Notes under the pieces: generated by a model
Told to the model about the DNA's origin: nothing
Database searches by the model: none
What the model saw: the letters and a program-made list of their open reading frames with translations, nothing else
Assembly (NCBI GenBank): GCA_031274595.1
Contig: JAISPX010000173.1
Coordinates: 1-42,534, forward strand
Origin: Prevotellaceae bacterium
GTDB taxonomy: Bacteria; Bacteroidota; Bacteroidia; Bacteroidales; UBA932
Length of the DNA stretch: 42,534 bases
Reading direction: 5' to 3'
Part shown: piece after piece, positions 1 through 42,534 of the stretch
How the letters are laid out: the number at the start of each line of letters is the position of its first letter
Position numbering within the stretch: the first letter of the stretch is position 1
Translations under genes and position numbers: made by a program

Positions 1-105
1 GATTTTATCGCTTTTATGGAAAATCCTGATAAAACTTGGAATTTGATATCTTTCCATAGCGATTCTTCGCCACCAAATGCTGTCCAATTAGCATTCAATT
101 TTTAA
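1..105 (+). CDS. C-terminal end of an unrecognised protein (partial)
   Basis: Frame 1 is open from the window edge to TAA at 103-105, giving 34 residues that end in QLAFNF. The 5' part lies outside the window. The terminal aromatic residue after alternating hydrophobics would suit an outer-membrane barrel, but the stretch is too short to assign a family. It converges with the minus-strand serine hydrolase that ends at 404. The supporting evidence is only an open frame running into the window, so the call is tentative. Confidence 0.45.
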   Translation, partial: DFIAFMENPDKTWNLISFHSDSSPPNAVQLAFNF

Positions 106-403
106 TAGGGGGGCTTATTTTTTTAATTATATGTCTGATTTACCTTTGTTTAGGCGTTGCAGACTGGTGATTTGTTTATTTTTATCTTTTAGCGGACAGC
201 AATAATTCAGTTATAAAGTTTGTAAAGTTGAAAATTATTTACCATTAAATCATTAACCATTTCTTAGTAGCGGTTTGGTATTAAAACTTATAAGGTGTTC
301 ATTTGAGATAAAGTGTTTTAATGCTATCTATCATCTCTTTTTTTGTGTAACTATATTTTAAGACGAAACATTGCAGAAAAACACTTATTGTAAAAACCCT
401 AAT
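106..403. other. Intergenic region between convergent genes, with two repeat fragments
   Basis: No gene is seen here. The region lies between the partial plus-strand gene and the 3' end of the serine hydrolase. It contains a fragment at 209-233 that recurs, reverse-complemented, at 16732-16756 with one mismatch. It also contains a fragment at 248-279 that matches 31 of 32 bases of the outer flank of the promoter cassette at 34259-34290. No strong terminator hairpin is evident. Confidence 0.6.
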
Positions 404-1957
404 TTATTGAATGATGCCTGTAAGGATAAGCTGTTCTTTCCGCCAAATATCTCCGGTATTACTAACTGTTATACTTATTTTGTTACCATCAAAATGGCAG
501 ACATAATTTTCCTCTTGGTAATCATTCACATAAAGCAGCCGAAGATTTAATTCATCTTTTTTTATCCAACTACCGTATCCAACTACTGTAAAGGGTGCTA
601 ATCCTACAGGATTCCTTCTTGGGAACAAGAAATAAGGACTAAGTTTATCTGTTTCGCCATACCTCCATGTGTCCAATCCGAAAGGAAATTCATAAGACGT
701 GCCGCCTATGGTAAGTGTCAATTGGCAATTGGCTTCTTTGTCGAATTTAAATGAGATATTTTGCAGTTGCAAATTATTAATATCCATTGAATATGATAAA
801 GTTGTATCCTTCATAATTTCTGTTTTTTCATTGGTATGAAAAGGAGAAGGAATTAACAGAGAACTTAATATGCTTGTCAATTTTTTATTCTGTTCTTTGT
901 TGTCAGGATATTCGTTATCTGTCATAGACGGCAACAAATATTTAAACACTAATTTCAATACCTTTTGAGCATCGCCCATTACATTTTCGGTAATTACTAC
1001 CACAGCATCCTGTTCAGGCATTACTATGATAAATTGTCCGTTAGAGCCATCGGCACGATAGGCATTATGCGTACAGCGCCATATTTGGTATCCATATCCC
1101 TGTACCCATTCATCGTTCGATTTATCTTCATCCGTCAGGTTAGCAGGTTGGTATATTTGTACAGAAGATGCTTCATTTATCCACTCTTTGGAAAGAAGTT
1201 GCTTGCCGTTCCACGTTCCCTGTTGCAAATAAAATTGTCCTAACTTTGCCATATCCTCTGTTTTGATACTCATGCCCCATCCGCCCATATTAATTCCTTG
1301 CGGGTCTATTTCCCATTGGATGTTTTTTATATTCAACGGTTCAAAGAGGCGAGGTTTAAGATAGTCGGAAACAGTCTGTCCTGTAATTTTTTGAATAATA
1401 GCAGAGAGCATGTGTGAAGAATAAGAATTGTAGAGAAAAACGCTGCCCGGAGGATTTATGATTGGAGTCGCAAGAAATGCTTTTACCCAATTTGGTTCGG
1501 ATATAAATATAAAAGGCGCAGGTTCCTGTCCTACGCTCATGGTAAGTAAATGTTTGACAGTAAGCGCTTCCAAATTAGGAGATATTTCCGCAGGCAAATC
1601 ATCGGGAAAGAATGATATTACTTTGTCATTAACGGTTATCAGTTTCTCATCTATGGCAAAACCAATAGCAGTGGAAATAAATGTCTTTGTAACCGAATGC
1701 ATAATATGATTAATATCCGATTTATAAGGATACCACCATCCTTCTGCAATTATCTTACCGTGACGAAGAATCATAAGACTGTGCATATCAATGCTGTCTG
1801 CTTGCGCCTCTTCAATGAAACGGATGATTCCTTCTGTCCGCACTCCTTCTTTTTCAGGCGTACTCCGTTCAAATTCGCCTTTATTGTTTTTTATACATGA
1901 AAATAGACAGGAGCAAATCATTCCCCATGCTATTAATTTAAATATATTTATTTTCAT
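404..1957 (-). CDS. Beta-lactamase-fold serine hydrolase lipoprotein
   Basis: A 517-aa penicillin-binding-like serine hydrolase (class C beta-lactamase/esterase fold). The N-terminus has a lipoprotein signal with lipobox LFSC (Cys21), so it is probably membrane-anchored and periplasm- or surface-facing. The SxxK nucleophile motif is SVTK at residues 88-91. The second motif is Y-N-S at 176-178 followed by the family's LSAIIQKITG helix, as in 6-aminohexanoate-hydrolase/EstB-like enzymes rather than true lactamases. A C-terminal extension of about 150 residues is probably a beta domain. It is the last gene of the xylan locus, 59 bp after the GH8 fusion, so an esterase role on xylan side groups is plausible. 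The substrate cannot be read from sequence; a D-aminopeptidase or general esterase is also possible. Confidence 0.85.
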   Translation of the reverse strand: MKINIFKLIAWGMICSCLFSCIKNNKGEFERSTPEKEGVRTEGIIRFIEEAQADSIDMHSLMILRHGKIIAEGWWYPYKSDINHIMHSVTKTFISTAIGFAIDEKLITVNDKVISFFPDDLPAEISPNLEALTVKHLLTMSVGQEPAPFIFISEPNWVKAFLATPIINPPGSVFLYNSYSSHMLSAIIQKITGQTVSDYLKPRLFEPLNIKNIQWEIDPQGINMGGWGMSIKTEDMAKLGQFYLQQGTWNGKQLLSKEWINEASSVQIYQPANLTDEDKSNDEWVQGYGYQIWRCTHNAYRADGSNGQFIIVMPEQDAVVVITENVMGDAQKVLKLVFKYLLPSMTDNEYPDNKEQNKKLTSILSSLLIPSPFHTNEKTEIMKDTTLSYSMDINNLQLQNISFKFDKEANCQLTLTIGGTSYEFPFGLDTWRYGETDKLSPYFLFPRRNPVGLAPFTVVGYGSWIKKDELNLRLLYVNDYQEENYVCHFDGNKISITVSNTGDIWRKEQLILTGIIQ

Positions 1958-2016
1958 ATCAATTATCGTTAGTTTATATTTTTAATTATTTAATTTATCG
2001 TATTCACGTGCATATT

Positions 2017-4347
2017 TCAATTTTTAACTGTAAATTTGTAAATGCACCGACTCAAATATTTTTCTCCCGGACGAAGAACAGTACTTGGAAAATTTGGTTG
2101 ATTAGGACTATCGGGATAATGTTGAGTTTCCAAACAAAAAGCGCCGCGAGCAGGATAACTGATTCCTGATTTGCCTTTCAGTCGAGAAGCCCCCATTCCT
2201 GTATAGAATTGAATACCGGGTTCGTTGGTGTAAACTTCCATTGCAATACCGCTAATTTCCGATACAGCCTTAGCAGCCAATTTGTTTATATCGCCGCCTG
2301 TATTTAATACCCAATTGTGGTCGTATCCTTTGCTTATTTTTAATTGCTCATAATCATCATCAATATGTGCGCCTATTGATACCGTATTACGTAAATCCAT
2401 AGGCGTTTCGTTTACAGGCTCAATAATACCTGTCGGAATAAAACTCTTATCCAAAGGAGTAAAAGCATCAGCATTAATCTGAATCAAATGTTCCAATATA
2501 TTGGATTCGGGAATACCTGAGAGATTGAAATAACTATGGTTAGTTAAATTTATTACAGTAGTTTTGTCTGTAGTCGCTTCATATTGTATATCAATAGCAT
2601 TATCGTTAGTCAACGTATAAATTACTTTGATATGCAGATTGCCGGGAAAACCTGATTCTCCATCCGATGAAAGATATGATAATTCCAAAGTTTGCTCGTT
2701 TGTTTGAACTGCATTCCATATACATATATGGTATCCCATCATTCCTCCATGCAAACAATGTTGCCCTGCTATTACGGGAAGTTTATATTCTATTCCATCT
2801 AATGTGAAACTTGCGTTTGAAATACGGTTAGCATACCTGCCTATTAATGCTCCAAAGAAACTAAATGATTTAAAATAATCATCAATTTTGTCAAATCCTA
2901 AGACAACATCTGTAAGTTTTCCGTTTTTATCAGGTACCATTAAAGAAACCAGCCGCCCTCCGTAATTTGTGATACAAGCTTCAACACCGTTTTTATTTTT
3001 TAATACATATAATGAAATCGGCTTGCCGTACGCGTCTGCATCAAAGTTAGACGGATTCAATCCCGACAATGTAATTTTTTCTTTAGGGTAAATAATCCTG
3101 TAATTCCCGCTTAAATGCATAAAAGAAAAAAGTTGAAGTAATCCATCATAATATGCATCAAAATAACCGTCAGAATAAGGTTTGTTTTCTGCATTCCAAA
3201 ACCTGTCGATAAATTCCGAACTTTTTGGATGCGAACAAACCAAAGAAACAGCGGCAGATGTAGCCACAAGTCCCAACGAATGACGCAACGCTTTATATCC
3301 TCCTGCTCTAAGCGTGTCTTTGACAGATGTTCCATCTATATTATATTGATCAACAAAAGAATCAATTCCTTGTGAATACAGGAAATCCTGAATTTTATAT
3401 CCATATAATTGTTGCCAGTCTTTATCTTTGCATGACCAAGAATAGTCAAGTGCAATATTCATAGGAACTCTCCATGAATCAAAACGAAATTCCTTACCGA
3501 TAATGCGTCCGTTATCACGAGGCGTTCCGTCATATTCGGTTTGGTCAGGATTCAATCCTGTTTTTGGATGAACAGCCTTATGAAGATAGTCGCGACTTGC
3601 GGCTGCACATTCAAGCCAAAACTCCGAACGTCCATCATTTGCCCATTTTGCCCATACTTCATAAAATGCAGGAATGTGATACGAGGGATCGGTATAAGTA
3701 TTGCCTTTTGTATCGGCAACAAAATTGATGAGTTTGTGTTTCTCATTGATAAAATTGGTAGCTCCTTTGCTGCCATCTTTTGCCATAGCGCAATTCAATA
3801 TATATTGGGCTTCTTTTAAATAATCAATTCCGGTGTCATTTCCCCAACGATTGGCTGCAAATATAAGCGCTGTAATAAAATAAAGTTCACCATCCGATGC
3901 CGGTCCTTGTGCATTTCGAGTTCCATCGGTTTTGCAATTCCATGCAAAATAACCTTCAAAAGCGCCAGCATGATGTTGCATATATTTTTTAGTCCATCGC
4001 CATAAGCGGTCAAAAATATTTTTTTTGTCAAATTGTACGGCAATCATCATTCCATACGACATACCTTCTGTGCGTACATCTCGATTTTTAATATCAGAGA
4101 TATAAGCGAGAGAATCTCCCTGTTCAAAATAAACCTTATTCTGACCTTCAAAAAGATTATAAAATATCTGCTTCAATTTTGCATCAATCTCTTCTTGCGG
4201 ATAACCTGCTTCGGCAAATAAATTACGGTACTGCTTTGTTTCAAAAGCGCCTTTATTCCAAGGCGTGTATTCTTTTTGCGCTTGACATTCTGGCATTGAA
4301 AAGAACGCAAACAGCAATAAGTTGCATAATAAGTAAAAGGTTTTCAT
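2017..4347 (-). CDS. GH8 exo-oligoxylanase fused to aldose 1-epimerase
   Basis: A 776-aa two-domain periplasmic enzyme with a signal peptide (about residues 1-24, ending CQAQ). Residues 26 to about 420 form a glycoside hydrolase family 8 domain. It has the general acid Glu94 in TEGMSYGMM, the helix motif SDGELYFITALIFAANRWG with Asp152, and the probable catalytic base Asp290 in FRFDSWRVPMNIALDYSW. This pattern is closest to reducing-end-xylose-releasing exo-oligoxylanase (Rex). Residues about 445-776 form a galactose-mutarotase (GalM) domain with GRYANRI, NHSYFNLSG (His604) and a C-terminal catalytic Glu740 in LETQHYPDSPNQPNFPS. GH8 enzymes invert the anomeric configuration, so a tethered mutarotase would equilibrate the released sugar. 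It follows the esterase after 197 bp and may have its own promoter there. Confidence 0.92.
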   Translation of the reverse strand: MKTFYLLCNLLLFAFFSMPECQAQKEYTPWNKGAFETKQYRNLFAEAGYPQEEIDAKLKQIFYNLFEGQNKVYFEQGDSLAYISDIKNRDVRTEGMSYGMMIAVQFDKKNIFDRLWRWTKKYMQHHAGAFEGYFAWNCKTDGTRNAQGPASDGELYFITALIFAANRWGNDTGIDYLKEAQYILNCAMAKDGSKGATNFINEKHKLINFVADTKGNTYTDPSYHIPAFYEVWAKWANDGRSEFWLECAAASRDYLHKAVHPKTGLNPDQTEYDGTPRDNGRIIGKEFRFDSWRVPMNIALDYSWSCKDKDWQQLYGYKIQDFLYSQGIDSFVDQYNIDGTSVKDTLRAGGYKALRHSLGLVATSAAVSLVCSHPKSSEFIDRFWNAENKPYSDGYFDAYYDGLLQLFSFMHLSGNYRIIYPKEKITLSGLNPSNFDADAYGKPISLYVLKNKNGVEACITNYGGRLVSLMVPDKNGKLTDVVLGFDKIDDYFKSFSFFGALIGRYANRISNASFTLDGIEYKLPVIAGQHCLHGGMMGYHICIWNAVQTNEQTLELSYLSSDGESGFPGNLHIKVIYTLTNDNAIDIQYEATTDKTTVINLTNHSYFNLSGIPESNILEHLIQINADAFTPLDKSFIPTGIIEPVNETPMDLRNTVSIGAHIDDDYEQLKISKGYDHNWVLNTGGDINKLAAKAVSEISGIAMEVYTNEPGIQFYTGMGASRLKGKSGISYPARGAFCLETQHYPDSPNQPNFPSTVLRPGEKYLSRCIYKFTVKN

Positions 4348-4544
4348 GCTATTATAATTTATGGGTAATAATATTTAAGTTCGCCAAAATATATAATTTA
4401 ACATTATGCATTGTATTGTTTGTTATCATATAGATATATATTTTTGAGCGTTCAAGATAATTTAATCAAGATTATTTTTACAAATTTTCAGTAAAGATAA
4501 ATATTAATTTTTATTTTACGTATACTTTTTTTGTATTAACATAG

Positions 4545-5393
4545 TTAATTATCCAATAAAGTTCTCAACCACTTTTCAAGTTCTTCAGTCCATTGCCGTT
4601 TGTATAAAAATGTATCAAGAAATCCCCATCCGTGACCACCTGTAGGATAGGCATGCAAAGATACCTGAACATGATGTTCCAATAGCGCTAAATAATATTT
4701 TATCGCATTAGCAGCAAGTCCATCATCGGTAGAAAATGTAATAAATGCCGGCGGTGTGTCTTCTGTAACATGCAGTTCATTAGAATATTTTATCTTCAAT
4801 TCCTCAGAGGGCTGATTCCCAAGTAAACTTGAACGATTGCTCTCTAACATGCTAATAGCCGGATATAGCAAAACATGAAAATCAGGTCGGGTGTTTTTAT
4901 CTGTATATTGCGTAGCAAGCAAAGAGGCTAAATGTCCTCCTGCCGATGCACCCATGACGCCTACTTTATTTGGGTTTATTTTCCATTCTGCAGCGTGTTC
5001 ACGAACAATACGTATAGCCTGTTCTATGTCTGATAATGGAACTTCAGGATGTCCGTTTGGCATACGGTATTTCAAGACAATATAAGTTATTCCTTGTGTA
5101 TTAAACCATTGTGCCATATCGTAGCCTTCGTGATTAATCGCCAAACGAAAATATCCTCCTCCCGGGCACATGATAACAGCCAGTCCATTAGGATTATCAG
5201 GACGATATACTTTAATAGTGGGATTTGTAACATTGCCAATCCTGCCATTTTCCAATTGCTGTTCTTCACCTGTTAGTCCGCTACTATTTGGAGCGCCATT
5301 TGCCCACAAATATATAACTTCTATATTTTGTGCAGAAAGCGATGTGCAAAAACTAAACATTAAAAGACTTAATAAAAACTGTAATTGTTTCAT
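4545..5393 (-). CDS. Alpha/beta-hydrolase, acetyl-xylan-esterase-like
   Basis: A 282-aa secreted alpha/beta-hydrolase with a type I signal peptide (about 1-21, SLSAQ). The oxyanion-hole motif appears as CPGGGY (residues 76-81, the usual HGGGx). The nucleophile elbow is GASAG with Ser150, the acid is Asp223 or Asp224 in FSTDDGLA, and the base is His254 in GGHGWGF. The length and motif spacing fit the esterase/lipase group that includes Bacteroidetes acetyl-xylan and feruloyl esterases. Its position between GH67 and GH8 genes suggests deacetylation of xylo-oligosaccharides. It lies 87 bp downstream of the second GH67, probably in the same transcript. The exact ester substrate is inferred from context only. 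Confidence 0.88.
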   Translation of the reverse strand: MKQLQFLLSLLMFSFCTSLSAQNIEVIYLWANGAPNSSGLTGEEQQLENGRIGNVTNPTIKVYRPDNPNGLAVIMCPGGGYFRLAINHEGYDMAQWFNTQGITYIVLKYRMPNGHPEVPLSDIEQAIRIVREHAAEWKINPNKVGVMGASAGGHLASLLATQYTDKNTRPDFHVLLYPAISMLESNRSSLLGNQPSEELKIKYSNELHVTEDTPPAFITFSTDDGLAANAIKYYLALLEHHVQVSLHAYPTGGHGWGFLDTFLYKRQWTEELEKWLRTLLDN

Positions 5394-5480
5394 ATTATTT
5401 TGTATTTATATTAAACGTATGTATTATTATGAATGGGGTAATCGAAATATTTACCCCATCCATAATTACATATATAATTT

Positions 5481-7592
5481 TTAATAATATTTGGTTATGT
5501 ACTTTGGAATCACTTTTCCTCTCTCTTTATCTCTCCATTCTCTTTCTCTATAATACATTTCAACAAGATCTATTTTCTTAAGTGTTTCCAAATCTTGCGT
5601 TGGACGCTCTAAATTATATGGTATCGGTTGTTTTGCAAATGTTTGGAAATACAACACACAAGCATCTCGCCACCATATAGCATCGCTCACTTGTATATAC
5701 AGTTTGTTCTGTACATGAGTAAATCTTTCTTTATCAACGTATTTTTCCATTCTGTCCCATGTTTTTTGGAAATCTCTAATTTCTTGCAATCCTTTATCAT
5801 AACGATAGCAAAGTTCTTCCCAGAGAGTACGTCCGCTTTTCATTTTGTAAGTCCATGGCACATGATGAAACCATAAGATTAATTTTTCGTCACACGTTGT
5901 CATGTTGCCATAAGTTGCCCGTAATGTAGGAGAATATTGCTCAACGGCATTGCTCCCTGTTTCTGTCCTGTCATAACCTAATCCAATTTCATCGGCTTTG
6001 TGATAATATTTTGGCAGCCAGTCGGGACGCGCTTGTGATGGTTCTACCCAAGGCTCAGGTCCATAGTGATGACCAAAAGCAAATAAATGGTTTAATCCAA
6101 GCGGCATCATATAATCTACTTCTGCTTCTCGCGAACGCATCATCATATCAACTACAGGTATAACAAATGCCTCATCGTTGGTAAACGTTTGTCTTACCCA
6201 CTCATCCGCTATGGCTTCGGCTGACAAATTATTATTCCAAGTCAAACGTCCGAAAACATACCAGTTGGCTTGTGCAAAAATATGTCCGCACCAGTTTTTA
6301 TCTCGAATATTTATATTTGATACTCCTGCTACTCCCGTTATCTTATACGGTATAAGAGTACCATCGGTTACTTTGGCAACCGTACTTCCAACTCCTTCGG
6401 TATAAGTATCCGTTTGAAGCCATTCTTCCCACATAGTTCCTAAGTAAGCCAAATGATTTCCATAGCCTAAATATTCTTGCACTATTTCAACTTCACCCAT
6501 AATTGGAGTTTTTTTCATGGCTCCGAAAAGCGGGCTAATAGGCTCGCGTGGTTGAAAATCAATAGGTCCATTCTTTACTTGAATGATGACATTAGGTCTG
6601 AATTTTCCATCATTCGGTTGAAATTCCAAATATGCCTGTTTTGCTCTGTCTGTTTCGTTGGGGTCGTACACAAAAGCGCGCCACATAATGATTCCTCCGT
6701 GTGGAGCCAAAGCATCTGCTATCATATTTGCTCCGTCCAAATGAGTGCGTCCATAATCACGGGGACCGGAAGTTCCTTCAGAATTTGCTTTCATTAGAAA
6801 ACCGCCAAAGTCCGGTACATATTTGTAAATTTCCGCTACTTTATCTTTCCACCATTTCTGAACACTTTTGTCGAAGGGATCGCCCGTTTTTAATTCACCT
6901 GAAACAACAGGAGATGCAAAATCTACGCCCAAATATACCTTTATATTGTATGGACGAAAATAATCTGCAATTATTTTAATTTTTTCAAGCCACCTTGTTG
7001 TAAACATAGTGGGAGGCCCGCTTAAAGCTAATACAGTGGCATTAATACCAACGGAAGCATTGGCACGCGCATATTGTTCATAAAAATCAGGAATTTTTGG
7101 AAATTCTTCTGGTCTCCAAAAAGTGCCGGATATTATATTTCCTGCACTGTCTTCCAATCCAATAGTTCCTCCCCAATGGTTTAGAATACGAACGTCGTAG
7201 GAAGGTTTTTCACTTACATTAAGCGTTTCTGTTACTGCGTTAGTTTCCTGTAGTCTTAACAAATGATATGCTCCATAAAGTAAACCTGCTTCGGCAGAAG
7301 CAGATACTGTAAATCCCTTTGACTTGTCGCCTGTAATAGTAAATCCTTCTTTACCTAAGGCAACTACGTCTTTTGTGTTCACAATATTCAACTGTACGGG
7401 CGAGCCTTTCCATTGTGTTTGTAATTCCTTCAATGCTACAGCAATGGTTTTTCCATCTTTATTGGCTGTAACATTTCCATGTGCATCTGTTTTTGCTCGC
7501 AACCAAAGACGATTTCCATCTTCGGCACGAAGCATACTAATACTTCCCAACAAAAATGTTGCAAGTAAAATTGTTTTTGTAATTTTAATCAT
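5481..7592 (-). CDS. GH67 alpha-glucuronidase (second of tandem pair)
   Basis: A 703-aa GH67 enzyme with a signal peptide ending near residue 23 (MLRAED). GH67 enzymes remove (4-O-methyl)glucuronic acid from the non-reducing end of aldouronic acids released from glucuronoxylan. The N-terminal domain carries LWLRAK and YGAYHLLRLQ. The catalytic acid is Glu272 in KANSEGTSGPRDYGR, and the base pair is Asp345 (GPIDFQPREP) and Glu373 (IVQEYLG). The C-terminal helical domain has QANWYVFGRLTWN and GHHYGPEPW. The loop after NHW (residues 141-156, GGTIGLEDSAG...) does not match the NLDG..ERGYAG loop I expect in characterised members. It has a C-terminal tail of about 20 residues not present in its neighbour. 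The genes are 7 bp apart, so co-transcription is very likely. Confidence 0.93.
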   Translation of the reverse strand: MIKITKTILLATFLLGSISMLRAEDGNRLWLRAKTDAHGNVTANKDGKTIAVALKELQTQWKGSPVQLNIVNTKDVVALGKEGFTITGDKSKGFTVSASAEAGLLYGAYHLLRLQETNAVTETLNVSEKPSYDVRILNHWGGTIGLEDSAGNIISGTFWRPEEFPKIPDFYEQYARANASVGINATVLALSGPPTMFTTRWLEKIKIIADYFRPYNIKVYLGVDFASPVVSGELKTGDPFDKSVQKWWKDKVAEIYKYVPDFGGFLMKANSEGTSGPRDYGRTHLDGANMIADALAPHGGIIMWRAFVYDPNETDRAKQAYLEFQPNDGKFRPNVIIQVKNGPIDFQPREPISPLFGAMKKTPIMGEVEIVQEYLGYGNHLAYLGTMWEEWLQTDTYTEGVGSTVAKVTDGTLIPYKITGVAGVSNINIRDKNWCGHIFAQANWYVFGRLTWNNNLSAEAIADEWVRQTFTNDEAFVIPVVDMMMRSREAEVDYMMPLGLNHLFAFGHHYGPEPWVEPSQARPDWLPKYYHKADEIGLGYDRTETGSNAVEQYSPTLRATYGNMTTCDEKLILWFHHVPWTYKMKSGRTLWEELCYRYDKGLQEIRDFQKTWDRMEKYVDKERFTHVQNKLYIQVSDAIWWRDACVLYFQTFAKQPIPYNLERPTQDLETLKKIDLVEMYYREREWRDKERGKVIPKYITKYY

Positions 7593-7599
7593 TTCTTTA

Positions 7600-9642
7600 T
7601 TAATTAAATGGGTTAATACTTATTTTCATTAAAGTTTCCAAATCGGTTGTCGGTCGTTCAAGATTATACGGGATTGGCATATTTGAGAATGTTTGAAAAT
7701 AGAGTATGCAGGCATCTCTCCACCATACGGCATCGTGAGCCTGTATCTGTAATTTTGCCTGTACATGAGCAAATCTTTCAGAATCTACATATTTTTCCAT
7801 TCTATCCCATGTTTTTTGAAAATCGCGTACTTCTTGTACGCCACGGTCGTAACGATAGCAAAGTTCGTCCCAAAGCGTACGTCCGCTTTTCATTTTATGT
7901 GTCCATGACGCATGATGAAACCACAACAGGAAACGCTCGTCACACGTATTGATATTACCATAAGACTCACGTAAAGGCGGGAAATACTGTTCAACAGCAT
8001 TACTTCCTGTAACTGTACGGTCATATCCTATTCCTGCTGCATCTGCGCGATGGTAATAAGAAGGCTTCCAATCGGGACGCCAACCCGGTTCATGTTCATC
8101 GCACCAAGGTTCCGGTCCGTAATGGTGCCCACAGGCAAAAAGATGATGTAATCCAAGAGGCATCATAAAATCTACTTCTGCTTCGCGTGAACGCATCATC
8201 AAGTCAACCACAGGCAGCACAAACGCTTCATCTGTGGTAAACGTTTGTTTTACCCATTCTGTTGCAATGTCTTGTGCCGATAATTGATTATTCCACGCCA
8301 AGCGACCAAAAACATACCAGTTGGCTTGTGCAAAAACATGACCGCACCAATTGTCTGCATTAGCGACATGATTAGCAACTCCGGATATAGCGGTAAGTTT
8401 ATGCCCAAACAAAGTTCCATCTGTAGTTTTAGCGACAGTGCTACCTTCGCCCCGCGCATAAGTATCGGTATCCAGACATTCTTCAAATGTAGTACCCAGA
8501 TAAGCGATATGATTTGTTGCGCCTAAATATTCCTGCATAATTTCATACTCAATCATCACAGGCGTTTTTTGCACAGCGCCAAACAGCGGACTAATAGGTT
8601 CCCGCGGTTGAAAATCAACAGGCCCATTCTTTACCTGAATGATAACATTTGGTCTGAATTTTCCATCATTCGGTTGAAATTCCAAATAGGCTTGTTTCGC
8701 TCTATCGGTTTCATTAGGGTCATATACAAAAGCCCGCCACATAAGTACTCCTTTGTGAGTAGCCAAAGCATCAGCCATCATATTGGCTCCGTCCAAATGC
8801 GTGCGCCCATAGTCGCGTGGGCCTGATGTGCCTTCGGAATTTGCCTTCATCAGAAAGCCGCCGAAGTCGGGAATATACTTGTAAATTTCAGTTACTTTGT
8901 CATTCCACCACTTTTGTACTTCTTTATCCAAAGGGTCGGCAGTAGTTAATTCTCCCAACAGTTTAGGCGTAGCAAAATTTGGCGCTAAATAAACTTTTAT
9001 ATGGTATGGACGCAAAAAATCCGCAATGGCTTTTACTTTTTCGAGCCACTGTGCAGTGAGCAATTCAGCGGGACCAGGCACAATATTAAGCACCGTTGCA
9101 TTAATACCAATCGAGGCATTGGCACGCGCATATTGCGTATAAAATTCAGGTATTTTATCGGGTAATTCATCAGGTTTCCAAAATGAACCCATTCCCATCA
9201 TACCGCCGCTATAGCCAAAACCATCCCAATGATTCAAAATACGAATAGAATAAGATGGAGATTCCTGTATATTGAGTGTTGCAGGAACAGCATTACATTC
9301 CTGCAAGCGCAATAAATGATAGGCTCCGTAAAGTAAACCCTGTTCGGCAGAAGATTCAACAGTAATACGTTTTGAATTATCTCCTGAAATTATAAAGCCA
9401 TCTTCTCCTAATGCAGCAGTAGTTTTGGTTTGACTAATATTGAGTTGAACAGGCGCTCCTTTCCATTGTGTTTGCAATTCTTTTATGGCTACGTCAATAG
9501 TAGGACTCTGTTTATTTGCAGTAACTTGTGAATTGGCATCAGTTTTTGCACGTAACCAGAGTTTACTTCCATCTTCGGCAAATAGCATACTCATGCTTTC
9601 AAACACGAGTATGCTAATTATTATTATTCGTTTTAACATCAT
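7600..9642 (-). CDS. GH67 alpha-glucuronidase (first of tandem pair)
   Basis: A 680-aa GH67 enzyme, a close paralogue of the next gene. The block from YIPDFGGFLMKANSEG through DFQPREPISPLFGA is almost identical between them. The signal peptide ends near residue 22 (MLFAED). The catalytic acid is Glu270, and the base residues are Asp343 and Glu371. C-terminal motifs are MPLGLHHLFACGHHYGPEPW and LLWFHHASW. The loop after NHW reads DGFGYSGGMMGMGS, different from both its paralogue and the usual family loop, so the pair may differ in the sugar or aglycone they accept. It begins 9 bp after the SusD stop and 7 bp before the second GH67, so the three share one transcript. Confidence 0.93.
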   Translation of the reverse strand: MMLKRIIIISILVFESMSMLFAEDGSKLWLRAKTDANSQVTANKQSPTIDVAIKELQTQWKGAPVQLNISQTKTTAALGEDGFIISGDNSKRITVESSAEQGLLYGAYHLLRLQECNAVPATLNIQESPSYSIRILNHWDGFGYSGGMMGMGSFWKPDELPDKIPEFYTQYARANASIGINATVLNIVPGPAELLTAQWLEKVKAIADFLRPYHIKVYLAPNFATPKLLGELTTADPLDKEVQKWWNDKVTEIYKYIPDFGGFLMKANSEGTSGPRDYGRTHLDGANMMADALATHKGVLMWRAFVYDPNETDRAKQAYLEFQPNDGKFRPNVIIQVKNGPVDFQPREPISPLFGAVQKTPVMIEYEIMQEYLGATNHIAYLGTTFEECLDTDTYARGEGSTVAKTTDGTLFGHKLTAISGVANHVANADNWCGHVFAQANWYVFGRLAWNNQLSAQDIATEWVKQTFTTDEAFVLPVVDLMMRSREAEVDFMMPLGLHHLFACGHHYGPEPWCDEHEPGWRPDWKPSYYHRADAAGIGYDRTVTGSNAVEQYFPPLRESYGNINTCDERFLLWFHHASWTHKMKSGRTLWDELCYRYDRGVQEVRDFQKTWDRMEKYVDSERFAHVQAKLQIQAHDAVWWRDACILYFQTFSNMPIPYNLERPTTDLETLMKISINPFN

Positions 9643-9651
9643 TTCTTAATT

Positions 9652-11577
9652 TTAATAACCCGGATTTTGATAAGAATTTTTGTTATCACCCGTCATTGCC
9701 TGTATTTGCTGTATTGGTATGGGGCGAACCAAATGATGCTCATCAATTTTATTGTTATTTCTTGTATTTTCGTTATGTTTTTTTGCTCTTTCTATAAGTT
9801 TGCCTGATATTTTCAAATCTATCCAGCGCCATTGTTCACCGCAAAGTTCACGTGAATATTCATCAAGAATAAAGTCGAGTATTTCATCATCTGATTTTGC
9901 CATAGCATCATCCAATACGGCATCCATAGCGGCGATGGCTGTTGGCAAATCGTTTTTTGCTCCAACGGCAGCGCGGTCGCGAATGGCTTTCAAGTAGGCT
10001 CTGATTTCAGATTTTGGTATTCCTGCGCGTAAACCTGCCTGAGCAGCCATCAGATAAGTTTCAGACAATTTTGCAACAATGAACGGACGCAAAGATGAAT
10101 AATTCGGATTAGGTCTTGTAACATCATCATATTTTGTCAATGGAGTCCACCAGTTTGAAGAGAAATTACCTGAATATTCCCAAACGCCTGAACCGGGGGC
10201 TGTTTCCTGTTTTGTTTCAATAACCCAATCGGTTGGGTCATATATACGGTAATTCTTTGAATCTCTGTATTCTTTTGTAACAGTATCAAATGTTGCAAAA
10301 AACGCCGTATCGCCTACATTCAATGTAACCGTCATGGTTTGATTAGGATCGGTATATTTTTGAACTTCGGTGCTGCCGGGCGTATTGCATAGCCATACAG
10401 TACGGAAAGAATGATAATAACGGCTGTCATTCTTTTTATCTGCAAACGCTTCAAAAAGCAACCAGTCGGTAGGTACAAATGTTCCCCACGGACGTTGATA
10501 TTCAACAGAACGCGCAACAGGTCTTAAAACGCCTACCGTACTGATTTCTCGCAAATAAGCGCCATCTGTTTTATCAATTTCCGGTCGTATTGTTCGATTT
10601 TCGTACATGGGAGTGAATAAAAAGTTTGCTCTGTTTTCTTTTGATTCATTTTCTCCTGCGGCTGCGCCGCCAATACCAACTCCGCCTTCATTAAAGGTAA
10701 GGTCGCCTGTGTGTTCTATTGTGAAAAGAACTTCAGTACTGTGTTCATTACCCTGTTTATTTACATCTCCGTAATCAGTTAACAAAGCGGCGCCGTAAGT
10801 AGCCCTGTTATCAATCAGTTCTTTTGCTTTAAGATAAGAATTTTCATAATCGGATGCCTGTCTGGCTGTAGCATCTCCTGCTCTGGCAAGATACGTTTTT
10901 GCCAAAAAATGTTTGGCGGCAGCCTTTCCCACTCTTCCTGTCGCCGGTCTATCAGGCAACAAAGTTTCCGCTTCTTTCAAATCATCTATAATTGCAGCAA
11001 GAACTTCTGCTGTTGAATTGCGAACCGACAGAGTATTTGGGTTAAAATCATTATGCTTTAATTCTCCTGCGCCCAAATCAAGAGGTACGCCGCCAAATGT
11101 TTCAACCAATAAGAAATAGTGGAAAGCGCGTAAAAAGCGGGCTTCTCCGAGCGCCGTATTCAGTTCTGCATCTTTTAATCCGCTTGCATCAGCATTTTCA
11201 ATAACTCCGCTGCATGTGTTGATATAGACAAAACAAAGCGACCACGGAATAACTATTGAACCATTATCGGGGTTCAAATTACTGCCATAAGCATCAAAGG
11301 CATCAATAGATCCGCTTGCGCTTCTAACAAAACCTGTGCTTCTGAATTCATCTGTTCCGTAAACTGCCATCGGCATAGAATACTGACGGCAGAATTGAGT
11401 TCTCAGTCCCGAATAAACGGAAACTACGGCAGCCTTAATACCTTCCGGAGAGTTAAAATACTGCGGAGTTAAAAATGAACGCGGATCTTCTTTCAAAAAG
11501 TTATCACATGCCGTAACAGATAAGAGCAATATACAACATATTGCCATACTATAAATTTTATACATTATTCGTTTCAT
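9652..11577 (-). CDS. SusD/RagB-family glycan-binding lipoprotein
   Basis: A 641-aa surface lipoprotein with a signal ending LLSVTAC before DNFLKEDPRSFLTPQYF, the classic SusD start. The body has SusD TPR-like helices (GEARFLRAFHYFLLVETFGGVPL) and the C-terminal family motif ELCGEQWRWIDLKISGKL. It binds oligosaccharide at the cell surface and acts as the lid of the SusC transporter. It lies 36 bp after SusC in the same direction, forming the import pair of the xylan locus. It is somewhat long for a SusD, with a central insertion around residues 270-460. The ligand is inferred to be glucuronoxylan oligosaccharide from the linked enzymes. Confidence 0.95.
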   Translation of the reverse strand: MKRIMYKIYSMAICCILLLSVTACDNFLKEDPRSFLTPQYFNSPEGIKAAVVSVYSGLRTQFCRQYSMPMAVYGTDEFRSTGFVRSASGSIDAFDAYGSNLNPDNGSIVIPWSLCFVYINTCSGVIENADASGLKDAELNTALGEARFLRAFHYFLLVETFGGVPLDLGAGELKHNDFNPNTLSVRNSTAEVLAAIIDDLKEAETLLPDRPATGRVGKAAAKHFLAKTYLARAGDATARQASDYENSYLKAKELIDNRATYGAALLTDYGDVNKQGNEHSTEVLFTIEHTGDLTFNEGGVGIGGAAAGENESKENRANFLFTPMYENRTIRPEIDKTDGAYLREISTVGVLRPVARSVEYQRPWGTFVPTDWLLFEAFADKKNDSRYYHSFRTVWLCNTPGSTEVQKYTDPNQTMTVTLNVGDTAFFATFDTVTKEYRDSKNYRIYDPTDWVIETKQETAPGSGVWEYSGNFSSNWWTPLTKYDDVTRPNPNYSSLRPFIVAKLSETYLMAAQAGLRAGIPKSEIRAYLKAIRDRAAVGAKNDLPTAIAAMDAVLDDAMAKSDDEILDFILDEYSRELCGEQWRWIDLKISGKLIERAKKHNENTRNNNKIDEHHLVRPIPIQQIQAMTGDNKNSYQNPGY

Positions 11578-11613
11578 AATTATATTTTTTTTAATTTAAT
11601 ATTCATTTAATGT

Positions 11614-14600
11614 TTAGTATTTAATATTTATTCCAAAGATAAAATATCGAGATGGAGGAACTGCCGGTCCGATTGTTAACTGACGGGCTTGAGCAATTGC
11701 TCCTGTGGCATATCCATCAACAAATGTTTGCGAACCGTATCCTGTGGGTTCGGGGTCTAATCCGCCTGCTTTTACATAAGGAGAGAACAGAGTGCATACA
11801 TTATCAACAGTAATATAAGCGCGAAGCGATTTAAGTCCTAATGATTTAATCCATTTATTAGGTAAATCGTATCCTAATGTAATGGTTCTTATTTTGAAAA
11901 AAGATGCATCAAAATAACCATATACGGAAGGATAGGGAGGATAATCTCCGTTGCCTGTTACGCCAGGGAATTCATTGCTGGGATTTGTTTCTGTCCAGTA
12001 ATTTACTTTAATTCCGTTTCTTCTGCCGTTCATTTGGTTTACATAACTTTGTCCCTGATGTATGGAACTTACCAGCATACCTCCGACTTTTCCGTAAGTA
12101 ACTAACGTCAAATCGAATCCTTTGTAATAAAAGCGATTAGACCATCCAAATTCAAAATCAGGTTCAAATGACCCTATTATCTGTTTGTCCAAGTCGGTAA
12201 TCTGGTTATCCTTGTTTACATCTTCAATATGCGAGCGTCCTGGGAATGCTCCATATACAGCAGCTTCATCTTCTTCTCCAAGTTGCCATATACCTATTTG
12301 CTTATAGTCGTAAATTACGTCTATAGGAGAGCCTACAAACCAGCCGTTACCTTCATTTCTGTCAACACCGGCATTCAGCGCTATAATTTTACTTCTGTTC
12401 AAATAAAAATTGACATCCATATCCCAGTTAAAACCTTTCTCACTCTTGAAATTTACAGAATGTACGCTCAGTTCTATTCCTTTATTTTGTGTTTGTCCTA
12501 CATTGTTAAGATAATTTGAAAGAATACCTGTGGTATAAGGCAATGCTTGTTCTAATAATATTTTCTTTGTCTGTTGAAAATACAAATCTATAGAACCTGT
12601 TATTCTATTATTCAGGAATCCGAAATCCACACCCATGCTGTAAGAATTTGTATATTCCCAATCCAAGTTATCATTTTTCAGATTCATTTTATAATAACCA
12701 TAAGCGCCCACAGCGCCGAAGTTATAATAGTTTGGAGTTAACTGGACAAGAGTAGAATACGGAGGAACAGCCTCATTTGACGTTTCGCCGTATCCGCCTC
12801 TGATTTTAAGGTTGCTTAGCCATGATACATCAGCCAAGAATTTTTCCTTGTTTATATTCCAGCCTGCCGATATTGATTTATACAGATGCCATTGATGTCC
12901 GGGAGATAATACGGACGAACCATCATACCTGCCCGTAAGAGTAAGCATATATTTATCATCGTATGTGTAACTTCCTCGCAGCATGAATGAAGCCAAGCGT
13001 CTTCCTGGGTCGGCTTGAAGTCTTGGATCTATCGTTATCGCTTCATTTGAGAGTCCAAGGTTGTAATAATATATATAATTAGCAACCATATCTCTGGCTG
13101 TTGCACTTGTGTTCCACGAACTATTTTCCTGAACTCCTGCCAGCCCTGTAAAACTTAAACGATGTTTATCGGCTATGGTTTTATCATAATAAATCAAATT
13201 ATCTATTAAATATCCCGTTCCTTTTGTATTATTTACGGTAGCATCCGAAATTCCGCCGTTTTTCATTGGGCTGTCAGTATCATAAAAACTGCCGTAGTTG
13301 TCATGCCAATAATTTAAACCTGCATTTAAGCGATATCTAAGTCCGTCTGTAATTTTAACTTCCGCATAAAAAGTATTGAAAGAATTGAAGCGCGTGCGCT
13401 GTTCTTTCCATGTATTTGGGTCTTTTATCAATAAAGGATTACGCATTGGGTCGGCATTATATGCTTCTCTTGGAGCCACATTAATACTTCCATCGGCATT
13501 ATAGGGGTCGGTAAACGGCGTGAGCGTTAATATACTGTACATCACATTAGCGGATTCTCCATCTGTAATACCATACGTATTTAAGGAATTTAATCCTATT
13601 TTTACTCTGTCGTTTATTTTCTGGTCAACAGTAACGCGCAGTGAAAGCCTTTGGAAAAGAGGTCCGGGTACAATAGCCGATTCTTTATAATATCCTCCGC
13701 TCAAAGAAAGTTGCGTATATTCGCTTCCCGAATTTATAGTAACTTCATGATTTGTTCGATACGATGTTTGGTACATTAAATCCTGCCAGTCGGTTGATCT
13801 TCCAGCATCATACATAGCCTGTTCATCTGCATACAGGTTACCGCCATTGTAATTGGATGCTCTTCTGAGTTCCAAAAATTCTTCAGGGCTGTACAGAGTG
13901 TATCTTTTAGCAGCCGAGCCAACTCCAAAATAGCCGTTGTAGGCTACTTGCGGTCTTTCTGTTAGAATTCCTCTGTACGTTGTAATAATTATTACTCCGT
14001 TTGCGCCTCTTGCGCCGTAAATAGCCGAAGAAGAAGCATCTTTAAGGATGTCAAGCGATTTAATGTTGTTTGGGTCAATGTCGTTGATTGTACCATCAAA
14101 CGGCACGCCATCAAGAACAATCAGAGGGTCATTACTTGCGCTCAGTGAACGTGTACCTCTGATACGAAGTTGCGGAACCTGCCCGGGTCGGGTAGATGTT
14201 TGCTGTACATTCACCCCTGCAATACGCCCCTGCATAGCCTGAGAAATATTGGCAACAGGAACTTCCTTTATAGTCTGTTCTCCTACAGAGGTAATTGCTC
14301 CCGTAACGTCTATTTTCCGCTGGGTTCCATATCCAACCACCACTAATTCATCAATCAGGCTGACATCCTTATCCATGATAACATTGATAATACTTCTGCG
14401 CCCAACTTGTTCCGTCATGGTTTTATAGCCAATATACGAAAAAGCAATTTCTGCGTTTTCATTTGGCACCACAATAGAATAATTTCCATCCGCATCTGTT
14501 GTAACAGCAACTGTGCTGCCTGTTACAACTACGGTTACCCCAATCAATGGTCCGTCAACATCGCTTACCGTTCCTTTGATTGTCAATCTACCTTCTGTTT

Positions 14601-14694
14601 GAGCCAACAAACCCGAAGGAATTAAAAACATCATGCAGGCGACTATTTGCAATAGTTTTTTTAAGCCTGACTTTCTTTGTTTGATTAAATACAT
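11614..14694 (-). CDS. SusC/RagA-family TonB-dependent transporter
   Basis: A 1026-aa outer-membrane receptor. It has a signal peptide to about residue 32 (GLLAQ), a carboxypeptidase-regulatory-like domain at about 37-108 (IKGTVSDVDG...GNYSIVV...FSYIGY), and a SusC TonB-box region DELVVVGYGTQRK at 115-127. The plug at about 130-240 has LRIRGTRSL, IVLDGVPFDG, LKDASSSAIYGARGANGVIIITT, followed by the barrel ending in FGINIKY. It imports oligosaccharides using TonB energy together with the adjacent SusD. It is the first gene of the xylan locus. No consensus TAnnTTTG promoter is evident directly upstream, but a perfect 20-bp palindrome lies 53 bp before the start codon. No sensor or anti-sigma signalling domain is present. 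Confidence 0.96.
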   Translation of the reverse strand: MYLIKQRKSGLKKLLQIVACMMFLIPSGLLAQTEGRLTIKGTVSDVDGPLIGVTVVVTGSTVAVTTDADGNYSIVVPNENAEIAFSYIGYKTMTEQVGRRSIINVIMDKDVSLIDELVVVGYGTQRKIDVTGAITSVGEQTIKEVPVANISQAMQGRIAGVNVQQTSTRPGQVPQLRIRGTRSLSASNDPLIVLDGVPFDGTINDIDPNNIKSLDILKDASSSAIYGARGANGVIIITTYRGILTERPQVAYNGYFGVGSAAKRYTLYSPEEFLELRRASNYNGGNLYADEQAMYDAGRSTDWQDLMYQTSYRTNHEVTINSGSEYTQLSLSGGYYKESAIVPGPLFQRLSLRVTVDQKINDRVKIGLNSLNTYGITDGESANVMYSILTLTPFTDPYNADGSINVAPREAYNADPMRNPLLIKDPNTWKEQRTRFNSFNTFYAEVKITDGLRYRLNAGLNYWHDNYGSFYDTDSPMKNGGISDATVNNTKGTGYLIDNLIYYDKTIADKHRLSFTGLAGVQENSSWNTSATARDMVANYIYYYNLGLSNEAITIDPRLQADPGRRLASFMLRGSYTYDDKYMLTLTGRYDGSSVLSPGHQWHLYKSISAGWNINKEKFLADVSWLSNLKIRGGYGETSNEAVPPYSTLVQLTPNYYNFGAVGAYGYYKMNLKNDNLDWEYTNSYSMGVDFGFLNNRITGSIDLYFQQTKKILLEQALPYTTGILSNYLNNVGQTQNKGIELSVHSVNFKSEKGFNWDMDVNFYLNRSKIIALNAGVDRNEGNGWFVGSPIDVIYDYKQIGIWQLGEEDEAAVYGAFPGRSHIEDVNKDNQITDLDKQIIGSFEPDFEFGWSNRFYYKGFDLTLVTYGKVGGMLVSSIHQGQSYVNQMNGRRNGIKVNYWTETNPSNEFPGVTGNGDYPPYPSVYGYFDASFFKIRTITLGYDLPNKWIKSLGLKSLRAYITVDNVCTLFSPYVKAGGLDPEPTGYGSQTFVDGYATGAIAQARQLTIGPAVPPSRYFIFGINIKY

Positions 14695-14747
14695 AGATTT
14701 TTTGTATTAGTTAAAAAAATTTGATAATATAAAAATTTCAATAAAGC

Positions 14748-14767
14748 ATTGAAAATTAATTTTCAAT
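14748..14767. promoter_or_regulatory. Perfect 20-bp palindrome upstream of the xylan-locus SusC
   Basis: The sequence reads identically on both strands: ATTGAAAATT followed by its reverse complement AATTTTCAAT. It lies 53 bp upstream of the SusC start codon, where a dimeric regulator would bind. A related half (TTTCAATAAAG) occurs just downstream at about 14737. It could also arise by chance in AT-rich DNA. Operator function is an inference. Confidence 0.4.
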
Positions 14768-14926
14768 AGATTCTCTGCGGGACTTTGCGGCGCAGGGCTG
14801 TGTTTGCATCCACAGGTTTCGCTATCGCTATACCTGTTTACTATTTTGTTATTTACCATTTACTATTATTTTTTCATTTTTCATTTTTCATTCTTCATTT
14901 AAGAAAACCACCCCGTCCTGCGGACA

Positions 14927-15045
14927 CCCCTCCACAGGAGGGGAATTTTTTTTGCTCGTCATTCCCGCGAAAGCGGGAATCTCCTCTTTCAGGGGATTCT
15001 TGGCAAGCCAAGCGAACAAGTTCGATAGCCGTGTCAAGCACGGTA
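14927..15045. repeat. Cluster of GC-rich palindromic (REP-like) elements
   Basis: Three hairpins are visible. CCCCTCC-ACA-GGAGGGG at 14927-14943 is followed by a run of eight T residues. ATTCCCGC-GAAA-GCGGGAAT at 14961-14980 has an 8-bp stem and a GNRA-type loop. A weaker CGTG...CACG dyad lies near 15030-15042. The set resembles dispersed intergenic palindromes seen in many bacterial genomes. The first hairpin plus T-tract looks like a plus-strand terminator, but no plus-strand gene precedes it. Nothing else here suggests a coding function. Confidence 0.55.
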
Positions 15046-15114
15046 TGACGGCGTTGTATTTACCATTAACCATTATTTTTCATTCTTAATTCTTCATTCT
15101 TAATTCTTCATTTA

Positions 15115-15780
15115 TCACGCTATTACTGCGCTGATAATAGATTCGCTCCATGGACCTGGCAGGTTGCGGGTGTTCATCCAGCGGAAGCGGTAGTAAACGG
15201 TTTTGCCAACATCTTCCAGTGGATAATCAATCACCATAGGCGAACGGCTTGAAAAGCCTGCATAAGACCAGTCATTGTCGGTTGCGGGCGGGTCGCCGCC
15301 TATCTTGTGCCATGCTTCAAAGCCTTTGGCATGCTCGGGCTTGGTTTTGCCTGTAAGTTTGCCCGCTTTCACGCGCAACGTGTGCCGCTGATGCACCGAA
15401 AAGTCAACTTCGCCTACGGGCATATCCGTAATTGGCGGCGCAGGAGTGGGCTTGGTGTCATGCACAGGAAGCCCCATGTGCCGGCGGTCTTCGTCGGTAA
15501 CAGCCGAGTTATAAGTCAAATGTTCCTTCACAAATTGCCTCACCGCATGTTTGAGCGTATCGCGCGATTCGTTTTTTGCAATCACATCGGCTCTGCCGCG
15601 GTTTGGGTCTTCTGATTTAGCATACGCCGTATCGTAAGCGACGATAAGAGTTTCAACCAATGCAACTTCATTGGGACTAATGTTCCATGCGCTTGCATGA
15701 GCGCTAACGTAGGTAAAAAGAATTTTCACCCATTCCAAAAATTTCCCGTCTGATTTGGGGATGTAATCTTGTTTTGGCAT
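15115..15780 (-). CDS. Conserved-type hypothetical protein with Fn3-like C-terminus
   Basis: A 221-aa protein without a signal peptide. The N-terminal half (to about residue 120) is helical, starting MPKQDYIPKSDGKFLEWVK, with the basic stretch AKNESRDTLKHAVRQFVKEHL. A proline-rich linker (PTPAPP, about 130) follows. The C-terminal half looks like a small beta sandwich with GKTVYYRFRWMNTRNLPGPWSE, reminiscent of fibronectin type III edge strands. I recognise the general architecture from hypothetical proteins in Bacteroidetes, but no function is known to me. It has richer GC than its surroundings and sits in repeat-laden DNA downstream of an inverted-repeat promoter cassette, which could control it together with the heptad-repeat ORF. 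The start is chosen at 15780 because the family-like MPKQDYIP start follows a clear gap. Confidence 0.75.
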   Translation of the reverse strand: MPKQDYIPKSDGKFLEWVKILFTYVSAHASAWNISPNEVALVETLIVAYDTAYAKSEDPNRGRADVIAKNESRDTLKHAVRQFVKEHLTYNSAVTDEDRRHMGLPVHDTKPTPAPPITDMPVGEVDFSVHQRHTLRVKAGKLTGKTKPEHAKGFEAWHKIGGDPPATDNDWSYAGFSSRSPMVIDYPLEDVGKTVYYRFRWMNTRNLPGPWSESIISAVIA

Positions 15781-16337
15781 CTTTTTTTGTTTTTAAATTT
15801 ATTACACAATATGTTTAGAAAGAATAATCCATACTTGCAGAAAGTACCAGTCAACCAGACTTTGAGTGGAGTCAACCAGACCTTGGGTGGAGTCAACCAA
15901 ACCTTGAGTGGAGTCAACCAAACCTTGGGTGGAGTCAACCAAACCTTGAGTGGAGTCAACCAGACTTTGGGTGGAGTCAACCAAACCTTGGGTGGAGTCA
16001 ACCAAACCTTGAGTGGAGTCAACCAAACCTTGGGTGGAGTCAACCAGACTTTGGGTGGAGTCAACCAAACCTTGGGTGGAGCCAACCAAACCTTGGGTGG
16101 AGTCAACCAAACCTTGCGGATATTACTGTAAATATTAAATACTTTCTGTGAAAATTTAGATGTCAAAAACAATAGATTGGGCGCTAAGCCGCCAAAACCG
16201 GACAAATTTTCTAATTCATTAAGAAACATCTGTTGATTTGAGTTAAGGCAGGTTATTTCCTGCGCAAGCCTTGTTTGTGCCGACACAAAGCCCACAGGTA
16301 AAAACGTTCTAAACTCAACAACAACAAGGTTTTTCAT
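15726..16337 (-). CDS. Putative heptad-repeat ORF of unknown function
   Basis: An open frame of 203 aa. About 70 non-repeated residues begin MKNLVVVEFRTFLPVGF. About 13 copies of the heptapeptide KVWLTPP or KVWLTPL follow, then a basic tail. The repeats come from a 21-bp minisatellite, which keeps every frame open, so the long frame is weak evidence for translation. Its last 55 bp overlap the start of the 221-aa gene. Base changes among units are silent at two variable sites in this frame but change Pro to Leu at a third. The start codon lies 28 bp from the inner gene-facing arm of an inverted-repeat promoter cassette, in the same arrangement as SusC at 34044, which supports a real transcription unit. 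No homology is recognised. Confidence 0.4.
   Translation of the reverse strand: MKNLVVVEFRTFLPVGFVSAQTRLAQEITCLNSNQQMFLNELENLSGFGGLAPNLLFLTSKFSQKVFNIYSNIRKVWLTPPKVWLAPPKVWLTPPKVWLTPPKVWLTPLKVWLTPPKVWLTPPKVWLTPLKVWLTPPKVWLTPLKVWLTPPKVWLTPLKVWLTGTFCKYGLFFLNILCNKFKNKKRCQNKITSPNQTGNFWNG
15850..16120. repeat. 21-bp tandem repeat (minisatellite), 12 full copies plus a partial
   Basis: The plus-strand unit is GTCAACCAAACCTTGGGTGG plus A. Twelve consecutive units cover 15850-16101, followed by a degenerate 19-bp thirteenth unit. Units vary at only a few positions: CAA/CAG, ACC/ACT, GGT/AGT and one GTC/GCC. Because 21 is a multiple of three, the reading VNQTLGG (plus), KVWLTPP and STQGLVD (minus) are all uninterrupted across the array. 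There are no spacers, so it is not a CRISPR array. High unit identity suggests recent expansion and likely copy-number variation. Confidence 0.95.
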
Positions 16338-16365
16338 ATTTTTTGATGTTACAATAAAATTAAAA

Positions 16366-16392
16366 TTTGTCCCATAATTTACATTATGTTAA
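16366..16392 (+). repeat. Inverted-repeat arm, Xer/dif-like, left arm of cassette A
   Basis: A 27-bp arm whose exact reverse complement is at 16498-16524. It can be parsed as an 11-bp half-site TTGTCCCATAA, a 6-bp centre TTTACA and an 11-bp half-site TTATGTTAAGT. Compared with E. coli dif as I remember it, the XerD-type half matches 10 of 11 bases and the whole site about 20 of 28. Function as a recombination site is an inference. Confidence 0.7.
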
Positions 16393-16497
16393 GTTTTAAA
16401 TACTGCAATATCAGCAAGATAAGCATTTTGGCACGCAAAAAATTGAAAAGTTAAAATTTGCAACTTATTGGAAATTAGATTAACTTTGCGCCGAAAG
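16393..16497 (+). promoter_or_regulatory. Putative invertible promoter segment A (pointing away from the heptad-repeat ORF)
   Basis: This 105-bp segment lies exactly between two perfect inverted arms. It holds a full Bacteroidetes promoter on the plus strand: TTTG at 16457-16460, 20 bp, then TAACTTTG at 16481-16488, with initiation expected near 16495. Facing right, it leads into 500 bp without a plus-strand gene. If inverted, it would fire left across the left arm into the ORF starting at 16337 and the 221-aa gene. Its sequence is shared at both ends with segments near 25430 and 34150, but its middle is not. Promoter identity is strong; invertibility is inferred from architecture. Confidence 0.6.
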
Positions 16498-16524
16498 TTA
16501 ACATAATGTAAATTATGGGACAAA
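16498..16524 (-). repeat. Inverted-repeat arm, Xer/dif-like, right arm of cassette A
   Basis: The exact reverse complement of 16366-16392, 27 of 27 bases. The outer flank (about 16525-16547, ending AAAGTGTTAAAAT) is shared with the other two cassettes, while the outer flank of the left arm is not. The right side is therefore a constant anchor distal to the controlled gene. Confidence 0.7.
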
Positions 16525-17023
16525 ATTTTTTTTGAAAGTGTTAAAATTTTACAAATTCGAGTAAAATTGACAAAAAAATGGGTAATAATTATTGGTTACT
16601 GATAAATGGTAATGGATTGCTTCACCTTACAGGTTCGCAGTAACAATCTTGAAGAAATGAAAAATGAAGAATTAAGAGTGAAAATGGTTAATAATAAATC
16701 GTAAATGATAAAATGGTTAATGATAAATCACTTTCAACTTTATAAACTTTATAACTAAAAAATATCCCGTCAGGGATTAAAGTTCGGTAGAAAATAAGGA
16801 TAAAAGCATGTTGCGCACGGAGCATAGTCAGTTTTTCATGGAACGGACAGCAACCCGTGCGCCGTGTATTGGCGTTGTGTTTTTCTACCGACCTTTCATG
16901 CCTACGGCATGTGACACATGCTTAAATGAAGAATGAAAAATAATAGTAAATCGTAAATAATAAGATAGTAAATAGTCAAATTGCATGCTTTCATTCGTTT
17001 CTTAACGAGCGGAAATGAACGTC
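16525..17023. other. Intergenic region without a plus-strand gene
   Basis: About 500 bp between cassette A and the cytidylate-kinase-like gene (3' end at 17024). It contains many degenerate ATGGTTAATAATAAATCG-like tracts, a 25-bp fragment (16732-16756) related to 209-233, and a structured GC-rich block at 16764-16911. No protein-coding gene is supported. A transcript from the cassette A promoter would run through it. Confidence 0.55.
16764..16911. repeat. GC-rich nested inverted-repeat element
   Basis: ATCCC-GTCA-GGGAT lies at 16764-16777. CGGTAGAAAA at 16785-16794 is the exact reverse complement of TTTTCTACCG at 16881-16890. Inside that pair, GCGCACGG is complementary to CCGTGCGC. CATGCC-TAC-GGCATG lies at 16897-16911. 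Together they would fold into a long stem-loop of about 105 nt flanked by two small hairpins. The composition contrasts with the AT-rich surroundings. It resembles a dispersed structured intergenic element, and its function is unknown. Confidence 0.5.
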
Positions 17024-17641
17024 TTAAATCTTAAATTTTTTCTTTATAAATTCCGCCAAAAAATCAACAGATTGCTCGTCTCCCAATACGGAGGCATCAA
17101 CGGATATGTTGTAGGTGTCGCAATATCCCCAGCGTTTGTTTGAATAATAATTGTAGAATGCAGCACGGCGTTTGTCAAACTGTTTGACAAGTTCAAGCGC
17201 TTTCTGTTCGGTAACATTCATGCGTTTGCATATTCGCTGCGTTCTGTCGGAAATTGAGGAATGTATGAAAATGCTTACTACATTGGGATTGTTGCGCAAA
17301 ATATAATCGGAACAGCGACCTATAAATACGCAGGATTTTTCTTCTGCAAGTTTGAGAATTACTTCCGACTGTATTTTAAACAGCATGTCGTTTGAGAAAT
17401 AATTGTCATAGTAATAATTTCCCGAAAAAACGCCTTCAAATATTCTGAGAGCATTATTAAATTTAGGTTTTTCATCTACATTTTCAAAACATTCGGGTGC
17501 AAAACCTATTTCTTTTGCTGCAAGTGTTATAAGTTTATTGTCGTAATATTCAAATCCGAATAAATCGGCAAGTTTTTTGCCAATTTCGTGACCGCCGCTG
17601 CCGAACTGTCTGCCTATACTTATTATTATATTATTATTCAT
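17024..17641 (-). CDS. Cytidylate-kinase-like family protein
   Basis: A 205-aa P-loop protein of the cytidylate-kinase-like family. The N-terminus has the nucleotide-binding loop GRQFGSGGHEIGK at residues 10-22. CVFIGRCSDYILRN and the Arg-rich lid RTQRICKRM are the expected kinase-core elements, and KRRAAFYNYYSNKRWG follows. It is likely cytoplasmic and transfers phosphate between nucleotides or a related substrate; the true substrate of this subfamily is not established. It follows the MATE transporter by 32 bp on the same strand and is probably co-transcribed with it. It is distinct from canonical Cmk, so no symbol is given. Confidence 0.88.
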   Translation of the reverse strand: MNNNIIISIGRQFGSGGHEIGKKLADLFGFEYYDNKLITLAAKEIGFAPECFENVDEKPKFNNALRIFEGVFSGNYYYDNYFSNDMLFKIQSEVILKLAEEKSCVFIGRCSDYILRNNPNVVSIFIHSSISDRTQRICKRMNVTEQKALELVKQFDKRRAAFYNYYSNKRWGYCDTYNISVDASVLGDEQSVDFLAEFIKKKFKI

Positions 17642-17673
17642 ATTTTTTTGTGATTATGAGATTGGTATTATAT

Positions 17674-19071
17674 TTATAATTTTTGAAATATCTTAAATTG
17701 CTGTTTCAGTAAGATTACCGACAAAACCGTAGAAAGGAAGTCCGAAACAGGAATGCTCAGCCAAATGCCTGTCAGTCCCCAAAAATTCGGAAGTATCAAA
17801 ATCAGCGGAACTAAAAAAATCAATTGGCGCGTTGTTGATAAAAATATTGCCTGCTTTGCCTTTCCTATTGATTGAAAAAAGTTTGCTATTACCATAGAAA
17901 CGCCTATAATCGGGAATACAGCCAGCGTTATTCTCAATCCTGTTACGGCGTATTCTACCTGCTGTCGGGTTAATTCAATATTTTCATTCATGCCGTTATC
18001 TTTTTGCGAAAACAGCATCGCAAGTTGATGGGGAAACAATTCGCCAATGATAAAAGCAAGCGTTGTGATACAAGTTGCTGCAACCATAGATTGTTTTAAT
18101 ACTTTAAGAACTCTGTCGAATTGCTTTGCTCCGAAATTATATCCTGCAATAGGTTGCATTCCCTGAGTCAATCCCAATATTATCATTACAAAAAACATAA
18201 CAACGCTGTTTGTTATCCCGAATGCGCCTATAGCCAAATCGCCGCCGTGAGCGAGCAAGGCTGTATTGAAAAGTATTACAACCAGACAAGAGCATATATT
18301 CAGAATAAACGGCGACATTCCTATTGAGAATATTCCCAACACAATTCGCTTTTTCAATGTGTATATTCCTTTTTGAAAACGCACGAAACTGTTTTTGTTC
18401 ATGAAATGTACGCTCGCCCATATCAAGGCAATTATTTGGGCAATGATGGTGGCAATGGCTGCTCCGCTTATTCCCCATCCAAATTCAAAAATAAAAATCA
18501 TATCCAAAATCGCATTTATAACCACAGCAATAAGAGTTGTGTACATTGCTTTTTGGGGATAACCCGACGAGCGCATTATGTTATTCATTCCCAAATAAAC
18601 GTGAGTGATAATATTGCCGCCAAGAATTATTTGCATATAATCGCGGGCAAATTCTATTGTGTTTTCGGTTGCTCCGAAACAATATAATATAGGGTCTAAA
18701 AAAAGAATGCCTAAAATCATTATTCCCGCTCCAAGAATAATGTTCAGCATTATTGCATTTCCAAGGATCTGATTTGCGCCCCAATTATCTTTTTGTCCCA
18801 TTTTTATAGCAACAAGCGTAGAACCGCCCGCACCGACAAGCGAACCAAAAGCTGCCGAAATATTCATAAGCGGAAATGTAATAGCCAAACCAGAAATTGC
18901 CAAAGGACCAACGGCATTGCCAATAAATATTCTGTCAATAATGTTATAAAGAGACGCTGCAATCATTGCCGTAATTGCAGGAACAGAATATTGTATCAAT
19001 AATTTTCTAACGTTTCCTGTTCCTAAAATCGCAGGATTATTTCTATCTGTCATAAATTCATCTAATTTCAA
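17674..19071 (-). CDS. MATE family multidrug/cation antiporter
   Basis: A 465-aa inner-membrane protein with about twelve hydrophobic segments in two six-helix halves. The first half holds IPAITAMIAASLYNIIDRIFIGNAVG and LVGAGGSTLVAIKMGQKD. The second holds GLTQGMQPIAGYNFGAKQF, the mirrored MATE signature. MATE proteins export drugs or metabolites in exchange for sodium or protons. The substrate is unknown. A minus-strand Bacteroidetes promoter lies just upstream: TATATTTG at 19084-19091 and TTG at 19112-19114 with a 20-bp spacer, giving a very short leader. It heads an operon with the cytidylate-kinase-like gene. Confidence 0.93.
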   Translation of the reverse strand: MKLDEFMTDRNNPAILGTGNVRKLLIQYSVPAITAMIAASLYNIIDRIFIGNAVGPLAISGLAITFPLMNISAAFGSLVGAGGSTLVAIKMGQKDNWGANQILGNAIMLNIILGAGIMILGILFLDPILYCFGATENTIEFARDYMQIILGGNIITHVYLGMNNIMRSSGYPQKAMYTTLIAVVINAILDMIFIFEFGWGISGAAIATIIAQIIALIWASVHFMNKNSFVRFQKGIYTLKKRIVLGIFSIGMSPFILNICSCLVVILFNTALLAHGGDLAIGAFGITNSVVMFFVMIILGLTQGMQPIAGYNFGAKQFDRVLKVLKQSMVAATCITTLAFIIGELFPHQLAMLFSQKDNGMNENIELTRQQVEYAVTGLRITLAVFPIIGVSMVIANFFQSIGKAKQAIFLSTTRQLIFLVPLILILPNFWGLTGIWLSIPVSDFLSTVLSVILLKQQFKIFQKL

Positions 19072-19083
19072 TTAATATAAATG

Positions 19084-19114
19084 CAAATATAATAAAAATT
19101 GAATTAATAAACAA
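19084..19114 (-). promoter_or_regulatory. Promoter of the MATE operon
   Basis: Reading the minus strand, TTG (19112-19114) is followed by 20 bp and TATATTTG (19084-19091), matching the Bacteroidetes sigma-ABfr consensus TTG-N19/20-TAnnTTTG. The start codon at 19071 lies only 13 bp further on, so the leader would be very short. Confidence 0.6.
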
Positions 19115-19185
19115 TTTTGGCGAAAATGATAATAATGAATTTAGTGATATAATGGTAAATGGTAAAAAATAGTAAACAAGAAATC

Positions 19186-19202
19186 TCGCCTTTGCAAGGC
19201 GA
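19186..19202 (-). terminator. Possible terminator of the ctpA-bactofilin operon
   Basis: TCGCCTT-TGC-AAGGCGA forms a 7-bp GC-containing stem with a 3-nt loop. On the minus strand it is followed by a T-rich run (GATTTCTTGTTT). It lies 139 bp downstream of the bactofilin stop and upstream of the MATE promoter, the expected place for a terminator. It could equally be a small interspersed palindrome. Confidence 0.4.
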
Positions 19203-19340
19203 AACAAGTAGTACATAATAATTAATAATTAATAATTAAACAGCATTAAACATAGTTTGATGACTGTTTAGTATAATGGCGACTATAATAAACTTAATAA
19301 GCAACTATTTTATTTTATAATGACATTATTGGCTTTGTCA

Positions 19341-19733
19341 TTATTTACTGTTTTCTTTATTGTCGGTTTCATTATTCGGATTCGGCATTTTACAAAGTCC
19401 GTTAAATGTAGCTCCGCTTTCTATTATTAATTTTTGAACTGTGATTTCTCCTATCAGCACCGATTTTTCTTTTAAGATGAGAACGTCGTTTGCAATAATG
19501 TTTCCTTTAATTTTGCCCGAAACATCAATACACGAGCAATGCAAATCGCCTTTTATTTTACCTTTTAATCCAATAACGACACGTCCGGTTGACACAACAG
19601 AACCTTCAAGAGTGCCATCTATTCTAATATCTCCTGTTGTTTCTATTGTTCCCACTATTTTTGTGTTTTCACAAATTCTGTTGATACTTGATACTACTTG
19701 GTCTAAACCTGGTGATTGTTTCTTGTCTGCCAT
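19341..19733 (-). CDS. Bactofilin (polymer-forming cytoskeletal protein)
   Basis: A 130-aa protein with a bactofilin beta-helix core at about residues 18-115. It is built of repeating short strands: NTKIVGTIETTGDIRIDGTLEGSV, VVIGLKGKIKGDLHC, DVSGKIKGNIIAN, VLIGEITVQKLIIESGA. Flanking ends are disordered and polar. Bactofilins polymerise without nucleotides and scaffold cell-wall enzymes or help shape the cell. It begins 23 bp after the S41 protease stop, so the two are probably one operon. Linkage to a peptidase and a penicillin-binding protein fits a cell-envelope role. The length is typical of the family. Confidence 0.93.
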   Translation of the reverse strand: MADKKQSPGLDQVVSSINRICENTKIVGTIETTGDIRIDGTLEGSVVSTGRVVIGLKGKIKGDLHCSCIDVSGKIKGNIIANDVLILKEKSVLIGEITVQKLIIESGATFNGLCKMPNPNNETDNKENSK

Positions 19734-19756
19734 ATTTTTGTAAATTTATTGTCAAG

Positions 19757-21412
19757 TTATTGTTTATATAATATTTCTTTATATTTATTCTGGTTAAACA
19801 AAATATTTATTGCGGCATAAAGTTGTTTGTCAGTAGTTAGCATTTTCCTGATTCTGCCTTGCTGGTAATAATATTTGCTTGCAATTTCTTCATCTATCAA
19901 TTGCGATATTTCATCTTTATGTTTCTGTAAATCTTTGTTCTTGTCGTGTTCTATTTGATTTTTCAATGCATCAACTTGTGCATGTATATTTTCGTCATAT
20001 TTTCCGTTTTTTATTTCTTTCGATAATGTTTCTATCAGATTTTCGGTTTTTGTTTGATAATCATATTCTTTATCAGAAAGAAAATTTATAAAGTCAAGAT
20101 AATCGACATCGGTAATTTTGAAATTTTCCGGCTCTGCAATTTGTTCGTGTTCTGTAAAATATTTCAGGGCATAATCTCCGACTAAATTGCGCAATACCAA
20201 ACAAATGGCAATGTCGCTAAATTCATCTGTCTTTACTTCAATATCGGGCATAATTCCGCCGCCATCATATACTTTTCTTCCGCGCATGGTGTTGAATTCT
20301 TTTTTCAACGAGTCGGGAATTGTTGCAATGCTGCCATCTTCGTTGCGTTCCGAAAAATTGTGCGCTTGTATGCAGCGTCCGCTTGGAATATAATATTTTG
20401 CCGTTGTTAATTTTATGCGCGAGTTGTAGCCTACGGGTCGTACAGTTTGCACCAAACCTTTTCCGAATGTTCGCGTTCCGACAATCACGGCGCGGTCTAA
20501 ATCCTGCAAAGCGCCGGCAACAATCTCTGCCGATGATGCCGAACCGCTGTTAACCAATACAACAATAGGAATATTTAATTGCAAGGGTTCTTCTTTTGTT
20601 TTGTACGAAAAGTCGAAATCTTTTATGCGTCCGCGCGAATATACTACTTCTGTTCCTTTTTTCACAAACATTCCGACAATATCAACTGCGGCATCGAGCA
20701 ATCCGCCTGTGTTTCCGCGTAAATCAATTACAAGCGATTTCATTTGTTTTGTCGTTTCTAATTTGCGCAAAACATTTTTGAAATCTTTTTGGCAATTTTG
20801 CGTAAATGTCGATAGCGCGATATATCCTATGCTGTCATTCAAAATTCCCGAGTATGCAATTCCCGAAATGTGAATTTTTTCGCGTGTTAGCATTACGTTT
20901 ACAGTATCCGAAGTTTTTATCTTTACTACGCGCATATCAAGTTTTGTGCCTTGCTCGCCTTTCAGTAAATTGCTTGCTTCTGTTGTTGTTTTTCCCTGTA
21001 ATGAAACGTTGTCGATAGATAAAATCAAATCGCCCGAAACAAGACCGACTTTGTCGGCAGGAAAATCTTTATATGGTTCAACAATTTGTATATAATTGTT
21101 TTTTGCTCCTACTACTGCTCCAATACCGCTATATTCGCCTGTCGTAGCCAAGTCAAATTCTTCAATATCTTCTTCAGGAAGAAATGTTGTATAAGGATCA
21201 AGTTCGCTCAACATGCCGTCGATGCCCGATTTTACAATTTTATCGGCATCAATATCATCAACGTAAAGAAGATTTAGTTCGCGAAATACGGAAAAAAATA
21301 TGTCGAGGTTTTTTGCTATCTTAAAATTATCGGATGATGTTGATGCTAAAAAGCTCGCACAAACCAGCACAATTGCTGTTGAAACCATTATATTTTTTAT
21401 CTTTTTCGACAT
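19757..21412 (-). CDS. S41-family carboxy-terminal processing protease (CtpA type)
   Basis: A 551-aa protease from the start used here. An N-terminal hydrophobic segment (about 8-25) exports or anchors it to the periplasm. A PDZ domain spans about 85-170 (YSGIGAVVGAKNN ... GDLILSIDNVSLQG). The S41 catalytic core has VIDLRGNTGGLL, the nucleophile Ser293 in NSGSASSAEIVAG, Lys318 and Gln322 in RTFGKGLVQ. It probably processes periplasmic proteins or peptidoglycan enzymes. The open frame extends to 21433, but a minus-strand TATCTTTG promoter box at 21431-21438 overlaps that ATG, so the internal ATG at 21412 is preferred. A lysine-rich, probably coiled C-terminal region follows the core. It sits upstream of bactofilin and downstream of the PBP. 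Confidence 0.92.
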   Translation of the reverse strand: MSKKIKNIMVSTAIVLVCASFLASTSSDNFKIAKNLDIFFSVFRELNLLYVDDIDADKIVKSGIDGMLSELDPYTTFLPEEDIEEFDLATTGEYSGIGAVVGAKNNYIQIVEPYKDFPADKVGLVSGDLILSIDNVSLQGKTTTEASNLLKGEQGTKLDMRVVKIKTSDTVNVMLTREKIHISGIAYSGILNDSIGYIALSTFTQNCQKDFKNVLRKLETTKQMKSLVIDLRGNTGGLLDAAVDIVGMFVKKGTEVVYSRGRIKDFDFSYKTKEEPLQLNIPIVVLVNSGSASSAEIVAGALQDLDRAVIVGTRTFGKGLVQTVRPVGYNSRIKLTTAKYYIPSGRCIQAHNFSERNEDGSIATIPDSLKKEFNTMRGRKVYDGGGIMPDIEVKTDEFSDIAICLVLRNLVGDYALKYFTEHEQIAEPENFKITDVDYLDFINFLSDKEYDYQTKTENLIETLSKEIKNGKYDENIHAQVDALKNQIEHDKNKDLQKHKDEISQLIDEEIASKYYYQQGRIRKMLTTDKQLYAAINILFNQNKYKEILYKQ

Positions 21413-21430
21413 TTCTTTAATTTTGCTTTG

Positions 21431-21438
21431 CAAAGATA
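21431..21438 (-). promoter_or_regulatory. Promoter -7 box of the S41 protease gene
   Basis: The minus strand reads TATCTTTG, matching TAnnTTTG. Initiation would fall near 21425, which excludes the longer start at 21433 and supports the ATG at 21412. The -33 element is not a clear match. Confidence 0.5.
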
Positions 21439-21548
21439 ATTAATTTTGATTTATATAATGATAATAATTGAATTTTATATCAATTAAAACAAAATCAAAA
21501 AAGATTAAATTTGTTTAATATACAATCAATATGTTTGTTCCTAATAAA

Positions 21549-23900
21549 TTAAAATAAATTTCTGTTATCTTCAATATTTTCATTTTCCTGTCTATTTTCA
21601 ACATCTTCGGTTGTATCTACCGTATCGCAATCAAAGTTTAACTGTATATTAACAGGTTTTTCAAAAACATCATCTTTTGAAATGTTAAGACGATTGTCGT
21701 TGAGAACTTTTTTCATAAAAATACCCCAGATTGGCAGTGCCATATTAGAACCGCCGCCAAGTCTAAGTCCTGAAAAGTGTACGCTTCTGTCTTCTGCGCC
21801 AACCCAAACTCCGCCTGTAAGTTTAGGCATTGTTCCCATAAACCATCCATCTGATTGGCTGTTTGATGTTCCTGTTTTTCCTGCTATTTGTCCTGCTGGA
21901 ACGTATAAAGTTCTCAAACTTATTGCTGTGCCGTGATTGACTACGCCTTGCATTAAATTGAGCATGAGATATGCTGTTTCGGAACTTATTGCTTCGTTGC
22001 TTTCGGGCACAAAAGCGCCGATAACATTGCCTTTGTTGTCTTCGATACGGGTTACAAAAAATGGTTCAATATGTACGCCTTTGTTTGCAAAAGTAGCATA
22101 AGCGCCGACCATTTCAAACGGAGAAACATCGGCAGCGCCCAAACATAATGCAGGCACAGCATCCATGTGGCTGTGGATTCCCATGCGATGACACATATCT
22201 GCAAGCGCCTGTGCGCCGAATTTTTCTACCAACTGTCCCGAAATCCAGTTATCGCTCAATGCCAGCGATTTTTTCAGTGTCAGCATTTTCCCGCGATGTA
22301 TGTCTCTTGTTGTGCTTTTTGGTTCCCAGAACTCTCCGGAAGGAAGTTCTATTCTGGGTTGTATGCATGCAAATTCGGAACATGGCGTATATCCTTCCTG
22401 CATTGCCAAAGTGTATAAAAATGGTTTTATTGTAGAACCGACTTGACGTTTTCCCTGTTTTACAGCATCATATTTGAAATATTTAAAATTTGCTCCTCCA
22501 ACGTAGGCTTTTACGTGTCCTGTTTGAGGCTCTATTACCATAAATGCTGCTCGTAACAATGATTTGTAGTAAAGTATTGAGTCGCGCGGCGTCATTGTTG
22601 TATCCAAGTCTCCTTTTGTCCATGAAAAAACGGTCATTTTCACAGGCGTGTCAAATGTTTTAAGTATTTCAGAATGAGAAAATCCAGCTTTTGCCATTTC
22701 CCTGTAACGTTCGCTTTGTTTTATTGCTGTTGTAATGATATTGTCAACTTCTTTTTTGGTAAGATCTTCGGAAAATAATCTTTTGCGGGCTTTAATTTCT
22801 CTATCGAATGTTGGTTGCAGATATTTTCCTATATGTTCTTCGACGGCTTGTTCCGCATAGCGTTGCATTCGCGAATCTATTGTTGTGTAAATTTTTAATC
22901 CATCACGGTCGATATTATAATTTTCGCCGTTTGCTTTTGTGTTTTTGCCGCACCATCCATAAAACGGATTGTTTTCCCACTGGTATAAATCGTATTGATA
23001 ATCGGCATCGCTGTTGTAATTGCCCGGCTCCGGTTTTTTGGCGTTCATTGTGCGTTTAATCATTTCGCGGAAATAAGGAGCCAAACCGCTGTTGTGGTCT
23101 TGCTGCGAATATTTCGACATGTCGATAGGAATATTTTTTATTGAATCGCGCTGGTTTTCTGATATAAAACCATATTTACACATTTGTGAAATTACATGAT
23201 TGCGCCGTTTCAACGCTCGCTCAGGATTACGAACAGGACTGTACATTGTTGGTCCATTTACCAATCCTACAAGTACGGCAGCTTCTTCAATATTCAAATC
23301 GGCAGGGTCTTTTTTGAAAAATGTCTGAGTTGCCGCTCTTATTCCGAAAGCGTTGCTGCCAAACGGAACGGTATTGAGATACATTGCTATTATTTCTTCT
23401 TTTGTATAACTTCGTTCTATTTTCACAGCCGTAATCCATTCCTGCAGTTTTTGCATTACGCGTTTTATTTTGTTTGTCGAGCGTTCTGAAAAAAGATTTA
23501 ATGCAAGTTGCTGGGTTATTGTACTTCCGCCGCCGCCGCCTGTAACATTTCCTCCGATAATTGTTTTCACAAAAACTCGTGCAAGACTGTTAAAATCTAT
23601 TCCCGAATGACCGTAAAAACGAATATCTTCGGTTGATATAAGCGCATTTACAAGGTTTGGCGACAAGTCTTCATAATTTACAGGCGAACGATTTTCTACA
23701 TGAAATGTCCCAAGCGTAACGCCGTCTGCAGAGATTATGCTGGTTGCCAGTTTACGTTGAGGGTTTTCCAAATCCTTGAATGATGGCAACGACCCGAAAA
23801 CGCCAATCATTACCAATAAAATCATTAATATTAAAAGTACAAACGGAGAGAAGAATATAATCCAACCCCATTTAAGTATTTTATTTCTTGAAATTTTCAT
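21549..23900 (-). CDS. Class A penicillin-binding protein (PBP1A type)
   Basis: A 783-aa bifunctional peptidoglycan synthase. One membrane helix (about 10-35, WIIFFSPFVLLILMILLVMIGV) anchors it. The GT51 glycosyltransferase domain has catalytic Glu91 in STEDIRFYGHSGID and GGSTITQQLALNLFS. The transpeptidase domain has the nucleophile Ser489 and Lys492 in GSTIKPFLYTLA, the SxN motif in ALSDNW, and KTGTSNSQSDGWF. It polymerises and cross-links glycan strands in the periplasm. The open frame extends to 23948, but a minus-strand TATTTTTG box at 23922-23929 lies inside that extension, so the ATG at 23900 before KISRNKILKWGW is preferred. The C-terminal tail is acidic and rich in Asn and Glu. Confidence 0.94.
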   Translation of the reverse strand: MKISRNKILKWGWIIFFSPFVLLILMILLVMIGVFGSLPSFKDLENPQRKLATSIISADGVTLGTFHVENRSPVNYEDLSPNLVNALISTEDIRFYGHSGIDFNSLARVFVKTIIGGNVTGGGGGSTITQQLALNLFSERSTNKIKRVMQKLQEWITAVKIERSYTKEEIIAMYLNTVPFGSNAFGIRAATQTFFKKDPADLNIEEAAVLVGLVNGPTMYSPVRNPERALKRRNHVISQMCKYGFISENQRDSIKNIPIDMSKYSQQDHNSGLAPYFREMIKRTMNAKKPEPGNYNSDADYQYDLYQWENNPFYGWCGKNTKANGENYNIDRDGLKIYTTIDSRMQRYAEQAVEEHIGKYLQPTFDREIKARKRLFSEDLTKKEVDNIITTAIKQSERYREMAKAGFSHSEILKTFDTPVKMTVFSWTKGDLDTTMTPRDSILYYKSLLRAAFMVIEPQTGHVKAYVGGANFKYFKYDAVKQGKRQVGSTIKPFLYTLAMQEGYTPCSEFACIQPRIELPSGEFWEPKSTTRDIHRGKMLTLKKSLALSDNWISGQLVEKFGAQALADMCHRMGIHSHMDAVPALCLGAADVSPFEMVGAYATFANKGVHIEPFFVTRIEDNKGNVIGAFVPESNEAISSETAYLMLNLMQGVVNHGTAISLRTLYVPAGQIAGKTGTSNSQSDGWFMGTMPKLTGGVWVGAEDRSVHFSGLRLGGGSNMALPIWGIFMKKVLNDNRLNISKDDVFEKPVNIQLNFDCDTVDTTEDVENRQENENIEDNRNLF

Positions 23901-23921
23901 ACGATTCGATTTATTAATTGA

Positions 23922-23929
23922 CAAAAATA
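23922..23929 (-). promoter_or_regulatory. Probable promoter -7 box of the PBP gene
   Basis: The minus strand reads TATTTTTG, matching TAnnTTTG, 21 bp before the preferred start codon at 23900. No well-spaced TTTG is seen upstream, so the assignment rests on the -7 box and position. Confidence 0.4.
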
Positions 23930-24093
23930 ACAAAAAATCCGATAACAACGAAATAACTGTACAAATAGTCGTTGATGCAGAGTCAAATCACAAATACAAA
24001 CAATTTATTATCAGCAAACAGCAAGTAAAAACAATTATTTTTGCTGATTTTAAATAGGCACGCAGATAATTTTGTTATTTACCATTGTATCAT

Positions 24094-24657
24094 TTACACT
24101 GTCATTATTTCTTTTTCTTTTTTTTCTAATACCTTGTCGATTTTTTTGTTTACTTCGTCTGTTGCTTTTTGGATTTCAATCTCAAAATCTTTTACCAAAT
24201 CTTCCGAAAGTCCATCTTTTTGAAGTTTTTTAATTGATTCAATAGAATCTCGGCGCAAATTGCGAACGGCAACCCGAGCGGCTTCGCCTTCGGTGCGGGT
24301 TTTTTTAACTAATTCCTTGCGGCGTTCTTCGGTTAACGGTGGAACGTTTATGCGAATTGTTTCGCCGTTGTTTTGAGGATTAAATCCAATATTTGCAACA
24401 AGAATTGCTTTTTCAATCACAGGAATCATTGATTTTTCCCATGGTTGAATACTTATTGTGCGCGCATCGGGAGATGTAACGCTTCCTATCTGAGATAATG
24501 GCGTTGGCGTGCCGTAATAATTAACTTCGATACTTGCAAGCATTGCCGGATTTGCTTTGCCTGCGCGTATTGAAATCAGTTCTGTTTCGAGAAAATCGAC
24601 AGCTTTTTGCATTTTGTTTTTGGTTGTCTCAATTATTGCTTTTGCTTTTAATTCCAT
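24094..24657 (-). CDS. frr: Ribosome recycling factor
   Basis: A 187-aa protein of exactly the usual RRF length. It shows the family motifs ELISIRAGKANPAML, YYGTPTPLSQIGSV, the highly conserved ARTISIQPWEKSMI, GFNPQNNGETIRINVPPLTEERRKELVK, and the C-terminal helix KDGLSEDLVKDFEIEIQKATD. With EF-G it splits the post-termination ribosome. It lies 38 bp after pyrH on the same strand, the common bacterial pyrH-frr arrangement, and shares its promoter. Confidence 0.98.
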   Translation of the reverse strand: MELKAKAIIETTKNKMQKAVDFLETELISIRAGKANPAMLASIEVNYYGTPTPLSQIGSVTSPDARTISIQPWEKSMIPVIEKAILVANIGFNPQNNGETIRINVPPLTEERRKELVKKTRTEGEAARVAVRNLRRDSIESIKKLQKDGLSEDLVKDFEIEIQKATDEVNKKIDKVLEKKEKEIMTV

Positions 24658-24695
24658 AGTGTGTTATTTTAATTTATTTTATTTTTATGTGTGTA

Positions 24696-25400
24696 TTAAT
24701 TATTTACTATTGTTCCGATTTTTTCGCCGTTTATTATTTTGGCAAGATTTCCTTTCCCGTTAATATCGAATACAATTATCGGCAAATTATTTTCCCTGCA
24801 AAGGGTAAATGCGGTTAAATCCATTACTTTAAGATTTTTGGCGTATGCTTCGCCGAATGTAATCGTATCGAATTTTATTGCCGATTTGTCAATTTCAGGG
24901 TCGGCTGAATAAATTCCGTTTACTCGTGTTCCTTTAATCAAAACATCGCATTTGGTTTCTATTGCGCGTAGCGCCGCTGCCGAATCGGTAGTGAAAAACG
25001 GATTGCCTGTGCCGCCTGCAATTATAACTACATATCCGTTGTTCATGTATTCAATGGCTTTGTGGTGCGAATAATATTCTCCTATTGGTTCCATGCAAAT
25101 TGATGTAAGCGTTTTTGTTTTTTGCCCGATTGATATTAACGCAGATTGGATTGCAATGCTGTTGATTACTGTTGCCAACATTCCCATTTGGTCGCCTTTT
25201 ACACGGTCAAAACCGCGCTGCTGTCCGCTTAATCCGCGAAAAATATTTCCGCCGCCGACAACAACGGCAATTTGCGTTTTATTTTGTGCTGCAATTTTTA
25301 TATCTTCGGCATATCGCAAAAGATTACTTTCGTTAATGCTGCATTTATCGGAGCCTTGCAAGGCTTCGCCGCTAAGTTTCAACAATATCCTTTTATACAT
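24696..25400 (-). CDS. pyrH: UMP kinase
   Basis: A 234-aa amino-acid-kinase-fold enzyme that phosphorylates UMP to UDP. Motifs are KRILLKLSGEALQG (ATP site), IAVVVGGGNIFRGL, the UMP-binding GDQMGMLATVINSIAIQSAL, IIAGGTGNPFFTTDSAAALRA, and LKVMDLTAFTLCRENNLPIIVFDINGKGNL. The length and order fit bacterial PyrH. It is transcribed from a perfect TTTG-N20-TAACTTTG promoter directly upstream. That promoter is identical in layout to the ones inside the two inverted-repeat cassettes, but here it faces the gene. Confidence 0.98.
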   Translation of the reverse strand: MYKRILLKLSGEALQGSDKCSINESNLLRYAEDIKIAAQNKTQIAVVVGGGNIFRGLSGQQRGFDRVKGDQMGMLATVINSIAIQSALISIGQKTKTLTSICMEPIGEYYSHHKAIEYMNNGYVVIIAGGTGNPFFTTDSAAALRAIETKCDVLIKGTRVNGIYSADPEIDKSAIKFDTITFGEAYAKNLKVMDLTAFTLCRENNLPIIVFDINGKGNLAKIINGEKIGTIVNN

Positions 25401-25425
25401 TTTTGACAGATATTTTATTTTTGCG

Positions 25426-25457
25426 CAAAGTTAATCTATTTTTCAATAAGTTGCAAA
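25426..25457 (-). promoter_or_regulatory. Promoter of pyrH-frr (cassette C, gene-facing orientation)
   Basis: On the minus strand, TTTG (25454-25457), 20 bp and TAACTTTG (25426-25433) give a perfect consensus promoter. Initiation near 25420 leaves a leader of about 20 nt. The 20-bp spacer differs from those of cassettes A and B by one or two bases. The distance from the -7 box to the upstream Xer-like arm is 88 bp, the same as in cassettes A and B. The gene-proximal arm is absent, so the promoter would be fixed. Confidence 0.8.
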
Positions 25458-25521
25458 TTTTATCTTTTCAATTTTTTATGCTCTAAAATCGTTATTCCGT
25501 TGATGAACTCGTATTTAAAAC

Positions 25522-25547
25522 TTAACATAATGTAAATTATGGGACAA
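25522..25547 (-). repeat. Solo Xer/dif-like arm upstream of the pyrH promoter
   Basis: The arm is identical to the distal arms at 16498 and 34212 across TTAACATAATG, TAAATTATGG and GACAA. Its inner neighbour GTATTTAAAAC is the reverse complement of the inner neighbour of the left arms of A and B, exactly as expected for the inverted state of the cassette. Its outer flank matches the outer flank of their right arms. No partner arm lies next to the pyrH start codon. Confidence 0.7.
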
Positions 25548-25695
25548 TTTTTTTTGAAAGAGTTAAAATTATTAATCATTTCTTAATAGTGGTTGGGTAT
25601 AAGAATTTGGCAAGCATTAACACCAAGCAAACACTAAAATAACTATTAATCTTTATTTCCTTATTTTGCGGTTTGATATGAATATAAGAAATGAA

Positions 25696-25720
25696 AGACT
25701 GCTCATTTTTTGAACAGTCT
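25696..25720 (-). terminator. Probable terminator of the second SusC/SusD operon
   Basis: AGACTGCTC and GAACAGTCT form a 9-bp stem with one mismatch and a 7-nt T-rich loop. On the minus strand it lies 29 bp beyond the stop of the BACON lipoprotein gene and is followed by TTCATTTCTT. Position and shape fit a terminator, although the T-run is interrupted. Confidence 0.5.
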
Positions 25721-25749
25721 CTCGTTTTAATATTCTAATGTTTGATTAT

Positions 25750-26853
25750 TTATTGTTTTTCAAACGTCATATAATAATAGCGTATTTTATCGCCTGTTCC
25801 ATTGCCTATTGGCGCAGTTGTTGCTCCTGTTGTGGAAGAAGTGCCTTTCACTAAGTATCTAAAAGAGATGCCTATTGTTGTATAACCAGTCCATTTGCCA
25901 TTATCAGTGAAACTAAAAGCAAGGTGTCCTGAATCTAAATTTGCGCCTGTGCTAACCAATCCGTAACCACTGCCAATAGAATATGAATTTGACTCTGACC
26001 TTGTTACAGCTATCCATATATCCATATCTTTTACAGGGTCAAATCCCAATGCCTGCGTAACAATTGACAATCCTGTTGCGCCAGAGTAACCGATAGGAAT
26101 AAGGAAGTTATCATCGTACGCAGGTTGTAATATACCTTTTAGATAAAAACTTTCTCCTGCTACTTTTTCTACCAATTCAACATTTATTGAGAACGATGGC
26201 GTAGTGCTATTGTAAGTATTACTATATGTCATTACATAAGTACCGAGATAATCCGCATATTCCAGATAATTTTTTTCCTGATTAACTGTAACCGTTTCTT
26301 CAAACAGTTCCACTGTTCCGATTTGTAGCACTACATTAGCGCTACGTGTTTCGGTAAGACTTGGATTAGCCTGTACTGTTAATACAATTTCATCTGTTTC
26401 GACTGTACAACTTACCCAGTTTTCGTCAACCGACTTGAATATTACGGGAACATCATAATTATATGATATGCGTATTTCTTCGCCCTTGCCTGAAGCGGTA
26501 ACCGTCCTTGTTATACGGATGCCATATTGCGTTACCGAAACATAATTTACTCTATTACCCGATTTTATTGTTACTCTCGCCGTGCGTCCCGATATAGACA
26601 TATTCGGTTCGACTGTTGCCGTAATTTTCTGTCCGCTAACGGTTAATTGACACCAGTCTTTGTCGGATACAGCCGTAAAATCAACTGATTCTGCCACAAT
26701 AATATCGCCTGTGCCTCCAATTGCCGAAAAAATCACATTCGAATTGTCTATTTTTACCAAAACATCTTCAAACTCTTTGTATTCTGTCGAGTCGCTGCAT
26801 CCTGTCAAAAATATTGACAGCAGCAATATTTGTATTATATAAATCTTTTTCAT
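25750..26853 (-). CDS. BACON-domain lipoprotein
   Basis: A 367-aa lipoprotein from the preferred start (MKKIYIIQ, lipobox LTGC, Cys19). An alternative ATG at 26880 would overlap the previous gene and lengthen the signal unnaturally. Two BACON-like beta domains follow, about 28-120 (DKDWCQLTVSGQ, GRTARVTIKSGN, VSVTQYG) and 121-200 (DENWVSCTVETDE, TRSANVVLQIG, VTVNQEK). An unassigned beta-rich C-terminal domain of about 165 residues begins LGTYVMTYS. BACON modules are thought to bind carbohydrate or mucin, or to act as spacers on the cell surface. It ends an operon of SusC, SusD, peptidase and DUF4302 genes, so it is probably a surface binding component. Confidence 0.8.
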   Translation of the reverse strand: MKKIYIIQILLLSIFLTGCSDSTEYKEFEDVLVKIDNSNVIFSAIGGTGDIIVAESVDFTAVSDKDWCQLTVSGQKITATVEPNMSISGRTARVTIKSGNRVNYVSVTQYGIRITRTVTASGKGEEIRISYNYDVPVIFKSVDENWVSCTVETDEIVLTVQANPSLTETRSANVVLQIGTVELFEETVTVNQEKNYLEYADYLGTYVMTYSNTYNSTTPSFSINVELVEKVAGESFYLKGILQPAYDDNFLIPIGYSGATGLSIVTQALGFDPVKDMDIWIAVTRSESNSYSIGSGYGLVSTGANLDSGHLAFSFTDNGKWTGYTTIGISFRYLVKGTSSTTGATTAPIGNGTGDKIRYYYMTFEKQ

Positions 26854-26872
26854 ATATCTTAATTTTAATTTA

Positions 26873-28213
26873 TTAATCAATTTTTTTAAGAATTAAATTT
26901 CTGAAACCATACAATCCTCCAATGTTGCCTGTATAATTACCCTGACTTACACCGTTTGAATCCATCAGTCTGAGAAGAATTCCATCGGCTTTGTAAGTTC
27001 CCCAAATCTTGTTGTCTTCAAATGTAATTATTCTGTCGCCTCCTGTATCTTCGTTCCAAACCCCGACAAGCCCTGCGCCATTGGTTATTGACGTGGATAT
27101 ATAACCCGCTATTGTAGCATAAGGACATACTCTTATATCATATCCGCTTGAATGTACGGCAGAGTTGTTTCCTATTATTGATATAACGCCTTTTAGCGAA
27201 TTGAAATTTACAATAATACCAGAGAAGTTAAACATTTTATCGCATACCATGCGTAAAGTCGAATTCTTTTTGATTTGTACAAATTCAACAGTATCCATTC
27301 TGGCAGTTTGCCATGCTGATGAGTTCCTTGGTTGATATTGGAGTTCCCATCTGCCTAAAAAATCTTCATATTTTATCTGAAAGTCGGGAGGAAAATACAT
27401 TCTAAAATAAGCGTTCACGCCTTGATCTGTACATGTGTATTTTTCTTCGGCATCGTCCCATATAAAATTTTGCATTGTTACCTCATTGTAGATAAACGGC
27501 TCGTAAAGTCTTATTCCATCTGTTGTAAAAGCATAACTTATTACATCTATAACGTCTTGTCCATCATATTCAAGATTAAAAGTTCTGTCAATTACTGATG
27601 CAATACCTATAGTTTCATCGTTTGCAACAAATTCGAACATTACATAGGATGATAATTTGTCGGCATTAACGGCAACCTCGGCAAGATGAGTATCGGGATT
27701 AATGTTGTTTACATTTCGGCGCAACGTCATTTTGTTTCCGCCTTTTTTGCCTTTTATCTGAATTTCATCCTGTTCGGCTTTCATAATTATAAATTCATAA
27801 TCGCCTTCCAATCCGTTGATGTCAGCTTGAGATGGCTCGCTGAAAAAATGCATTACCTCGTTATATTCCGAAAAGGCAAGTATTGGTCCTTGTTCCATAA
27901 ATACCGAAAACTCCGAAGTGTAGTTTTGGCGAGGAGGCAGATTTGTTTCTATTTCGCAACTTACGGTAGCCAAACCGTCGTTAGTAAACTTCACATACAT
28001 TGCATATCCGCCTACTTTGTGATTGAGTTCGGGATAATAATCCAAATACCAGCCGTTTTCGGCGCTTACAAGCAATTCGCTGTATTGCGCAACCGCTTTT
28101 TGACCTCTTGCAGCCGCCGTATCGTCAAATATGTTTTCTTCGTCCTTTACGCATGATTGCATAATAAACAGCGGCAGTATTAATAAATAAATTATATTTT
28201 TTATTAGTTTCAT
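26873..28213 (-). CDS. DUF4302-family lipoprotein
   Basis: A 446-aa lipoprotein. The preferred start is the internal ATG at 28213 (MKLIKNIIYLL, lipobox ending QSC, Cys21); the frame opens at 28222. The N-terminal region VAQYSELLVSAENGWYLDYYPE followed by GGYAMYVKFTNDGLATVSCE is the recognisable DUF4302 signature. The rest is beta-rich with no enzymatic motif. Its function is unknown. DUF4302 genes commonly accompany RagA/RagB pairs and Mx1-type metallopeptidases in Bacteroidetes, as here. It starts 13 bp after the peptidase stop, so it is translated from the same transcript. It is probably exposed at the outer membrane. Confidence 0.85.
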   Translation of the reverse strand: MKLIKNIIYLLILPLFIMQSCVKDEENIFDDTAAARGQKAVAQYSELLVSAENGWYLDYYPELNHKVGGYAMYVKFTNDGLATVSCEIETNLPPRQNYTSEFSVFMEQGPILAFSEYNEVMHFFSEPSQADINGLEGDYEFIIMKAEQDEIQIKGKKGGNKMTLRRNVNNINPDTHLAEVAVNADKLSSYVMFEFVANDETIGIASVIDRTFNLEYDGQDVIDVISYAFTTDGIRLYEPFIYNEVTMQNFIWDDAEEKYTCTDQGVNAYFRMYFPPDFQIKYEDFLGRWELQYQPRNSSAWQTARMDTVEFVQIKKNSTLRMVCDKMFNFSGIIVNFNSLKGVISIIGNNSAVHSSGYDIRVCPYATIAGYISTSITNGAGLVGVWNEDTGGDRIITFEDNKIWGTYKADGILLRLMDSNGVSQGNYTGNIGGLYGFRNLILKKID

Positions 28214-28226
28214 AATATACATATTT

Positions 28227-29111
28227 TTAAAGATTTAACAAATCCAGTTGATTTAATGTTGACGCTCTTAATTCGAAAACGCGGCGCAGTTCATCGAGTT
28301 CTATATTCCATGAATTTCGCAGATAAGATTTCACAATTTCGAGTTTCTGATTTATAATTGCGGCGCCAGAAGCGCCAGCCTGCGCTAAAACGTTGTCCCA
28401 ATATGCCTGACCAAGTACGGTATATCTTGCTATTATTTCAACAAAATCTTCATTAGGTTCTTGGCGCGAATAACGGCTTACAAAACCCAACTGAAAAGCA
28501 ATCAATTCGGTTGCCGAGCTAGAACTCCAGTCGCTGCCTATATAATCATTATTTGATATTGCTCTAAATTCGGCAGGATAATCTTTGGTTTGATGCAAAA
28601 TGTGAGCAAACTCATGAAACATTGTTCTCAAATAAGAGTCTGTCAGTTGCGCAACCGTTACATTTGCAGGGTTTAACTCATTGATTCTGTAGAGAGTTAT
28701 CTTTAAGCCGCCTTCGGCAGTTCCCAAGCGTACAGTATTATTGGAATTGTATGCTCCCGAACCAATAAGGTGAATAACTCTTGGAATATATGTTCGTGTA
28801 AAATCCACGCCGGCTACCTGATCATATACTTCAAGCCATAAATGTTTTATTATTTTTGCTATGGCTATGGAGTTTTTTAGATTTGCAGGAACCAAATCGT
28901 AAGTAATATCCGATTCAATATCTTCCATTTTGTATTTGAAACCTATATTGTAAGGATATGTATAATTAGACAAAATCCAGTTGTCGAATGCTGTAAGCAT
29001 TGCAGGGTCTGTATCTTTGAATACGCTTTCGCTGTTCAGTTTTTCTTCGCTACACGACAAAGATATTGCCGCTGCTATAATTGTTATTAAAAATAATTTT
29101 ATATTTTTCAT
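28227..29111 (-). CDS. Putative zinc-binding metallopeptidase lipoprotein (Peptidase_Mx1)
   Basis: A 294-aa lipoprotein (lipobox ending SLSC, Cys20). The zinc motif is HEFAH (His166, Glu167, His170) followed by His173 in ILHQ. A downstream acidic motif NEDFVEIIARY (about 220-230) probably supplies the third ligand. These features match the putative zinc-binding metallopeptidase family found beside SusC/SusD pairs. It may cut peptides or glycoproteins at the surface or in the periplasm before import by the linked transporter. It is 32 bp after SusD and 13 bp before DUF4302. Activity has not been read from sequence beyond the intact HExxH motif. Confidence 0.88.
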   Translation of the reverse strand: MKNIKLFLITIIAAAISLSCSEEKLNSESVFKDTDPAMLTAFDNWILSNYTYPYNIGFKYKMEDIESDITYDLVPANLKNSIAIAKIIKHLWLEVYDQVAGVDFTRTYIPRVIHLIGSGAYNSNNTVRLGTAEGGLKITLYRINELNPANVTVAQLTDSYLRTMFHEFAHILHQTKDYPAEFRAISNNDYIGSDWSSSSATELIAFQLGFVSRYSRQEPNEDFVEIIARYTVLGQAYWDNVLAQAGASGAAIINQKLEIVKSYLRNSWNIELDELRRVFELRASTLNQLDLLNL

Positions 29112-29143
29112 GATATTTTATATTTTAATCGTTTCATAATAAA

Positions 29144-30712
29144 TTATCTCGGATTAGGTTCAAGCCCTGCGTCTATAACAGATGCCGGAAGTTGAATGGC
29201 TCTGCGCGGGTCGTCTATTGTCAATTCATCGGTTACCGTAACACTGTTATTTGCATCAAGGTATCTGCGATATATCACAATACCAAAACGTTTTACGTCG
29301 AACCAGCGTAAACCTTCGGCTATTGTTTCTATGCGGCGAAAATGCAGCAGACAGTGCAAAAAGTTTTCCTGCTCTGCCGATACAATAGGAATTTCGGGAT
29401 GAAGTTCTTTTTTTATCGTAGGATCATCGGGTTTGTAGTAAGGCAAATTACCGTAAAAATCATTTATTAATTGGCGCGACAGCGTTACGCTCGATTTTAC
29501 ATGCCGCGACATCCACAAAGCCAAATCAGCCGTAGCTTCATCATACTGTTCGAGCATAATGTAGGCTTCGGCTCTACAAAGCAGAGATTCGTCGGCATGT
29601 AATGCTACATAAACGGTTCTGAGAAAACCTATTCCTGCCACAGGGTCGGTATATTCAAATATATACGGAAGTTTTGGAGTTGCTATGTATCCTCCTGAGC
29701 CTGCATTATAAGAAAGTGTTGGCAAGTTATATATTCCTTCAACAAATATCCCCCAGGGACCGGCGGCTCTATTTGATTCTGAACCTGCCAAATATCTGGA
29801 ATGCATGTATTTTTTGCCTGTTGAATAATTTCCCAATATAGTACTCAATCTGGAATATGCAGTCATTAACAAGAAATTTGCATTATGGTCGGGTTTTATA
29901 TAATCGTTGGCAATAGAAGCATAGTTCTGTACAAGCGAAGGAATATGGCTGAAATCGCGCAATATTCTTTCGGGATTTTCGCCAAGAACTTCATTTACAC
30001 ATTGAATAACCTTGTCGTATTTCCTGTAGAACAGATAAAAACGGGCGGCAAAAGCATAAGCGGCTCTGCGGTTGAAATGATATTTGGGAACGGTGTACAT
30101 GTTATCGTCTATCACAGGAAGTCCTTCTTCAATATCAAGTTCTATTTTTCTGTATATTTCGGCAACCGATTCGCGCTCGTATGCGGGTTTTACCGTTGTT
30201 TCGGGTTCTTTCATATAAACAATGCCGAGATCGGTTTCACCATTAGCCGTAGAATAATTATTTGCAAACACATTAACTAAATAAAAATGATGGAATGCTC
30301 TAATCATAAGGGCTTCGCCGCGCTGTGGATTCAATCGTTCGGGATTCCCCAATTTTTCTATTTCGGCAAGAGCCTGATTGGCTGTTGCTATTGCAAGATA
30401 ATATTTTTCCCATATATATTTTGGAGACTCATTGTTAACTTCTTTAATGTCTGCCCATGCATACATTTCATCCTGAAGTTTATTATAAGCAGTAAGCCCA
30501 TTGTCCACGTGGTCAATATTATCCGACATCATTTCTGTCATAAGTACAAACAAGTGGTCTGCATATCCGCTTACCAAGAGGTTTGTAATTTTTTCGTCTG
30601 TGTCTAATTCAAGTCTGTTATCAGGCATTTCGTCAAGAAATTTATCGCACGAAACGTTAAACATTAATAATATAACAGACGCTATTGATATAAGATATTT
30701 TTTCATATTCAT
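29144..30712 (-). CDS. SusD/RagB-family lipoprotein (second pair)
   Basis: A 522-aa SusD homologue. The signal ends NVSC before DKFLDEMPDNRLELD, a standard SusD mature start. Helical repeats include GEALMIRAFHHFYLVNVFANNY and RRAAYAFAARFYLFYRKY. The C-terminal motif HFRRIETIAEGLRWFDVKRFGI is characteristic. It should sit on the outer face of the linked SusC and capture the substrate, which may be peptide or glycoprotein rather than plain polysaccharide, given the peptidase and the absence of glycosidases. A two-residue shorter start (MKKYLIS) is equally likely. It begins 5 bp after SusC, so translation is coupled. Confidence 0.95.
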   Translation of the reverse strand: MNMKKYLISIASVILLMFNVSCDKFLDEMPDNRLELDTDEKITNLLVSGYADHLFVLMTEMMSDNIDHVDNGLTAYNKLQDEMYAWADIKEVNNESPKYIWEKYYLAIATANQALAEIEKLGNPERLNPQRGEALMIRAFHHFYLVNVFANNYSTANGETDLGIVYMKEPETTVKPAYERESVAEIYRKIELDIEEGLPVIDDNMYTVPKYHFNRRAAYAFAARFYLFYRKYDKVIQCVNEVLGENPERILRDFSHIPSLVQNYASIANDYIKPDHNANFLLMTAYSRLSTILGNYSTGKKYMHSRYLAGSESNRAAGPWGIFVEGIYNLPTLSYNAGSGGYIATPKLPYIFEYTDPVAGIGFLRTVYVALHADESLLCRAEAYIMLEQYDEATADLALWMSRHVKSSVTLSRQLINDFYGNLPYYKPDDPTIKKELHPEIPIVSAEQENFLHCLLHFRRIETIAEGLRWFDVKRFGIVIYRRYLDANNSVTVTDELTIDDPRRAIQLPASVIDAGLEPNPR

Positions 30713-30717
30713 AAATT

Positions 30718-33700
30718 TTATAATCCTAATTTTAATGTCATTGTAATTTGTTTTGGTATAGGCAGAGCAACGCCTCCCGAACCAAAAAATTCAGGGTCTT
30801 GTCCGTTAAGTTTTGAGTCGGCATACAGTAAACACAGGTTTGTAACCTGAATTTTGGCTGTAAGGTTTTTAAATCCTAATGGAGAAACCCAGTTTGAAGG
30901 AAAATCATAAGATAATGATATTTCTTTAAGACGTATGAAACCGCCATCGGCTACGCGCGCATCCGAATAATTGTACGCATTGTAAGCATAAGTTAAATGA
31001 GATATATCTCTATACTGGCGATAAGTTGGGATTACGGGGATATTGGTATAAGCCTCATCTCCAGGCAACACCCAGCGGTTTGCAAATTCTTTGGGCATTG
31101 AGCGTACATCCGAATATGCTACTCTAAATCTTGGGTCAAGTCGAATTTTATTGCCAAACGAATAGGTAATAAATATGTTCAATCTGAAATTTTTGTAGTT
31201 GAACAAATTACCCAAAGAGCCGAAGTGAGTAGGCTCTGTTGGTCCCTCGTATTTCAAGAATTTTATTTTATCAGGATCTCTTTCCTGAAAATTAATTTCG
31301 GCAACTGTTATATCCCCATTTTCGTTAAGGAAGGTAGGAAGTCCATCTTCATTCAGACCCATGAAAGGTATGGAAAATAAACCTCTGTACGGATAACCCT
31401 GAATACCGAAACCGTTTCCTGTAATAAGATCTATAACTCTTTTTGTTGTATATAGTTCGGTTATTTCGGTTCTGCTGTAAGAAAAAATAAGACTTGTTGT
31501 CCATTTAAAATCTTTTGTATTGATATTTTTTGTTGAAAGAGAAAATTCAATACCTCTTGATTTCATTGTCGCCACATTTGCGTACTTGTCCACATCTCCA
31601 CCAACGCCTGTTGTTGCAATGGGTCCAATAAGGTCAAAATTGCTGCGCCAGTACCAGTCGGTGCCAAAACTTATTCTGTTGTTCAAAAATCCAAGGTCAA
31701 GCCCAACATTCAACTCATGTTTTTTTTCGTAGGTAAGTTGACTGTTTTCCAAATCGGATATTACCAAAGCCGTTTCCTTGCTGCCTTCGCTGGGTCTCCA
31801 CGGACGCGAACTGTTTATAACAATCTGCGAATTTGTAACAAAACGCGGGCCTCTGTCGGCTGTCAAACTGTATGATGCTTTCACGGCAGCATGCGATAAC
31901 ACGGATTCGAGTTTTTCAAAGAATGTTTCACGATAAATATTCCACAAGCCCGCTATGTTCCATGTGGGCAACCAACGCGCCGAGCGCGCTTTTCCCAATT
32001 TATTTGAGCCTTCGTAACGAAATGTTCCGTTTATTGTATATTTTGTTTTGTACGAATATGTAGCCAAAGCAAAAAATGCAATATTGCGAGACCTTGATAT
32101 TCCATTGGTAAAATAGTCGGTATTTTCTTCAACTCCTTTTTTAAATACTTGGTAAGCATAATTTGGAACATCTCCCATCGAATATTGCCGTCCCCAACCT
32201 CTGAACCACGAGTTATCGCGGTCAACAGAATTTATTTCCATACCGCCGAAGAAATTGGTAATATGAATATCGTTGAATGTTTTGTTCCATGTAAGCGTTG
32301 TACGCAAGTCGTATCCCAGCATTTTATTGTCGGCGCGATTGTATATACCTCCGTTTGGCAATACCGTAATGGGAAGAGCATAAGGTATATCAGGGTCGGT
32401 GTAAAGGAACGGATTTTCATCTCTTATAACAGCATCCGGCATGGCTCTGTAAGCCAAAGCCTGATTTGCATAATCTTTAATATTATGTTCTACCGAAGTT
32501 GCCGAATGTTTAATAGCGCCCAAAAGAGCCAATTCCAAATTTTTCATCGGTTTCCACTTCAATTCTCCTTGAAATTTCAAATCGGTTACGTTTATATCCA
32601 TGTAATTATTGTCTAATTCGTGATTAATATTGAACTCGGCATAATTACGCGTATAATATTCGTTAGGACTCATTGTGCGCGATGTGTTTAGCGCATAACT
32701 GTAAGGATTTATGTCAAAATCGCGTTTTACTTCACCATATACTGCATCAATGTCCTGACTTAATGTACCCGGAGCTGTTTGTTTACGATACGAGGCGTTG
32801 GAAATCAGGTTCAGCGACAAATTTTTATATATGTTAAAAGTAACATTGGTGTTTGCCGTATAACGATTTACCGAACTTGCTTTTGTCCATCCCGGATCAA
32901 TCAATGCGCTTATAGAAGCATAATAAGTTGTTTTATCCGTACCTCCCGACATGCTTACAGAATGTGATTGCATTATACTTGGTTTAAACAGTTCGTTAAA
33001 CCAATCGGTGTTTCGCATTTCGGCTTGGCGCAGATAAGCGTTTCTGGCTTCTTCGGTATTTGATAAGGCAAATGTTCCTGTTACAGGATTGTAAGTGTTT
33101 ATCAGCTGATACATTTTACCGTAAACTCCGCTTTCTCTGTCTCTCAATGTTGAAGAAAGATTTAGCCAGCCTTTTTGTTGCATTTCCTGATAAACTCCCA
33201 TTTGTTCCTGAGAATTCATAATATTAAAATCGGCATAACGCGGCACCATGCGTATGGTATATTCTCCGTTGTAGTTAATACTGCTTGCGCCCGATTTACC
33301 TTTTTTTGTTGTAACAACAATAACTCCCGCCATAGCTCGCGCTCCATAAATAGAAGTTGCCGAGCCGTCTTTTAGAATTTCAAAACTTTCAATATCATCG
33401 GCGTTAAGTCCTGCAATAGCCGAACTTATCAACGTTTCGGCATCACCCGATGAAAGTCCGTCAGAATCGACTTCAATTACATCTTCCATTACAATTCCAT
33501 CAACAACCCACAAGGGTTTTGAACTTCCGTAAATAGAAGTTGCTCCGCGCACTCTGATTTTTGGTGCTGTTCCAAAAGTCCCGGAAACGTTTTGTACCGA
33601 AACACCGGCAGAACGTCCTTCCAATCCGCGACTTATATCCGCAAGTCCGTTTAGTTTTGCCGTTTCCGCAGATATATGGTCAGAAGCGCCGGTAAACAGC

Positions 33701-34044
33701 CGTTTGTCCATTTTTGTCATACCTGTTACTACAGCTTCTTCCAAAACAGTTGTGGAAGACTTCATGCGTACATTTATCTCCTTTTTTCCGTTTATTGCCA
33801 CTTCTATTGTTTCATAGCCGATAAACGAAAAAACTAATACTCCCGTAGCGGGAGCGGTTATTGAAAATGAGCCGTTATTGTTTGTCGTTGAACTTGTCGT
33901 AGTTCCTTTTACAATAACCGACACATAGGATAAAGCTTCGCCTGTTGCATCATCAATTACAAGTCCTGTAATCTTATCTTGCGAATAGGCTGTGCAAATC
34001 CCAATCACCATACAAATAACTAATAATAGTAAGTTCCTTTTCAT
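30718..34044 (-). CDS. SusC/RagA-family TonB-dependent transporter (second pair)
   Basis: An 1108-aa outer-membrane transporter. It has a signal peptide to about residue 21 (CTAYS) and a carboxypeptidase-regulatory-like domain at about 24-95 (ITGLVIDDATGEALSYVSVIVKG, FSFIGYETI). A degenerate TonB-box region EEAVVTGM lies at 102-109, and the plug has IRVRGATSIYG, WVVDGIVMED and ILKDGSATSIYGARAMAGVIVVTT. It heads a five-gene operon. The start codon lies 33 bp from the gene-proximal arm of inverted-repeat cassette B, whose promoter currently points away. No other minus-strand TAnnTTTG box is evident between the gene and that cassette, so the operon appears to be OFF in this assembly. No regulator gene is adjacent. 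Confidence 0.96.
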   Translation of the reverse strand: MKRNLLLLVICMVIGICTAYSQDKITGLVIDDATGEALSYVSVIVKGTTTSSTTNNNGSFSITAPATGVLVFSFIGYETIEVAINGKKEINVRMKSSTTVLEEAVVTGMTKMDKRLFTGASDHISAETAKLNGLADISRGLEGRSAGVSVQNVSGTFGTAPKIRVRGATSIYGSSKPLWVVDGIVMEDVIEVDSDGLSSGDAETLISSAIAGLNADDIESFEILKDGSATSIYGARAMAGVIVVTTKKGKSGASSINYNGEYTIRMVPRYADFNIMNSQEQMGVYQEMQQKGWLNLSSTLRDRESGVYGKMYQLINTYNPVTGTFALSNTEEARNAYLRQAEMRNTDWFNELFKPSIMQSHSVSMSGGTDKTTYYASISALIDPGWTKASSVNRYTANTNVTFNIYKNLSLNLISNASYRKQTAPGTLSQDIDAVYGEVKRDFDINPYSYALNTSRTMSPNEYYTRNYAEFNINHELDNNYMDINVTDLKFQGELKWKPMKNLELALLGAIKHSATSVEHNIKDYANQALAYRAMPDAVIRDENPFLYTDPDIPYALPITVLPNGGIYNRADNKMLGYDLRTTLTWNKTFNDIHITNFFGGMEINSVDRDNSWFRGWGRQYSMGDVPNYAYQVFKKGVEENTDYFTNGISRSRNIAFFALATYSYKTKYTINGTFRYEGSNKLGKARSARWLPTWNIAGLWNIYRETFFEKLESVLSHAAVKASYSLTADRGPRFVTNSQIVINSSRPWRPSEGSKETALVISDLENSQLTYEKKHELNVGLDLGFLNNRISFGTDWYWRSNFDLIGPIATTGVGGDVDKYANVATMKSRGIEFSLSTKNINTKDFKWTTSLIFSYSRTEITELYTTKRVIDLITGNGFGIQGYPYRGLFSIPFMGLNEDGLPTFLNENGDITVAEINFQERDPDKIKFLKYEGPTEPTHFGSLGNLFNYKNFRLNIFITYSFGNKIRLDPRFRVAYSDVRSMPKEFANRWVLPGDEAYTNIPVIPTYRQYRDISHLTYAYNAYNYSDARVADGGFIRLKEISLSYDFPSNWVSPLGFKNLTAKIQVTNLCLLYADSKLNGQDPEFFGSGGVALPIPKQITMTLKLGL

Positions 34045-34076
34045 ACTTTAATTTGGTTTACATTGTGTTTAACTTT

Positions 34077-34106
34077 AATTTTGTCCCATAATTTACATTA
34101 TGTTAA
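34077..34106 (+). repeat. Inverted-repeat arm, Xer/dif-like, left (SusC-proximal) arm of cassette B
   Basis: A 30-bp arm, perfectly inverted at 34212-34241. It has the same half-sites and TTTACA centre as the arm at 16366. Its outer side is the SusC leader, which shows no clear similarity to the leader at cassette A. Confidence 0.72.
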
Positions 34107-34211
34107 GTTTTAAATACAAGGTAATCAGTGAAATGATGATTTTTGAGGGGCAAAAATCAAAAAGTTAAAATTTGCAACTTATTGAAAATTAGATTAACTT
34201 TGTCCCGAAAA
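34107..34211 (+). promoter_or_regulatory. Putative invertible promoter segment B (OFF orientation relative to SusC)
   Basis: A 105-bp segment, the same length as in cassette A, enclosed by perfect 30-bp inverted arms. It carries a plus-strand promoter TTTG (34171-34174), 20 bp, TAACTTTG (34195-34202), with initiation expected near 34209. This orientation drives transcription away from SusC and antisense into the wbqC 3' end. Inversion would place the same promoter facing SusC with a leader of roughly 60 nt. Invertible promoters controlling SusC/SusD genes are established in Bacteroides fragilis. Inversion at this site is inferred, not observed. Confidence 0.65.
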
Positions 34212-34241
34212 TTAACATAATGTAAATTATGGGACAAAATT
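34212..34241 (-). repeat. Inverted-repeat arm, Xer/dif-like, right (distal) arm of cassette B
   Basis: The reverse complement of 34077-34106, 30 of 30 bases. Its outer flank to about 34290 is shared in part with the flanks at 16525 and 25548, and a stretch of it recurs at 248-279. Confidence 0.72.
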
Positions 34242-34291
34242 TTTTTCGGAAGTGTTAAAATCATTAACCATTTCTTAATAGCGGTTTGGTC

Positions 34292-34933
34292 TCATTTCAC
34301 GCATTTCATTAATTCATATTTTGCATTTGTGCCTTCGTTGAAAAGTAAATCCACAATACTTAAATTTGGCGTAAAACCAAACTTTTGCGCAAATACCTGA
34401 TAATATTTTTGAGGTTCGAATGTTTTGTCTTCTTTTGCCAATCGCACTTTGGGGCTTATACTTTCGCGATAATCAAACACAAAATCATCGTCAAAAGTTT
34501 TATACGCATCGGTGAAAAATATTTGCTTGTTTATTTCAAGTAGTTCTAAAATTTTGTTTGTGAGTTTAACGTTGAAATCGAATAAAAAATTTTCCTTATT
34601 TTCGAAAAAAGGTTTTAAGTAATCGCAATAATATTCAAAAAACGGCGACGAGTTATATGCTGTCGTTAGCGCCCGCCAATGCGAATTTTGCCAATTCTGA
34701 ACATAACTTATGCGAACATCCCGTATTGGAATTTTAGCGCCTGCATTGCGTTCAACAGGGATAACAAGAGCGAGTTTGCCGTTTGCCGTAAGTATTTCGC
34801 ACCGATTACGAAAACTTTGTTTTGCGTAATTTTCGTATTGTTCAATATAGATTTTTTCGGAAGCAACAAACTTACTGAAATATTGAATATTTCCGAGATA
34901 AACTGTCGAAAGAAAAACTTCGCCGATATGCAT
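34292..34933 (-). CDS. WbqC family protein
   Basis: A 213-aa WbqC-like protein. Family features are the N-terminal YLGNIQYFSKFVASEKIYIEQYENYAKQSFRNRCEIL and the block LALVIPVERNAGAKIPIRDVRISYVQNWQNSHWRALTTAYNSSPFFEYY. Family members occur in O-antigen or sugar-modification clusters; their biochemical activity is not firmly established. There is no signal peptide, so it is cytoplasmic. Its ATG immediately follows the TAA of the aminotransferase gene (no gap), so the two are translationally coupled. Its 3' end lies 50 bp from cassette B, whose promoter now reads antisense toward it. Confidence 0.9.
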   Translation of the reverse strand: MHIGEVFLSTVYLGNIQYFSKFVASEKIYIEQYENYAKQSFRNRCEILTANGKLALVIPVERNAGAKIPIRDVRISYVQNWQNSHWRALTTAYNSSPFFEYYCDYLKPFFENKENFLFDFNVKLTNKILELLEINKQIFFTDAYKTFDDDFVFDYRESISPKVRLAKEDKTFEPQKYYQVFAQKFGFTPNLSIVDLLFNEGTNAKYELMKCVK

Positions 34934-36112
34934 TTAGCGCAATTGTTGGTTGTAGGCAGATAAAATTTGATTTAACGCTTTTCCAATAATCGCACGCGGA
35001 CAGGCTAAATTTAATCGCATAAAGCCAACGCCTTCGGTTTCGGAAAACACTGTGCCATTATTTAATCCGACTTTTGCTTTATTCACAACAAAATCAACCA
35101 AATCGCGCTGACAAAGGTTCAGCGCTCTGAAATCTATCCACTGTAAATATGTGCCTTCGGGATGTTTTGTTTTTATTTGCGGAATATTTTTTTCAAAGAA
35201 ATCAACTACAAATTTTGCGTTTTCAAAAACGTATTCAAGAAGTTGATTAAGCCAATCTTCGCCATTGTTGTAAGCGGCTTCGAGACCTATCATTCCGTAA
35301 AGATTTCCCTGATCAATATGTAATCTTTTGAGGCAGGCGCAATATTTGTCGTGAAGTTTTTTATTGGATGTAACGGCTACTCCCGAAACTAATCCTGCAA
35401 TATTAAATGTTTTGCTTGGCGCAAAAAATGTAATACATATATCTGCAATTTCTTCAGACAAAGTGGCAATGGAAATATGCCTGTGCGGAGCGAAAACCAA
35501 ATCGGAATGAACTTCGTCGCTTAGGATTATTACTTTGTGTTTCAAACATAATTCTGCAATTTTTTCGAGTTCATCACGCCGCCATACGCGCCCGACAGGA
35601 TTGTGAGGATTACAAAAAATCAACATTTTTGCATCTTTCAACTTTTCATCCAAATCATCAAAATCTATGAAATAATCAAGATTATTATGTTTCAGATTAT
35701 TTACAGCAAGTACGCGGTTGTTGTCGGTTGCGGCAGTAAAAAACGGACGATAAACAGGCGGCATAATCACAATTTTATCGCTTGTTTCGGTTAGCGATTG
35801 CACTGAAAAATTCAATCCCGGCACAACTCCCGGACAATACATAATCCATTCTTTCTTTATATTCCAATCATTACGGCGTTTCTGCCAATTAATAATCGAT
35901 TCAAAATACGATTGTCCCAGAAAACTGTAACCGAAAATTCGATGCTCGGTACGTGCAAGCAAAGCGTCAACAATAGGTTGAGCAACTTTAAAATCCATAT
36001 CGGCAACCCAAAGCGGAAGAATATCGGAACGTCCGAAAACCTGCTCGCAAGCATCATATTTATCGCAATTAGTATTACGTCTGTCTATGATTTCGTCAAA
36101 GTTGTATTGCAT
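34934..36112 (-). CDS. MalY/PatB-type PLP-dependent aminotransferase (C-S lyase)
   Basis: A 392-aa fold-type I PLP enzyme. The N-terminus DILPLWVADMDFKVAQPIVDAL is the MalY/PatB signature. The PLP region includes NPHNPVGRVW, Asp199 in ILSDEVHSDLVF, and the Schiff-base Lys234 in FFAPSKTFNIAGL. The C-terminal GVGFMRLNLACPRAII contains the carboxylate-binding Arg. Such enzymes cleave cystathionine or cysteine conjugates and some act as aminotransferases. It probably produces homocysteine or H2S in the cytoplasm. It is coupled to wbqC and lies 54 bp after the YqeY-like gene, though a functional link is not obvious. Confidence 0.93.
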   Translation of the reverse strand: MQYNFDEIIDRRNTNCDKYDACEQVFGRSDILPLWVADMDFKVAQPIVDALLARTEHRIFGYSFLGQSYFESIINWQKRRNDWNIKKEWIMYCPGVVPGLNFSVQSLTETSDKIVIMPPVYRPFFTAATDNNRVLAVNNLKHNNLDYFIDFDDLDEKLKDAKMLIFCNPHNPVGRVWRRDELEKIAELCLKHKVIILSDEVHSDLVFAPHRHISIATLSEEIADICITFFAPSKTFNIAGLVSGVAVTSNKKLHDKYCACLKRLHIDQGNLYGMIGLEAAYNNGEDWLNQLLEYVFENAKFVVDFFEKNIPQIKTKHPEGTYLQWIDFRALNLCQRDLVDFVVNKAKVGLNNGTVFSETEGVGFMRLNLACPRAIIGKALNQILSAYNQQLR

Positions 36113-36166
36113 ATTTTTATTATTTATTTTTTGTTGCGATTTTAAGCGTTAGTTTACGATAAAATC

Positions 36167-36613
36167 TTACGCCAAAAGTTTTTTTACAATTTCGGAAATC
36201 AGGCGACCATCAGCTTTTCCTGCAAGTTGTTTGGATGCTGCGCCCATAACTTTTCCCATATCTTTAACGGATGTTGCTCCTGTGGCGGTAATAATTTCTT
36301 TCAGCGCAACCGTGATTTCTTCTTCGGAAAGTTGTTTCGGCAAATACTGTTCGATTATTTCGGCTTCGGCAAGTTCCTTTTCAGCAAGTTCGGGACGATT
36401 TTGCTGACTATAAATTGCCGCTGATTCTTTGCGCTGTTTTGCCATTTTCTGCAACATTTTTATTTCAAAATCTTCGGTAATTTCCACTGCATTTTCAGCC
36501 GTTTTTGCAAGCAAAATTCCTGCTTTTATCGAACGTAATGTTTCCAGCCGCAGTTTGTCTTTTGCAAGCATTGCGGTTTTGATGTCGTTGTTTACTGTAA
36601 GTTCTAAACTCAT
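36167..36613 (-). CDS. GatB/YqeY domain protein
   Basis: A 148-aa protein that matches the YqeY family over its whole length. Motifs are KTAMLAKDKLRLETLRSIKAGILLAKT, EIKMLQKMAKQRKESAAIYSQQNRPELAEKELAEAEIIEQYLPKQLSEEEI and the C-terminal GAASKQLAGKADGRLISEIVKKLL. The fold corresponds to the tRNA-binding tail of the GatB amidotransferase subunit. As a stand-alone cytosolic protein its role is uncertain. It lies 78 bp after the phosphorylase gene on the same strand. Confidence 0.94.
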   Translation of the reverse strand: MSLELTVNNDIKTAMLAKDKLRLETLRSIKAGILLAKTAENAVEITEDFEIKMLQKMAKQRKESAAIYSQQNRPELAEKELAEAEIIEQYLPKQLSEEEITVALKEIITATGATSVKDMGKVMGAASKQLAGKADGRLISEIVKKLLA

Positions 36614-36691
36614 GGTATTAATTGTATTATTTTATTATCAGCACGTTTTGTAAAGAGTGCAATTAAGATTATATATTTTTAAAATTATATT

Positions 36692-37567
36692 TTATAATGT
36701 CAATATTTTTTCAAAAGTCATTTCAACCATTTTACGAACATTGTCTTTATAATCGACAAGCGCTGTTTTATTAGTTCGATTTGCAATGATAGTGCAAATT
36801 GTAATGGCATCATGTCCCAAAAGCCGCGACAATCCTGCAATCGCAGAGCCTTCCATTTCAAAGTTCGTGATTTTTTTTCCTCTGTATTCAAATTTTTCAA
36901 TCAAATCATTTTGATTGTCTTTCCAAAGCGGCAAACGCAAAACTCTGCCCTGTGGTCCGTAAAATCCAGGAGCGGAAACAGTCATTCCTTCAACGGTAGC
37001 GTCTTCAAAAAGTTTTATAAGTTTTTCAGAAGCGGCGACAAAATAAGGCACAGGAAGTTTTTCGTGCCAATCCATGTGTTTCACAAAAGCGCTTTCAAAA
37101 TCGAGTAAAGAAACATTATCGCGATTTGCGTAGTAATTCAGCAGTCCATCAAATCCTATCGAAATGTGAGATGAAACAAACGTTCCGATTGGAATTTCGG
37201 GTTGAATAGAGCCTGACGTTCCAAGCCGTATAAGATTAAGCGTTGTGTGCGTTTGTTTTTCGGTGCGCGTTTCAAAATCTATATTTGCCAGAGCGTCAAG
37301 TTCGGTTACAACAATGTCGATATTATCCGTACCTATTCCTGTCGATAAAACAGTTATGCGTTTTCCTTTGTAAGTTCCTGTTGCTGTAACAAATTCGCGG
37401 TTTGACACCGAAAATTCGACAGAGTCGAAATAAGCGGTAATCATGTCAACGCGACCGGGGTCGCCGACAAGCAGAATTGTGTCGGCAATCTGTCCGGGTT
37501 TCAAGTGTAAATGAAATATACTGCCATCTTCATTTATAATCAATTCCGATTCTTCAATTTTTCTCAT
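36692..37567 (-). CDS. Nucleoside phosphorylase, uridine-phosphorylase-like
   Basis: A 291-aa PNP/UDP-family phosphorylase. The phosphate loop is ILLVGDPGRVDMI. KRITVLSTGIGTDNIDIVVTEL and IRLGTSGSIQPEIPIGTFV are core strands. FEMEGSAIAGLSRLLGHDAITICTIIANR carries the ribose-binding Met-Glu and the catalytic region. It cleaves uridine or a related nucleoside with phosphate to ribose-1-phosphate and base in the cytoplasm (pyrimidine salvage). The length is greater than the classical 250 aa of enteric Udp, mainly through an N-terminal segment. A minus-strand TATCTTTG box at 37596-37603 is suitably placed for a promoter, although a matching -33 box is not seen. Confidence 0.9.
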   Translation of the reverse strand: MRKIEESELIINEDGSIFHLHLKPGQIADTILLVGDPGRVDMITAYFDSVEFSVSNREFVTATGTYKGKRITVLSTGIGTDNIDIVVTELDALANIDFETRTEKQTHTTLNLIRLGTSGSIQPEIPIGTFVSSHISIGFDGLLNYYANRDNVSLLDFESAFVKHMDWHEKLPVPYFVAASEKLIKLFEDATVEGMTVSAPGFYGPQGRVLRLPLWKDNQNDLIEKFEYRGKKITNFEMEGSAIAGLSRLLGHDAITICTIIANRTNKTALVDYKDNVRKMVEMTFEKILTL

Positions 37568-37769
37568 AATAATATAAAATTAGCGTATTAGGTTTCAAAG
37601 ATATAAAAAACTATTGACAGAAAAAAAATATATGAAAATAAATTTGGTTGTTCTGAGATTTATCTTTGTCGTAATTGCCGTCATTGCAATGGCGTGGCGA
37701 AGAAACAACTCAACAAAATAGCGGTTCGGTATAAAGAAACATTTCTTAACTCTATAATCGAATATATAT

Positions 37770-37801
37770 TTTGTATATATCATATATATGTCATACATTT
37801 G
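37770..37801 (+). promoter_or_regulatory. Promoter of the small protein-calcium ATPase operon
   Basis: TTTG at 37770-37773, 20 bp and TACATTTG at 37794-37801 give a perfect Bacteroidetes promoter. Initiation near 37808 excludes the longer frame starting at 37694 and supports the ATG at 37817. Confidence 0.8.
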
Positions 37802-37816
37802 CAAAAAAATAAAATT

Positions 37817-38032
37817 ATGGAAAGCAATCAAAAGAAGCGTAAACTAATTGATATATCAGACCGAACGGGGAAAATACTCGGAATGATGGCTGTGCAAAAT
37901 AATATGAGTTTCAAAACTTATATCGAAACATTATTGGACGATAAAGCAAACGAAATCAGCAAAGATGAAGTCCTGTTTGCATGGAAAGATGAAATAAAAC
38001 AAAAACGGACAAAAACTGTCCGTAAAAAATAA
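37817..38032 (+). CDS. Small putative DNA-binding (ribbon-helix-helix-like) protein
   Basis: A 71-aa basic protein starting MESNQKKRKLIDISD. The core DISDRTGKILGMMAVQNNMSFKTYIETLLDDKAN reads like a short strand plus two helices of the ribbon-helix-helix/antitoxin type, with a lysine-rich tail. The start is set by the promoter at 37770-37801, which lies inside the longer open frame beginning at 37694. It is 10 bp upstream of the calcium ATPase and surely co-transcribed, so it may regulate that operon. No toxin partner is seen nearby. The fold assignment is tentative. Confidence 0.75.
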   Translation: MESNQKKRKLIDISDRTGKILGMMAVQNNMSFKTYIETLLDDKANEISKDEVLFAWKDEIKQKRTKTVRKK

Positions 38033-38042
38033 ATATTGACAA

Positions 38043-40637
38043 ATGATAAAATACAGAGGACTTACCGCCGAACAGGTAACAGAAAGCAAAAAACTGCATG
38101 GCGAAAATATTGTTACGCCGCCAAAACAAACTTCATTGTGGAAATTATTTTTCGAGAAATTCAACGACCCTATTATTAAAATTCTTTTGGTGGCGGCAAT
38201 TTTGTCGTTCGTAACATCATTTTTCACTAAGGAATTTATAGAAACAATAGGAATTGTATGCGCAATAATTCTGGCTACAGGCGTGGCATTTTGGTTTGAA
38301 ACGGATGCAAAAAAACGGTTTGATATTCTCAATAAAGTTAATGACGACGTTTTGGTGAAAGTTATACGCAACAGCGAAATTTGCGAAATATCCAAACAAA
38401 ATATCGTTGTGGGCGACATTGTTTTAATTGAAATTGGTGAAGAAGTTCCTGCCGACGGCGAATTGCTTGAATCGGTATCGCTAATGGTAAACGAATCTAC
38501 CCTCACAGGCGAACCATCAATTACAAAAACAACAAACAAAGAAAATTTTGATACGGATGCAACGTATCCTTCCAATATGCTAATGCGCGGCACAACCGTA
38601 ATAGAAGGACGAGGAGTGATGCGGATAAAAGCCGTTGGCGACAATACCGAATTTGGTAAGGTTGCTCAACAATCGACAATAGAAAGCGATGAAAAAACGC
38701 CGTTGAACCTGCAATTGTCAAAACTCTCAAAATTTATAGGTCGCATAGGAACAGTTCTTGCAATACTGATTTTTGCAATAATGATTTGTAAAGGTTTAAT
38801 AAACGGAAATCTGCTCAACGCATCATTTATAAATGTTGCCGAAAGTATATTGAATTATTTTATGGTTTCGGTTGTCATAATTGTAATGGCAGTTCCCGAA
38901 GGCTTGCCTATGAGCATTTCGCTGAGCCTTGCAATGAGCATGAGAAAAATGCTGAAAACAAATAATCTTGTTCGCAAAATGCACGCCTGCGAAACTATGG
39001 GCGCTGTAACCGTTATATGTACGGATAAAACAGGAACTCTCACACAAAATCAAATGCATGTCAACTCTATTCTTATATATGATAATGATATGGAAAAATC
39101 TGTGATTGACGATTTGATTGCGATAAATACAACAGTATTTCTCGATAAAAACGGAAAAGTAATAGGAAATCCTACCGAAGGAGCATTATTGTTATGGTTA
39201 AAAGATAAAGGAAAAGATTATTTTACTCTGCGTAACAGCGTGAAAATTATCGACCAAATACCTTTTTCTACCGAACGCAAATACATGGCTACGCTTGCAG
39301 AATATGAAAACGGTGAAAGACGGCTGTACATAAAAGGAGCGCCCGAAATTGTACGCACTATGTGCGTAGAAAATGAGAATGATGAAATTATTTCGGAGCA
39401 GTTACGCGATTTTCAGAACAAAGCAATGCGCACGCTTGGTTTCGCATATTGCAACTGCAATGTTGATACGGTAAGCGATGCAATCAACAGCGATACTTTA
39501 AGATTCATTGGAATAGCGGCAATTTCCGACCCAGTCAGGGAAGACGTTCCCGAAGCGGTACGAAATTGCCTGAACGCAGGCATTAAGATAAAAATAGTTA
39601 CAGGCGACACTCCTGCCACAGCCTGCGAAATCGCTCGCCAGATAGGACTCTGGAACGATAAAACGGATACCGATATAAACAGAATCACAGGAGTTGAATT
39701 TGCCGAAAAAACCGATGAAGAACTTTTAAATATCATAGATAATTTGAAAATAATGTCGAGAGCGCGCCCAATGGACAAACAACGCCTTGTTCGGCTTTTG
39801 CAGCAGCGCAATGAAGTTGTAGCCGTAACAGGCGATGGAACAAACGATGCTCCTGCGCTTAATTTTGCCCAAGTCGGACTGTCTATGGGTTCGGGAACAT
39901 CGGTTGCAAAAGAAGCAAGCGACATCACGCTGCTCGACGATTCGTTTCACAGCATTGCCACTGCCGTGCTTTGGGGACGTTCGCTGTATCGCAATATTCA
40001 GCGTTTTGTAATGTTTCAACTTACGATAAATTTTACCGCAATTCTCATTGTATTTGCAGGCTCAATTTTCGGCAGCAAATTACCGCTCACCATTACTCAA
40101 ATCTTATGGATAAACCTCATAATGGACACACTTGCCGCTATGGCATTTGCTTCGCTGCCTCCAAGCCATAAGGTGATGAAAGAAAAACCCAGAAAAAAGA
40201 GCGACTTCATAATCACCTCGTCAATGGCTTACTCTATTCTGCTGACAGGCATAATGTTTGTCGGCATTTTGCTGACAATGCTGTTTGTGTGGAAAAATGA
40301 ACTCTCGCCCGAGCAGCTCTCGATACTGTTTACAACATTCGTAATGCTGCAATTCTGGAATATGTTTAATGTGAAGGCATTTGCAAGCGGCAAGTCGGCA
40401 TTTGCGATGCTGAAAAGAAGCAAAGCTTTTTTATCAATAGCAGCCTGTATATTAATAGGACAATTTTTTATAGTAGAATTTGGAGGAAAAATATTTCAAA
40501 CCGTACCGCTGCAAATCGGCGACTGGCTTAAAATCACAGGAGGCACAGCGCTTGTATTGTTATTTGGAGAGATATTCAGACTGTTTACGCAGAAAGTTTT
40601 TAAAAAGAAAACAAAATGGATAGAAATAAACAATTAA
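38043..40637 (+). CDS. Calcium-translocating P-type ATPase, PMCA type
   Basis: An 864-aa P-type ATPase with about ten membrane helices. The actuator domain has LTGEPS, and the phosphorylation site is Asp328 in CTDKTGTLTQNQ. The nucleotide domain has the KGAPE motif, and the hinge is TGDGTNDAPALNFAQVGLSMG. Ion-site helices carry VPEGLPMSISLSLAMSM (M4) and LWINLIMDTLAAMAFASLPP (M6), the pattern of type IIB calcium pumps. The N-terminal cation-ATPase domain begins YRGLTAEQV. It exports Ca2+ from the cytoplasm using ATP. It is the second gene after the small DNA-binding protein. Confidence 0.96.
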   Translation: MIKYRGLTAEQVTESKKLHGENIVTPPKQTSLWKLFFEKFNDPIIKILLVAAILSFVTSFFTKEFIETIGIVCAIILATGVAFWFETDAKKRFDILNKVNDDVLVKVIRNSEICEISKQNIVVGDIVLIEIGEEVPADGELLESVSLMVNESTLTGEPSITKTTNKENFDTDATYPSNMLMRGTTVIEGRGVMRIKAVGDNTEFGKVAQQSTIESDEKTPLNLQLSKLSKFIGRIGTVLAILIFAIMICKGLINGNLLNASFINVAESILNYFMVSVVIIVMAVPEGLPMSISLSLAMSMRKMLKTNNLVRKMHACETMGAVTVICTDKTGTLTQNQMHVNSILIYDNDMEKSVIDDLIAINTTVFLDKNGKVIGNPTEGALLLWLKDKGKDYFTLRNSVKIIDQIPFSTERKYMATLAEYENGERRLYIKGAPEIVRTMCVENENDEIISEQLRDFQNKAMRTLGFAYCNCNVDTVSDAINSDTLRFIGIAAISDPVREDVPEAVRNCLNAGIKIKIVTGDTPATACEIARQIGLWNDKTDTDINRITGVEFAEKTDEELLNIIDNLKIMSRARPMDKQRLVRLLQQRNEVVAVTGDGTNDAPALNFAQVGLSMGSGTSVAKEASDITLLDDSFHSIATAVLWGRSLYRNIQRFVMFQLTINFTAILIVFAGSIFGSKLPLTITQILWINLIMDTLAAMAFASLPPSHKVMKEKPRKKSDFIITSSMAYSILLTGIMFVGILLTMLFVWKNELSPEQLSILFTTFVMLQFWNMFNVKAFASGKSAFAMLKRSKAFLSIAACILIGQFFIVEFGGKIFQTVPLQIGDWLKITGGTALVLLFGEIFRLFTQKVFKKKTKWIEINN

Positions 40638-40759
40638 AGATATAGCAGAACTGAATGTGTAATAAAAAATGCATTAATGTGTTTAATATAATATTTGAAA
40701 GCAATGCAATAATAATTAGGTATTAATTTATTTTATGAACGATATAACAAAAAAAATAT

Positions 40760-40767
40760 TAACTTTG
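40760..40767 (+). promoter_or_regulatory. Promoter -7 box of the HU-HIG gene
   Basis: TAACTTTG matches TAnnTTTG 52 bp before the start codon of the HU-like gene. The corresponding -33 region (near 40736) reads TATGAA, a poor match to TTTG, so the promoter may be activator-dependent or weak. Confidence 0.55.
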
Positions 40768-40807
40768 CACACTGTAAATTAACTTAATTATATTAACAAA
40801 TTAAAAC

Positions 40808-40813
40808 AGGAGG
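40808..40813 (+). promoter_or_regulatory. Strong Shine-Dalgarno site of the HU-HIG gene
   Basis: A perfect AGGAGG lies 6 nt before the ATG at 40820. I saw no comparable site before the other genes of the window, as usual in Bacteroidetes, so the presence of one here suggests high translation and confirms the start. Confidence 0.7.
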
Positions 40814-40819
40814 TACATT

Positions 40820-41194
40820 ATGAAGTACAAACTTATTGAGCGGAAAAATCCGCAAAATCCTCAGGCAACGCCAAAAGTTTATGCTGCGCCTGTAAATGAT
40901 GGCAAAGTGTCGCAAAAAGATATTGCGGCGGATATCGTAGGGCTGTCGTCGCTGTCGCGCGGCGATGTAGCCAACGTAATCGACAGTCTTATAGACACCG
41001 TGCCTAAATATCTGCTTATGGGCAAGAGCGTCAGTCTTGGAGAACTCGGCACGCTGCGCATTTCGTTCACAAGCGAAGGAGTTGCCAGCGCCGAAGACTT
41101 TAGCGTCAGTTTGATTTCGGGTGTAAAAATTATCTTCACGCCAAGCGTAGCACTGAAAAAGAAGATAGAAGAGATACATTTCGAGAAGGAATAA
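40820..41194 (+). CDS. HU-HIG type histone-like DNA-binding protein
   Basis: A 124-aa Bacteroidetes HU-like protein. The N-terminal strand MKYKLIERKNPQNPQATPKVYAAPV is the HU-HIG signature. The IHF/HU core follows: KDIAADIVGLSSLSRGDVANVIDSLIDTVPKYLLMGKSVSLGELGTLRISF. The C-terminal arm GVKIIFTPSVALKKKIEEI completes the fold. It compacts or bends DNA. It has its own promoter box and an unusually good ribosome binding site. A degenerate repeat array follows directly after its stop codon. Confidence 0.94.
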   Translation: MKYKLIERKNPQNPQATPKVYAAPVNDGKVSQKDIAADIVGLSSLSRGDVANVIDSLIDTVPKYLLMGKSVSLGELGTLRISFTSEGVASAEDFSVSLISGVKIIFTPSVALKKKIEEIHFEKE

Positions 41195-41299
41195 AAATTA
41201 CATCCGTATCCGCGTAAAATTACATACGGATGAAAATTTATTTACATACGTATATAAATTTATTTCCGTCCGTATGTAAATTTTGCTACATACGTATGC
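41195..41299. repeat. Degenerate ~22-bp tandem array with CATACGTATG palindromes
   Basis: Five unequal units follow the HU stop codon: about 41194-41215, 41216-41232, 41233-41255, 41256-41277 and 41278-41299. Each begins AAAWTT and ends with a variant of ACATACGTATGT, itself a perfect palindrome in its best form. Units vary by several bases and some carry CCGTCCGTATGT instead. It resembles an eroded minisatellite or an array of operator-like sites. No coding potential is seen. Confidence 0.6.
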
Positions 41300-41338
41300 A
41301 GATTTATGGTTGAGTTAAGTTATTATAAATAAGGTTGT

Positions 41339-41428
41339 ATGAAAAAGTTTTGCATAATACTAATATCTGTTTTTGCCGCAAATACATTTGTGTCAAGTGC
41401 GGCAGATTTTTATACAATAAGAGGATAG
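41339..41428 (+). pseudogene. Truncated start of a secreted protein
   Basis: An ATG at 41339 opens 29 codons: MKKFCIILISVFAANTFVSS followed by AADFYTIRG and TAG. This is a textbook signal peptide with a cleavage site near SSAA, followed by almost no mature protein. It looks like the remnant of an exported protein whose body has been lost, possibly that of the RHS fragment downstream. A genuine small secreted peptide cannot be excluded. Confidence 0.45.
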
Positions 41429-41438
41429 TTAAAATTTT

Positions 41439-41909
41439 ATGACAGAAACTAAACTCGCACTGATAATTCTTTGTGCTATAGAAATATTGATTATAATTTT
41501 GTTTTGTTATGTGATTGTAAAAATTTATCAAGCAAAATATTGGACAAAACACGAAGGATTGATAATATCTTCTGATATTGAAAAAAATATTACTGATGAT
41601 AATGATAGGATGGTAACAACCTTTAAAAACAATATATTTTATAAATATTCTGTAAATTCTATATATTATACATCTCATCGCATCTTCTTTGGTGATTTTA
41701 TATGGCAGAGTTCATATTTAATATCTCGCAAAATAAAAAATAAATACAACGTAAATAATAAAATTGTAATGTATTATAATCCTAAAAAACCACAAGAATC
41801 TGTATTATATCGTGGTATTCACATTATTGTTTTACTTGTGTTTTTAAGTAATTTTATAGTTTTAGGAATGATTATTATATTTTACAAATTAGAACAAAAT
41901 ATATTATAA
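41439..41909 (+). CDS. DUF3592-like membrane protein
   Basis: A 156-aa protein with membrane helices at about 6-30 (LALIILCAIEILIIILFCYVIV) and 127-150 (IHIIVLLVFLSNFIVLGMIIIF). Between them is an extracytoplasmic-type beta region with KYWTKHEGLIISSDI, FYKYSVNSIYYTSHRI and the ending NKIVMYYNPKKPQESVLYRG. This matches the DUF3592 pattern (a Y-x-x-Y core and YYNPxxPxxSVL). Its function is unknown. It sits between a truncated secreted-protein start and an RHS fragment, a setting where immunity proteins occur, but that is only a suggestion from context. Confidence 0.7.
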   Translation: MTETKLALIILCAIEILIIILFCYVIVKIYQAKYWTKHEGLIISSDIEKNITDDNDRMVTTFKNNIFYKYSVNSIYYTSHRIFFGDFIWQSSYLISRKIKNKYNVNNKIVMYYNPKKPQESVLYRGIHIIVLLVFLSNFIVLGMIIIFYKLEQNIL

Positions 41910-41923
41910 AATAAAGCAACACA

Positions 41924-42188
41924 ATGAAATCAAAATACACATATCTTGCAGATGGATGGCAGAAAGGCAGGAGTTTTTGACAGTGCAAACAATGGCTTTG
42001 ATTATTTGGGAAGCATGGTTTATACAAGAAACGTTATTGATTTAACTCTTGAAAGCACAAGTTTTGGCGGCGGCAGAATAAACAAAACAACAAGCGGTTT
42101 TGATATAAACTATTTCATAACCGACCACTTGGGAAGCACAAGAGTGATAGTAAATGCAAACGGAGATATAACAGGACAATACAATTAA
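41924..42188 (+). pseudogene. RHS-repeat core fragment, frameshifted and truncated
   Basis: From ATG 41924 the frame reads MKSKYTYLADGWQKGRSF and stops. One base over, the frame continues as KAGVFDSANNGFDYLGSMVY, then SFGGGRINKT and NYFITDHLGSTRVIVNANGD, ending GQYN at 42188. Together they spell a continuous RHS-associated core segment interrupted by a single-base change near 41961-41970. RHS proteins are large secreted or surface toxins; this is only about 87 residues of one, with no N-terminal repeats or toxin tip. It is most likely a decayed gene or an orphan module. The apparent TTG start at 41946 is an artefact of the frameshift. Confidence 0.7.
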
Positions 42189-42534
42189 TCTCCCCTAAAA
42201 ACGCCTGAAGTTTTTGTCTATGTCATAATGTATTTTATTTTTCTCTTGACAGAAAAGTAACTAAAAGGTCAAGAGCGGCTGACGCTATACGTTGGCTCCG
42301 ATTTACGTTCGTCCTTTGTAGGAACGCCACCCGCTCAACGTTCTAATAACTTTTCTGCAAATTTGTTGTTTAGAAAAATTGCGGAAAATGTAAAAACAAA
42401 AGTTGAATAGCAGGCAAATCGGCATAGGCTTCGAGGCGGGGAACCCGCTTGACGAAGACGGCGTTAAAACAAAATTCCGTTGAGCCGCAGGCGAAACATT
42501 ATTTTGTTAGCCGTAGAGACATTAGCGGGTCGCC
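42189..42534. other. Non-coding tail of the window
   Basis: No convincing gene is seen on either strand to the window edge. The composition shifts to more GC-rich after about 42260, with stretches such as GGCTGACGCTATACG and CGGGGAACCCGC that look like dispersed intergenic repeat material, often found near RHS loci. Whether a gene begins beyond the edge cannot be judged. Confidence 0.5.

Follow-up and report, generated by a model that had tools for sequence, protein, structure and literature searches.

As a rule, phase variation depends on dedicated invertases, and the repeats of Mpi-type Bacteroidales invertons are recognised by enzymes of this kind. Mycoplasma phase variation of the Xer1 type resembles the cassettes described here in that a Xer-like tyrosine recombinase shuffles the promoters or genes of surface proteins, and differs from them in that it relies on a dedicated enzyme with its own sites and not on the dimer-resolution site. 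Bacteroidales invertons, such as the Mpi-controlled capsule promoters of Bacteroides fragilis, consist of short inverted repeats around a promoter, lie upstream of surface genes, occur in both orientations and number many per genome, a class described in PMC11892184, whose main text makes no mention of XerC, XerD or dif sites. The cassettes share these traits, but with dif copies as their repeats and XerCD, a pair of household recombinases, as the probable enzyme. Closer in the nature of the sites are the dif modules (pdif) of Acinetobacter plasmids, where XerCD inverts the DNA between dif-like sites of opposite orientation whose 6-bp spacers are identical, a single mismatch adjacent to the XerC half being tolerated (PMC13141974); those modules contain whole genes, whereas the cassettes are chromosomal segments of ∼100 bp that carry a promoter only, at a fixed distance from a start codon. 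Similarly, attP1/attP2 of CTX-type filamentous phages are two opposed dif-like sites ∼90 bp apart (PMC3089051), a pattern that we also found in short viral contigs. In the phage, however, the pair forms a single attachment site by the folding of single-stranded DNA, and its centres are imperfect and longer, while a cassette is chromosomal and has its promoter flanked by two full dif-like sites whose centres measure 6 bp. No published precedent for dif-based invertible promoters was found in the openly licensed literature.

The window, by which we mean the whole analysed stretch of 42,534 nucleotides, belongs to a Prevotellaceae MAG (G000) from a bacterium that we take to live in the termite gut, as do its four cassette-bearing congeners. 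In our reading, the cassette at 16366 to 16524 is an invertible promoter flanked by inverted copies of dif, the site at which the cell-division recombinases XerC and XerD normally resolve chromosome dimers, and it would be flipped by XerCD; both the catalysis by XerCD and the switching in living cells are what we infer, and we give this reading a probability of roughly 0.8. The cassette and the genes beside it are composed as follows.

16366 to 16392, plus strand: gene-side arm, dif-like, part of a perfect inverted repeat and matching the native dif candidate except in the centre; XerC half (TTG)TCCCATAA to 16377, centre TTTACA at 16378 to 16383, XerD half TTATGTTAA at 16384 to 16392.
16393 to 16497, plus strand: putative invertible segment of 105 bp, with its promoter directed away from the controlled gene (OFF).
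16457 to 16488, plus strand: promoter of the Bacteroidales type within that segment, TTTG-N20-TAACTTTG; an alignment of 51 spacers shows it conserved.
16498 to 16524, minus strand: far-side arm, the dif-like site inverted, part of the perfect inverted repeat; XerD half at 16498 to 16506, centre at 16507 to 16512, XerC half at 16513 to 16521 and beyond.
16538 to 16546, plus strand: far-side outer motif GTGTTAAAA, 16 bp past the 24-bp arm core.
15726 to 16337, minus strand: controlled ORF of 203 aa with heptad repeats ([KR]V-x5), starting 32 bp from the arm.
15115 to 15780, minus strand: ORF of 221 aa overlapping the end of the heptad ORF.

The preliminary description had reported perfect 27-bp inverted arms 105 bp apart around a promoter that faces away from the adjacent minus-strand ORF (start at 16337), and both statements hold: the arms are reverse complements at 27 of 27 positions, and the promoter lies on the plus strand. 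As assembled, the cassette is thus OFF for the heptad-repeat and 221-aa ORFs. We take TTTG-N20-TAACTTTG to be the −33/−7 promoter form of Bacteroidales; across the cassettes its general form is TTTG-N20-TAnnTTTG. The outer motif GTGTTAAAA is located on the side opposite the gene in nearly all cassettes. Separately, we observed that the native dif candidate (L062, L110, and L114) is flanked on its XerC side by the comparable TTGTTAAA, and the two may represent an accessory site. An ATCAG/ATCA motif is conserved in the spacers of all cassette-bearing species, ∼15 to 20 bp inside the promoter-distal arm (16410 to 16414 in the window).

The core of each arm is made up of the XerC half GTCCCATAA, the 6-bp centre TTTACA and the XerD half TTATGTTAA. 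Laid out as a dif/Xer site, with an 11-bp XerC half, a 6-bp centre and an 11-bp XerD half containing TTATGTTAA, the arm reads (TTG)TCCCATAA TTTACA TTATGTTAA(GT); for comparison, dif1 of V. cholerae reads AGTGCGTATTA TGTATG TTATGTTAAAT (PMC3089051). In the window, the 24-bp core GTCCCATAATTTACATTATGTTAA is matched five times, where 100 dinucleotide shuffles give an expectation of zero; in the whole MAG, with up to three mismatches allowed, it is matched 37 times, and a reversed-pattern control not once. Judged by their sequence, the cassette arms are dif sites, a point that the preliminary description did not recognise and that makes XerCD the likely invertase. Most genomes of the genus contain, in addition, one unpaired copy of the core at a conserved locus, which in nine of them adjoins a glutathione peroxidase gene and/or a hypothetical gene of ∼170 aa. 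Its centre is TTTATA in most genus genomes, TATATA in G000 and TCTATA in G002, and the same 24-mer with centre TTTATA occurs as a single copy in G029 and G035, which belong to other families. This unpaired copy is probably the native dif, for which it is the best candidate; GC skew around it displays no clear shift, on contigs that are short and fragmentary. We also considered an invertase gene as a neighbour of this copy and dropped the idea, since what adjoins it are the glutathione peroxidase and hypothetical genes. All cassette centres differ from the native dif candidate of their own genome, save for single mutated arms in L096 and L109 (TTTATA). XerCD recombination favours equal centres (PMC13141974), and the difference between the cassette centre TTTACA and that of native dif should therefore prevent recombination between cassettes and dif at the terminus. 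The centre would thereby insulate the switches from native dif.

The window contains two further cassettes, one of them degenerate.

34083 to 34235, no strand assigned: second cassette, with arms at 34083 to 34106 and 34212 to 34235 and a promoter at 34171 to 34202 on the plus strand.
25426 to 25545, minus strand: third, degenerate cassette, with a lone far-side arm at 25522 to 25545 and a promoter at 25426 to 25457.

The second cassette is OFF for the SusC-like gene at 30718 to 34044 (minus strand); it shares the 105-bp spacing of the first, and the two spacers are identical at 81 of 105 bases in register. The promoter of the degenerate cassette faces an amino-acid-kinase (pyrH-like) gene at 24696 to 25400, followed by frr, and the cassette is presumably a switch locked ON upstream of household genes. 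Genome-wide, the MAG carries ∼20 cassettes, of which we read 15 intact pairs and several incomplete ones. All 15 intact cassettes measure 129 bp from arm to arm (128 to 131 or 138 to 139 bp across the genus), and in every one a start codon lies 29 to 47 bp outside one arm, a placement expected by chance at ∼2% of window positions. Inverted repeats around a promoter close upstream of a gene are the make-up of an inverton. The targets in G000 are SusC-like TonB-dependent receptors (in the window and at L060, L065, L074, and L075), an MBOAT acyltransferase (L063), a DUF6377 protein (L072), small proteins and the heptad-repeat family with its 221-aa companion. Four congeneric genomes (G004, G008, G009, and G010) carry cassette sets of their own.

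Inversion is evident from two independent frames: an outer one, fixed by where the gene begins at one end and by GTGTTAAAA 15 to 20 bp past the arm at the other, and an inner one, given by the promoter. Scored against the outer frame, nine cassettes of the own genome have their promoter OFF and six ON, counted between paralogous cassettes, and the genus-wide ratio of 27 OFF to 21 ON likewise reflects a mix between paralogous cassettes and species and not within one locus. With this, the reading of a switch family, raised on the basis of two loci with identical geometry, has stood up in the constant placement and varying promoter orientation, and so have the two expectations on which it was to be tested, that such cassettes prefer to lie upstream of genes and that their orientation varies. 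The arms themselves retain a trace of both frames. Arm position 5, in the XerC half, tracks the outer frame, with T on the gene side in 15 cases and on the far side in one, and is split 8:8 with respect to the promoter; position 23, in the XerD half, tracks the promoter (11:0) and stands at 3:6 with respect to the outer frame. Since position 5 goes with the outer frame and position 23 with the promoter, strand exchange falls between positions 5 and ∼20. The crossover is thus confined to the dif centre or its immediate vicinity, the stretch that XerCD would cleave. Of 50 scored pairs, 47 have two arms with the same centre, among them a pair in which both read CTTACA. Furthermore, L129 (G004:C348) is bordered by two gene flanks and L125 (G004:C336) by two far flanks, their spacers being identical at 104 of 105 bases; the left flank of L129 matches the gene flank of L116 (G004:C23) at 99% over 206 bp, and the right flank of L125 matches the far flank of L116 at 98% over 149 bp. 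These two loci could be the products expected of recombination between two cassettes (a large inversion), although paralogy or misassembly could also generate them. Contig ends inside cassettes (C14, C44, C99, C141, and C146) were discarded as a sign of mixed orientation, as the shared repeat explains such breaks equally well.

Which recombinase would act on these sites? The host encodes both Xer enzymes: XerD (L131) scores 345.5 bits against an NCBIfam cut-off of 329.6, and XerC (L132) matches the XerC model best, at 304.7 bits, below the cut-off of 335. It is conceivable that a dedicated invertase, either Mpi-type serine or Xer-like tyrosine, merely happens to use dif-like repeats, given that G000 and G010 encode an Mpi-family serine invertase above cut-off and that a third, smaller Xer-like tyrosine recombinase of 267 aa (L133) is widespread, being present in most genus genomes. 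Searches found no serine recombinase in G009 or in G008, which is 93% complete and has many cassettes, so that the Mpi-family invertase is absent from two cassette-rich genomes and was rejected as a universal catalyst. The 267-aa protein, for its part, was not found in the cassette-rich G004 and G009 and occurs also in cassette-free genomes, with G001, G003, and G005 holding it beside a single dif-like copy or none. G009 has nine scored cassettes in both orientations, and XerC and XerD are the only tyrosine recombinases found in this genome, which is 77% complete and might encode others in its missing part. No arm lies near any recombinase gene among the G000 loci examined, and the arms contain both Xer half-sites of native dif, so that we regard a dedicated invertase as unlikely. 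Acting on the arms, XerCD would flip the 105-bp segment together with its promoter, while the XerC half-sites would stay with the outer flanks. Turned ON, the promoter would point toward the gene, and transcription would run through the arm and a leader of ∼30 bp into the ORF; turned OFF, which is the state assembled for the heptad and 221-aa genes, it would be aimed at the far flank.

Two further explanations dispense with inversion altogether. The ∼20 similar copies per genome, their related spacers and their diverse target genes would also suit a mobile repeat, MITE-like or otherwise, that is bounded by terminal inverted repeats, has an outward promoter and inserted upstream of genes. Such an element inserts its inner and outer parts as a unit, duplicating the target, and should exhibit a single inner/outer register, whereas here the outer frame (gene, GTGTTAAAA, and position 5) is fixed and the inner segment is found both ways, independently of it. 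The start codon, moreover, is 29 to 47 bp away every time, and no linked transposase was seen at the cassettes, all of which makes a mobile repeat very improbable. Even harder to credit is a fixed regulatory region in which the arms are two operators for a DNA-looping dimeric regulator, without recombination. The motif CATAAT-N4-ATTATG is indeed palindromic in itself, and the spacing is constant, with the G008 variants approximately one helical turn longer, as looping would have it; an operator pair, however, leaves unexplained why promoters face away from the gene in more than half of the cassettes, why arm positions 5 and 23 behave independently and why the arms match dif, including both Xer half-sites.

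Beyond the genus, a search of 393 Bacteroidales for the exact pattern, with TTATGTTAA in both arms, returned the own genome only, and a strict pattern applied to 84,980 species genomes (GTDB) matched only congeneric MAGs, Lentisphaerae MAGs and two Mollicutes/Bacilli contigs. A looser pattern matched 11 of 387 Verrucomicrobiota genomes; among the matches listed, 34 of 35 pairs have equal centres, with ∼17 different hexamers, and the lone unequal pair differs at the XerC-adjacent base. The Lentisphaeria MAG RGIG4167 (G416, L239 to L257) contains ∼20 inverted dif pairs, several with a centre hexamer private to the pair. Its segment between the arms includes a ribosome-binding site and ATG, so that an inversion would turn the gene's start codon with it, is found in both orientations and leads through the arm into a prepilin-like gene (N_methyl/DUF1559 matches, with scores near cut-off). 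Pairs in G414 and G415 are located upstream of AIDA-like adhesins, and solitary sites have other centres (TATACG in G414 and TATATG in G416). On balance, we lean toward the view that XerCD/dif, an essential system, has become a genome-wide phase-variation device in bacteria of two phyla or more. In this view, the 6-bp centre would serve as an address that matches within a pair, is unlike that of native dif and, among Verrucomicrobiota, often varies from pair to pair, so that each switch would flip alone and leave the terminus untouched; via the XerCD activator, switching might be linked to the cell cycle.

If XerCD does drive the cassette promoters, a recombination system that is essential and nearly universal would have been recruited for surface diversity, with the central-hexamer address preventing clashes with dimer resolution, and multi-locus switching in cassette-rich genomes that have no recognised invertase would be explained. 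The reading also yields a search rule, to look for inverted dif pairs whose centres agree, which already gives matches in Verrucomicrobiota, and raises the question of how XerCD, whose action at dif ordinarily depends on FtsK at the terminus, would be activated away from the site where FtsK normally acts.

The genes beside the window cassette recur elsewhere in the MAG. The N-terminus of the heptad ORF (MKNLVVVEF-TFLPVGFVSAQ) is conserved and common to five other cassette-controlled loci, and the 221-aa ORF, which has no Pfam match, comes next in L068 and L070 as well. Tandem repeats of 21 bp encode heptads of differing sequence in the window (15802 to 16110) and in the paralogs L061, L068, L070, and L073, and it is tempting to speculate that the number of these repeats after the conserved N-terminus forms a second layer of variation.

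Follow-up and report, generated by a model that had tools for sequence, protein, structure and literature searches.

Invertible promoters have been described in Bacteroides fragilis, where Mpi, Tsr19 and Tsr0667 act as master invertases and SusC/SusD genes are among the targets (PMC4747536). In Bacteroides, TAnnTTTG is the consensus for the -7 box (PMC4747536). It is already known that one master invertase can serve many promoters, that dif-like sites can invert and that a Xer-type enzyme can take part in phase variation. In the literature searched we found no report of a genome-wide promoter set with dif-like arms, and within that literature dif-like promoter arms are new. Here we describe such a set, starting from an element upstream of a susC operon in a Prevotellaceae bacterium. 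The window, i.e. the whole stretch of DNA analysed, is 42,534 nucleotides long (contig JAISPX010000173.1) and belongs to a genome, here called G000, that is 87% complete in 205 contigs.

The promoter element upstream of the susC operon

A preliminary description of the window had proposed a phase-variable promoter at 34077-34241, with perfect 30-bp inverted arms enclosing 105 bp. A base-by-base check bears this out, placing the arms at 34077-34106 and 34212-34241; when extended, they reach 34 nt at 97%. The gene-proximal arm holds a 28-bp dif-like site, TTGTCCCATAA-TTTACA-TTATGTTAAGT, at 34081-34108 on the plus strand, and the gene-distal arm holds its counterpart, TTGTCCCATAA-TTTACA-TTATGTTAATT, at 34210-34237 on the minus strand. 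The putatively invertible interior lies between them at 34109-34209 (plus strand) and carries a predicted promoter, TTTG-N20-TAACTTTG, at 34171-34202. In brief, TTTG occupies 34171-34174 on the plus strand, followed by a 20-bp spacer and TAACTTTG at 34195-34202.

The susC gene starts at 34044 on the minus strand, with 32 bp between its ATG and the near arm. As the promoter is on the plus strand, it is directed away from susC, and we therefore consider the element to be OFF in the assembly. The claims that this promoter is complete, that it faces away from susC and that no other minus-strand TAnnTTTG box lies between arm and gene all hold; the last was checked over the whole 32-bp gap. A promoter that lies between inverted repeats and adjoins a gene start is the arrangement of Bacteroidales invertible promoters. 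On the gene-distal side, a conserved outer motif, TTTTAACACTTC, is found at 34249-34260 on the minus strand, and this motif keeps its position when the interior turns. Directly outside the outer motif, at 34258-34290, there is a short dispersed TTAACCATTTCTTAATAGYGGTTTGG-like repeat, which recurs in many contigs genome-wide.

The five genes downstream, previously suggested to form a SusC/SusD operon at 25750-34044, make a sensible unit, as their intergenic gaps are at most 32 bp. All are encoded on the minus strand. The first gene encodes a SusC/RagA TonB-dependent receptor (30718-34044, TIGR04056), followed by a SusD-like lipoprotein (29144-30712, PF14322 and PF07980) and a substrate import-associated zinc metallohydrolase lipoprotein (28227-29111, PF15890 and TIGR04549). 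The operon continues with a DUF4302/DUF4987 protein (26873-28222) and ends with a BACON/DUF4987 protein (25750-26880).

A dispersed family of elements in two orientations

Beyond what the preliminary description contained, the window element proved to belong to a dispersed family with dif-like arms and a fixed outer motif, with two more copies in the window itself. A search of the own genome gave approximately 20 copies. Fifteen of these are intact with two arms, and all 15 measure exactly 157 bp from outer arm end to outer arm end. Every intact copy adjoins a gene start on one side, usually 30-60 nt away, and the side opposite the gene start carries the outer motif. Inverted pairs of the arm core are present in all 11 genomes of this uncultured genus, with 4-17 pairs per genome, and were not found in any of the 289 other genomes of the family. 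A reversed control pattern gave no matches in the same set of genomes. The 15 own-genome copies of exactly 157 bp, the restriction of the pattern to the genus and the empty control together indicate that the window element is not a product of chance.

The second intact element in the window is located at 16367-16523 on the plus strand, is OFF and adjoins the ORF at 15726-16337, for which no Pfam match was found. This ORF is one of five paralogous ORFs of 156-203 aa located behind OFF elements (the others are at L037, L038, L040 and L045), and their products start with MKNLVVV or MIMKNLVVV. Two neighbouring glycoside hydrolase family 67 genes (5481-9642) follow a SusC/SusD pair (9652-14694), and together they are likely a xylan-use locus near the second element. 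The third copy, at 25417-25547 on the minus strand, is a one-armed remnant with its promoter aimed into an amino-acid-kinase-family gene at 24696-25400. This gene, likely pyrH, is followed by frr, the two lying in the region 24094-25400. The one-armed copy has the look of a former switch that, with one arm lost, now serves housekeeping genes as a fixed promoter.

Using the outer motif as anchor, we assigned 25 elements of the genus as ON, i.e. with the promoter facing the gene, and 34 as OFF, i.e. with the promoter facing away, while 10 were undecided. Among the 35 genus copies with a one-sided gene call, the outer motif, with up to 3 mismatches allowed, lies on the side away from the gene in 30 and on the gene side in one; its distance from the 28-bp arm is mostly 11-12 nt. 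It follows that the motif keeps its place while the interior turns.

Element pairs whose flanks are homologous over 100 bp or more were compared between loci and between species, and the interior was inverted next to a collinear flank in 32 of 102 such comparisons. The clearest pair in the own genome is C7 and C152, where the flank is 90% identical over 442 bp and the interior 98% identical in the opposite direction. SusC of the window operon has orthologues in G010, G005 and G009, with 82%, 83% and 74% amino acid identity respectively. The promoter of the orthologous operon faces the gene in G010 only; it faces away in the window, in G005 and in G009. The element G005:C23 was called ON with a loose promoter pattern, a call that we rejected, as it is OFF once the -7 box TTACTTTCG is allowed. 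Thus both orientations occur at homologous loci with the flanks kept, and the other orientation of the window element does exist among related genomes, at the susC operon of G010. An orthologue (82%) and paralogues that carry the segment inverted within the same flanks support the original reading of the window element as a phase switch that is OFF here.

It should be noted that similar dispersed copies with terminal inverted repeats could also represent a MITE-like repeat family, whose outward promoters were inserted in either direction at random and do not invert. We consider this highly unlikely. Such insertions would stand in no fixed relation to neighbouring genes, but the flanks of the elements are non-random, with a gene start on one side and the outer motif on the other in the proportions given above. 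In addition, the two centres agree within an element, and orthologous sites retain the element with only the interior turned. The arms are also better conserved than the interiors; copies in G000 are 97% identical in the arms and 79% in the interiors (minimum 51%), indicating that the arms are under stronger constraint.

Another explanation is that the orientation differences are rare past events between species or paralogues and that the system is now inactive in G000. The one-armed copy at 25417-25547 and a decayed copy (L054) are consistent with this, and the orientation data are comparisons of loci and species rather than of a population. However, the outer 11-bp half is without mismatch in 29 of 30 arms of G000 despite the diverging interiors, and paralogues with 98-99% identical interiors are already opposite in orientation. 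An inactive system is therefore an unlikely reading, and we infer that inversion still takes place and that the promoter is active.

A few elements have unusual flanks. Among L176, L178 and L184 (contigs C336, C23 and C348 of G004), L163 and L201, some are bordered by the outer motif at either end, and one has a flank of the gene type at each end. Such flanks are as expected of recombination between different elements, or of chimeric assembly close to the ends of contigs.

The dif-like arms and the candidate recombinases

A pattern search for a dif-type site, A[TC]AATTTATATTATGTTAA, gave matches in 26 of 28 genomes, other families included. Matching genomes without elements have one solitary copy each. 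The solitary site of the genus reads TTGTCC[CT]ATAA-TTTATA-TTATGTTAAGT, with TATATA as its centre in G000 and TCTATA in G002; a site of this form was not found in G005 and G006. In G014, a closed genome of the family, the dif-type site is located at a GC-skew sign change, approximately half a chromosome from the other change. The skew of a second closed genome, G021, gave no clear mark at the dif candidate, and dnaA was of no help in placing the origin in either genome. Based on its sequence, its single copy and its GC-skew position in G014, we call the solitary site dif. The sequence TTTAACA, which resembles the outer motif of the elements, is found upstream in the flank of the site at L348 2300-2328 and of the solitary dif loci of several genomes of the genus.

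The gene-proximal arm of the window element is a 28-bp site of 11-6-11 build that resembles the dif of its genome. It differs from the solitary site of G004, G007, G008 and G009 in one base, located in the 6-bp centre (27/28), and from the solitary site of G000 in two bases (26/28). None of 150 arms is equal to the dif of its own genome. Arms of G004, G008, G009 and G010 are as little as one base away from their own dif, in the centre. An XerD-like inner half is combined with a TTTATA centre in one of 95 XerD-like arms, compared with 16 of 55 other arms carrying TTTATA (Fisher p 2.7e-7, a number that is indicative only, the arms being related). In other words, 94 of 95 XerD-like arms have a centre other than TTTATA, and 16 of 17 TTTATA-centred arms have an inner half that is not XerD-like.

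The 6-bp centre is identical between the two arms in 91 of 94 elements and differs in three, whereas within-genome shuffles (n=5000) gave equal centres in 80 elements on average and in 87 at most. For elements without a retrieved sequence, the centres come from the output of the paired-arm search. Equal centres in both arms are a requirement of strand exchange across the centre.

We suggest that the segment very probably inverts by the action of a Xer-type recombinase at the dif-like arms, whichever enzyme this is. In brief, a Xer-family tyrosine recombinase would exchange strands in the 6-bp centre of the two inverted 28-bp arms and thereby flip the 101-bp interior, which would point the promoter towards susC in the ON state and towards the fixed outer motif in the OFF state. 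All 15-20 copies in the genome, each located before another gene, would share one recombinase, and because every copy flips independently, surface proteins would be switched on and off in different combinations.

An Mpi-type serine invertase was considered as well, as many promoters of Bacteroides fragilis are inverted by Mpi (PMC4747536) and a PF00239 protein is encoded in G000. However, PF00239 is absent from G002, G003, G006, G008 and G009, all of which carry elements, and the 11-6-11 layout of the arms is that of Xer-type sites. With serine recombinases missing from these element carriers, we rejected a serine invertase, which now seems extremely improbable.

The most likely candidate for the proposed Xer-type enzyme, to which we give about an even chance, is an orphan tyrosine recombinase of 267 aa (P0001, PF00589) encoded on contig 121 of G000. 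Its catalytic residues R126, K148, H214, R217, H240 and Y249 are invariant. Of the 61 genomes searched, those with an orthologue include 8 of the 11 in the genus and members of two other genera; none was found in G004, G006 and G009, which are 69-83% complete and all carry elements. The protein has 570 public relatives, the best of those listed being 79% identical to the lead sequence of the query alignment. It belongs to a family of hsdS-shufflon recombinases (64-79% identity among 80 public loci listed), which are common in Bacteroidales and Clostridia. The three genomes without the gene and the widespread occurrence of its relatives weaken the view that restriction to the genus settles the orphan as the enzyme.

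An hsdS-like sequence adjoins 65 of the 80 public loci listed, or 65 of 89 when nine loci of the genus are counted, and was found near the orphan gene in none of these nine. Its neighbours in the genus, named partly by inspection, include leuS, ruvA, trpS and gcvT. The arm core CATAATTTACATTATG is found within 3 mismatches in the inverted repeats of 18 of 60 hsdS-type loci, two of them exact, against at most 2 of 60 loci for any of 149 shuffled palindromes. A loose search for arm-like sites near hsdS-type recombinases gave scattered matches. As Xer-type sites generally share a CATAA-N6-TTATG core, the likeness to hsdS-type sites does not single out the orphan.

XerC and XerD, the housekeeping recombinases that act on chromosome dimers, are the next most likely candidate, a possible enzyme that we favour less. 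They would invert the segments at arms that are functional dif-like sites, set apart from true dif by a changed centre or XerD half-site. Recombination at dif by XerCD normally requires FtsK near the terminus, which counts against this explanation. The inner half-sites are also not XerD-like in G001, G003, G005 and G006, and partly not in G002 and G007, and the retention of the orphan recombinase would be left unexplained. On the other hand, XerC and XerD are present; in G000 the models that match them best are those for XerC and XerD, with XerC-type proteins below the XerC cut-off. The single centre base that separates some arms of G004, G008, G009 and G010 from dif, the lack of any arm equal to dif and the near exclusion of TTTATA from XerD-like arms all agree with such sites. 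G009 has neither a detected orphan nor a serine recombinase, yet shows both orientations. Furthermore, pXerC/D sites with identical centres on Acinetobacter plasmids invert reversibly (PMC9947245).

Judged from their sequence, the arms found in G001, G006 and part of G002 and G007 are nearly palindromic and would better fit a single enzyme, and those of G000, G004, G008, G009 and G010 also fit XerC/XerD. We can tentatively envisage that XerC/XerD of the genus run genome-wide phase variation on dif-derived sites, with true dif excluded through a different centre in certain lineages and through a changed XerD half-site in others; at present this seems rather doubtful.

Comparison with known invertible systems

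If a Xer-type recombinase inverts these segments, the genus has turned the sequence of a chromosome-separation site into approximately 15-20 gene switches, many of them preceding surface proteins, and has at the same time kept the real dif separate. The family then offers a test of how Xer-type sites are kept from recombining harmfully with one another, and of the way in which an hsdS-type recombinase could turn into a global promoter invertase.

The elements resemble those of B. fragilis (PMC4747536) in that a short promoter segment lies between inverted repeats, at many loci per genome and at some loci before SusC/SusD genes, with the Bacteroidales TAnnTTTG promoter. Unlike in B. fragilis, the arms in this genus are dif-like 28-bp sites of the Xer type with common centres, a distinction drawn from the descriptions of both systems and not from a direct alignment of arms. 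Two further differences are the fixed outer motif on the side far from the gene and the candidate enzyme, which is of the hsdS-shufflon kind or XerC/XerD.

The orphan recombinase can be likened to hsdS-shufflon tyrosine recombinases such as pneumococcal PsrA (PMC7096588), through its family, which mostly adjoins hsdS, rather than through an alignment with PsrA. The inverted repeats of its relatives hold a similar CATAA-N6-TTATG core. In contrast to hsdS shufflons (PMC7096588), there is no hsdS beside the gene in this genus, and the paired sites flank promoters.

In Ureaplasma parvum a Xer-type recombinase has likewise been proposed to invert surface-antigen loci, in the case of XerC and the mba locus (PMC3599477). 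There, XerC bound the inverted repeats and a second protein, CodV, bound a dif site, and the repeats are not described as copies of dif (PMC3599477). The pXerC/D (pdif) modules of Acinetobacter plasmids share with the present elements inverted dif-like sites of 28 bp, and their inversion is reversible, the active pairs having identical centres (PMC9947245). Those modules carry resistance on plasmids, whereas the elements described here are promoter segments of approximately 100 bp on apparently chromosomal contigs.
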